DNA of 64,000 bases from Astropecten irregularis (taxonomy: Eukaryota; Echinodermata; Asteroidea; Paxillosida; Astropectinidae). This document shows, one piece after another, positions 1 to 64,000 of the stretch; positions within the stretch are counted from its first letter, which is position 1, and each line of letters starts with the position of its first letter. The notes beneath the pieces are model-generated. The model saw only the letters and a program-made list of their open reading frames with translations. It searched no databases and was not told the DNA's origin. Made by a program: the position numbers and the translations under genes. The stretch covers positions 15,768,931 to 15,832,930 of the forward strand of contig OZ020255.1 of the NCBI GenBank assembly GCA_963971285.1, written 5' to 3'.

Positions 1-640
1 CTTTATATGCAATCTGTTTTAACTGGGCTTACTGGGGTTCTCTCTACCTTTTAGCAAAACGTTTATTTTTGTAAAAATTTTAAGATTTTGTCGTGGAGAT
101 CCAATGGGTGAATGGGGAATTTAACAAAAATGATTTTGACATTTTGAGGTAAGTGGTGGAATTTAGTATTATAATGGTGTATTTATTTATAATTACATTT
201 AATTAAAAAAAATCATACTAAACTCAGATATATTCATTTTACTCAGTGTAACAAACAAATATATATACAAACACATGTATTCATTTCACCATATGTTACA
301 ATTTAAGTTAGAAAAGATGATCATTTATACATGTTCATTATGGATTTTGACTTTCTGTGAATAAAATAGGGTGTGTATGGTACAATATTAGTAATGTGAT
401 GTTTATTTGTGGTGTAATGTCTTTCCAATTCAATGAAAAAACTGACCTCACCAAACTGTCCCAAAGCTACATGTAACTTAAGCCAGATTTGCGCAAAGTG
501 TCAATATTCAATCTGGCACTTATCAACTGATTTCAACTAATAAACCACTTTGAACAAGAAATTTAGGTCATGTTTCAGTGTTGAAGCAGAAGGCTTACTG
601 GATTTATCCTGTCCCTTTTTCCCTAAGTTAAGATCATCTA

Positions 641-994
641 ATACAGGCGTTTCACAATTAAGAGCGCCACCAAGAGGGCAGCAGGGAGAGGCCGATTTAC
701 GCGGTGCATGATGGGAAATTGTCGCCATTTAACCCACCGTATATCTTTCATCCATAGGTATTTCTCAATGTTTTCCAGTTTGGATGTGTGTGCTGTGCAT
801 CCGAAAGATTCGCAAACATAAACCATTGTGATAACACTTGAAATAAACGCACAAAACGACCCAAGAATTAGCAATAATGTTGAACGTATAGGGGGATAAT
901 CTCCAATGTCGACAATTTCCCATCACGCACCGCGTAAATCGGCCTCTCCCTGCTGCCCTCTTGGTGGCGCTCTAAATTGTGAAACGCCTGTATT
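641..994. repeat. Long inverted repeat, ~88-bp arms
   Basis: The left arm (about 643-730) begins ACAGGCGTTTCACAATT and runs through GAGCGCCACCAAGAGGGCAG. The right arm (about 903-992) is its near-perfect reverse complement. A ~170-bp unrelated spacer lies between them. This is the structure of a non-autonomous fold-back DNA element. The near identity of the arms suggests recent insertion or gene conversion. No transposase is present. Confidence 0.85.
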
Positions 995-999
995 CAATC

Positions 1000-1252
1000 T
1001 AATCATCAAATAACCACTTCCCTTGATAAGAGAAACTAACTGGATTGATTTAAAGTCATCAAAAAAAGAACAAAGAATCCTTTACTGAAGCAGGATTTGA
1101 ACCAGCCACCGCTGGAAAACCGTACCGGCACTCTTACCAACTGAGCTATCCAGCATTGTATTCAGTCCAGGGCTGGACAGCACAGTTGGTAAGAGTGCCG
1201 AAGCGGTTTTCCAGAGTTCGAATCTCACTCCAGCCAATTTTTCTTTGTTCAC
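1000..1252. repeat. tRNA-derived SINE pair, head to head
   Basis: A minus-strand copy (about 1000-1155) and a plus-strand copy (about 1160-1252) share a tRNA-like head. The head has an A-box-like segment (AGCTCAGTTGGTAAGAG type) and a B-box-like GGTTCGAATC segment. The tail is TTTTTCTTTGTTCAC. The heads face each other. It is not a functional tRNA, because the acceptor stem does not close properly and a family-specific tail follows. Confidence 0.7.
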
Positions 1253-2284
1253 ATTGCAAAAATTTAATTTTAATCAGAAAACTTATGTCTGTTTTACCAA
1301 TAGTCTTGCATATTTGAAGGGGGAAAATATGAATTTTAAATGATTTTACAAAATCGTTATTACAATTTTACAAATGTACATCACTCAGCGCCAGCCCAAG
1401 CAACAATTTTACCAAGAATGCTTTTTGCATAGGCCCTGCCCCCTTTGGGTTTGGGGGCTATCTTCGTCCAAGGCCATATTCATAGTCTGCTGCCCTCTAC
1501 CAGTAAAGTTAGAAAGGCAGGAAAATCAAATCAACACAGAGGGCGGTATTGACTAAAGCCAGTGCCACACAGTGGAACGTCCATGCACTCAGATCATACT
1601 TAAGCCTGTACAAGTTCAATGCCATGCACAGTGTATGCCTACATATGCAGACAGTACAGGTGTACACTGTACACTGGAGTGAATTCTAACTCAGACAATT
1701 AATACGTCCTGTGACCTGCATATTAGCGCTTTCAAAACAAGAATGAAACATACAGGTGAACTGACCTACATCTGTAATAAATGTGTAGTAAGGATCTAGA
1801 AAAATGCCCATGAAAAATAAGGTTTTTCCTCCTAGCTTTGTTCGCCTTGCCTTTGATACTCATTTAATAATATGAATGAATTTGAGTTCCTCAATAGATA
1901 CAAATCACAAAATTAGCTTTGCAGAAATAAAACAAATAACCGACTGTGTAACAGCTGACATCAGATTGATAAATTTTAGCTCTGCTACTTTTTTTTATGA
2001 GAGCATTCATTCTAACTACCGGTATGTAGTTTTCCATTTGCATATCATTAAACTTGAACATTTCACCAAAATCAGGCGTGAACATGTTTGAGAAATATAA
2101 AATAAAAAACAAAACATTCTATTGAAATATTGGTTCTCATATGACCTTTATAAATAGAAAGATTTCAGACCCAAACAAAGAATGATATGCTTGAGCCTCT
2201 ACACAAATCCTACTACATGTATGTGTACAGTGCCACCTTCAATTAAGCAAAAAAACATCGGGAGCCACACACATTGTACTGTCA

Positions 2285-2665
2285 TTAAAGGTACTATCAT
2301 ACTTTGGCAAAGTTGATAGAACAGCTGCAGTCTGGTCATTATTTGACTTGTCATGACATATAAACAAACCTGTGACATTTTCAACTGAATTGATCAATGG
2401 AAACAGTAGAATACAGAGAAAATCCTTTAACAATTGTTACGTGAAATTGTAAGGTTATTGAAATTGTGAGGTTTTGATCTCGAAAATCAAAACTGTTTTC
2501 GGTCTTTTGTTTTACTCATTTCTGGATAAATACCGCATTTCAGGTAAAGACATTTTAACGGTATGCTTCTACCATCACCATCTTTATACCCTGTAAGTTA
2601 TAAGAAAATCTGTGAACATTTCTGTTTTGGTTTCCCACCAAAGTATGATAGTACAGTACCTTTAA
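2285..2665. mobile_element. TTAA-flanked palindromic element (family 3)
   Basis: The element begins TTAAAGGTACTATCATACTT and ends with the inverted form ...AAGTATGATAGTAC...ACCTTTAA. The inner part carries GATCTCGAAAATCAAAAC at the centre and the family segment TCTGTGAACATTTCTGTTTT near the right end. It has no coding capacity. The termini and TTAA duplication match the piggyBac pattern, so a piggyBac-mobilised MITE is inferred. Confidence 0.75.
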
Positions 2666-3066
2666 ATGAAGCGAAATTTCATATGCTAACTGAAAGAGGA
2701 AATGACAGATCTCATTAGTGACGGTGACCGCAAGTTTCATTTATTTGAGCGATAAGCACAGAGTGACCCTGATGACTTTCACCTTCACAGTACTTAACCT
2801 TCACAGTAACACGTAAATTGATTCAATAGGCCTATAGGGTATGAGATTGACAATGACCTGTGAATGGTCAGTGAATATGGAAGGCGGTAATGTGTAATTT
2901 CATAAATCATATGAATTATGAAATTATGTCTGTAATTTGCATATTTCATAAATCATGTTAACATTATCACAGTTTAGGGACAATTTGATTTATCTATTCT
3001 TTCAACCCCCCCCCTCCCCCCCAAAAAAAAAAATATATATATAAATATTTTTTTATTTTTTTTTTA

Positions 3067-3245
3067 TTGAAAAGTGAACAAAGAAAATTTGAATGGAGCA
3101 GAATTTGAACCAGAGCAAACAATTACTGGAGAGGGATTAAAACCAATGAAAGGTTGCTGGTTCGAATCCCGCTCCAGTCATTTTTTTGTTCACTTTTCAA
3201 CGACTTGAGAAATTCAGTCAGTTTCCCTTGTGGTTATTTGACGAT
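3067..3245. repeat. tRNA-derived SINE pair (second head-to-head copy)
   Basis: The left fragment (3067-3120) is the reverse complement of the SINE tail and B-box. The right fragment (about 3145-3245) reads GGTTCGAATCCCGCTCCAGT followed by the tail TTGTTCACTTTTCAACGACT and TTTCCCTTGTGGTTATTTGA. The A-box regions are lost at the junction, so the pair is a truncated palindrome. Confidence 0.65.
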
Positions 3246-4534
3246 TAAAAAAAATTATGACAAAAATCATAACAACTATAATAACACAATTGTAATCAAA
3301 ATCACGGTGTATATTATTTCATTTTACTATAGATGTAAAAAATGTTCAGGTAAGATATTTTCCTTCAAGCTATCAAAATACTTTACCGTAATCTTGTTTT
3401 GGGGTTCAAATGAAACCATGAGTCTGTCTGAAAGTAACAAAAGAACAACACCAAACTTGACCTGACGGTGGATTAGATATTGAAAATAAAGTCTGTCAAA
3501 CTCTCTTCAGATTTCCATATGTTCATTTACTTGTTGCATATTCCCCTCAACGAAATATAAAACAGATTTCAGAAAAATTAAAACCCTATATTGCTTTCAA
3601 ATATCACTTAAACTCTTGGCTTCAACTCCGCCAAGAGGTCTACCAGCCCTCGGGGCTCACAATCCTGCGGATACAAATCTACTAAATCCCTTTCAATCCC
3701 CACATCTGTCAATCGGATAATCCCCTGAACACAGGTAGAAACCGCCACCCCCAAGGCAAGGAGACATATCCCTACTAAGCCGTCTTGATCCCCTAGTACA
3801 CACCTCCGGGATTTTTTGGGTTTGGAAGATAGGAACCACCCTGTGTGACTGAAACTGAGCTATAGGCCTAGGCGGCCAGCCAAAAAAAAGGCAGACCATA
3901 AAGAATCACCGCCGGTGGTTGTGACTGAACACACACACGTGTTCAGGAATCAGTGACTACCGCAGAGGAATTCCTGACCCTGACCTTCCTTGTTTCTAAT
4001 ACAAGCTCTATTTTGCCAACGACTAGGGAACACCCCTTCAATAAACGTCACTCATTGCTAACAACCATCACCCCCATCCCCCCCTGAGTACCCGCCTATA
4101 ATTTTCAATGATGCATGACTGAGGAGGGCAAAGGTTTCCTCCTTCTTCAACTTAAAAATGATTGACTATTGAGGTTCTACATCCACTAGTGATAGCGTAC
4201 CTCACATAAGAAGCATCAGTTGGTCTCCTATCATGTTGAAGAAGACTTGAGCTGGCACAGGGTACAGAATTCGAGCCCATTTACGCAAAACGAAACGGAA
4301 GCGATCCTGGTTATTTTGGGTAAGCATTTTTTTTTTCCGTTCAAAACATTCTGATGTAAAATTGATTACCTGTACCGTATTCAATGTGTTGCATTTAATT
4401 TCCATCAATTTAATGAGTGGATGTTCTGACTGATGTGAATTGAAATAAAACGATGAATCTGCCAAAGACTAAATGCTTTCAATACTTTATTTCTTTGTGT
4501 TATCCAGGTATTTCGATTGCATCAATCCTACAAG

Positions 4535-7500
4535 ATGATTCTGTCAGTCTTGCTCTACACTGCAGCAGCAGTCGCAGCGTGCTTCCTCTTTTATTTCATC
4601 CATGAGAAGTTCCTCTACAAGATGATGAACTTGCCTCCTGGCCCCTCATCCCTCCCGTTCCTCGGCAACATTCTCCAGATCAATCCTAAGCAGCTGCATC
4701 TGTCTCTGTCAGAACTGGCCAAGAAGTACGGCCCCACTTTCAGCATCAAGTTTGGCAAGGAACGTGTCGTGATACTCAACGCCGCTGAGACGGTACAGGC
4801 AGCTTACAGAGGAGAAGCAATCACCAGCAGACCAAAGATATTCTCGATTGATTTCTTCATCGGTAAGGGCTTCATGGCATGCACCGACAGAAACCACTTC
4901 AAGATTCACACCAAAGTGATGAAGCACGCCTTCAGAGTCATCAGCAACACCAGCCTGGGTGAAAAACTGGCAGACGAAGCCGAGTGTCTCATCAAGACCT
5001 TCGATGACTACGCAGGTCGGCCGTTCGATCCGAGAGAGGACACCAACCTGGCCTCTCTCAACGTGCTTTACAACATTGCCTTCGGAAAACGATACCACAA
5101 GGGTGATGCAGAATTACAGGAGATCTTCAATTATTCCCATGACATCATGAAGGGGGTTTCCCCTGTCCATCCGATCAACCTCATCCCCTGGTTGCAGAGT
5201 TTTCCCAACCCCTGGATGGACTCCCTCCAGAGAGCGAAGGATAAGCGAGACCATCACCTACTGACATTGTACCAGGAGCACAATGACACGTATGAGGAAG
5301 GGAACATTAGAGACATGGTTGATGCTTTAATCAGAGTAGCACGGAAAGCTGAGAAGGAAGGTGACAGCCAAACGCTGGAACTGCTCTCACCAGAGCACAT
5401 CACAACCAACATCTGGACCATCTTCTTTGCAGGCAAGTTTTTACAAATACTGTCCAACTAAAATCTCTGTACAAAAATTCCCTAAAAGCAGCACTGACTG
5501 TAACAAATCCCTTATTTCTCTTCAATAACACTAAATGACTAAAAAATAACAGAACAAATGTTTTTTCTTATGACTGTACACTTTACAGTAAAAACTAGCC
5601 ACATGTGTATTAACATGAAAAATGGTGTTTTTAGTTTTTACTATTTTTAAACAAACACTTGTGCAACCAACTGCATTTCGCCTCCCCCAACAGCATTCTT
5701 AACCAGTAAATGACAATCATATATTACAGTGACACATAAAATGCATGGCAATGTTTTTCATAAACTTCAAGCAACAGTAAATTAGCATACAGATGAAAGA
5801 GGGAAAAACTAACCTAGTATCAGCTACATGAAACTCATTTTTTGCATGACTCAACAATAACAAATATCACAGCCTACAAAACATCTAATGGACGTTCTCT
5901 TATCTCTTGCTTTCATCACAGGGACAGACACAGTCTTGAATGCATTGCTGTGGGTATTTCTGTACATGGCAGCTTTCCCCGATGTACAGAGAAGAATACA
6001 GAGCCAGATTGATACTGCAATTGGCTGTGCAAGATCCCCCTCTTTAGATGATGAGCAAACATTGCCACTTCTTAGTAAGTACATCTTTACAAATAAGATT
6101 TGAGAACGGCCAGAGCATATTGGCCGGAACGTCGAGTATAACTCAAGTTTCACTTACCAGTTCTATTCAGATTTCAGAATCGCACTTCTATAAAAGAGAT
6201 TCATGGTGTACCCGCAAACCTTTCTTCATTTCTATCTTGAGAATTGATGGAGCAGTGTTAAGTGTATGAACGATACATCAAATGAGTTCTTTTTCTCAAG
6301 AAAATGTTCTGAAATCATTCTGTCATCTTATCATCCGCTCAAATGAGGAACATAATTCATTTGATTCCAGACATAGCGGTATGCTGTTTTCTGGCCTGGT
6401 CGACAAAGGCGATTTGGCTTAACGATTTGGCAAAAAAGACCTTGCTGTATAAAGTATTATCAACATTTCAGGCCTGAAGAGTCCATCTGGTACAGGAATG
6501 CAATTTCCTCATCTCATTTGCTTTTCTTTCTTTCTTCTGTTTAGGTGCAACAATCTACGAGACGCTAAGATACAGCTCCTTATCATTGCTGGGTGTTCCA
6601 CATGCAGCCGTCACAGACACTGAAGTTGATGGCTTCCACATTCCAAAAGGTAATTCAGTTTATTACCATTGCATTATGATTGAACATTTCATAAAATGGC
6701 CTTGGAATAATACTCGTTCCCAATACAATGTTTAATGTTTGTGTCTCCTGTCTTTCAAATCAGTGGCTACCAAATGCATTTCCATGACTGTATGTGAACT
6801 GAATTTATAGCCTTTGAGAAAGATCCTGCTAGGATCGAAACGCGTCAGGCCCTCCTAACTTTAAGTATTTGAATTTATAGAAGTGCAATTCCAAGCATAA
6901 TACAAAGCCTGCACAACATTTTCAATAGCATTACTGAAAGCTTTGGGTGTCAAGTTGAAATCAGTGTATAAACTTGACAGAAAGACTCATTCTTGTAAAA
7001 CTTATACCACCAAGTCACAGAATTGACAAATGCGACTGACCCTGGAATCGCCCAAAACCAAAACACTGTATTAAAAAAATATGAGTCAAAGACTTTTTGA
7101 TTTCATACTCAACTGAAAAATATCCCACAGCTTAAGGGAAATCCCTTGAATATAAAGGCACGCCAGAGCGTCCAAAAATCAAAGGAAAATAATTGTTCAT
7201 AATTGAAATGTAGAAGCATATTTTATGTCTCTTTATTTTAAATTTGCTTGCTACGTTGATACTTCTTCAAAATGTTCTCCTGATTACGGTTTAAACCAAA
7301 TTTCCATCGTACATGTACTTTACCCCTACAGGCACACAGGTGATGGCAAACTTCTGGGCAATAAACCACGACCAACAAGTTTGGCACAAACCGTACGAGT
7401 TTGATCCAGACAGGTTTTTGGATCAGGAAGGAAAACTCCGTAGCCTCAAGGAGTTCCCTTTCTTCATGCCCTTCTCAACGGGACAGAGGGCATGCCTTGG

Positions 7501-7663
7501 GAAAAACATTGGCAAGTCTGAGGTATTCGTGCTTAGCGCCTGCCTCCTCCAGAGGTTCACACTTGAACTGCCGCCGGAAACCAAGCAGGACTTACAACCA
7601 GACATCCACTTTGACTTAGTGCCAAAACCGTACAAAATAACAGCCAAGAGAAGAGATCTGTGA
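4535..7663 (+). CDS. Cytochrome P450, CYP1/2/17-like (clan 2)
   Basis: Microsomal haem-thiolate monooxygenase; the substrate cannot be predicted. Four exons: 4535-5432, 5922-6074, 6545-6649 and 7332-7663. They join in phase 1 at each junction into 1,488 nt (495 aa plus stop), the normal length for the family. An N-terminal hydrophobic anchor (about residues 1-22) precedes the hinge LPPGPSSLPFLGN. The I-helix oxygen-binding motif AGTDT lies at about 299-303, across exons 1-2. The K-helix ExxR is ETLR (356-359), the PERF-like motif is PDRF (411-414), and the haem loop is FSTGQRACLG (433-442) with thiolate Cys440. All key residues are intact. The ~900-bp first coding exon recalls CYP1-type genes. 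Intron 1 starts with GC, not GT (5433-5434). I start at ATG 4535; an upstream in-frame TTG at 4517 is not credible. The subfamily is inferred from resemblance only. Confidence 0.93.
6810..6864 (+). repeat. GATCC-hairpin/GAAAC motif repeat, intronic
   Basis: This short repeat in P450 intron 3 reads CCTTTGAGAAAGATCC, loop TGCTA, GGATCGAAACGCGTCAGG. The hairpin GATCC-TGCTA-GGATC is perfect and an outer GCCT/AGGC pair is possible. Related copies lie at 21203-21255, 22561-22610 and 44191-44243. The layout loosely recalls a hammerhead ribozyme core, but two conserved core bases differ. Confidence 0.6.
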
Positions 7664-10433
7664 GAACAAAGAACTTTCATACTGCAGTCCATACACAAAT
7701 ACTCTCTACAATACTCAACTTCAGATCTTTCCTATTGTCACCCGAGTCCATGTCTAACTTCTTAATCAGATTTCTAAATCAAAGTTCTTGAACTTCAAAA
7801 AGAAAGTTTTCATGGGCTGTATTTCAAAAGTAGGACCCCCCCCCCATGCATCCCCTTTCACGAAGCACTAAGATTGATCTTCAGTGTGAATTCATCTTAA
7901 TTGCTAAGCAACATGTGATGTCACAATACAAATCACTATGGTGATACTGAACAACTCATAGATTAATCTTAGTGCTTTGTGAAATCCAGCCCAGGGCTGG
8001 AATTCAAGAAACTTTGAGATTAATCTTAAGATGGGTTGTCATTATCACCATGGTAATTTGCATTCATTGTGACATCACAGTTTGCTTAGCAATTAAGATT
8101 GGTTCATGATTTAAGATTGAACTTTGTGCTTGGTGAAATTGAACAAAGGTTTTTACCTGCAATGTGGGATTAATTAATTATCTGCCTAGGTTCATTCAGA
8201 GCAATATTTCTGCAAAATTATCCTACAGCCCACTTGAGTCAGATTATTTGTGTGTGTCAACGAATATCGATAATAATAAGCTAACAAACTGCCTGTAAAA
8301 ATATGTCTTCGCTTGTTCATTGGAAAGATGGTTGGTCACTAGATGACAAATGTCTTCAGACACTGCCAAATATTTGAAGAAAAGCCTGCTTCATCACATA
8401 AAAAAATGGTTAAATGATCATTAATTTCCTTACTCAACTGCAATTTGCATTAAATGTTTTCAGATTATATACGCCAAAATCTAGAAGCCCTGTAGTTGAT
8501 TCTAAAGGTACGTGCACTTGTGCTTCACTGTTTTGTTGTAATACTTTACAACAAAAGTTGGTGATAATCAAACCAATTAATCAAACGTCTGGTCAAAATG
8601 TAATATGTGTATATACACTGTATGTAAAAACACAATGAAATTACCAAGTATACTCACTTTTCATGTAGTACTACTTATGTATTTGCTGTGTATTGAATAT
8701 TGATTTGTTTCATATTTCATTTTAATGTTCCAGCTCATTACGTTTGTGCATAGATCTATTTGAACATTTAAATACTACACAGTACACTGCATGTTCTAAT
8801 GGTACGAAGACTGCTAGCTTAAAGCCTTAAATCCAAAATGCATGTATGAAGTCACCCGTAGCCCCATTACAAAACAAAAAAATTAATATAATAAGGGGAA
8901 TTCCTTATGTTGGTTTTCATTGTGCACGTGTACATCCTTGGACAAGTTTTATTTATTCCTATTTCTGCATTTAAGAGAGGCATTACCCAATTAATACCAA
9001 AGTTTATGTAAGTTTACAAAAAAAGTATTTTTATGATCTGTAAATATTCTACATAATTTGTATTTTTGTCAGTGTAAATTAAAGTCTCCCGTGTGAAACA
9101 TAATAATGTAAAAAGAAGAAATTAAATTGTAAATATGCTTACTACTTGCCTCATAACCACAGCTTTTGCATTATGCATTTATTGATATAACTATACTCAT
9201 TGTATATGAATATGTACAATGTACATGATGTAGAGCTTGATGCAAAATATAAAATATTGATATTGCCATATTTGCTGCCATTTCTTAGTAAACCACAGTG
9301 TATCCATGGCATTTTAATCTAAAGCTAAAGGGTGGCATGTTCATAAATAAACAAAGCAGTTCAATTATCGCAAATGATTTTGACGCAAACCTTGAGTTGT
9401 ATTGCATTCGTCATTTCATGATTTAGACAAATTTGTGGATTTCACATGTATCCCGGCAACAAAGTTTAAAATATAATTACAGAATAATAAAGTATAAACA
9501 AAGAAATTGTACTGTTAGAAGGACAAAGATATTGGGGGGAAAATTATCAGTTAACAGGGCTCGAATTTCGTGAAAAAAAAACTGTTCCATTTTACTAGAC
9601 CTGAACTGTTTTCACTAGACAGATGTCCATGGCCATGTATAGTAAATATAGAGTAGCATGGTGCAACTGTATTGCATCACAGGATCTTTCATTCACCAAA
9701 CAGATGGATTGAATGCTGTACATGAAAATACTTGTACAAAAAGTTAAACCAAATGACAAACATATTGTAATGTCATATTAACTGCAACAGAACTCTCACT
9801 GCTTGTTTCTATCAAACAAGTTAGCCATTTTATCAAGCTTTAGGCACATCCAAAAACTTTGGACTTTGCATTAGCCATTTATAAAGCGCATGACACAAAC
9901 CATTTTCAGCAATTCACACACACATACACATAACACTTCACATTTTTTTTCAATCATTTTAGTTAGCTTTTGCATCTAAGAGCAGCGTGTTATGATAAAT
10001 TTTCTTAAATGTTGACCATCAACAGAAAAACTTAACAAAGGTTTCTACACAAGCATTGCTACTTTTGCATCATGTGCATTATTTGCATTTACTTTTGCTG
10101 TGATAACTGAGAACAAAAGTCTGCATTATTGAACAAGGGCACTTTTCTAAAGAAATTTAATCAGTGTGGTCACCCTAACGTAAAACTCGAAAAAACAAAA
10201 GGAAAGAATAAAAGAAGACAAAGAAAACAAAGGAAAAGCCAAAAAAAAAATTTTGGGATGGACCACTTGCCGAGCTCTTGTACCTTTGCATGCATACATG
10301 TTTTTTTTTCAGCCAAACACACACTGCAAATCGCTGGTAGGATTCTCAACTTGTTGATGATTCTTCAAGCTCATTTGCAGTGCACATGGGAGGTGCACAT
10401 TCCATAATCTTTTCAAAATGGTTGATTTTTTTT
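7664..10433. other. 3' flank of P450, mostly unannotated
   Basis: AT-rich sequence that includes the P450 3' untranslated region (end not determined) and probably the 3' UTR of the minus-strand gene ending at 10434. Two tandem copies of the family-4 element (7856-7992 and 7993-8150) are the only structures I recognise. Frames here are short and lack splice context. Confidence 0.5.
7856..8150. repeat. Two adjacent family-4 inverted-terminus elements
   Basis: Each unit runs from a TTTCACGAAGCACTAAGATT-like end to TTAGTGCTTTGTGAAATC. The inner segment is GTGATGTCACAATACAAATC. The second unit lies directly after the first in the opposite orientation and is more diverged. Related copies are at 15925-16028 (partial) and 44587-45060 (interrupted by another element). 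Confidence 0.65.
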
Positions 10434-13400
10434 TCACTCACTAAGAATGAGTGTTGGCATAGTTTGAAGGGAATAAATACCACCTCCGAGGTTCTGAGAA
10501 GGTGTGTGAATGGACACCTTTTGGATGCCTGTTTGTCGTTTTGAACAGGCTATTTCATCTGCAAGCTGTTTAGGAGTTGCAAATGCAAATCAAACAATCT
10601 GCTTATAACCAAAAGCCAACCATGGCCATCCCATTTGCCAAAAAACCTCCACCCTTTTGGACAGCTACAGTACATAGATCTCCATTGTTCAAAAGAGAAT
10701 CATCGTGAAGAATCATAACCCAAGATATGAGGAGGAAAAAAATGATGGAATGTCCTCTTTAAGCAGATGCATGTGGGTACTGTACATCCAAAGCGGTTGT
10801 CTGATACCTGCTTTGAAGAAGATGATGATGATGATGATGAGGAAGTGGATCCCGAAGAAGAGGAAGTATGTGATGTGGTGGGACCAGAAGTGGACACTTT
10901 AGAAGAGTCCTTTGCAAAGAGATGGGGGAGTGGGGTGTGAGAGTTAAAGAGATGACAAGTGAAGAATTAAGTTAGTCAGGGCAATGATGAATGGTATCAG
11001 TGTGTTGATGTTACAATCAGGCCAAATATACATGTGTAACAACAAAACAAGTGCTTTGATACGACTCCGAGTCTCAATACCCATATCCAACATGTGTGAC
11101 CTGTACATACCAATTCATGCAAATACTAACTGTATCGGACAAATTTTACAACTAAGACTAGACTCACTCTAGGCTCTCTCTAGGCTCTCATTAAGAAACG
11201 AGAACATGATTACATGTAAGTCAGTAACATAAATGGAATCCTGTTTCTTATTTAGCAGTCTGGGAATTAAACATGACAGAAGTTTTGAAGGTGCAGAAAC
11301 AAATTCTACACATATGTGATTTACATGATAAATTATAAAAAAGGACATTCTTCAATGGTACACGTATGTACATGTACCGATTTTAATTAGTTTTGCTTAA
11401 CTAGGAAGTATGCTGCTTAAACACGTGTACAACAAAACAAAACAACATTCATATACATGTATGTACACATCAACTTCAATGGTATACACCATGGTGTGTA
11501 TACTAACATTTCAATACTACATTCATCAAGTTTATGACTGAGTATTTATTTTTGGACAAACAAAAAAGGGCCTCAAAAGGTCTTTCATTTTTTAATTTAC
11601 AAGCCCTGAATTTTGGTTTTCTGGTGGAAGTACCCATTTTATTACAAACTAAAAGTAAAAGGTGGCGTTTTGCCTTCCGAAACCCCAAACTCAAGGCTTG
11701 TAAAATGAATCCATGGTTAATTGTTGTCTTACCAACATGTTGATAAAATATGATACGATCAGTATTTCGGGACTGAGAACATTTACAAAAATATGTGTGG
11801 CTCTCATCTTTTCATCACATAACAACGTAAACGTGGACATACAATGTGAGGAGACTCTCCCATGTTTTCATTGTTACTCTCATCACACTGTATGCCCACG
11901 TTTACGTTGTTATGTGATGAAAAGACGTAAGTTAGCCCACCACCCTCCCTACCATTTTGCTGGATTTGATCTCTTCACTACGCTTCATTATTGTTGATGT
12001 CATTGTCATGTCCAAGAAAGGGTCATGGTCCCAAATGTACATGAATCATTCAAAGTTGGGTCAGTTCGGGTTCTAGTAATGAATGCTGGTCAACTCGTAC
12101 GCCAACCAACTCGTACGCCCCAACTCGTAAGCTGACCAACTCGTACGCCGACCAACTCGTACGCCAACCAACTCGTACGCCAACCAACTCGTACGCCAAT
12201 TAACTCGTACGACGACCAACTCGTACGTGGCCAAAAAAAAGACTATAGTCTGTATAATAACGAAATAAATTTTAACAAAATAAATGTGTGTGTTTTGAGA
12301 GACTGGAAACCTTTTCTGTGTGAGAGGATATTGAGTGTGGGGGCTCTAATTATTTGTTGTATGTAATAACGAAATTCTTTGTGACGGGGTACCTTTTTAT
12401 TTTTTTTCTCTTTTGGGTTGCGTGGGATCTAAAAAGAGCCGTTTTTTGTTTGTTTTGTTTTGTTTAAAATCCTACCTAACTTTTGTTTTGGCACTTCCAC
12501 ATACAGAATGTTTCCTTTTCCTTTTATTTTCACAAACGAGTTCCACATAGGGAATTTACAGAATGCTTCCTTTTATTTCCACTCAACATGACAAAATCTA
12601 CTGAAAAAAAAAACCGGCTAACGTTTACAAACTACAAGCTTAATTATACGTGGCGTACGAGTTGGTTGGCGTACGAGTTGGTTGGCGTACGAGTTGGTTG
12701 GCGTACGAGTTGGTTGGCGTACGAGTTGGTTGGCGTACGAGTTGGTCGGCGTACGAGTTGGTCGGCGTACGAGTTGACCAAAAGGCGTACGAGTTGGTTG
12801 GCGTACGAGTTGGTCGGCGTACGAGTTGACCAGCTTCGCTAGTAATATAGTTGAGCCATAGCCTCGTTTGGCTGGTACCGGGGTGCAAACTAACGTTAGG
12901 CCTTACGTTACATGTTCAATTTTGGGCCATATTTGAGAAAGGATGTTTGGGTAAAACAACATGAGCACACACAAGTACTTAATCTGACATTCTCCTTCAT
13001 CTTCAATCGTCACATTTCCAGATATCAATCTGAAGAAAACGGCGATTGTAAAGTTTGGGACACTCCAGCATGTCCAGTGTTTTTATCACACATCGGAGCG
13101 ACTGTGAATACGTTTTCATGGTTTTGTTGCCCATGCTGTGCATAATGATAAAAACACAGGAGAGTCACAAACTTTACAATCACCACGAAAACAGGGATAT
13201 TGTAGTAGGCCTATGGCAAAGACGTTTAAAAATGTTACGAAACTGGTTCAACAGGGTTTGCCTTTGTTCGTCATACACTGCTTAACGTACACAAAACACA
13301 TGCGACTGGGCAATACTTTGTGTGTGAGGTCCACAAATTGATCAGCATTTTGTCGTTTTTTCGTAACATGAGGGAACAAAAATTACATATTCGTAAAGCT

Positions 13401-13516
13401 AAGTCTGTCGTGATACTTACCGGATAATTTCCTTGAAGATAGCTCCTCATAACGGGCTGATTTGGAGGAGGAAATCTCTGCTGTTGGCCAGGCGACATGT
13501 ACGAATGGGACGCCAT
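10434..13516 (-). CDS. Unrecognised Pro/Gln- and Ser-rich protein (3-exon model)
   Basis: I do not recognise this protein. Exon 1 is 13516-13421, exon 2 is 10909-10808 and exon 3 is 10565-10434, all on the minus strand, with every junction in phase 0. Exon 1 begins MASHSYMSPGQQQRFPPPNQ and ends at a strong donor (G|GTAAGTATC). Exon 2 follows a pyrimidine-rich acceptor and is Ser/Thr-rich, ending SSSSSKQ before GTATCA. Exon 3 begins after AAACAG with LADEIACSKRQTG and ends in SLQTMPTLILSE and TGA. Low complexity in the first two parts suggests a disordered, perhaps nuclear protein, but that is inference. Further exons may lie between 10910 and 13420; none was convincing. Exon 2 antisense encodes an acidic 57-codon frame (see rejected). 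The start is 1.17 kb from the divergent C2orf76 start. Confidence 0.5.
11593..11706. repeat. Short fold-back element
   Basis: TTTACAAGCCCTGAATTTTG at the left is matched by the inverted CAAACTCAAGGCTTGTAAA at the right, with about 70 bp between. Open frames across it are by-products. It lies in the long first intron of the minus-strand gene model. Confidence 0.55.
11810..11930. repeat. Inverted repeat with 30-bp perfect arms
   Basis: The left arm starts TCTTTTCATCACATAACAAC and continues GTAAACGTGG. The right arm is the exact reverse complement ending GTGATGAAAAGA. About 55 bp separates them. This is a small fold-back insertion in the first intron of the minus-strand gene model. Confidence 0.75.
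12073..12846. mobile_element. Minisatellite-armed element with 8-bp target duplication
   Basis: The left arm (about 12085-12235) is a tandem array of a ~15-16-bp unit CAACTCGTACGCCAAC. The right arm (12650-12832) is the same array inverted. Outside the arrays the ends are GAATGCTGGTC and its near-inverse GACCAGCTTCG. The 8-bp word CTAGTAAT occurs immediately outside both ends (12073-12080 and 12839-12846), giving a 758-bp element. An 8-bp duplication is typical of hAT transposition. The ~410-bp core has no coding capacity I can support. Confidence 0.8.
13030..13180. repeat. Imperfect inverted repeat
   Basis: GGCGATTGTAAAGTTTGGGA followed by GTGTTTTTATCA is matched, inverted, by TGATAAAAACACAGG and GTCACAAACTTTACAATCAC. 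It lies within the first intron of the minus-strand gene model. The outer part also resembles a segment at about 60,140-60,165. Confidence 0.6.
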
Positions 13517-17489
<3,973 letters not shown>

Positions 17490-20400
17490 GCTCTTAGCTT
17501 CAAAAACTTCATCCCTGTCATCTTGTCCATCATTCATATTATCATTATCATCACGATGCTAGAAGTTGGCACAGGTGTCATGACAGGTGTCAAGAAGATA
17601 CATTGATATAACATCAACAAGTGTAGTGATACAAGGATGGGAGTCTCCAGGAGACAACAGGAGAAATTTTCAAGATATCTCTGGGTCCTTCTTAGACAAG
17701 ACCCTGGCAACTGCCTCCTAGCTGCATGCCCTCTTCAACAACCAAAGAAACCTGGTGATAAGAACGTATCATGTGTAATTTGGAACAACCTGCTGAGCAC
17801 CGTTACATGCCCTTTGGTAAGTTCACAGTACCACACAATGGAGACAGAATAGACAAAGTGTCATTACTCCCAGGAAACTATAAATTGAATTTATTGTTGT
17901 TGATATCAATGCCAAGAAATATTAAGGCCTATCATACAAATTGTCAGAAGATGCTATATTTAGTTTTAAAATCAATGGACATTATGATGATAAAATTCCA
18001 TTCTATGGAATGCTGTATCATTCATGTGCATCACTGGTATTTCAAAATTGCATGTAGTAAACATAGATATCAAGTCACATTTAAATCACTTTATGACTTT
18101 TTATAGTCATAAAGCCTTGCATAAAAATAGAACAGTGAACTGGTTCAACAGCGATTGTCCATGTATTGCATCTCTTTAAAATTCCCAGCTACCCAGTGTA
18201 TGTTTCCCTTTTACTCTACAAACTACACAGTTTTTAGACTACAATTTCTATTCATTGACTTTTCTATTACATGTATATGATCAAGCTTACTGCAACAAAT
18301 ATCTAGTTAAATCTTGTCAATAGCTATAACAAGGTTGTAAGTTTTTACTTTGTCTACCTGTGTGCACTAAAGCCGCAGATAACAAAGAGTTCCAACACGA
18401 AGGAACCCCATAAGGTGCAACCCTGAAATCACAACTTTCCTCAATCTAAGACTATGCCTGTATGTAAAGTACACTTGCCTATTGGCCCTTGTGAAGACAG
18501 TCATTGTTTCTCTTTTGACTGAGGGTCCAAGTTCTTTCCGGTTACACTCCCTTGAGAGTTCCAACCGGGGGGATTCTTGCGCGGCTAGCTCTGTGAGGGG
18601 ATTTAGCGCAGCAGGGTGCAAGTGACAAAATAATCTTATGATTTATCATTGTCTTCCAGTGTCCACTATTGGTCAGTTTTTCACTCGGTAGAGCTGACTT
18701 TGCCACGAGATCTATCGTGTTTGGAAATCTGATTCCTGCCAAGCACGGACCGTGCGATCCTTGCTGGAGTAAATTTTGTGTTGTGAACCTTGTATTGAAT
18801 TGGGTCAGTAGGTCAACTTCCGTTCCTACTTGTGTGGCGGGGAGGGGGTGTGATTTTTAAGTGCATGAGTATCCTTGGAAGTTTGTTTGAGTTTCACTGT
18901 ATTGTTTACACTTACTATTCTTGTTACACAACAAATGATATCCCTTAAAAGAATTACATTTCAGATAAAGGTATCCTTCAAAAAATGTGTGTGGAAGAAT
19001 GACCTGTTTCTGTTATGAATTATGGCAGTATAAAAGAATTCAGTGTTATGAGATCATAAATTTTATGATGAAGCACTTTGGAATGGAGATTATATAAGTG
19101 ATTCTTGAGCTTTGTACACATTTCTTTCTTGGGAATAGATTGCAGTGTGGTCAGTAATTCACTAGCACTTCTAAGAGTGATTATCATTCATCTGAGGTTT
19201 CACGTACATGACTCAATAATCTACAGAGCAATCAAAAATCCATTTTGTTACAATAGTGTACGGCATATATTACTGTTTTTATTGCCAAATAATGCAGCAT
19301 TGTCTTAACCTACATCATTAACGAAGTCCATTTGATCCGCATGGGAAAAGAATGAGTTCTAGTTTATCAGTCATACAGTTCATGTTCTATTTTCATTTTT
19401 TAGAACAGGTAATTAGAGCATGCTCAAATGCCACTTGTTGCTGCTGCTGTTATTTTTCTGCTGTTGCTGTTGCTGCTCTTGCATTGTACAAGCAAATAAC
19501 AGAATTCATGACAAAATTACATTGTGTCTAGGGAAATATATGTAATTTGTGAAATTAATACAGATGTCTTCCTGCGCAACTTTCTGTCACACTTTCACGT
19601 TTCTATTGATTTTCTTCCTGGCTCTGTGGTCTTCTCCAATTCTTCTCCTCCTATTGTTTTTTTGTTCATATTGTTTGCTTTTTTTCTGACTCTGCGTCAA
19701 TTTTTCTTTGAGAAAGATTCTTTGTGTAGGAAATCATCAGGCAATTCTGTACAGTTGAAATGCGAACATAAAAATTGAATTCCAGATAATTGAGGTCAGA
19801 TTTTGTCCATTGTTCTCATGAACCCGTCACCCAATTTTGAAAGAGATCCAGAACAAAAAGGGGGGTTATGCTCTGCCGCTGCCGGTGAACATTAGAAGTC
19901 GGTTTCCCCAGGGGGTCTGCAAACTGTCATCATTCCTGGTGGTTCATGTTTTTCTTAGATTAAGAAACATGCACCATTCTCATCCACATGTGCCTACCCG
20001 TTTGTCCTCACCTCGGAATGATTTCATATCTGCACATTCCACAAGTTTGATTCAACTTTTTTCTTTTTCATTTTTGAAGTTGTTTGTGGTTTTTCATTGG
20101 TTCAGATTCATGCCACTGCTGAACATACAAATTTTGTCAAGAACGGACTGAAAAGTTTGACCGAACCCTGAAAAATAGGTTAACTGCAATTATTTCTTGG
20201 CTTGCTAAGTGTGTATGTATTTTGCTTAATTAAGCATAGATATTTGTTAGCTAGATCTTCAATGTGTACGGATTATACAGTCTCTACTCACAACTTTAAT
20301 GGATGATTCATGTGATAAATCTTGGCATGGGGTATAGTACTCTCCAAGCTCGAGTACATGTACATGTATGTTGCACTAGTTAAAAAAATGGCTCAAAAAA

Positions 20401-21202
20401 CGGCTGAGGACGGCTGTGTACTTTATCGAATGCCACCAAATGAGGGCGCACTCTTAACTGTGTTTTTTATATATATGCAATTCAGTTGTCAGATCACATA
20501 GTCTACGAGGAAATGTGATGTGTATTCACCTCGTGAAGGCTACAGCTGATTTTCACTTCAGGGGATACATATAAATTACAGTAACGTACGTTCACATGCT
20601 GAAAATTATACATGAGTGGTGCTTTGATGTTACATGCCTTGGAATCATACTGGCTGCTCACAAATTCTCTCTCTCTTTCTCTTTAAGTGCCTTGTTCTTC
20701 TAGAACATTGGCGGCCATAGATCTTCGTAATCTCTATCCTTTGCTGTTCTTATTATTTCAATTTCACTGATCTTCATCCAGCGGCTGAGACTTGAGATGA
20801 AAGTGAGTCTCTGCCCTCCTCTAGCTCTGTTTGCCCATAAATTATCTATCGTGTAGATGGAATGATGTATTGTTGTAAGTAAGGCATGCCTTATGCTTGG
20901 ATGTCGTTGTACATACTTAGTAATTATTGACCATTCACAATGTTATAAAGATTGCTTTTAGGATTCCAATATGGCTTTTTATTGGAACGTCCAGTTGAAT
21001 TTCACCTTCACCTTCATTTGGTATTTGAAAGTAACAAGAGTGAGAATAAAAGCTTTTCACCATGGATATGGATAGATACTCGATCTAGAACAGAAGGATA
21101 CAAATATTTTTTTTATAAAATTAATGCAAGTTAATAATAAACTTCTGCAAAGTGCTTGTCAACCAAATTAATGACCTGAAATAGGCCTATATAAAATGGT
21201 TG

Positions 21203-21255
21203 GAGTTAGGAGGGCCTGACTTTTTATTATTTTAGCAGGATCTTTCTCAAAGCCT
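21203..21255 (-). repeat. GAAAC-motif repeat, degenerate
   Basis: Minus-strand copy of the motif at 6810. AGGCTTTGAGAAAGATCCTGC is present, but the GGATCGAAACGC part is replaced by a TTATTATT-like run before the AGGCC end. This looks like a decayed copy. Confidence 0.45.
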
Positions 21256-21940
21256 AAAAGCTGGAAATTAGATTAATAATAATAAAAATAAGTTTAAATT
21301 TATGTAGGGCCATCCATGATAAAATCGTGCTCCAGGGTGCTTTCCATAAAAGTAGACACTGGATAATACATATCACAAAAGAATACTTTAAACAATAAAA
21401 TTAGTAAAACAACAGATTTGAAAACAATAGCAACTAACAATTATAATTATAAATGTTTAAAAAATGATCCAAAAATCTTAAAATTGAATAAAACAAGAGT
21501 TTAAATTGAACGTTTCTGTACTCAACTTGGCCGTGGTTCCCCACCTGCCAAACCCCCCCCCCCCCCCAAATCAAGAGAATGATGAAACACTTAGATGTAC
21601 TCTCTCAACCTGTCCCTCTTGCCCCAATATACATCCATCTATGCCATGATGTAAACACCCAAAAGACTCCCATATGAAATATCACTGGTGAGTTATTACC
21701 ATCTGTGACAATACTGTATACTTCTAATGACTTCCTTGTCTTGTAATTCAACTTTAATAAGAAGAAAACTCTAAGTGGCCTGGGCCTTGAGAATGGCGCC
21801 ACTGATGTGGTTCAATGCTTTCCCAAAACCTGGCCACTTCAAGCCAATAAAACATGTTTAGAAAAAGCTGTTGCAAGACATTTATTGAGGCGGGTTACAC
21901 ATTATGCAAAAAAGTACATACATGCCGGTACCATAACTTG

Positions 21941-22306
21941 TTAAAGGTAATATCATACTTTGGTTTTTGTCAAAGAAATGTAGATTCATATGCAAAAAAT
22001 ATTAAGGAAGGTACAGTAACAGTCATCTGTGGAAATTTCAGTCCCATACGATGCCCACTTTCTGAGAAAACAGTGAAAAAAGGCCACAGTATTTCTTAAG
22101 TCTTTTCTCTTTTATTTTTGATCTTTTAAAAGATCAAAAAGATTTGTGGTCGTTGTTTTACTCATTTCTGGATAAATACACCATTTCAGACGGAAAAATT
22201 TTAACGGTATGTTTCTACCAGGACCATCTTAAGACCTTGTAAGTTATACGTAAATCTGTGAACATTTCTGTTTTGGTTTCTTATCAAAATAAGATACTAC
22301 CTTTAA
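21941..22306. mobile_element. TTAA-flanked palindromic element (family 3)
   Basis: Begins TTAAAGGTAATATCATACTT and ends AAGATACTACCTTTAA. The centre is the perfect palindrome GATCTTTTAAAAGATC. The left half contains AGTCATCTGTGGAAATTTCA and the right half TCTGTGAACATTTCTGTTTT. It is about 366 bp and non-coding. Confidence 0.8.
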
Positions 22307-22560
22307 GCAGCATTACAACAAATTGTTTTACTGTTTAGTGTCTTGTTTATACAATTTTGCTTTCATATGAATTTTAATTTATCAATTTATGACAAAAGAA
22401 TAATTTGATGTTAAGTAATGTTTGTAGTCGTTCACCTTTGATGTTTGACCCCAGACCCCTCTTTCTCTGACCACACTTTCCTACCCCACCCCATTTTGTC
22501 CTGATCCTGTCATCTATTTATTTGTATCTTTACTTGTATGTTCTTGTCCTCTTTTCATTT

Positions 22561-22610
22561 AGCCTTTGATAAAGATCAGCTATGATCGAAACATGTCAGG
22601 CCCTCTTAAC
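22561..22610 (+). repeat. GAAAC-motif repeat
   Basis: Reads GCCTTTGATAAAGATC, loop AGCTA, TGATCGAAACATGTCAGGCC. The hairpin stem differs from the 6810 copy (GATCA/TGATC in place of GATCC/GGATC) but still pairs, a compensatory change on both sides. Confidence 0.6.
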
Positions 22611-22851
22611 TAGTCCAAGAATGTTTGTTGTCATTAGCTTGATGAAATTTGCCCCGTACCCAGTATGCAGGAAAATGATGTCCTGTATTTTATCGGCAAA
22701 CAGCCCATGTGGCCCATTTCTAGTTTTTCACTAGTCCAAGAATGTTTGTTTTCATCAGCTTGATGAAATTTGCCCCGTACCCAGTATGCAGGAAAATGAT
22801 GTCCTGTATTTTATCCGCAAACAGCCCTTGTGGCCCATTTCTAGTTTTACA
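22611..22851. repeat. Tandem duplication, 2 x ~121 bp
   Basis: Two adjacent copies begin CTAGTCCAAGAATGTTTGTT and end GGCCCATTTCTAGTTTT. They differ at only a few bases (for example GTCATTAGC against TTCATCAGC), so the duplication is recent. No coding content. Confidence 0.85.
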
Positions 22852-25017
22852 GAGGAATGTCTGTTATGTTCCCATGGTCTATATCTCCCTCCAAATGGAC
22901 TCCTCATTAGTTTATCAGTGATTTGAAAGTATGCAGCATCCTTTGTTCCACTAAGATTAGATTTTCAATTGTATATCAACCTGATAGCAACTTTTATCAA
23001 GATGTTCTTATTTGGTTCTCAGAAGCAGACAGTACCTGTAAAGTCACATTGATTATGTCTTGTATTTTTAAAGAAAAAAAATAGGGTGGAGCCACTCACT
23101 GCCTGATACCTGCTTGCTTTGGACTAGATAACACCTTCTAGTCCTACTTTAAAGAGATCATCAATTTTCTTTCAGAGTTTTTCCTTGTTTTCTCCGCATA
23201 CAATAATTATATCCATCTTAGTAGAATCTCTCCTTTCAACCTGACCTATCTCTCCTTTTTTCTTTAGTTTTGAGGGAGGGGGAATAAATTTCCTCTTAAG
23301 TCAGCGGGTCTTTTCTGTGAGGAAACCTCCCTCTAAGAGCAAAATGACAACTACATACCTTGAGTCTCAGCCTCGGCATGCCCCACGATGACATAGTTTC
23401 GCCTGACCTTTTGCTCTATGATACAGCAACTCTAAAACAGAGTATCGTATTTCATTCCCCCAGCTCAGCTCCATCCTTTCAATTTGGACACCCCTTCCTC
23501 TCCAGTTTGGCATAATTTTTGCTGACCCCCGGCCAGAACAAGATCCAGACAGCCTTGAATCCCTAGTTGACGAACTAAGGCTTCCTCTACAGCTGAGAAT
23601 CAGTCAGTAATTTTCATATGTTCTAAGTCAGCCTCACTTGTGAAGGGGGAGGAGTGCGGGGGGGTTATGAGGAATGTCTTCTTCTGAGTTCTTCTATAGG
23701 TTTGAGGAGGGGGAAAACAGATTTGTATCAGGCGCATTTCTGTTAGAACCAATATTTTTATGGGGCTAGAAGAGCCATTATTTGGAGGGAGCTAGAGCCG
23801 CTTAATTTGGGGAGCTGGACCCTTCTTCTAAAGACCCACTTCTGTTATGTCTTATTAAGAGTAGAAAAGCAGACATCTTTAGCCTACACAACATGTGTTT
23901 CATTTAATTGGCGCATAATAACTGTAAAGATTCTTCAGTATTTTCCAGCATTTTGTTTTTTCAATTGCATTTTGATGGAGGGAGGGGCTAGACAACAATT
24001 TTTGTTGGCTCTTGCCCCCCCCCCCCCCCTTATTATAGAACCGCCACTTCTTTGTATGACAAAATTGTTATTTTATTTATTTGTTTCTTCTTTTTTTGCT
24101 GAAAGGGAGGAGCTATTATGCAATGTCCTCTTCAGTTTTATTATTTTTTCTTTGTCATCTGATGTAGAAACATTTTAGGCTATTTTCAAACACCCCTCAT
24201 CTTGCATAACAACTAAAAAGAGCTATTGAAGTTGCTTCCAGGGTTTCAGTAAATTTCTGTTTTATTTCAATTGAATTTCATAATTTGGTTGCCCTTTGTT
24301 CTGCTCCTCTCATTCAAAAATCAGTGTTTTTATTCAAATATTCTGGTCCTGTATTTTCTTGCTATTCAATTCTTGAGAAAGATACTGTTAGGGTTGACGA
24401 GCAGGCCCTATTAAGTGTAAGCTTTTTATACCTCCTGAGGGTTTTGGTGATCTTGAACCTAAGATGTAAAGGTCTACATCACATTAATTTCTCTTCCCTT
24501 ATCTCACTCCAATCTTCCTTTCGAACGACCACTTTAACGGACAATGGATGTGGATCCCACTATGTTCGTTATAGCGCCGTTCCACTTGAGATGTAAAGAT
24601 GGAAATCATACCCCACATGAGCCCTGCGGCCTGCCTCCCACCCAGACCCACCAGGCTAAAAGTTCTCAGAAGTATATGAAACTTTATTCCAAACCCTCCC
24701 TCCCTAGCCCTCCCCCCTCAACCAAAATCTGTCCACCTGATGATAGGGGTTAGTGACCCAGTCACCTTGGCCCTGCACGAGGCACACGTATGCTTCTTTG
24801 AGAGGCACAGTTTTTGTGACCCCCAACGGCGAGCAAACTCCCCCGCCCATTTGTCAATAGAGATTAAGGATTCAGCGCCAATTTGCTGGTGAGCTGGACC
24901 CAGCTTGGGAAACACAGGGATTTGATTAGGAAACAACATGTCAGCGAGAGAAGGCAGATTACTCTCATATTCCCTTAAGGGAAACCTCACCAAGAAAATA
25001 TACAATAGGCAGTATAC

Positions 25018-25293
25018 AGGGGTCGATTTCACCAAACTTTAATATTTTAACTTACTATCAATCGTAGGACTTATGATGCATTGCAGCCCTATATTGGATA
25101 TGATGGGTTATCCTTCGTAACTCGAGTTACGATCGATCTTAGGGTTTCGTGAAATCAACCCCGGTTCTGTGCTACGATCAATCGTAACTCGAGTTACGAA
25201 GGATAACCCATCGTATCCTACACAGGGCTGTTAAGCATCCTAAGTCCTACGATTGAGAGTAAGTTACGATGAGTTTGGTGAAATCGACCCCTG
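25018..25293. repeat. Long palindromic element
   Basis: Outer ends GGGGTCGATTTCACCAAACT and AGTTTGGTGAAATCGACCCC are inverted. Inner arms contain GGGTTATCCTTCGTAACTCG and its inverse. The ~276-bp element has near-complete fold-back symmetry around 25,150. Its ends resemble family 4. Confidence 0.8.
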
Positions 25294-26520
25294 AATATAT
25301 AAGTGAACCAAAAAAATATCATTGCAGTCAGTTTTATTATTTACTTATATTCAATTTTATTAATTGTTTTTCAATAATATGTTCATTTTAATTTGTTACA
25401 ATAAAATCCATCGTATTTACTATTTCTTTGTTGTGTTATGTTTTGTGGATTTGTTTAAATTATGTTTTGTTTTAATTTGTTTTCGTTGGGATGTGACTTC
25501 TGTTTATTTCTTTGGTTTGTTTGTTTGTTTGTTGTCTATTTTCTTTCATAAATTGATGTCATTTTTGTTGTTTTTCCCTTTCGGTTGTCTCGCCATCGGC
25601 CGCCTCTCCAACCATTTCTACAAATCCCATGTACTTTCAGTTCATTTCCCTAACTATTCATAGGTGAATGCTCTCGGTAAGTCTGCGTGCGAAACCCAAT
25701 ATTGCATTGGGATTTGTCTGTCTGGCTTGCCGGTGTGAACCAAAGCCTGATATTTGCTGTACCTATGGCGTGTCGACATACAGATTGATGGAAAAATAAC
25801 TGCATGTATTTTTTGCAATCCCTATGTTGACAGGTGGTGTACCTGTTTACCCATGTACTTTACCTCCTTATGTTTTGTTTGGTGGTCGAGATCGATTGTC
25901 AGGAATGTACAAGTGTTTTATAGCGCTGTGAACTTAAACTCTTTGTATTTCATTCTTATAGACAGTGGACGTCGATGCGGATATGTCTAATGGAAGTGCT
26001 TTCACATTCTATCATACTGATCAACCTTAGTCCTATACTGATAATCGATACCTTATTTGTTAGGCATTAGACTCGCATAGCTCCATTCATTTTCATTTGT
26101 ACAATTGAACATTTTTCTGTTTCAACTTCTTAATACAGTGAAACTTTAGAATTGTTTCATATATTTATACTAATCATGATTGTCATTAAACTGTGGCTAT
26201 GAAAAATGGATTAACCTACAGACATACTGATACATTTTGCCAAATATTAAAAATCATCATAATCTGCAAATGAATTTGATGATGTTTGGAGCATGTTTTG
26301 ACTACACAAACTTCAGAATTTGCCCCCAGAGCCGTTTTCTCTGTTAAAAAAGAATTCTATTCCATCTATTTTTTCCTTTAAGCAAAAACCAGTTGATGCG
26401 AGTACAAGAGGATTTTTCAAACCTCAGCTCAACCGGCTTAATTTTGTCATCAAAAAGGTGCAAATACAGGGTTTTTTTCCAATTTAATTGAAATTCAATA
26501 TGTCAACGTTTAAACTCCAG

Positions 26521-26790
26521 TCTTAAGCCTTTATTTTGAAGCCTGTTATGTGCTTAAAAATGAATGAATTAAATGATGATGCAGCCATAGCTGAAGCCTG
26601 AATGTTAGTTTCAACAAAGCCTTTATTTTGAAGCCTGTTATGTGCTTAAAAATGAATGAATTAAATGGTGATGCAGCCATAGCTGAAGCCCCAATGTTCC
26701 TTTTCAAAATAAGCCTTTACTTTGAAGCCTGTTATGTGCTTAAAAATGAATGAATTAAATGGTGATGAAGCCATAGCTGAAGCTCGAATG
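26521..26790. repeat. Tandem triplication, ~92-bp unit
   Basis: Three consecutive units start near 26,526, 26,618 and 26,710. Each contains TTTGAAGCCTGTTATGTGCT, then AAAAATGAATGAATTAAATG and a GCCATAGCTGAAGC end. The third unit is joined to a 65-codon frame that I do not regard as a gene. Confidence 0.85.
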
Positions 26791-27190
26791 AAGGTTTACA
26801 TAATAGGGGCTTGGGGGTTTCAACTTTCTCCATCAGTTCAAATCTCAATTTGTTTTGCCAGTCTGGAGTCCCTATTGGATTGCATGGAATTTCACATGCG
26901 TGTTAAGTTCCTGTGCTAGCTGGAACTCAGCCAGCATTTATACCCATTGCAGTTCATACATGGATCAACATTAGCAGTGTTATCTTGATGAGTGGTGTTG
27001 AATTTGACTCAAGATCTTGGTTGTTAATTCCAGGCTGTGGGTTGGATTGTGGAGCATTGTGTCCTTGAATAAGATGCTGTATCACTCATTAATTATCTCT
27101 CCTCCAAGGATTAAAAATGAGGTGAGGGTACTAGAAGTATCTTGGGTTGTCCTTGTAGCCTTGAGCTAAGATAGGATGCCTCAACTATGA

Positions 27191-27410
27191 GGGTTTACGA
27201 AACGGAGGCTCAGGCTCCTGCTCCAGCTCCGGCTCCAGCTCCGACTCTATTATCCATATACTGAAAATATAGGTTGTGGTTTTTTATTGAAGCTGAAGTT
27301 CTGTTTTCCTTTTCAAACAAGAGAATGTGCTTCCGAACTGCACCCAAAAGCCTCTATTTTGATACCCGAAATGGAGCCGGAGCCTGAGACTTTGCCGTTT
27401 CACAAACTCT
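27191..27410. repeat. Family-1 fold-back
   Basis: Ends GGTTTACGAAACGGAGGCTC and inverted GAGCCTGAGACTTTGCCGTT. It contains the inner conserved CATATACTGAAAATATAGG and AAAAGCCTCTATTTTGATAC segments. Confidence 0.8.
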
Positions 27411-28335
27411 CTAAGTATGGTCAATAATGGGTCCTTTATAAGTCCATTATTGTTTGTTTCTTTTTCTGGATCTATCAGGACATAACTTTCCTTTGTTCTT
27501 TAATTCAGTTTCTCCCATTGCACATGATAATGCCACATAATGTATTTGATAATAACATACTTTTTACCCAAGTTTGCTTCAAACTAAGGAAAAACCATGG
27601 AACCTGTATTTGATGCACCTGTCTTGAAGAGATTTCTAACACGATGAAACCCTTATAGTTAAACTGCCATCATACCCGAGTACCTCAATTCTTACCGCAT
27701 TCAGATTTGGCCCCAAAACCTGTGACTTTTCCCCCCTTATACCTGACTTAAGTAATCACTCCCTCTACAAGTTGCATATACATCAAGAGATTGGAAGGAA
27801 AGTATGATCACTCATCACAGGCGTAGTTTTCTGTCTGGGGGCTTAGCTTTTTGCATGTGCCCCTGCTTAAGTGGCGTTTACCGGCAATTTGTTTCCCAAC
27901 CTCCCATGGGGGCAAAGGGGGAGTGCCTAATGGTGATTATACAGCCTTGCAATTGTACTGTTCTATCAGTCAAGAGGTGGGATTTTTTTTCTTTCTTTTT
28001 TCTTGGTCTTTTGGCAGGGTGGGCAAGTTATGTAGAAGTCACGATATATGGGTCGTTTGAGTACGTTGTACCTTTGCCCTACTCTGGATTGACTGAAAAT
28101 CACAGTCGATCAGAAAAAAAGGTGAAAAAGGCAAGAGAGTTTGATTTTTTGTTTGAAATTCAGCAGGCAGTTAATTTGTTTAAAGTTTCCAATACTTTAT
28201 CTTGTGTGTATGAATGGGTTTAAATCATCAAAGTCTACAGAGACGGAATGTAATTGTTCATGCTTCTTATCCATATACTCTTTCTTAATGTCTCTCATAG
28301 ATCACCAAACAACCACAAGGGAAATTGACTGAATT

Positions 28336-28470
28336 TTAATTAACTGGAGTGGGATTCAAACCAGCGATCTCTGGAATACTGTATAGCACTGGTATGGTAT
28401 TCAGGAGATCTCTGGTTCAAATCCCGCCCGCTCCAGTCAATGTGTCTTTTTTCACTTTTCAAGTCTCTTA
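28336..28470. repeat. Truncated head-to-head SINE pair
   Basis: The left arm CTGGAGTGGGATTCAAACCA is the reverse complement of the right B-box region, which ends GGTTCAAATCCCGCCCGCT. They meet near a GTATAGCACTGGTATGG centre, and the plus-strand tail TTTTTTCACTTTTCAAG follows. A palindromic derivative of the tRNA-derived SINE. Confidence 0.65.
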
Positions 28471-28540
28471 TTGAGGAATAAAACATAATTAGCTTCATTC
28501 ATATTTTAATCAGCAAATAACCACAAGGGAAACTGGCTGG

Positions 28541-28665
28541 AATACGTAGGGCTGGATAGCTCAGTTAGTAAGAGTGTCGGTACGGTATTCCAGAGGTCGC
28601 TGGTTCAAATCCAGCTCCAGTCAATATTTTGTTTATTCACTTTTCAATGACTTAAATAGGGCCTA
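28541..28665 (+). repeat. tRNA-derived SINE copy
   Basis: GGGCTGGATAGCTCAGTTAG, GTCGGTACGGTATTCCAGAG and GGTTCAAATCCAGCTCCAGT follow in tRNA order with A and B boxes. The family tail TTTATTCACTTTTCAATGAC comes next. It is the best-preserved head in the window but is still part of the SINE family. Confidence 0.65.
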
Positions 28666-28774
28666 CATATTTTAAAATCAAATACATTTTGTATACAATT
28701 GTTCTGAATATTTACCTGTATGTACACATCAAGATAGGGCAGATATGTGAAATTTCAGATTTAAATCTGAATTT

Positions 28775-28812
<38 letters not shown>

Positions 28813-29194
28813 TATTAACTCAGGATTTCAACTTTTTTGTACACTTGCTCTTTACTAAAGTATAGGAACTTTTACACTTCAGCTTTCTCCTTGATGTTTT
28901 CAGATTTTTTTTGTGTGTGGCAACTCACACCTTTGATAGGTGAGGTTTGAAACTGGGTAGGAATCAGTTTGTGAATTAGTGCCAGGCAGGTAAAGAAAAT
29001 AGTGCTTAAAATTAAATGTTTGTGTTTTTTGTGGGTTTTTTTTTACAATCCATTTTTTTCTACAGTGCTGAGTAGACTTCTAATTGACTACAGCAATTGG
29101 CATCAGAAGTATGCAATTATTTTATACATAACACTAGATAGTTGTGGTTATAATTCCAAATGGGGTATAAGTGAGACACGTTAGCATCTAAAAG

Positions 29195-29430
29195 TGGACA
29201 TTAGGGAGACATCGGGACTTAGGGAGACTTTTCGATGTCTCCCTATTAGGTACCAGCTACCTTTTAGAGACATATTTTTTTTTTGTCCATATTTTAATAG
29301 AAGACAGAGAACACTCTCAATATGAACATATGTCAATTTCAAGTTCGTTGGTTTGTGGGATGTTTAGAAATAGGTAAGTAAAGTTTGTGCACGACCCTAT
29401 GGGAAAGTCTCCCTAAGGTCCCATCCTCAG
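29195..29430. repeat. Imperfect inverted repeat (AGGGAGACTT)
   Basis: GGGACTTAGGGAGACTTTTC at about 29,213 is inverted at about 29,403 as GAAAGTCTCCCTAAGGTCCC, with a further internal TGTCTCCCTA copy. A T-run lies in the middle. Probably a decayed fold-back element. Confidence 0.5.
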
Positions 29431-29824
29431 TTATTATTGATAAGACTATATGAAAGACAGGTGTCTTAGGTTATGTGTAGTCCAGTATCATTACAAGCAG
29501 TGTGTGAAGCAATACTCCCTATTGTCATGGGCCCGACCCAGGGCCTCTGCATTTTATTGACAGGAAGTACATGTAATAAATGCCAAAAGTAGGAAATATG
29601 TGGTCATTTTACGTGCTGAAATTGGCAACATTACGTGATGAAACAGCAAGATTGTGGGTGGCAGGTACAAAATTGTCTCATTACAGCACACTATAAGTAC
29701 TTCAATTAGCAGTAATTGAGTAGAATCAAACGTGATATCTCAGAGCGATACCAGATGGGATTGAAACCTCATTCACTTTGCCCTCTCTACTTCTTCTTTG
29801 ATTTTTTAGGAAGGTGGTTTTATT

Positions 29825-30010
29825 AGTATCATACTTTGGTAAGAGACCAAAACAGAAATGTTCACAGATTTACGTTTAACTTACAGGGTATGAAGATGGT
29901 GGTGGTAGAAACATACCGTTAAATTGTTTTCGCCTGAAATGGTGTATTTATCCAGAAATTAGTAAAACAACAACCGAAAATCTTTTTGATCTTTTAAAAG
30001 ATCCTGCTAG
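29825..30010. repeat. Half of a family-3 element
   Basis: Contains TATCATACTTTGGTAAGAGA, then AACAGAAATGTTCACAGATT and the central GATCTTTTAAAAGATC. The other half is absent; a GATCCTGCTAGGATC hairpin like that of the GAAAC motif follows. A 5'-truncated or recombined copy. Confidence 0.65.
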
Positions 30011-30351
30011 GATCAAAAGCTAGGATCAAAACACCAGTGCCATCACCAGACCCTCATATCTGAGCATTAGCCTAGTTGTGAAGTTCACAATGGATTTCAT
30101 ATTACTGTGGTATATTACACTCTGATATAAGGTATAGTTCCAGTAAACTGCATATGAATACATACAATATCTGGTTGAAGGCCTAACTACTGAAATTCAA
30201 GAAATTGCAATTTATTATTTCTTGAAAACACCAATTTGGCATTTCCTCACATTATTCTGTGTGATTTGTGAATATATTGCTCTCTTCCATTCACCAATAG
30301 AAGCAATCTCATTCTACATCAAAGATAATTGATAATTTGGGATATCACCAA

Positions 30352-30490
30352 CATTGGCTGGGTTGGTAGAGCACTGGTATGGTCTTCTGGGGGTCGCAGG
30401 TTCAAATCCTGCTCAAGTCATTCTTTGTTCACTTTTCAATAACTTCAAATTAATCCATGCAGTCAGTTTCCCTTGTGGTTACTTGATGAT
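30352..30490 (+). repeat. tRNA-derived SINE copy
   Basis: GGCTGGGTTGGTAGAGCACT, GGTTCAAATCCTGCTCAAGT, tail CTTTGTTCACTTTTCAATAA and CAGTTTCCCTTGTGGTTACT. Same family as 62822 and 47755. Confidence 0.65.
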
Positions 30491-30800
30491 AATGCTACAT
30501 CTGATTAAAAGTAACTTATAATCCATATTTATTTGATTCAAAAGTTTTGGCAGATGAAGAATAGTTTTACATATATTTCGAAATTACTTTTTTTGTTTTA
30601 AGGTAGGGAACAGTATTCAGACTGTTAAATATAGGTCACATGATCATTGTTCATCTTTAAAAAAAAAATAAAAAATTCATACAAACCAGCGATTGTTTTT
30701 ATGAAAAATAAAAACGACTTGCCGCCTGAAAAATTTGAAATATAGAGCGCCCCCCTCTGGTTCGTATCACGACAACGAATGAGTCGAGGAGAAGAGCCGC

Positions 30801-31096
30801 TATATATAAAGCGACCCAAGTCACCGTTCTGCCAGTATTCACGCGGACAAGTAAAACGCGTTCATGAATAATTCAGGCTGGGTAGTCTAGGTCATCAGCA
30901 ATCGAGACGATACTGGAAATAAACCTAGTGCAGCAACAACACGCAATCTCGGACTTCCAAGTACAGCTCTTAATGGATAACCCAGACCATTGCTGGCAGA
31001 GAATCATGATTTTACCGGAATCAAGCCCAAAATTGAATTATGTGATACATCAACATTAACTGAATGTACAAGTATGTGCGTGCACATGAAATCCCG
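30801..31096 (+). promoter_or_regulatory. Candidate TATA promoter and first exon
   Basis: A strong TATA box (TATATATAAA, 30801-30810) is followed about 25-35 bp downstream by likely initiation sequence. About 260 bp later comes a consensus donor, CCCG|GTAAGTTCG (31097). Only tiny frames occur inside (a 28-codon frame from 30973). This could be a non-coding first exon of a plus-strand gene, possibly that at 40128, or of a non-coding RNA. No splice partner can be proven from the sequence. Local CpG content appears higher than in the neighbourhood. Confidence 0.35.
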
Positions 31097-31324
31097 GTAA
31101 GTTCGTTACTCCTATATACCTACGACTATACTGCTCAACGTGTAGTACTGCGTTCAAGCTAACGACCTGTGTTCATCAATTGTTTGACCAAGTTTGTCTG
31201 GGTCATGCCAATTTCAATTTAGTTGAACACAGCTCTTGTTATTTGCTGATGCTACATAGTCTCACCTTATGTTACTATATATAGTCACTGGTTGCATTTT
31301 TAACCCCTGCTGAGATTTTGTATT

Positions 31325-31689
31325 TTAAAGGTAATATCATACTTTGGTTCTTATCAAATAAATACAGATTCATGGGCAAAAATATCAAGACAGATACAGT
31401 AACAGTCATCTGTGAAAATTTCAGTCCTATACGGTGCCCACTTTTTGAGAAAACAGTGAAAAACAGCCACAGTATTTATTAAGTCTTTTCTCTTTTATTT
31501 TTGATCTTTTAAAAGATCAAAAAGATTTTCAGTCGTTGTTTTACTAATTTCTGGATAAATACACCATTTCAGGCGGAACAATTTTTACAGTATGTTTCTA
31601 CCACCACCATCTTCATACCCTGTAAGTTATACGTAAATCTGTGAACATTTCTGTTTTGGTTTCTTACCAAAGTATGATACTACCTTTAA
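31325..31689. mobile_element. TTAA-flanked palindromic element, best copy
   Basis: Begins TTAAAGGTAATATCATACTT and ends CAAAGTATGATACTACCTTTAA in its last 22 bases (terminal AGTATGATACTACC then TTTAA). The centre is GATCTTTTAAAAGATC. The 365-bp structure is symmetric at both termini and centre, but the two halves have different inner sequences. Best reference copy of the family. Confidence 0.8.
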
Positions 31690-32162
31690 GCCTTGTATTC
31701 TAAGTCAAAGTTAACTGTGCAGTGTTGTGGGTATTCGACCTGATGATAATGTTCCATCATGCTGTGTTGTATTACTAACTTCATTCATTACCTCACTAAT
31801 TATGACACTTAAATTGCGGGAATTATTCAATATATTTTAGTCCAGGTACTGTCAGTTATGCAGGATATTTGTTGCGTGAGTTGTGGCACTTTTTCCCACC
31901 TTTGTGGTGAGTGGGATGGGATGTATAGATTTGTGGTGCCCATAGTTGTGGTTATTTCACAAATTGATGACTTCGTGTTTGTGGTTACTGCTTGGCAGGG
32001 GGAAGGGGCCTTTTCTCTTTTCCCTGCTCAATTTGTATTACCCGCCTTGGTTATGTAGGGTATGTGTATACATATTTTGTATGAATCAAAATGCCTCATT
32101 TAATTTGCATTTTTACTGAAAGTACATGTTTGGCTCAAGATGAATTCAGAGGAAGAAATCTG

Positions 32163-32418
32163 AGGGGCCTTTCTCAAAGCTCGGCTTAGGCTCAGGCTCA
32201 GGCTCAGGCTCAGGCTCTGGCTTTGTCTCTGTAATCATATGCTGAAAATATAGGTTGTGGTTTTTCATTGAAGCTGAAACTGTGTTTTTTTTTTCAAACC
32301 AGAGAATCTACTTCTGAACTGCAGCCGAAAGCCTCTATTTTGATTCCCGTAATTTTAGAAAGGATTCACGAAATGGAGCTGGAGCTGGAGCCTGAGCCGA
32401 GTTTTGAGAAAGGCCCCA
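32163..32418. repeat. Family-1 fold-back
   Basis: Ends GGGGCCTTTCTCAAAGCTCG and inverted TTTTGAGAAAGGCCCC. The CTCAGG hexamer is repeated five times in the left arm. A 77-codon frame through it is not a gene. Confidence 0.8.
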
Positions 32419-32834
32419 GGCATCAAGGCTATGGGTCACACTTTTCAGAACAGAAATCCTGCAATATTTGCAACCTGAGTGCTCAGCAGCTAGGTCAATA
32501 ACATACTCGGGAAACCTAATAACAAAAATGAACATACTCAATTAAGAAAGCATGTGTTCATCGCTTACATTAATGAACAAGTCATGTACGTGTACCGTAA
32601 TTTCCCCCTGTGAGCTGGCCAACATGGTACAAGCAGGATATTGCCAACTTTCCGCTGACGATGAAAACTCGCAAGTATCCGACACCAGGAATGATATTTG
32701 ATAGCACATGGAAAGTGTGTCTTGATCAGATACCAAGATCCTATTAATGTATGACATGATCATGAATGTCATGCAAGGAGATTGAACTTTACGACAGTTG
32801 GGACGGGTGTGAGTGGTATAGAGGGGATAGGTAC

Positions 32835-33145
32835 AGGCGGGCGTACTTTATTATTATTTATTATTATTATTTATTTATTTATGGTAGTGACACTAAGGAT
32901 TCCTCAAAAACACCCTAGGCACTGTAGCTGGAAAGCCAGATGAAACCTTTTATGGACAGATGATGAGAAGAAGATACAGTTTTAGAGGTGGGAGGAAAAC
33001 CCCAGAGTAATACATGTATTCTGGGTAAAACCCACAGAATCAGGTAGGGACTGAAAACCCAATCCACTTGTGGACAGAGCCGGACTTGAACCTGGTCCGT
33101 TGAGGTGAAAGGCGAGGAAAGAACCGCTACACCAACCTGACTTCA
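32835..33145 (-). repeat. tRNA-headed SINE, second family
   Basis: Read on the minus strand: a tRNA-like head AGGTTGGTGTAGCGGTTCTT, B box GGTTCAAGTCCGGC, then a ~200-bp body. A TTATTATTTATTATT-rich tract lies at the far end (32,850-32,880). The same head occurs at 47468-47545 on the plus strand. Confidence 0.65.
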
Positions 33146-33714
33146 TTTATAAGATGCAAAATGGGTTTGGGGTGCTAATTAATGATCATTGTTTTGACTC
33201 AGCAATTGTTCCATCTAGTAGTAATATCAGTTATTCCTAATGAAGTGTTATTTCATTCCTTGAATCAAATTTTGCTAATGAAGTAATATCAGCTTTATAA
33301 AAAAGAAACTCAGAATTCCCCCAGCTGTAACCCCAACTTTTAACCCCCCCCCCCAAAAAAAAAAATATCTTCAACCTGCAGAATCCCGAGATAAGCGCCA
33401 ACTTTATGAGTTGCAGAGTTCATGGCAGATTTTACCTATTTTGGAGTACACCTTTTAGCCGTTCTCATCCCAGGGGAACTACATGACCCCTGAAGGTAAA
33501 TGTGTCATGCAGTCACCTCAATATATGAAACCCACATGAAATCCCCCTCCTCGATATGAAAGCTTTTCAAGAGCAATACTTAGGACTGGGCTTCATTAAA
33601 CCAGGTGTCCTTTTGAAAATTGTCTTCCTGTTCTATCCCCCGTTCAGCCAAAAAAAAATCTATTTGTCAGGTATCAAATTTAGTTGAAGAAGTCCAGACA
33701 TCCAGGGACCAATT

Positions 33715-33945
33715 TCATAAAACTGTTAAGCACAAAAATTTGCTTAGCACAAAAATGTCTCGCCCAATACAACAAACCACCATTGAAAATTCCATTTGAT
33801 ATTCATGGTCAGTGAACAACAGCCAAAGAACAATCACAAGTGATACACAACATGTACAAATTTGGTTGTTAACCCTGTTTTTTATTAAGACAGAAATGTC
33901 ATGCTTAGCAAATTTTCGTGCTAAGCAGCTCTATGAAATTGGCCC
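33715..33945. repeat. Family-2 fold-back
   Basis: Ends GGGACCAATTTCATAAAACT and inverted AGCTCTATGAAATTGGCCC. The inner segment TTCCATTTGATATTCATGGT is shared with the 37233, 41265 and 42142 copies. Confidence 0.8.
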
Positions 33946-34210
33946 AGACTGGTGAAAAACTACTGACTGGGCCATTCTTGTATGTCACTTAATTGGTTAT
34001 TAGACTCACATTTTGTGATTATTCAATTTGTGGAAATTTCTTTCATACACTCAGGTAAAAGTGATTTCCAGACAGTAGACTAGAACAAGGGTCTGGAAAC
34101 TATTGAAGTTAAAAGTGTTCAAGTTGTATCATGTGAATAACTTAATAAAGAAAGGGGAATTAGTTCTGCATGGAGAAGTGATGTGCAGCTCAGAAGTGTT
34201 CTTTGCCAAC

Positions 34211-34765
34211 TTAGGTGAAATTGCTCGTACTTTGGAAGGAAACCAAAACAGAAATGTTCACAGATTTACATATCTTACAGGGTATAAAGATAGACCTGGT
34301 ACAAACATACCATTAACATTTTTCTGCTTGAAATGGTGTATTTTTCCAGAAATGGGTAAAACAAAATACCAAAAAAAAAGTTTTGAACTCCTGGATCAAC
34401 ACCTCACAATAGCACTCCGCACTTGCGCTAAAAATAGCACACTAGCTCAGACAAACATTGTAACCATGCAAACGTGTGGTGTGTGCGCATGCATGGCATA
34501 CATGTACACTGTGTGTGTGAGTCAATGTTTGTCTGACATCCGGGGATTTTGTACACTCATGTGACGTCATTAGTGCGGAGCGCTATTACAATTACCTTGC
34601 AATTCCGCGTAACAATTGTAATGGTTTTTCACAGTTTTCTACTGTTTCCAATGATCAATTGAGCTGAAAATTTCACAGGTTTGTTTTTATTCCATAACAA
34701 ATCAAATTATGAACAGACAGCAGTTGTTCTATCAACTTTACCAAAGTATATGATACTACCTTTAA
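34211..34765. mobile_element. Family-3 element carrying a nested palindrome
   Basis: The left half resembles the family (CGTACTTTGG, then CAGAAATGTTCACAGATTTA) and the right end AAGTATATGATACTACCTTTAA fits over its final 22 bases (terminal TACC then TTTAA). Inside, 34409-34590 is a second fold-back with ends AATAGCACTCCGCACT and inverse AGTGCGGAGCGCTATT. The element has been disrupted by a later insertion. A 153-codon frame crosses both and is rejected as a gene. Confidence 0.65.
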
Positions 34766-34856
34766 GAACAAAGTTATTGTATTGTGTGATAGTTTTCCAC
34801 CATGCTAAGCTTTATAAACAGAAAATGAAACATTTCAAGAAGTTCACATGAATACC

Positions 34857-35112
34857 TGGGCCCTTTTCCAAACCTCGGCTCCAGCTCAGAACTCATGCTC
34901 AGGCTCTGGCTCCATTTCGTGAATCCATTTTGAAATAATGGGTATCAAAATAGAGGCTTTTGGCTGCGGTTTGGAAGTAGATTCTCTGTTTGAAACAGAA
35001 AAAACAGAGCTTCAGCTTCAGTGAAAAACCACAGCCTATGTTTTCAGCATATGGATGGATGTCAGAGATGAAGCCAGAGCCTGAGCCGGAGCCAAGGTTT
35101 GGAAAAGGCTCC
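34857..35112. repeat. Family-1 fold-back
   Basis: Ends GGGCCCTTTTCCAAACCTCG and inverted AGGTTTGGAAAAGGCTCC. It contains CAGCATATGGATGGATGTCA. A 102-codon minus frame is a by-product. Confidence 0.8.
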
Positions 35113-35684
35113 TGTATATCTTTTATGTCTTGTATCTGATACCATGGTTGATGTTTGTACAGCACTCTGTACATACAAGGAACATTCAGGTCATATTTCT
35201 TACACATTGCCCATCTTTAGAATCTGAGAAAATTGAGAAACAGTACTTTGGAAAGGTTAGGCATGTCTGTTAGCGCCAGCATTGTATCAACAACATCGTT
35301 AATTACTGGCAAACCTGCAAAAAGCACTGTTGTTTTATGAGTTCATGATTCCCCATGAGGTTTAATAAGGGGAAAGGGTAACCCCTAGAGGTGAGCATCG
35401 CACGAAGGGACAGTGTTCGCTGCCAAACTGCTCCTGGCAGTTAACAGTATGAAGAATCAATAAGAGTGGATGTACTGATACTTACAGATCTATCAGTCAC
35501 GTCTATCAAGCTTGCGAGGTATAATACATGATTGGTAAAGGTCACAGAACAGCACTCACACTTTGTCTCGTCTAGCATTTCCATGAAATGATAAGCCTTT
35601 GAAAATTTGAGCTCAATCAGACATCTGATGAGTCACTAGAAGATAGCAAAAAAAAGGACTCATTTTTCTTATTAAACATTAAGA

Positions 35685-35872
35685 ATGGTTTTGATCTTCC
35701 CCCAAGATCAAAACTGTTTTCGGTCTTTGTTTAACTAATTTCTGGATAAATACACTATTTTAGATGGAAATATTTTAACGGTATGTTTCTACCAGCACCA
35801 TCTTTATACCCTGAAAGTTATACATAAATCTGTGAACATTTCTGTTTGGGCATGTTACCAATCCTGTACTGT
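35685..35872. repeat. Partial family-3 element
   Basis: Contains the central palindrome variant GATCTTCCCCCAAGATC and the right half TTTCTGGATAAATACACTAT to TCTGTGAACATTTCTGTTTG. The left half is missing and the right terminus has decayed. Confidence 0.6.
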
Positions 35873-37232
35873 ACCAGTGTACCTTGAAGTGTTTATTGAA
35901 TGTGCTTCTTGCTAAGTAAACTGAATAGCTCTTATGTTTTCCTGTAGTTCCCACAACTTATAGTACACAATGTAAATAAAAGGGTAATTTTTATTATAAT
36001 GGAAACATTTTTAACTTGATTTTCTCATTAAATTTTGAAATGTCTCAACATTTTGGCATGTACATGTACACATCCTAAAAATCAAAGTTAGGAAAAAAAT
36101 TTCCAAATGTAATAGAAAATGATCACTTTAATTTCGTTGCAGAATCCATCAGAAAATCTCATCCTTAATGCATATATAGGACAACATTCAAACTAGTTAA
36201 GTCATTGAGGGCTTAATAAAGTACATGCCCTATGAAGTGTTGTGTAGTCATCTAGGGAATTTACTTGAGAAAAATGTAGGAATAGAGTGGGTGATACCTT
36301 CCGGAAAACGTCAAATTTGCTGCTTATAAAAACGATTATTTGATGGAATGTGTACATAAGTAGTTAATTTGATAATGGCCTCCCTTTCCTTCCCCTTCAC
36401 GTCTTCATTAACTACTACACCGACAGACCCACCCCTCACCCCCACAAAGGGGATATTGGGCTGTAAATCACACCCACCCACCCTCAGATCCAACTCCCTC
36501 TACCCCCACAAAAACCGAAAATTAATCCAGACCTCGGCGCGATGGCCGGCAATTCACAGTGGTTTGAAAATGTGATGCCTATGATGAACGCGAGACATAA
36601 ACCCTGTCAGAATGAGTCATTCTTAGGTAGCGTTTTCCCTTAAGGAACTCGCCAGACTTACCGTTAATACCTGCCAGACCTCCCACACAAGTACGTATTA
36701 CCCTGTCCTTAACATATAAGAATCAGGTGCCATAAAGGAAAGAGTGGGAGAACCGTACTGGCCCTGCCTTCCCCCAATCAACAGTAAATTCAGTCTTAAA
36801 ATCAAAGTAAAAACAAGTTTTAGATTCTGGCATTCTGCACGCAGCCGTCTTTCCTGGAAAATTCAATTCAAAATCCTTCATGCTTCTCCCACACAATTGG
36901 TGGTTTCGATTTGACATTGGCCTACAGAAAACTTCACTCTTCCAAGTAATTGAGCACCAGTGCTGCACGTACACAGTGTAGGCAGCCTGGCATTCTTAGA
37001 AATCCTTTGCATTTTACTGATTAGTATTGAAATAAATTACCCAAACAAACCAAAACAATTAGAAACTTCCTCCCATATCCTGTAGCTAGTTTAAAATGAA
37101 TTTCCTCTGGAAACAATTAAAGAGCAATTTTACCTTAATTGCCAGAAGTTATCAAGAATCATTCAATCAACTTTATCAACGTGCTTGACAACCTTTCTGA
37201 TAATGTTTATACATATATTATTTTGGACATCT

Positions 37233-37467
37233 GGGACCAGTTTCATGGAGCTGATAAGCACAAAAAATTGCTAAGCACACAATGTCTTGCTCAATAAAAC
37301 AAACCACCATTAAAAATTCCATTTGATATTCATGGTCAGCGAACAACAGCCAAAGAGCAATCACAAGTGATACACAACACACGTAAATTTGGATGTTAAT
37401 CCTGTTTTAAGACAGAAACTTCATGGTTAGCAAATTTTTGTGCTAAGCAGGGCCTTGAAGTTGGCCT
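37233..37467. repeat. Family-2 fold-back
   Basis: Ends GGGACCAGTTTCATGGAGCT and the decayed inverse GCAGGGCCTTGAAGTTGGCC. It shares the inner TTCCATTTGATATTCATGGT and AGCAATCACAAGTGATACAC segments. Confidence 0.75.
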
Positions 37468-39574
37468 CAAGATATACCGGTAAACAGAAATACACTTCCA
37501 ACAAGCAATTTGGCAAAGAAACAAGTTCTGAAGGCAATCTAGAACTATTAAAGCTAGGTAGCTTTCTGCGATGAATGTAAAAACAATCAAATTGGCTCAC
37601 ATGCATATTCTGTAATTAATAAGATTTTCCAAAATCAGGAAAGTTTAGAGAGGAGAAAACATCATTCTTCCTAAAAAATAATGTGAAACAAGATGTTCCA
37701 AAGTTATATATTTGATTTATCCCATAAGGATTGAAACAATGTTGCTTCAGGTCTTTTTCAGTCTTCGATAAACATTACAGAATTCCAAAAGGGTACATGT
37801 ACTTCCAAAACCTTGGCCCTTGTATAACCCAGAACGCACCAAGTCAGGGCTGCATTTCAGCAAGTAATTACAAATGCATATTTATACATGCTTTACAATG
37901 ATGCTGAGTGGAATTCCTAAAGGGGCTGACTGCATGGGTCATTTCATGTTAAGTATTTACCACAGGGTTGTAACATCACTCATGAATCTCATACATCAGG
38001 ATGTATTGACAATCCTCCACTCAAAGTTGTTTAGACCCCCAGGAAACAAAAGATCTTTCTAAACATTGTCCGTACATATCAACATTGATCGGATTCCCTG
38101 GCAACATTAGAATGATTAAGGAGTTTCGTGAGTTACAGCTCAACAGAGTTTATAGGCAAATCAGGCGCCATCATTCCAACAAATTCTGAATTCAGATTTG
38201 TCTTCAGTTCTAGATTTTCAGCTGTTCCCCTATAGGACCTACTTGCTTCCATCTCCACCCCCTGACTTTGATCATCCCTGCCCCTACCCTAACTTTCCCC
38301 TCCCTCATCACTGCCTATTGTCACCTTGCTCCCCTCAGCAACTGCGCATGTTTCACCCATTGCCATGCCCAGACAGTCTTTCTCCTTTTAGTTTGTTCCC
38401 CTCATTTATATGTGCTGGCAGTTTTTACCTGCATGTTTAGTACTTCCCTAAGAAAAGACTGACTAGGATCCAAATGACAGGCCCTTCTATAAGAAATAGT
38501 AAAATTTGGGGAACACATTCCACCCATTCTACCTATCTTCATCAACCTCACTGAGAACATTGAGGAAGGAAGGACAGGCGGGATTTCAAGTCTTCTACTG
38601 CAAATAATATTAAGCTTTGGCCATCAATAGAACTTTTGGTGTGTTAATTCAGTCCTGTTAGAATGACATTATTCCAACAAAACAAGTTTGCAATCATTTG
38701 GATAATTTTTTTTATAAAGACATACAGACAACATTAGTTTCTTTAATACATTGTTTTTTTCTGATTTGCATTGCTATGAAAGTGTACTGAATTTGCAGGA
38801 TTGTAATGGCATTGGACGTTTACCAATTGGCACAGGGGCAGATCCAGGGGCGTGGGGGCGCACACCCCACCCCCTTTTCTTCCAGCAAAAATAAACTGAA
38901 GAAAAGGAAAAGAAAAGAAACAAGAAAGAAAGAAGAAAACACAATATATAGAGATGGAAAAACAATCAAAAAGAGAAGAAAAAAGACAGGGGAGACAAAA
39001 TTAGCTACTTTTGATTGCCCCGAAATGCATCCGTTGCTATTGAATTGGCGTATTTAAATTCCACAACCCCCCTTTTGGAAAATCTTGGGTCTGCTCCTGC
39101 ATTGGCAGAAGATGAATTGTCGTCTGCTAGTGAAAGCTGTACCCTTAATTCTTTCCTTGTCTTGTAAGTTATATCACAAACATGGACATAAAGCACCAGC
39201 TTGTGGTTTTGTGTCTACTTGAACATGTCTCCAGTACATATTTTGACTTCTGACAAACATTTTGTCTGTCCTGTTACCAGAACATGCCCTGGGACGACCA
39301 AACCACTTCTAAATTTAAGTACCAGTTGAAATGAGACTATCAGGAAATGATATTTTGGGGACCCAGAGATATAGGTCCTATTTCATATTCAAAATACTAG
39401 GCATAGAGATCAGTCTAATTGGTTTTCTCTTGCCTGTCACACTCCTACAGATATCAAATGTTTATATTATAATTGTCCCCATGGGGTAGGATGAAGGGAC
39501 AGTAATGGCAGTGATGAAAGATGGTAACGAGTACTTATCATTTCCTGAGGTTTTGAGGACTATGCAGTCTGAAG

Positions 39575-39700
39575 TTAAAGGTAGCTTCATACTTTGGTTT
39601 TTGTCAAAGAAATGCTGACTCATGGGTAAAAATATCAAGAAAATATATAGTAATAGTCATCTGCGAAATTCCAGATCATCTTCACTTACTTTTTTTTCCA
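39575..39700. repeat. Truncated family-3 element
   Basis: Starts TTAAAGGTAGCTTCATACTT and keeps TTTGTCAAAGAAATG and AATAGTCATCTGCGAAATTC. The rest is lost. Confidence 0.6.
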
Positions 39701-40127
39701 AATTGTAGAAAAACTGACCAGACCAAGTATTTTGACCATACCAGTGCTGTGTTACATTTAAAAACTCAACTTCAAGAATTTGACAAGTCATCAGTCATGT
39801 ACAATTCCACTTCACCCTGTAAAATTCAGTAAAAAGCGTTAACTGCATACATTTATCTTAAACGAAAAATACTCCTTTCAAATTTACTACAATTGATAGC
39901 ATTGTTGCCATTCAGAAAATCTTCAGAAACCATTTCCCTTATAAAGGGCCAAGGACTTCACCTTGGGCTCAGTATTTATATTCACCATAGCATGACCATT
40001 GAAGCAGGTTGCCAGGAACTCAGTGCTTGCTTGTGTGCATAGTTGAAGGCCAATTCCATCTAGATACAGTGTATGGATCGATACATTATACTGTACTTGC
40101 AAGTATTTTCACAAAGCTGTTGACAAA

Positions 40128-41204
40128 ATGGCAGGAGATGAACAAGAATACTACGGCTATTTTTATGGTGAAGGTGTAAAGGCCCAAAGTGAGCTACCTA
40201 TTAAATCAGTTCAACCAGACAGTGGGGATGCTGCTGCATCAGCACAGAAGGAGTAAGTCATGTAGATTTTGGACAAGCGTCTAGAGAAACACAGTAAAAC
40301 CAGCCCAAATAAGTTTCCAAATTTAAAGTTTGCCATCTTTGATATTGGTACTTCTATGTATACTGTACAATATGCCAGCATTGATGATGTGAGTGTATAA
40401 AGACCACACACTTAATAACCTTGTTTCCTCAGTTATGTCACATATGTCAACCCTATAAAATAGTATAGATCAGCGTGGACATCCGGGTACTTTCATTCTC
40501 ATGACTTGACAACTGATGAAAACTAACGGGTAGATGGCGCAAACTACGGACAAATCACGCACAAACCGCCCATCGTGGAGAATTGTTTATTTTTGTCAAG
40601 AAGCAGAAATTGCATTAGAATGCATTGAATTAGCAGAAAAATTCTGTATGACTTTCATTGTTGAGTCATAGGTTTTCCTCAGACAATATCCTTCTTTGAA
40701 GTACCCTGTAATAAGATTAAACAATTCTGGCAGCTTTTTGTCTTAAAACCTGTACAACTTAATGCTTTGTTTTCATCGGCTCCAAGGTCGGCGAGTTGGA
40801 ATGACGTCACTCCGCGCTGATCTATTCATTGACTTTGTGGATGAGTTTGCGGAAACACCATGTAATAATGTAATATTCATTAGAACTTTCGCACTTCTTT
40901 CGTGGCACTTCTGGTTAGGTCTCTATATTGACATTGGTGTGATGGCCGGTGTCTTCATGGCTACAGCTTCATTGTCACTATACCTATTGTGGCTGATGCC
41001 AATTCCCATAGACTTATGTGTATTTTTAAGCCACAGTCATGTAATTTGGATACAGCCTTAGTTTGTTTCCTTCGTATTTCAAATGGTTTTCACAGGCAGT
41101 CAGAGGGGGCAGTGAAAACGGACGCAGTACCAACGCAGTCAGCAGAAACTGCCAAAGATGATAAATCCCAGGATGTGTCTGCCTCCAACAACAAACCCAC
41201 TTAA
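40128..41204 (+). CDS. Small two-exon protein related to the gene at 61030
   Basis: Function not recognised. Exon 1 is 40128-40252 and exon 2 is 41096-41204, joined in phase 2 to give 77 aa and TAA. The donor is GA|GTAAGT and the acceptor TTTTCACAG. The N-terminus MAGDEQEYYGYFYGEG is Tyr/Gly-rich; the rest is hydrophilic and Asp/Ser/Lys-rich with no domain. The exon-1 end (SELPIK...GDAAASAQKE) closely resembles the exon-1 end of the 61030 gene (SELKIP...GDAASMKE), and both exons finish with the same codon split. This indicates duplication of a first exon, or a paralogue truncated by a stop in exon 2. It may equally be the front of a longer gene with alternative splicing. A degraded second copy of exon 2 lies at 42003-42080. 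Confidence 0.5.
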
Positions 41205-41264
41205 AGGTGAACAGAACTCCTCCAGGAACATGTATAAGCTCTTAAAGCATACAAGCTTTCATCT

Positions 41265-41510
41265 GGGGCCAATTTCATGTAGCTGTTAAGCACAAACAAA
41301 ATGGCTCAGCAAAAAATGTCTTGCTTAATAAATCAAACCGCCATTAAAAATTCCATTTGATATTCATGGTCAGCGAACAACAGCTAAAATACAATCACAA
41401 GCTATACACAACACATTGAAATTTGGCTGTTAATCCAGTTTTTATTAAGACAGAAATTTCATGGTAAGCATCATTTTTTTGTGGTAAGCAGGGCCGTGAA
41501 ATTGGCCCCC
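41265..41510. repeat. Family-2 fold-back, unit 1
   Basis: Ends GGGGCCAATTTCATGTAGCT and inverted GTGAAATTGGCCCC. It is carried within the 877-bp tandem duplication, so this copy predates the duplication. Confidence 0.75.
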
Positions 41511-42002
41511 GTCTTTCTTTTCCTGATTTGGAGTCAGGGACAGAAACTGCCTCAATCATTAAGTACGATTATAATGACCAACATGAAGAAGAATCTAGAA
41601 ACCATAGATGTTTACAGTATCCGGTAATTTGAGTTGGAGATATGTTATCAAGAAAAAACTTCCTGTGCCGGTTCCTGTCCACTCCCATGAGATAAATTAT
41701 ACACTGATACCATTTGTTTTAGTGAGAACCTATCCCATCAAAATTGGTATCAAGATTGTGTTTTATATTAAAATTCTTGCACTTGGAGGAAATTGCACGT
41801 TTTCTGAAAGCAAACAAATGTCTAGGGTAGGTTCGTTAAACTGTTATCTGAGAAGACGGAAGGTGGCTAGGTGACTTTGGCACCTGTTGGCATGGGTATC
41901 TCCAAGATATTGCAAATCAGGGCAGGGCCCATTTCCTTCTTAGTTTGCCGCTGAGCAGTTTTCATGATTAGCATTTATGCTTAGCATAAATGCTAAAACA
42001 GA

Positions 42003-42083
42003 GGCACCAATGCAGTCAGCAGAAACTGCCAATGATGATAAATCCCAGGATGTGTCTGCCTCCAACAACAAAACCACTTAAAT
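42003..42083 (+). pseudogene. Duplicated fragment of the small gene's last exon
   Basis: Reads the same frame as exon 2 of the gene at 40128 (SAETAND..KSQDVSASNNKTT then TAA) with a few substitutions. It lacks the first part of the exon and its splice acceptor. Predicted to be inert, or at most 3' UTR. Confidence 0.6.
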
Positions 42084-42141
42084 GTGAACAGAACTCCTCC
42101 AGGAACATGTATAAGCTCTTAAAGCATGCAAGCTTTCATCT

Positions 42142-42388
42142 GGGGCAAATTTTCATGGAGCTGTTAAGCACAAACAAAATTGCTTAGCAAAAAAATGTCG
42201 TGCACAATAAAACAAACTACCATTCAAAATTCCATTTGATATTCATGGTCAGCGAACAACAGCTAAAATACAATCACAAGCTATACACAACACATTGAAA
42301 TTTGGCTGTTAATCCAGTTTTTATTAAGACAGAATTTTCATGGTAAGCATAATTTTTTGTGCTAAGCAGGGTCGTGAAATTGGCCCCT
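42142..42388. repeat. Family-2 fold-back, unit 2
   Basis: The 877-bp-offset partner of the element at 41265, with small differences at both termini (GGGGCAAATTTTCATGG and GTGAAATTGGCCCC). Confidence 0.75.
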
Positions 42389-42894
42389 GTCTTTCTTTTT
42401 CTGATTTGGAGTCAGGGACAGAAACTGCCTCAATTATTAAGTACGATTATAATGACCACCATAAAGAAGAATCTAGAAACCAAAGATGTTTACAGATTCC
42501 GGTAATTTGAGTTGGAGATATGTTATCAAGGAAAAACTTCCTGTGCCGGTTCCTGTCCACTCCCATGAGATAAATTATACACTGATACCATTTGTTTTAG
42601 TGAGAACCTATCCCATCAAAATTGGTATCAAGATTGTGTTTTATATTAAAATTCTTGCACTTGGAGGAAATTGCACATTTCCTGAAAGCAAACAAATGTC
42701 TAGGGCAGGTTCGTTAAATTGTTATCTGAGAAGACGGAAGGTGGCTAGTTGACTTTGGCACCTGTTGGCATGGGTATCTCCAAGATATTGCAAATCAGGG
42801 CAGGGCCCATTTCCTTCTTAGTTTGCTGCTGAGCAGTTTTCATGATTAGCATTATGCTTAGCAAATGTCAATGAGAGCCAGAAAAGCATCTTTG

Positions 42895-43128
42895 GGCCTT
42901 TACGAAATGATGAGTCTTGAGGCTAGGCTTGGGATTTATTTGCTACCGCCATTTTGTGTCCAAAATGAAATGAAGGGCTTGGGATGGTGAAGCTGGAGCC
43001 TTTCTTTGGCTTTGTCATGCAGCCCAATCCCTTCATCTCATTTTGTGGGCTTTAAATGGTGGTACATGTATAACAAAATAAGTCCGAAGCCTAAAGCCAT
43101 AAGCCTGGTTTTATAAAGGTCCATAGCT
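42895..43128. repeat. Family-8 fold-back
   Basis: Left end GAGTCTTGAGGCTAGGCTTG with GCTACCGCCATTTTGTGTCC; right end GAAGCCTAAAGCCATAAGCC. Second copy of the element at 16785. Confidence 0.65.
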
Positions 43129-44586
43129 GCAGGGCTGAGCTTCCTAAACAAAGCTTTTGTGCTAAGCACAAAGTGTTTATAAGCACATGTCCCCCAGATC
43201 ATTCATTATTATCCAAGAAGCAGAGCTATATGTGACCATAGCTCCATATTGTGATCGACGGACATGTCTGTAGGCAAACTTCAAGGGTACCACTTCCTCC
43301 TAGGTAATACAGTTGGTTTCTCAGTAAGTGTCCATTTTTGGTTCTTTTCTTTCAGTTGTCCTTACTCCAATCATCTGAACATGGAGTTATCCTGTACATG
43401 TGGTTCATTCTTGGCATCATTTCAAGCAGGATGTGGTGTTGTTTATGCTGTTGACAACAGTCTTTTTATCTAGTTCATTTCTAGTAATTTATGATTTTGG
43501 AATCATTTAATGATTAACTGTTTTATTGATTTGTAGTTAAAACTTGTTTGAACAAGAAACTTAATCACAAGGGTTCCTGGTAGCATTAATTTAAATTTTT
43601 GTTTTCTTGAAAAATTTTGACTCCTTTGAGTCTATAAGCCACCCTAGGTATAAATGGGCTTCAGAATAAAGACACAAATTCAGGGAGACAAATGCAAATT
43701 TACATTTCCTTTAAAAACTCTCTTGACTGTCTGTTGAAAACTATTGAAATAACTCTTACAGTTCAAGAAAAATAGAAACTAAATATCATTGATTTAGTAC
43801 ATTTTGAAAAATTGTGGGTTTATTTTTATACTTTCCAAACATACAATTTAAGTCCTCTTTTTTTATTATATACAATAAAAACAAAACGATCGAACCACTA
43901 CCAGAATCGTTGAAATGAAAAAATTACTTTTTGATGACAGACAATGAGGAAATATTTTGAGAATAATAATTTCACAAATGTTAGAAATGTCATTTTCAAT
44001 AAGGCTAGAATACAGGTCAGGGTAATAGCGCCCTCGTGTGACTTAAAAAATTATCTTGGACGGAAACAGCTGGAATTTCTTTTTAGCATGGAATATTATT
44101 ATAATATGCAAAATCCAAGTCAACTATACAAAAATATTTTATACTGTACAAGCATTATATTAATTCTAATTAGTTTTTTGCAAATGCTTAAAGTTAGAAG
44201 GGCCTGACGCGTTTCGATCCTAGCAGGATCTTTCTCAAAGGCGAAAGGCTAGTTTTTTTGCAATGTACAAGTGAGACTTTAGAAAGTCTGCTTTTAAACT
44301 GAAATCAGTTGTGTGAATGTTTGTCTCTCTCCTTTGCTTTTTGGGGAAGTTTTCTCAAGTGATAGTGACAGGATATTATGAACAAAATGCCAATGACAAA
44401 TATTGTTAAGTAATTGCAGTACTCAAAATCAATTATTTTGCGAAGCTTAGAAAACTGATGAAGAACTCAAATGACCAGATAAGGTTTGATGAAACTTATA
44501 TTTCAAAATTCCTCTGGGAATTATTCACACACAACTGAAATAAAAATGTCTCTTTCACATGCAAAATAAATCTTAGGATGTACCTG
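43129..44586. other. Intergenic, little recognised
   Basis: AT-rich sequence with a GAAAC-motif repeat near the end. No exon is supported. Frames of 69-87 codons lack splice context. Confidence 0.45.
44191..44243 (-). repeat. GAAAC-motif repeat
   Basis: Minus-strand copy reading GCCTTTGAGAAAGATCC, loop TGCTA, GGATCGAAACGCGTCAGGCC. It is virtually identical to 6810-6864 over the whole motif although the flanks are unrelated. Confidence 0.65.
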
Positions 44587-45060
44587 AGGCAGATTTCACG
44601 AAGCACTAAGACTGAAGAATTAATTTTTATTGCTAAGCAAAGTGTGATGTCACATTACAAATTACTACGGTGATATTGACAGCTCATCTTAAAGGTAGTA
44701 TCATCCTTTGGTAAACCAAAACAGAAATCGTCATAGATTTGCCTATAACTTACAGGGTATAAAGATGGTGCTGGTAGAAACATACCGTTAAAATTGTTTC
44801 GCCTGAAATGGTGTATTTATCAAGAAATTAGTAATAAGCAACAACCCAAAATATTTTGATCTTTAAAAGATAAAAAAATAACGGTAAAAAGATTAAAGAA
44901 ATTCCTTTTTTCTCAAAAAGTTAGCATTGTATGGGACTGAGAATTTCACTGTATCTTTCTTGATATTTCTGCCCATGAATCTGTATTATTTCTTTGACAA
45001 AAACCAAAATAATGATATTACCTTTAAGATCAAATAGTGCTTTGTGAAATCGACCCCTGG
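44587..45060. mobile_element. Family-4 element interrupted by a family-3 insertion
   Basis: Outer family-4 halves are 44587-44698 and 45028-45060. Between them, 44699-45027 is a family-3 element with TTAA at both edges (44699-44702 and 45024-45027). Removing the insert and one TTAA restores CTCATCTTAAGATC, as expected for an empty family-4 site. Family 3 is therefore younger than this family-4 copy, and TTAA is its target. Confidence 0.8.
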
Positions 45061-45131
45061 ATATCTTACAACCCAAAGTTGAACCATTGATGTATTACGG
45101 CGGCGGTTGATGGATAACAATATTCCTTGAC

Positions 45132-45185
45132 TTAATTATTACTGACAGTCTTCCTGCAGTGATTGGCCATGAACTTCTCAACGTC
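45132..45185 (-). CDS. Alternative terminal exon fitting calaxin
   Basis: After a TTTTTAG acceptor the minus strand encodes DVEKFMANHCRKTVSNN and TAA in phase 0. The established last exon (55803-55865) encodes [20 protein letters not shown] in the same phase, so both can follow exon 5. The shared D-x-x-K-F-M start indicates that one exon was duplicated from the other. It lies about 4.3 kb beyond the usual last exon (copy-1 position 49439). Either an alternative 3' end that changes the last 17-20 residues, or a relic. No other calaxin exon is near it. Confidence 0.5.
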   Translation of the reverse strand, partial: DVEKFMANHCRKTVSNN

Positions 45186-45448
45186 CTAAAAATAAAAAAA
45201 AATAAAAGAGAAAAGAAGAAAAACAAGGAAATTAACATCACATTTTTTTCCAGAGCTGGAAAAAAATAGTCCTGTCCATGTTTCAGTGAACATCATGGTT
45301 TTTATCAACTGCAGCACGAACCATGGAGTTGGGGTTTTTTCACAGAAAGGCACTGATTTGGTTTTAGCAAACACTGCTAAATGAGACCGTATAATAAAAT
45401 ATAATGGTACACACTTGAGTTATATCACTCTCTGTATGAATGATATTT

Positions 45449-45686
45449 AGGGCGTTAACAAAATGGAAGCTTAGGCTCAGGCTCCAACTCTATTTCTTAC
45501 ATCCATTTTAAAGAAACAGATATACTAATAGAGGTTTTGGGGTATGGTTTCAAAGTACATACTCTGTTTCGAACAGGAAAATGCAACTTCAACCTCAGGG
45601 AAAATTCACAACCTGGATTTTCAGCTTTTAGATGACGGAGCCTTAGCCCAAGCCCAAGCCTAATCCATCGTTTTGTAAAGGGCCTT
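45449..45686. repeat. Family-1 fold-back
   Basis: Ends GGGCGTTAACAAAATGGAAG with AGGCTCAGGCTCC, and right end ATCGTTTTGTAAAGGGCC. More diverged than most copies. Confidence 0.7.
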
Positions 45687-46274
45687 AGTTTCAAACCTGT
45701 CACTGCAGTACATGTATTTGAATTTTGGTTTCAGCAGTAATGCCGTAAGCGGAAATCAGTCTGGTAAAAAAGATGAGTCACAAAACATTAATGGTCATTA
45801 ATATGCAACACTGTTGAGTCCACAACTTCTCATTAGAAAGTTAGAGGAACACAAGGTGTTAATTTACCATTGTTTTTAATCCAGCATTGTTTAGTTAATT
45901 AATCATATCCATGAGTAAGTAATGTGTTTAGCTCATATCTTGATTAAAACTTCAAACCAGAGCGAGAGTTTGTCAGCCTCAGTGATTTGTTCAGTGAAAT
46001 AATAAATACTGAACAATGTTTTAAACATTATTTGTTCCTTGCACCTCCACCTGGCCCTGACGAATGCATCTGTACCCCTGTTGGGAGTGTCAATGGACAC
46101 GTGTAAAACAGACAGGGGATAGAGATTAGAGTCTAATTAATTAAGATGACATCAGGTACATTACTGAGTGACTCTCAATGCATCATCAAGTAGGTCTCTA
46201 TTTATCATTGTAATAAAGTTGCCACCCATATTTCCTTCCAGGGCTTCAAGTCTGTAAAAGAATTTATGTTGGGA

Positions 46275-46452
46275 ACCATGGACCTTATCGAAGATAGCGC
46301 AAAACGGACCCAAACCGGGTATGCGCAAAGCATTCTAGGTGAAATTGTTGCTAGGGCGCAGCCTGAGTGATGAACAAATCCACAGGATTACCCACTGTCC
46401 TTTGCGTGCCCAAGCGTAGTGCCAAAAACTGGCTATCTTCGATAAGGTCCAT
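46275..46452. repeat. Fold-back element with 18-bp perfect ends
   Basis: GGACCTTATCGAAGATAG at the left and CTATCTTCGATAAGGTCC at the right are exact inverses, about 170 bp apart. Frames of 72 and 91 codons across it are by-products. Confidence 0.75.
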
Positions 46453-46636
46453 TGCTCACCCTGTTTCTGTCCCTTATATGGACACACAAACAACAACGAC
46501 ACAACAGCCATTTCATAAAGCACCAAATGCTGCTCCATTAAGTGTATTATCATGTTTTATGCACACAATTCATGCATTGCATACACAACCCTCTGTTATC
46601 CTGGTTAGCCTTGTTAATATTATGAGCAGGCTAAAC

Positions 46637-46815
46637 ATGTAGTTATAAACTGTATAAGCAAGACAATCCTTGCTTAGCATGTAGTTAACTGTATAAGCAA
46701 GGAAGTCCTTGCTAAGCATGTAGTTATAAAACTGTATGAGCAAGACAGTCCTTACTAAGCATGTAGTTAACTGTATACGTACCGTATACAGTTAACTACA
46801 TGCTTCAGTCCTTGC
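46637..46815. repeat. ~51-bp tandem array ending in a palindrome
   Basis: About three and a half units of AGCATGTAGTTAACTGTATA plus AGCAAG..AGTCCTTGCTA. The final unit is followed at TACGTACCGTA by an inverted partial unit, TACAGTTAACTACATGCTTC, so the array turns back on itself. Confidence 0.75.
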
Positions 46816-47467
46816 TACTCCAATTATCAATTGACACATTCCCACCACACAAGGGCGTTTATTGTCTGGATTAATTGTCCAGCCTTGCAATGTACTGGGG
46901 TAAGAGGTTATCGATCATCTGATACATTCAGGTAAAATTAGCGCAATTAAAATGACTGGTTAAGTTTTGGGCGTAAAAATCAAACTTCATCATGTTAAAC
47001 ATGTAACTTTATGACTTCCGATTATTACAGAAAATGTGTTGTTGATATATGTACCTTGAAATCAATTGTTATTGGTTTTTTGTTCATAATGAATTGTCAT
47101 TCGTATTATTTAATTTCATCTCTTATCCATAAAAAATCACTGAGTACAGATGCAAACATTAATTCACAGGGGCTGGGTTATGATGGAATGATCAGTACAG
47201 TTTACATTATTGTAAAATATAAATACTCTGTAAATAAATGGTGTGGATTTGGATGAATAAAGAAATATGAATCAGTTATGGGTTGATGGTAATTTTGACA
47301 AAGATGACATGTGTTGATCATGATAAATTGGTAATTACTGTCTTGATGAAATGAATATTTATGAAATACAGGACATCACATCTAACCTCCCACTATGGTT
47401 TTATAAACATATATGCATGTGCATCTTCAATACCAAATCTTTGTCGGAGGCTTACACCCATGGGGGA

Positions 47468-47592
47468 GTCAGGTTGGCGTAGCGGTTCTTTCCTCGCCTT
47501 TCACCTCTGACGGACCAGATTCAAGTCCGGCGCGGTCCACGGCGCAGTCAGTTATCCTTGTGGTTATTTCACTAATATATTTATTAAAAAGC
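47468..47592 (+). repeat. tRNA-headed SINE fragment, second family
   Basis: CAGGTTGGCGTAGCGGTTCT, CACCTCTGACGGACCAG and TTCAAGTCCGGCGC form the tRNA-like head. A tail TTATCCTTGTGGTTATTTCA resembles that of the first SINE family. The copy runs up to the start of the duplicated block. Confidence 0.6.
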
Positions 47593-47754
47593 CGTATCCT
47601 CTTTGAGTGATCCCCCATGTGCCGTTCCCAGGTTGCAGCATTGTTGCGTTTATCATTGAAACGATCCCTGGGGTGTGGTGGTGTGTGCGTGGTTTTATGG
47701 CTTCTGACTGCCAAACGAACAAAGATAGTTGACTATTGGGGTCACCACCAACGT

Positions 47755-47870
47755 AGGACTGGATGGCTCAGTTGGTAGAGCACCTGTACGGTATTCAGGA
47801 GGTCGGCGGTTCGAATCCCGCTCCAATAAATTTTTCTTTGTTCACTTTTCAATGAATAATAATAATAATA
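47755..47870 (+). repeat. tRNA-derived SINE (also at 54119)
   Basis: GGACTGGATGGCTCAGTTGG, GGTTCGAATCCCGCTCCAAT, tail TTTCTTTGTTCACTTTTCAA and an ATAATAATAATA end. The right-hand duplicate is at 54119-54234. Confidence 0.65.
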
Positions 47871-49114
47871 GTGAAATTTTGTATAGCGCCAACTCCAATG
47901 AAAAGGTTGTTCAAGACGCAGAATCTGCACAACGGAAGGTTGATTAGTATTGACCTTCTCGCTTATAATGAACCTAAATTATTACCACCATCAGAAGCCA
48001 TAATTCACCTTGATAAACACCTTAACTACATCCTGGAGCCTTCTCTTATGCACTTTTTGGCTATACTGTAAAGAGACCATCAGTCTTGTTTCAGTGTGAG
48101 GGACTGGTTTCTCCACCATAGGGGTGGAGGCATTCATTGCTGCCTTGATGTGGACTAAGAACATGTACCCCTTCCAGTCCTATTTGTACTGTTGGGAGAC
48201 TATAAATTATGGTATAATTATGTAACATATGCTGGGTAATCGTTATTGGTTTAGTTGAATGTTCAATAATAATGATGTTCATGATGCTGATATTTTTTAT
48301 CCGTATAAGCTGCAATGAAAGTGTGATTAAGTGTGATTTAGTCTTTAGTATGTTAGATGTCAAAGCATGTGTTATATTCTTATTATTATATTTTAGTTCT
48401 CATTCATGATTTTTTTTTCCTTTTTACAGTGTGCTTCAAAACGTATTTAGTATTGTGCATGTTTCTGCAGAAAAATATGATCTCATCCACCACAATGAAC
48501 ATGATGGTGGAAATGAGCCACGATATTATTGAAAATGGACTTAGTGACGGTCAGTTGCATAATGTTTGTGGTTTAGTGTTGGTCTGAGCAGAAGTCTAAT
48601 GATTCTGGCACAGTTTGGCTCTTGTGTAACGTACACATATGCAAGCTCTCATGGCATTGTACAGGCTGGGAAATTGAGAATGTCTGTTTTCAAAAACTTA
48701 TTATCAGTTCATACTTGTAGTTGTTCAGCAGAGGACATTCCGTTAATAAACCATCAATGCTGTATAATCCGTGTTCAGCAGAGCTTTTTGCATGCATTTC
48801 AAATTTCAAGATAGCATTTCGCCAATTGTTTATAAATACACCTTATGCCATGATACACCGAGATGGATTCCAGACCTCACATCAAGCTTATTAGACTTCA
48901 GCTTCATCATTAAACACGCGGCCATTATTTGAAGGAGGGAGGGGAGGGATGTGGCAATAGATCAGCTATGTTCAGCAAGTTGCTTAGCAGTTTTTATCAG
49001 GCCTTGCTTAATAGCAAGCACGGGTTACCAGTCAGAATATCATGCCTTGAGCACTGTTTGTGCCTGGTACTTTGGTGATATGTGCTAAGCATCTTGTTGC
49101 GATAAGCAGATCTA

Positions 49115-49350
49115 TGGCCCTTCTTAAAGCTTCTGCTTTAGCTCTGTCTCCGGCTCCATTTTGTCACTTTAATTTTTCAGTAACAGATGTCAGAATAGAG
49201 ACTTTTGGACTCAGTTTTGAAGTAGATAGGCCTACTCTCTTCTGAATATGATAACAGAGTTTCAAATTGTAAAAAAAAAATGCAACTGTTATTTTCAGGT
49301 TTAAGACAATGGAGACGACATCAGAGCCTGAGCTGAGGTTTCAGGAAGGT
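49115..49350. repeat. Family-1 fold-back (also at 55479)
   Basis: Left GGCCCTTCTTAAAGCTTCTG, right GAGCCTGAGCTGAGGTTTCA. The duplicate is at 55479-55714. A fragment of a family-2-like end (GTGCTAAGCATC, GATAAGCAGATCTATGG) abuts its left side. Confidence 0.7.
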
Positions 49351-49438
49351 TGTATGATTGTGACGAGGTTCATGTGAATTCCATTATTAATAAGAATTGA
49401 TGATCTTGTGGCACACTGACTGTTTTCTGTGTGGCTGG

Positions 49439-52400
49439 CTAGTAATATCTGTCTCTGTATGGTGGATACTCAGCAGCAGCTAACATGAACTTCTTGGCGT
49501 CCTGCGAAAGAAGGCTTCTCAATTATAAACCAGACAAGTTAACCCTTTCCTTAAAATCAGCTACTCACAGCTCCTCAAGTATTCTGTTCCACTGTCAAGT
49601 CACTATGAGAGCCTAAAACTCAGTTTGATATGAATACAACCTTAGAACAGCCATCATAATAATAACATCAGAGCATTTATAATGTGCACAGTATCTGGAA
49701 AGTTCCAATCAAAGCCACAGATTATTATTATCCCCTGGTCATTGGGCTACATTATTAAACATTCCTGAAACCATCTCAACTCCCTATGGGGAGTATACAG
49801 CCCTAGCTGCTGTATTCAGCGCAAAGGCTTATCAAACCACAAAGCCATCTCTACACAGGTACCCATTTACAACTGGGTGAAGAGGACCAATATGTTATAA
49901 AGCGTCTTGCCCAAGGACGTAAGCACCATTAACCCATGGCTGAATTTGAACCCACAATCTGTAGATTGACCACAAGACTTTGAGTTCAACATGCCAGACC
50001 ACTAGGCCACAGCACCCCACATAATTCATAGTATTTTGTTCCACTGTCAGGCCACTGTGAGAGCCTAAAACTCAGATTGATATGAATACAACCTTAGTAC
50101 AGCCATCATTTCTATTCTGATTGCCAAACCTTTCACTTTTCACTTTCGTTCCCTAATAGGGAGAAAGATTTTCACCGATCAATGTAGAACAGGTATATTT
50201 TCTCAGAGAGAGTTACAAGATTCTCATAACGAACAGGTAACCCCTGGGCCTTCTAGCCAGGAACCTTCCACAATCAGGGGCCATTTTCATAGAGCTGCTT
50301 AAGCACACACAAATTCTGCTTTAGCACGAAACATCTCACTTGATCAAACAGGATTATCAACCCAATGTTCATGTGATGTTTACTGCTTTTGACTTGTATT
50401 CGGCCATTGTTTGCAGAGCATAACATTCACAAGGAGTTTGGGCTGGCATACTTGTTTTTGGTGCTTAAGCAAATTTTGGTGCTTAAGCAGCCCTATGAAA
50501 TTTGCCTCAGGCATCACAATTTCAATATGTACATTCACAGAGGAAAAAACTCCCTAATCTTGTCCAAGACTCCTGAGGATTTTTGGTTTTCTCATCTCAA
50601 AGGAATTTTGAACAATTAATGACTGGTGAGATGAAAACCAATTTAATAAAGTTTTTTGGGTTCCTCTATCACGAAGAGGAAGAGAAAGCCACTGGCAAAA
50701 ATGTTCAAATCTAGGACAAATGCGTCTGAGGAACTTACTTGTGGCTCTGGCAGGCAGGATCCTAAATGCTCCAGACACAGAATATCCAGGTCAACAGCCT
50801 TGGAGAAGTCTTCACGGCTTACCTTATTATCTTTGTCGATATCCTGTGGAAGGCAAGAACAGTACAAAAGCTGTCAGTGTTAGACTACATTGAATCTGTT
50901 GTCTAGAGCTAGGTCTAGGTCTTACCTCCATTGGAAATATGCGGAGACATCAAGACAATAGATCTAGCTGTAGCTCCGGAAGCCCGTTTTGGACACGGCC
51001 TGAGATCAAGGAAGCATTGATTGCAACAGAGGCAGCTAACTGTAATGTCTAGGGATACATAAACATGATCCTAGTACATGGGAACCAAAGCTACAGTGGG
51101 GCAGGAACTAGACGAAGGCAGCAAAAGTGGTTGCTATCCTTGACGTTTCAAATGATCCAATACACATTTTAGTTTCTCTCGATAGTTCCACCACTTGCCT
51201 TGCCTTTTTGAGAACACCTGCACAAGTAAGCAAGAGGTCCTGAGTACGAATCCCACATAAGTCAGCACTGAGCAATGCACGCTATGCAGTGCTGATAATC
51301 GTCACTGAAGGGTAAGCCTAACTTGAACCTTTGGGCCTTTTCCAAACCTTGGGTCTGGCTCTGCCTTTGTCTCTGTCATCCATATGCTGAACATAATGGT
51401 TTTGGTTTTCCACTGAAGCTGAAGCTGTGTTTTCCTTCTCAAACCAGATAATCTACTTCCGAACCACAGCCAAAAGCCTGTATTGTGATACCCGTTATTC
51501 TAAAATGGATGCACAAGTTGGAGCAGGGGAGCCTGAGTCGGAGCCGAGGTTTGGAAAAGGCCCATGATCTACAATGTGTCATTTATTTACCAATTTCTTG
51601 ATGGCAATATCCACAAGATCCTTGATTCCTTCATCTGGATCTTCCTCTGTCTGTGGCTTGGCCATGCTGCTCTTCAGCAGGTTGAAGATTTCCTCTCTGG
51701 TAATATAACCATCATCATTCAGGTCGTACACTTTAAAACAAACTGCAAGAGCAAATAGAACATTTGAAGTTTGAAATCGTAAAAAAAGTCGGCCTATATC
51801 CTCTGACTTTCTGAAGAGCTCTGTTTTATTTAAAGATTTATCACAAATATCATTTTTCCCAAAAGAGGGTGCTTCAGCAATTCATTGTGGGATACATCTG
51901 GGTCGAACTGCAAGGTCAGGAACACAGTAAACAAAAAGAGTTTTACTCAGATTGTCAAAAAACTGGGGCTAATTTCATAGAGTGCATCAGAGGCACAAAG
52001 TTTGCTTTTAAAAGCAAAAGCATGCTTTTGACTTTTATTTGGCCATTGTTTGCTGAGCATAACATTCACAGGGAGTTTTGGCTGGTATACTGATTTCATT
52101 TACCAAGATTTTTGGTGCTTAAGCAAATTTTGGTGCTTAAGCAGCTCTATGACATTGGCCCCTGATCGTAAACACAAAATGATGTGCTTAAGAGGGGCAA
52201 TTACAACGGAGCTCCTCCACAGAGAAACTTGCAAAGTACAGCAAATTGCCTACAGAGCTTCAGTATTTCTGGAGATGATTAATCGCAGTAAACATTACTT
52301 ACACTGCTTCTGCTCTTCAGGTGTTCCCAGTAGAAATACAGACAGACCTTGCAGCCACTCGGACAGATTGACGTAGTTATCACTATCCAAGTCAAATACT

Positions 52401-53446
52401 CGAACAACTAGAAAAAGAAATTTGATCCTTTGTGAATTATTATTCTACATCTGCACTTAAGGGGAATGGATCTGGAGAGGCTACAGTTTTGATTAAGACC
52501 TTTCAAGTAACGTCTCATTAGAGAGCGATTCCAATCATAAATTTTAACGAACCTTGCCAAAATTTTGCCAAAAACCTGCACTAGTGTTGGCAGATTGTGA
52601 ACGAAACAACAGGACCAAAGAGCCAAGGCACTAAACCTTTTTGGAGGAGCACGGTGGTCAAACAGGGTCCAAGACCCAAGGAGGAAGGGGCATTCCTGAA
52701 GATCAGTCCACTCTGGTTAGCTGGTACCCAGCTTCTACAATAACTAACTCAAAATATGACTCTTCATCTGTTGGGTCTGGATACCAAATAACCAGAGTGG
52801 ACTTATCTCTAGGAATGCCTAGGAAGGCAACATAGGGACACTGTACGGTGTGGAATTTAGGGGCAGAATTAGGGTGGTTCCTCAGTAATATGAACAGGGA
52901 CACTCCATATAATCCCTTCATGAGTAAAGTGCCTCTCCCAAGAGAATTGTGAAATAAAAGCTAATTGTGCCCATTAAAGCACAATCCATCTAACCTTCCC
53001 TCTCCATCAGGGACCTTTCTCAAAGCTCGGCTCCGTCTCAGGCTCCGACTTCGTCTCTGTCATCCATATACTGAATACATGTATATAGGCTGTGGTTTTT
53101 CATTGAAGCTGAGGCTCTGTTCAAACCAGAGAATCTACTTCCAAACTGCAGCCAAAAGCCTCTATTTTGATACCCTTAATTTTAGAAAGGATTCACAAAA
53201 TGGAGCCGGAGCCAGAACCGGAGCCGAGCTTAGAGAAAGGCCCATGAACAACCTTTCTAGGAATCTCAATCAATGAACACTCATGAATATTCATACTTCT
53301 GTCTAGGATGATGTCATCTGTCACTCCAAACTTGATGTGTAGCTGCTCTCTGACCTGGGTGCGTTCAAGCTTGTCGGGTCTGACTGGGTTGGCCTTTCCT
53401 AGGCTCTTGAACATGTTTGTCAGGGACTCAATCTCCTCCTTGTTAA
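49439..53446 (-). CDS. EFCAB1: Calaxin, partial duplicate copy (exons 2-6)
   Basis: Exons on the minus strand: 53446-53297, 52407-52303, 51742-51591, 50843-50739 and 49501-49439. They match the corresponding exons of the copy at 55803-60598 in position, phase and sequence (offset 6,364). The first coding exon is missing because the block stops at the assembly gap. I regard this as the same gene seen twice and not a second locus; the complete model is described at 55803-60598. Confidence 0.85.
49575..50113 (-). repeat. tRNA-derived SINE between long direct repeats (also at 55939)
   Basis: Minus strand: tRNA-like head GTGGCCTAGTGGTCTGGCAT, B box GGTTCAAATTC, then GGGCAAGACGCTTTATAACA, a motif of many marine-invertebrate SINEs, and a body to 49,660. 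Outside lie two ~75-bp direct repeats (GAGCCTAAAACTCAG..TTGATATGAATACAACC) at 49,575-49,655 and 50,030-50,113. They are about 90% alike and too long for a normal target-site duplication. Calaxin intron 5. Confidence 0.65.
50277..50508. repeat. Family-2 fold-back (also at 56641)
   Basis: Left GGGGCCATTTTCATAGAGCT, right GCAGCCCTATGAAATTTGCC, inner GCTTAAGC motifs. Calaxin intron 5. The duplicate is at 56641-56872. Confidence 0.7.
51333..51563. repeat. Family-1 fold-back (also at 57697)
   Basis: Ends GGGCCTTTTCCAAACCTTGG and inverted GAGGTTTGGAAAAGGCCC. Calaxin intron 4, ending 28 bp from exon 4. The duplicate is at 57697-57927. Confidence 0.75.
51847..52163. repeat. Family-2 fold-back next to a GCAAATA-type element
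   Basis: The segment from 51847 (TCACAAATATCATTTTTCCC ... TGGGTCGAACTGCAAGGTCA) is a partial relative of the inverted element at 63460-63655. From 51965 a family-2 fold-back follows (GGGGCTAATTTCATAGAG to TATGACATTGGCCCC). Duplicates lie 6,364 bp to the right. Confidence 0.6.
52700..52810. repeat. Inverted-end element (GTTAGCTGGTACC; also at 59064)
   Basis: CCACTCTGGTTAGCTGGTAC at the left is inverted at the right as GGATACCAAATAACCAGAGTG. The middle contains CTCTTCATCTGTTGGGTCTG, shared with 62285-62360, and the left end is shared with the hairpin at 14236. Calaxin intron 2. Confidence 0.6.
53010..53243. repeat. Family-1 fold-back (also at 59374)
   Basis: Ends GGACCTTTCTCAAAGCTCGG and inverted CCGAGCTTAGAGAAAGGCCC. 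Calaxin intron 2, about 50 bp from exon 2. The duplicate is at 59374-59607. Confidence 0.75.
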
Positions 53447-53756
53447 CTGTTGGTTAGTTTTGGATTCAATGATTAGAAATTCAAATATCAATATATTGTC
53501 AAATAATAATATTGTTACAAATTTATGAACATTACGGACCCTAACATCGAACTAGGCCTACTCCGACTAGTTTTAGTGAATGACGGAAATACGGAATGCA
53601 AATGATTGTTAAGTTGGGGAATCCCCTGTTTTATCCAAAATAGGTCGACCTGTAAAACCTCAGCTCAGGCAATGTTCTCTTCACATGACACTAAATACGT
53701 TCCATTGCGCATACTGTTCATGTGCAGCTAGCCTACGATACAAACTAACGAAGCAG

Positions 53757-53956
53757 NNNNNNNNNNNNNNNNNNNNNNNNNNNNNNNNNNNNNNNNNNNN
53801 NNNNNNNNNNNNNNNNNNNNNNNNNNNNNNNNNNNNNNNNNNNNNNNNNNNNNNNNNNNNNNNNNNNNNNNNNNNNNNNNNNNNNNNNNNNNNNNNNNNN
53901 NNNNNNNNNNNNNNNNNNNNNNNNNNNNNNNNNNNNNNNNNNNNNNNNNNNNNNNN
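53757..53956. other. Assembly gap, 200 N
   Basis: Exactly 200 undetermined bases, a conventional placeholder length. The gap is bounded on both sides by the edges of the 6,164-bp duplicated block. Any reading frame crossing it is meaningless. Confidence 0.99.
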
Positions 53957-56900
53957 CGTATCCTCTTTGAGTGATCCCCCATGTGCCGTTCCCAGGTTGC
54001 AGCATTGTTGCGTTTATCATTGAAACGATCCCTGGGGTGTGGTGGTGTGTGCGTGGTTTTATGGCTTCTGACTGCCAAACGAACAAAGATAGTTGACTAT
54101 TGGGGTCACCACCAACGTAGGACTGGATGGCTCAGTTGGTAGAGCACCTGTACGGTATTCAGGAGGTCGGCGGTTCGAATCCCGCTCCAATAAATTTTTC
54201 TTTGTTCACTTTTCAATGAATAATAATAATAATAGTGAAATTTTGTATAGCGCCAACTCCAATGAAAAGGTTGTTCAAGACGCAGAATCTGCACAACGGA
54301 AGGTTGATTAGTATTGACCTTCTCGCTTATAATGAACCTAAATTATTACCACCATCAGAAGCCATAATTCACCTTGATAAACACCTTAACTACATCCTGG
54401 AGCCTTCTCTTATGCACTTTTTGGCTATACTGTAAAGAGACCATCAGTCTTGTTTCAGTGTGAGGGACTGGTTTCTCCACCATAGGGGTGGAGGCATTCA
54501 TTGCTGCCTTGATGTGGACTAAGAACATGTACCCCTTCCAGTCCTATTTGTACTGTTGGGAGACTATAAATTATGGTATAATTATGTAACATATGCTGGG
54601 TAATCGTTATTGGTTTAGTTGAATGTTCAATAATAATGATGTTCATGATGCTGATATTTTTTATCCGTATAAGCTGCAATGAAAGTGTGATTAAGTGTGA
54701 TTTAGTCTTTAGTATGTTAGATGTCAAAGCATGTGTTATATTCTTATTATTATATTTTAGTTCTCATTCATGATTTTTTTTTCCTTTTTACAGTGTGCTT
54801 CAAAACGTATTTAGTATTGTGCATGTTTCTGCAGAAAAATATGATCTCATCCACCACAATGAACATGATGGTGGAAATGAGCCACGATATTATTGAAAAT
54901 GGACTTAGTGACGGTCAGTTGCATAATGTTTGTGGTTTAGTGTTGGTCTGAGCAGAAGTCTAATGATTCTGGCACAGTTTGGCTCTTGTGTAACGTACAC
55001 ATATGCAAGCTCTCATGGCATTGTACAGGCTGGGAAATTGAGAATGTCTGTTTTCAAAAACTTATTATCAGTTCATACTTGTAGTTGTTCAGCAGAGGAC
55101 ATTCCGTTAATAAACCATCAATGCTGTATAATCCGTGTTCAGCAGAGCTTTTTGCATGCATTTCAAATTTCAAGATAGCATTTCGCCAATTGTTTATAAA
55201 TACACCTTATGCCATGATACACCGAGATGGATTCCAGACCTCACATCAAGCTTATTAGACTTCAGCTTCATCATTAAACACGCGGCCATTATTTGAAGGA
55301 GGGAGGGGAGGGATGTGGCAATAGATCAGCTATGTTCAGCAAGTTGCTTAGCAGTTTTTATCAGGCCTTGCTTAATAGCAAGCACGGGTTACCAGTCAGA
55401 ATATCATGCCTTGAGCACTGTTTGTGCCTGGTACTTTGGTGATATGTGCTAAGCATCTTGTTGCGATAAGCAGATCTATGGCCCTTCTTAAAGCTTCTGC
55501 TTTAGCTCTGTCTCCGGCTCCATTTTGTCACTTTAATTTTTCAGTAACAGATGTCAGAATAGAGACTTTTGGACTCAGTTTTGAAGTAGATAGGCCTACT
55601 CTCTTCTGAATATGATAACAGAGTTTCAAATTGTAAAAAAAAAATGCAACTGTTATTTTCAGGTTTAAGACAATGGAGACGACATCAGAGCCTGAGCTGA
55701 GGTTTCAGGAAGGTTGTATGATTGTGACGAGGTTCATGTGAATTCCATTATTAATAAGAATTGATGATCTTGTGGCACACTGACTGTTTTCTGTGTGGCT
55801 GGCTAGTAATATCTGTCTCTGTATGGTGGATACTCAGCAGCAGCTAACATGAACTTCTTGGCGTCCTGCGAAAGAAGGCTTCTCAATTATAAACCAGACA
55901 AGTTAACCCTTTCCTTAAAATCAGCTACTCACAGCTCCTCAAGTATTCTGTTCCACTGTCAAGTCACTATGAGAGCCTAAAACTCAGTTTGATATGAATA
56001 CAACCTTAGAACAGCCATCATAATAATAACATCAGAGCATTTATAATGTGCACAGTATCTGGAAAGTTCCAATCAAAGCCACAGATTATTATTATCCCCT
56101 GGTCATTGGGCTACATTATTAAACATTCCTGAAACCATCTCAACTCCCTATGGGGAGTATACAGCCCTAGCTGCTGTATTCAGCGCAAAGGCTTATCAAA
56201 CCACAAAGCCATCTCTACACAGGTACCCATTTACAACTGGGTGAAGAGGACCAATATGTTATAAAGCGTCTTGCCCAAGGACGTAAGCACCATTAACCCA
56301 TGGCTGAATTTGAACCCACAATCTGTAGATTGACCACAAGACTTTGAGTTCAACATGCCAGACCACTAGGCCACAGCACCCCACATAATTCATAGTATTT
56401 TGTTCCACTGTCAGGCCACTGTGAGAGCCTAAAACTCAGATTGATATGAATACAACCTTAGTACAGCCATCATTTCTATTCTGATTGCCAAACCTTTCAC
56501 TTTTCACTTTCGTTCCCTAATAGGGAGAAAGATTTTCACCGATCAATGTAGAACAGGTATATTTTCTCAGAGAGAGTTACAAGATTCTCATAACGAACAG
56601 GTAACCCCTGGGCCTTCTAGCCAGGAACCTTCCACAATCAGGGGCCATTTTCATAGAGCTGCTTAAGCACACACAAATTCTGCTTTAGCACGAAACATCT
56701 CACTTGATCAAACAGGATTATCAACCCAATGTTCATGTGATGTTTACTGCTTTTGACTTGTATTCGGCCATTGTTTGCAGAGCATAACATTCACAAGGAG
56801 TTTGGGCTGGCATACTTGTTTTTGGTGCTTAAGCAAATTTTGGTGCTTAAGCAGCCCTATGAAATTTGCCTCAGGCATCACAATTTCAATATGTACATTC

Positions 56901-59900
56901 ACAGAGGAAAAAACTCCCTAATCTTGTCCAAGACTCCTGAGGATTTTTGGTTTTCTCATCTCAAAGGAATTTTGAACAATTAATGACTGGTGAGATGAAA
57001 ACCAATTTAATAAAGTTTTTTGGGTTCCTCTATCACGAAGAGGAAGAGAAAGCCACTGGCAAAAATGTTCAAATCTAGGACAAATGCGTCTGAGGAACTT
57101 ACTTGTGGCTCTGGCAGGCAGGATCCTAAATGCTCCAGACACAGAATATCCAGGTCAACAGCCTTGGAGAAGTCTTCACGGCTTACCTTATTATCTTTGT
57201 CGATATCCTGTGGAAGGCAAGAACAGTACAAAAGCTGTCAGTGTTAGACTACATTGAATCTGTTGTCTAGAGCTAGGTCTAGGTCTTACCTCCATTGGAA
57301 ATATGCGGAGACATCAAGACAATAGATCTAGCTGTAGCTCCGGAAGCCCGTTTTGGACACGGCCTGAGATCAAGGAAGCATTGATTGCAACAGAGGCAGC
57401 TAACTGTAATGTCTAGGGATACATAAACATGATCCTAGTACATGGGAACCAAAGCTACAGTGGGGCAGGAACTAGACGAAGGCAGCAAAAGTGGTTGCTA
57501 TCCTTGACGTTTCAAATGATCCAATACACATTTTAGTTTCTCTCGATAGTTCCACCACTTGCCTTGCCTTTTTGAGAACACCTGCACAAGTAAGCAAGAG
57601 GTCCTGAGTACGAATCCCACATAAGTCAGCACTGAGCAATGCACGCTATGCAGTGCTGATAATCGTCACTGAAGGGTAAGCCTAACTTGAACCTTTGGGC
57701 CTTTTCCAAACCTTGGGTCTGGCTCTGCCTTTGTCTCTGTCATCCATATGCTGAACATAATGGTTTTGGTTTTCCACTGAAGCTGAAGCTGTGTTTTCCT
57801 TCTCAAACCAGATAATCTACTTCCGAACCACAGCCAAAAGCCTGTATTGTGATACCCGTTATTCTAAAATGGATGCACAAGTTGGAGCAGGGGAGCCTGA
57901 GTCGGAGCCGAGGTTTGGAAAAGGCCCATGATCTACAATGTGTCATTTATTTACCAATTTCTTGATGGCAATATCCACAAGATCCTTGATTCCTTCATCT
58001 GGATCTTCCTCTGTCTGTGGCTTGGCCATGCTGCTCTTCAGCAGGTTGAAGATTTCCTCTCTGGTAATATAACCATCATCATTCAGGTCGTACACTTTAA
58101 AACAAACTGCAAGAGCAAATAGAACATTTGAAGTTTGAAATCGTAAAAAAAGTCGGCCTATATCCTCTGACTTTCTGAAGAGCTCTGTTTTATTTAAAGA
58201 TTTATCACAAATATCATTTTTCCCAAAAGAGGGTGCTTCAGCAATTCATTGTGGGATACATCTGGGTCGAACTGCAAGGTCAGGAACACAGTAAACAAAA
58301 AGAGTTTTACTCAGATTGTCAAAAAACTGGGGCTAATTTCATAGAGTGCATCAGAGGCACAAAGTTTGCTTTTAAAAGCAAAAGCATGCTTTTGACTTTT
58401 ATTTGGCCATTGTTTGCTGAGCATAACATTCACAGGGAGTTTTGGCTGGTATACTGATTTCATTTACCAAGATTTTTGGTGCTTAAGCAAATTTTGGTGC
58501 TTAAGCAGCTCTATGACATTGGCCCCTGATCGTAAACACAAAATGATGTGCTTAAGAGGGGCAATTACAACGGAGCTCCTCCACAGAGAAACTTGCAAAG
58601 TACAGCAAATTGCCTACAGAGCTTCAGTATTTCTGGAGATGATTAATCGCAGTAAACATTACTTACACTGCTTCTGCTCTTCAGGTGTTCCCAGTAGAAA
58701 TACAGACAGACCTTGCAGCCACTCGGACAGATTGACGTAGTTATCACTATCCAAGTCAAATACTCGAACAACTAGAAAAAGAAATTTGATCCTTTGTGAA
58801 TTATTATTCTACATCTGCACTTAAGGGGAATGGATCTGGAGAGGCTACAGTTTTGATTAAGACCTTTCAAGTAACGTCTCATTAGAGAGCGATTCCAATC
58901 ATAAATTTTAACGAACCTTGCCAAAATTTTGCCAAAAACCTGCACTAGTGTTGGCAGATTGTGAACGAAACAACAGGACCAAAGAGCCAAGGCACTAAAC
59001 CTTTTTGGAGGAGCACGGTGGTCAAACAGGGTCCAAGACCCAAGGAGGAAGGGGCATTCCTGAAGATCAGTCCACTCTGGTTAGCTGGTACCCAGCTTCT
59101 ACAATAACTAACTCAAAATATGACTCTTCATCTGTTGGGTCTGGATACCAAATAACCAGAGTGGACTTATCTCTAGGAATGCCTAGGAAGGCAACATAGG
59201 GACACTGTACGGTGTGGAATTTAGGGGCAGAATTAGGGTGGTTCCTCAGTAATATGAACAGGGACACTCCATATAATCCCTTCATGAGTAAAGTGCCTCT
59301 CCCAAGAGAATTGTGAAATAAAAGCTAATTGTGCCCATTAAAGCACAATCCATCTAACCTTCCCTCTCCATCAGGGACCTTTCTCAAAGCTCGGCTCCGT
59401 CTCAGGCTCCGACTTCGTCTCTGTCATCCATATACTGAATACATGTATATAGGCTGTGGTTTTTCATTGAAGCTGAGGCTCTGTTCAAACCAGAGAATCT
59501 ACTTCCAAACTGCAGCCAAAAGCCTCTATTTTGATACCCTTAATTTTAGAAAGGATTCACAAAATGGAGCCGGAGCCAGAACCGGAGCCGAGCTTAGAGA
59601 AAGGCCCATGAACAACCTTTCTAGGAATCTCAATCAATGAACACTCATGAATATTCATACTTCTGTCTAGGATGATGTCATCTGTCACTCCAAACTTGAT
59701 GTGTAGCTGCTCTCTGACCTGGGTGCGTTCAAGCTTGTCGGGTCTGACTGGGTTGGCCTTTCCTAGGCTCTTGAACATGTTTGTCAGGGACTCAATCTCC
59801 TCCTTGTTAACTGTTGGTTAGTTTTGGATTCAATGATTAGAAATTCAAATATCAATATATTGTCAAATAATAATATTGTTACAAATTTATGAACATTACG

Positions 59901-60120
59901 GACCCTAACATCGAACTAGGCCTACTCCGACTAGTTTTAGTGAATGACGGAAATACGGAATGCAAATGATTGTTAAGTTGGGGAATCCCCTGTTTTATCC
60001 AAAATAGGTCGACCTGTAAAACCTCAGCTCAGGCAATGTTCTCTTCACATGACACTAAATACGTTCCATTGCGCATACTGTTCATGTGCAGCTAGCCTAC
60101 GATACAAACTAACGAAGCAG
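53957..60120. repeat. Right copy of 6,164-bp duplicated block
   Basis: Equivalent of 47593-53756. Beyond 60120 the sequence is unique and supplies calaxin exon 1. The two copies together account for one locus: the left contig carries the 3' flank and the right contig the 5' end. Confidence 0.93.
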
Positions 60121-60598
60121 GATGCCAGGCCCAGGAGGCAGGAGTCCCGAACTTTACAATCCCCTTGCCCTTGGCCCTGGCCTTGCCTTGCCCTTCTTGC
60201 CTTGGCCATGCAAATCACAATGATAAACCTTTTACTTAACGATAAATGTGCCTCAAAGTGAAATACATTCTTTTTGCGAAATAAATTCACAATTTTCTAT
60301 CATTTTTCTCCTTTGGGATCTTCACTAAGAAGAAAATGCTAATTATATCACAACTGGTCAAGGTTAGACCCAGTAACTGGGGCGCTGAACTCCCTTTTTG
60401 ACTTTTGGGGTTGACGGTCGGTCTAGCGCCCCAGTTACTGGGTCTAGGTCAAGGTAATGAACAGTGGGCTAACAAGAGTTTCAACAAATTTTTCGGTCCA
60501 TCGAAAACTTTCTTTGATGATGTTTCACCATTACATATCCTCATTCAAAAGTCAAGGTACACTAAGAAAGACTACTTACAATGCAACTGGGGAGCCAT
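55803..60598 (-). CDS. EFCAB1: Calaxin (EF-hand calcium-binding protein 1)
   Basis: Calcium sensor of motile cilia and sperm flagella that acts on outer-arm dynein (established for the family). Minus-strand exons: 60598-60580, 59810-59661, 58771-58667, 58106-57955, 57207-57103 and 55865-55803. They join to 594 nt, 197 aa, against about 211 in human. All splice sites are GT-AG and phases agree. Family matches include [11 protein letters not shown] (human FGMTDDMIMDR), [18 protein letters not shown] and CLPEPQ. EF-hand loops are [12 protein letters not shown] (62-73), [12 protein letters not shown] (98-109) and [12 protein letters not shown] (143-154). The first two end in Glu, the third in Asp as in human. 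Exon 1 (MAPQLH) is the weakest part: the frame stays open upstream and the N-terminus is about 14 residues shorter than human. The divergent neighbour starts 431 bp away. A second possible last exon is at 45132. Confidence 0.92.
60140..60215. repeat. CCTTGCC-rich low-complexity tract
   Basis: Pyrimidine-rich stretch of CCTTGCC/CCTTGGCC words in calaxin intron 1. It produces a Gly-Gln repeat (GQGQGQGQ) in a minus-strand frame that I reject as coding. Confidence 0.6.
60365..60446. repeat. Hairpin with ~20-bp arms
   Basis: GACCCAGTAACTGGGGCGCT and its inverse AGCGCCCCAGTTACTGGGTC flank about 40 bp. Short fold-back in calaxin intron 1. Confidence 0.75.
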
Positions 60599-61029
60599 TT
60601 TGATGTGTTTGCCAAGCTTAATTAACGAAGGTAAAACAATATGGACTTTGCCCAATTAAGAGCTAAACAACTCTCTACATAAAACCTGCGTCCCTGTCGC
60701 TAGGCCTACGAAAACATCGCATATAGCTGGTTCCCATGACACATCCTCATATGTATTTGATGACATGACCGAGTACCAGTGCGCACTAAAAGGGTGCGTT
60801 CGTCTAGCCTTACCGGGTTAGTCCTGACCTTTGTGTGGTTACCTAAATACTGCACAAACCAAGCAAGACGGCGCTGACTGGGTTGACTGGTATCGACTCG
60901 TGGTAGGTAAACGAACGCACCCCATGATCTGGTTCCCGTCTACTTCGACTATTGTATTTTGTACAGGGCGGTGTACAGACGATTCATTTGGTCAAAAAGC
61001 CCTGGGAATGAGGTTGTCAAATCGACATC
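60599..61029. promoter_or_regulatory. Bidirectional promoter region, calaxin and polylysine gene
   Basis: Only 431 bp separate the two divergent start codons. No TATA box is evident and CpG dinucleotides are commoner than in the flanks. The plus-strand start codon lies in CATCATGGCGGCC, which resembles a YY1-type initiator. A GGTGCGTTCG word (60794) recurs inverted as CGAACGCACC (60911). Shared regulation is inferred. Confidence 0.45.
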
Positions 61030-63388
61030 ATGGCGGCCGAGGAAAAGGAACATTTGCACACTAATTCCTGCAACAGTGAATTAAAAATTCCAGTTACAGG
61101 AAGCGAAAAGGGTGGAGATGCCGCTTCAATGAAGGAGTAAGTCTCTCCCCTTCTGTACAAAAAACAATGAACTTTGTGTCGGTTTCTCTGGCGCCATGAT
61201 TAACCATGAAAATTCGGGAATATAAAAAAAAAGGAATGGCCTGACGATTGTGCTAATTTGGGGGCGAGTTTCATTAGGTATCTCTTGTGTACAACACTTA
61301 CCCCGCCCCACGTGCGTTGCATATTTTTTAAATGTCCAAATTTCGGGGATTGTGGGTTGACGGGTCCTAAAACTATAAAGGAAAGGAAACTACTTTTTGA
61401 AAAGTAACTTACCTACATATACTTTGTTGGTCTCCTCCTCTATATTACCAAGGTTAATTTTTTGGAAAGAGGGCACACAGCGAAAAATTCCCCATATGCA
61501 CTGTAACACGGATGGAAACAGTGCCGTGTGTAAAAAGCGCCGCGCTGATTGGTCAACGCGCGAGGCCGTGCTCGTGACGTCACGGAAACCATGTGCTGGC
61601 CCAACTCGTTACGCACGCACGCAGGGCCGTTGCAGACACGTACGGGGCACGCATTACGCGATGTGCCTATTCAAACACACGCGGTGTACGACTACGCAAC
61701 GATCAACAGTCGGCCGTACGACATCTCCGGATGACCATGCAATTCTATGCATATTCATGTGGCGCTCTCAGCATACACAACCAATAGACCCAACACATGT
61801 TATATGAATATTCAACGACCCAACAATCACACTCAGACGGTGGCGCGGTTTCGCGGTAAAATGACAACAAAAATACAGCTCACCAAAGTTCAAATACGAT
61901 CGCGATGTCCGTGAGTTCTCGAACGTCGGGTGACACCACCAAAAATGGTCAAAAGGTCGAAGAAATGTACAAATTTGTATGTTTTTGGTACCATTCGAAA
62001 GATCGTGGCGAGGTCTGTCGAAGTAACTATGGTTAGAGTGGGCATCGCTGAGTATGTGCCCATGCGCGTGAGTTTCATTCATGAAAACTTCCATTTTTGG
62101 TCAGTGCGATGACGTCACATAATGAGATGATCGTGACGCCCTCTTGCGACCGTTTCGTGCCAATTCGTGTAAGGGATTTTTCGCTGTGGGGCAGGGCTAT
62201 GAAATGATGATTTTTGAGGGAAATTATGGGGTAAAAACGGTAACCAAGATTGTAACATTTCACCGTCGCATGGACGGCCGCAGACGAGAATAGTCTGGTT
62301 TCCACTCTGACATTTTGAGGACTCTTGATCTGTTGGGTCTGGGCACTAGACTAACCAGACCAGACAAAATGGCCTCATGCGATCAGATGGTCTGTTTTAA
62401 AGTTTGCAAGAAGCGCGTAAGAAAATTTAATTTTAACCCTGAAATGTTTAACAAATTTCTTCAATCTAGGCTTTTATTAAGGACCCAGGAACATTTGCTG
62501 AAAGTCAAAAGTATCATTTTTGAGGAGTAGAAGTTAGTTCAGAGCCAAAAAAATCAATGTGTTTTGGGATCCCGTCAACCCACAATCGCCCAAATTTCTT
62601 ATCTGTCCTGCAAATGATATCTTCTAACAATGAAGGACTTACCTCCACTTTTCTACACAAATACAAAGGAATTTTAAGATTTATTAATTTGCTCTTTGAG
62701 AAAATAAGGAATAAGTTTTTATGTTTTTTTTTTATTTAGCCTAAATTAAAATTTTAAATTGAGGATTAACGTTAGATTTTGGTTATTAACAATATAAATA
62801 GGGGGCCTAATTACTAATTACGTAGGGTTGGATGGCTCAGTTGGTAGAGCGCGCCTGTACGGTATTCAGGAGGTCGCTGGTTCGAATCCTGCTCCACTCC
62901 GGTCAATTTTTCATTGTTCACTTTTCAATGACATTAAATTCAGTCAGTTTCCCTTGTGGTTATTTGATGATTATACTAATGTAGTAATTAACGTTAGATC
63001 TTGGGAAGTTTTCCACTGACAGATACCACTTGACACTTTGTGCACAAACCCTATGGGACTGAACTGGTATGCACTCCTTCCTTGTAAGTTACAAGTTGTA
63101 ACTTGTAAGGAGCGGTGCTTCTTAATTATTTTCATTATTGTTGTGTATCTTGTTTCCACCAGTTTGCCAAATCATGCAATAAAAGCCAACAGCACAGCAA
63201 CCACTAACGGTGATGAGAATGATGGTGCTTCAACCTCTGGCTCAAAGGCCACGCCCTCAGCCATCGCCGGAAGTGGTGCCGTTCCAAAGGACAAGAAGAA
63301 AAAAAAGAAGAAGAAGAAAGACAAAGCAGCAGAGGAGAATGAAAAGGAACAAGGCGCTCAAGTTTCAAATAATGCATCTGAGTTGAAG
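61030..63388 (+). CDS. N-terminal exons of a polylysine-block protein (NMT- or MetAP2-like)
   Basis: Two exons are visible: 61030-61136 and 63163-63388, joined in phase 2. The gene continues past the window. The 111 residues start MAAEEKEHLHTNSC, pass through an Asn/Ser/Thr-rich stretch, and reach PKDKKKKKKKKKDKAAEEN at about residues 77-95. Such an acidic/polar leader with one long lysine block is typical of metazoan N-myristoyltransferase (KKKKKKQKKKK) and of methionine aminopeptidase 2. In both it is thought to aid ribosome association. No catalytic part is in view, so the choice cannot be made. Donors are GA|GTAAGT and AAG|GTGAAA; the acceptor is TTTCCACCAG. The 2-kb intron holds nested inverted elements and a SINE. 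The exon-1 end is related to that of the gene at 40128. Confidence 0.6.
61336..62597. mobile_element. Nested inverted-repeat elements in intron 1
   Basis: Outer arms: CCAAATTTCGGGGATTGTGG..TTGACGGG (61336-61364) and the inverse CCCGTCAACCCACAATCGCC..AAATTT (62571-62597). Inside, CACACAGCGAAAAATTCCCC (61473) and its inverse GGGATTTTTCGCTGTGGGG (62173-62191) bound a 720-bp CpG-rich segment. Further right, 62285-62360 is a relative of the 52700 element. No coding frame is supported. The segment 61,540-61,730 is much richer in CG than the surroundings. Confidence 0.7.
62822..62975 (+). repeat. tRNA-derived SINE copy
   Basis: TAGGGTTGGATGGCTCAGTT, GGTAGAGCGCGCCTGTACGG, GGTTCGAATCCTGCTCC, tail TTTTTCATTGTTCACTTTTC and CAGTTTCCCTTGTGGTTATT. 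It is one of the more complete members of the family. Confidence 0.7.
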
Positions 63389-63459
63389 GTGAAAATTAAC
63401 TTTACACCTTTCATTTTTAATAACTCATATTGAACTGTGTAAATCAATCTTTCCACAAG

Positions 63460-63656
63460 GTGTATCGCAAATAGCATTTTCACCAAGAGAGGGCGCTTCC
63501 ACAAAGCATTGTTGGATGCATCTGGGTCGAACTGCAAGTTCATGTGAAAGTCTGCAAAGAGAATTTCACTCAGACTGACCAAAAGTAAGCAGGTGGTGGC
63601 GCCCTTTCGACCCTTGTGCATCCCACAACTCCCAGCTGTCACTATTTGCGATATGG
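63460..63656. repeat. Inverted-end element (ATCGCAAATAG)
   Basis: Left TATCGCAAATAGCATTTTCA and GAGAGGGCGCTTCCACAAAG; right GGTGGCGCCCTTTCGACC and CACTATTTGCGATATGG. A partial relative is at 51847. It lies in the intron following exon 2 of the polylysine gene. Confidence 0.7.
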
Positions 63657-63830
63657 TCTATAATTTAGTCTTTGTTTATACGGGTTGCACAGAAAGTTAC
63701 ATATTTTAGGAGGAGGGGGACTTTAAGTCTTCTAACTCAAACTAAATCCTGAAACCATCTTTAATAACTCTACTGTACAATATTCTTACTTGCCTTCAAA
63801 ATGTTAATGGCTGGGCTTCTTCCTATCCGC

Positions 63831-64000
63831 AGGGTCCTTTCCCAAAGCTCTGCTCCGGCTCAGGCTCCAGCTTTGTCTCTGTCATCCATAAACTGAAAAC
63901 ATAGGTTGTGGTTTTCATGGAAGCTGAAGCTCTGTGTCCTTTATAAACCAGAGAATCTTCTTCCAAACTGTAGCCAAAAGTCTCTATTTTGATACCCGTT
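63831..64000. repeat. Family-1 fold-back, cut by window end
   Basis: Begins AGGGTCCTTTCCCAAAGCTC with CTCCGGCTCAGGCTCC and runs through GTCTCTATTTTGATACCCGT. The right arm lies beyond the window. Confidence 0.75.

Follow-up and report, generated by a model that had tools for sequence, protein, structure and literature searches.

An identical 6,164-bp block on both sides of a 200-N gap in Astropecten irregularis, very probably a false duplication of overlapping contig ends

We analysed a window of 64,000 nucleotides of Astropecten irregularis DNA (assembly GCA_963971285.1, contig OZ020255.1, positions 15,768,931 to 15,832,930 of the forward strand), in which a block of 6,164 bp stands twice, once on each side of an assembly gap. 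With a probability of about 95%, we regard this pair as a homotype false duplication caused by an overlap of contig ends, that is, as an assembly artefact and not a biological feature. An earlier note on the same stretch, made from its letters, had proposed a false tandem duplication from overlapping contig ends across a fixed-size gap; this proposal agrees with the sequence and lies close to a class of error described in the literature, and the sequence supports an ordinary, already known kind of assembly error as the explanation of the block. Three observations underlie this reading: the copies are identical, each of them runs right up to the gap, and the gap is a single one with a round number of N.

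The left copy (47593-53756), which we read as the right-hand end of a left contig, and the right copy (53957-60120), which we read as the left-hand end of a right contig, agree at 6,164 of 6,164 positions in the same orientation when compared base by base. Between them lies a placeholder gap of 200 N (53757-53956), the only run of N in the window, which each copy adjoins directly, one per side; none of these three features has a strand. A direct junction of the two copies would read ACGAAGCAG|CGTATCCTC. The identity ends at once outside the pair, with 0 bp of extension at the outer left and 0 bp at the outer right, as mismatch begins at 47592 for the left copy and at 60121 for the right copy. 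The coordinates given in the earlier note, for 6,164-bp copies flanking and abutting a 200-N gap, are exact to the base, and the self-alignment of the copies that it called for gave 6,164/6,164 identical positions, with blastn reporting 100.000% identity and 0 gaps. Its statement that all encoded frames compared were identical is likewise true, because the DNA itself is identical.

When the window was compared with itself by blastn (both strands, E up to 1e-10, matches longer than 60 bp), this pair came first (100.000%, 0 gaps), and all other pairs among the matches listed were 68-97% identical, dispersed repeats being plentiful in the window. Once the block was masked, no 150-mer was present twice on the same strand in the window (56 100-mers were), which rules out a chance match of the 6,164-bp copies; no 40-mer occurs twice within one block copy. 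Taken whole, the block matches nothing else in the window, and the smaller repeats inside it, of which one is tRNA-like, match elsewhere at lower identity. A perfect 6.2-kb pair that flanks the only gap is thus different in kind from the other repeats of the window. The largest tandem pair besides the block (41115-41986 and 41995-42863, about 870 bp each) shows 95.0% identity and has no N run in between; in contrast to the block, it resembles a tandem duplication of the ordinary, older kind, and part of its unit has related copies at 33697-33944 and 37228-37466. Three other sources of the block were considered and rejected: a tandem duplication of old date, haplotypes that had been retained, and copies of a transposable element.

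Several smaller repeats were also noted. Arrays with a 16-bp unit (about CAACTCGTACGCCAAC) lie in opposite orientation at 12085-12227 and 12651-12836, their longest arm pair being 108 nt, 94% complementary and 426 nt apart; their arrangement suggests an element of the foldback type whose arms are tandem repeats. Short tandem arrays occur at 26524-26790 (unit about 92 bp, 2.9 copies) and at 46630-46777 (unit 39-43 bp, 3.4-3.6 copies). Five tRNA matches above the Rfam gathering score (28550-28623, 62826-62900, 1082-1155 on the minus strand, 47757-47829 and 54121-54193) also match one another as dispersed repeats and are probably tRNA-derived SINEs; ARAGORN calls only 62825-62901, as tRNA-Thr. 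The match at 47757-47829 is counted a second time at 54121-54193 because it lies inside the block.

The absence of any difference between the copies bears on their age and origin. At a divergence of 5e-4 the probability of zero differences in the block is 0.046, and at 0.5% it is 4e-14, which makes diverged alleles or older paralogues an unlikely source of the pair. One way to obtain two adjacent copies of a locus is a heterotype false duplication, in which the two parental haplotypes are set side by side. This error, too, is common and puts a gap between the copies (Rhie et al. 2021, PMC8081667; Ko et al. 2022, PMC9516828). It could go unnoticed where the genome is locally homozygous, yet two haplotypes should differ, and the copies carry 0 differences in 6,164 bp and hence no haplotype-specific variants by which this error is recognized. 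At a heterozygosity of 1%, an assumed value that may not be that of this organism, about 62 differences would be expected and the probability of none is 1.7e-27. We therefore hold this the least probable of the readings weighed here, with hardly any probability left to it. Three features of a homotype false duplication, on the other hand, are present in the letters, namely two copies on the same scaffold split by a gap, copies that reach this gap on both sides, and haplotype differences at 0 of 6,164 positions. Such a duplication is expected to be about as long as one sequence read, and 6,164 bp would be a plausible length if the reads were long ones.

In the homotype reading, the left contig would end at 53756 and the right contig would start at 53957, their true relation being an overlap of 6,164 bp, i.e. 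a negative gap. The assembler would have kept the two overlapping contigs separate, most likely because the overlap graph branched there, and the scaffolder would have ordered them correctly but without an overlap test, writing a fixed placeholder of 200 N, so that the overlap was printed twice. Contigs overlapping by 6,164 bp, together with a placeholder, would leave two identical copies that each reach the gap and do not match beyond their outer ends, and this is the pattern observed. The overlap in the assembly graph and the roles of an assembler and a scaffolder in the error are inferred. The default gap of YaHS is 200 N. One assembly made with hifiasm and YaHS is documented to mark its gaps by 200 Ns.

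A real duplication has to be weighed against this mechanism. The earlier note had argued that both ends of a biological duplication would not coincide with the gap; this is a strong argument but not an absolute one, since a real and perfectly identical tandem pair would look no different if the assembler had broken precisely where its two units meet. The event required would be a very recent 6,164-bp tandem duplication in the sequenced individual, with zero divergence and with an assembly break at its junction; it would have left a 5'-truncated calaxin gene on the left beside an intact one. Identity of 100% is possible for such a pair if its divergence lies below about 5e-4, and contigs tend to break at repeats; long reads, however, are as a rule longer than 6 kb and would span a single unit. 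Zero divergence would moreover have to coincide with a break at one exact base, and the other large tandem pair of the window has diverged by 5%. The two ends of the block share no base, and 1-kb flanks compared with the block gave no blastn match (E 1e-3), so no obvious repeat mediated a duplication. Taken together, we consider a real duplication very improbable, if a shade less so than side-by-side haplotypes.

The block carries part of a gene for calaxin (EFCAB1), which the literature describes as a calcium sensor that is associated with the outer-arm dynein of cilia. Five consecutive exons lie on the minus strand in each copy, the coordinates on the left being those on the right minus 6,364. 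In the right copy these are exon 2 (59661-59810; acceptor caacag, donor gtatga), which falls within the calaxin match of the joined exons, exon 3 (58667-58771; ttctag, gtaagt), exon 4 (57955-58106; ttgcag, gtaaat), exon 5 (57103-57207; ccacag, gtaagt) and a probable last exon (55803-55865), which joins in phase 0 behind the acceptor ttcgcag and encodes 20 residues followed by a stop. Exons 4 and 5 each hold a 12-residue EF-hand loop, and exon 4 belongs to the Pfam EF-hand match of the joined exons. All five acceptors end in AG, all four donors begin with GT, and the joined frame is open to the stop. What would be a spurious second listing of the same letters, also on the minus strand, stands in the left copy at 53297-53446 (exon 2), 52303-52407 (exon 3), 51591-51742 (exon 4), 50739-50843 (exon 5) and 49439-49501 (probable last exon). 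Neither in coding sequence nor in splice sites do the two copies differ at any of the five exons, and the exons of the left copy, which a duplication would have cut off from its upstream sequence, are without decay.

Judged by its best match among solved proteins, which is calaxin, and by its EF-hands, the gene is calaxin. The top PDB match of a provisional exon join was calaxin 5x9a (E 1.2e-46), the corrected join is identical to human calaxin at 85 of 177 aligned residues (48%), and Pfam returned five families on the joined exons at E up to 0.001, all of them EF-hand models.

The ends of this gene had been used as an argument in the earlier note, which placed calaxin exon 1 only to the right of the block, and the sequence toward an alternative last exon only to its left, as expected of two ends of one locus. 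We scanned the minus strand of 59811-64000 for exons that start with ATG, span 12-60 codons and end in phase 1 at a GT, and the best candidate scored 26, against 27, 28, 21, 24, 30 and 31 in six control regions of similar size and 11 in a smaller seventh one of 310 bp, so that none was distinguished. A second scan of the same interval, for a donor-like site and with no ATG required, gave a best score of 21 against 23, 25, 26, 21 and 19 in five control regions. The N-terminal exon of human calaxin starts MNRKKLQKL..., and the candidates for the block gene in 59811-64000 do not exceed control regions; exon 1 therefore either has diverged too far, or is too short, or lies outside the window, and its placement to the right was not confirmed. 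On the left side, the best terminal-exon candidates scored 19 (43000-47592) and 21 (35000-43000), compared with 22 and 20 in two other regions and 15 in a stretch inside the block, these regions being of unequal size; no candidate in the scanned part, 35000-47592, thus rises above control level.

Inside the block, the segment 55803-55865 (49439-49501 in the left copy) is probably the last exon of calaxin, although it is the least certain of the five exons. It scored 12, ranking 7 of 9 in its stretch, is weakly similar to known calaxin C-termini, and is preferred because of its acceptor, its phase and its place after exon 5, not because of its score. An alternative last exon may lie left of the block, but the claim gains no support here, as a plausible last exon lies within the block and 35000-47592 holds no distinguished candidate. 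With candidates for exon 1 and for a left terminal exon only at control level, and with a plausible last exon in the block, the argument from gene anatomy is neutral and should be given no weight.

Other coding signals were noted at either end of the window. An open frame of 334 aa at 4457-5458 matches the Pfam cytochrome P450 profile over positions 1-274 of 462 (E 1.3e-38). A 137-aa frame at 63020-63430 on the plus strand, with a lysine-rich stretch (KDKKKKKKKKKDKAAEENEKEQ), may hold the exon of a gene; its sole Pfam match is New_glue, at 19.3 bits and thus under the family cut-off of 31.

If the artefact reading is true, the assembly carries 6,364 surplus bases here (6,164 + 200) and a spurious partial calaxin, and the second partial copy of the gene is probably not real. 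An annotation pipeline may report this partial calaxin as a second gene, and ciliary gene copies or recent segmental duplications counted in the assembly would come out too high. Other gaps of the assembly may show the same kind of error, provided that the scaffolder skipped a test for contig-end overlap. The block itself would have no biological meaning and be a local matter of data quality.

The block can be set beside known systems at two levels, that of the gene and that of the error. The gene is the same as that of the calaxin/EFCAB1 chains 8j07, 7rro, 9cpc and 5x9a in the PDB, and differs from known calaxin in a poorly conserved probable last exon and in an exon 1 that was not found in 59811-64000. 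With regard to the error, the duplicated overlapping contigs (DOCs) named by Kelley & Salzberg 2010 (PMC2864568) are, in their description, likewise neighbouring contigs that overlap at their ends and stay unmerged; they attributed DOCs to heterozygous sequence, whereas the overlap in the block is 100% identical. Ko et al. 2022 (PMC9516828) quantified false duplications and the false gene gains that duplication errors cause, and their cases, as presented there, resemble the block in that part of a gene is duplicated beside itself across an assembly gap. Those cases are backed by reads, whereas the block is known from sequence alone, and the homotype class as they characterize it stems mainly from sequencing errors and very low depth, a different sub-type from the block. 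The closest counterpart is the homotype false duplication at contig boundaries described by Rhie et al. 2021 (PMC8081667), which shares with the block a locus written twice, the position at contig ends, the tandem arrangement and the gap between the copies; the length of the block would be plausible for a long read, and none of the features tested here differs from the class as those authors set it out.
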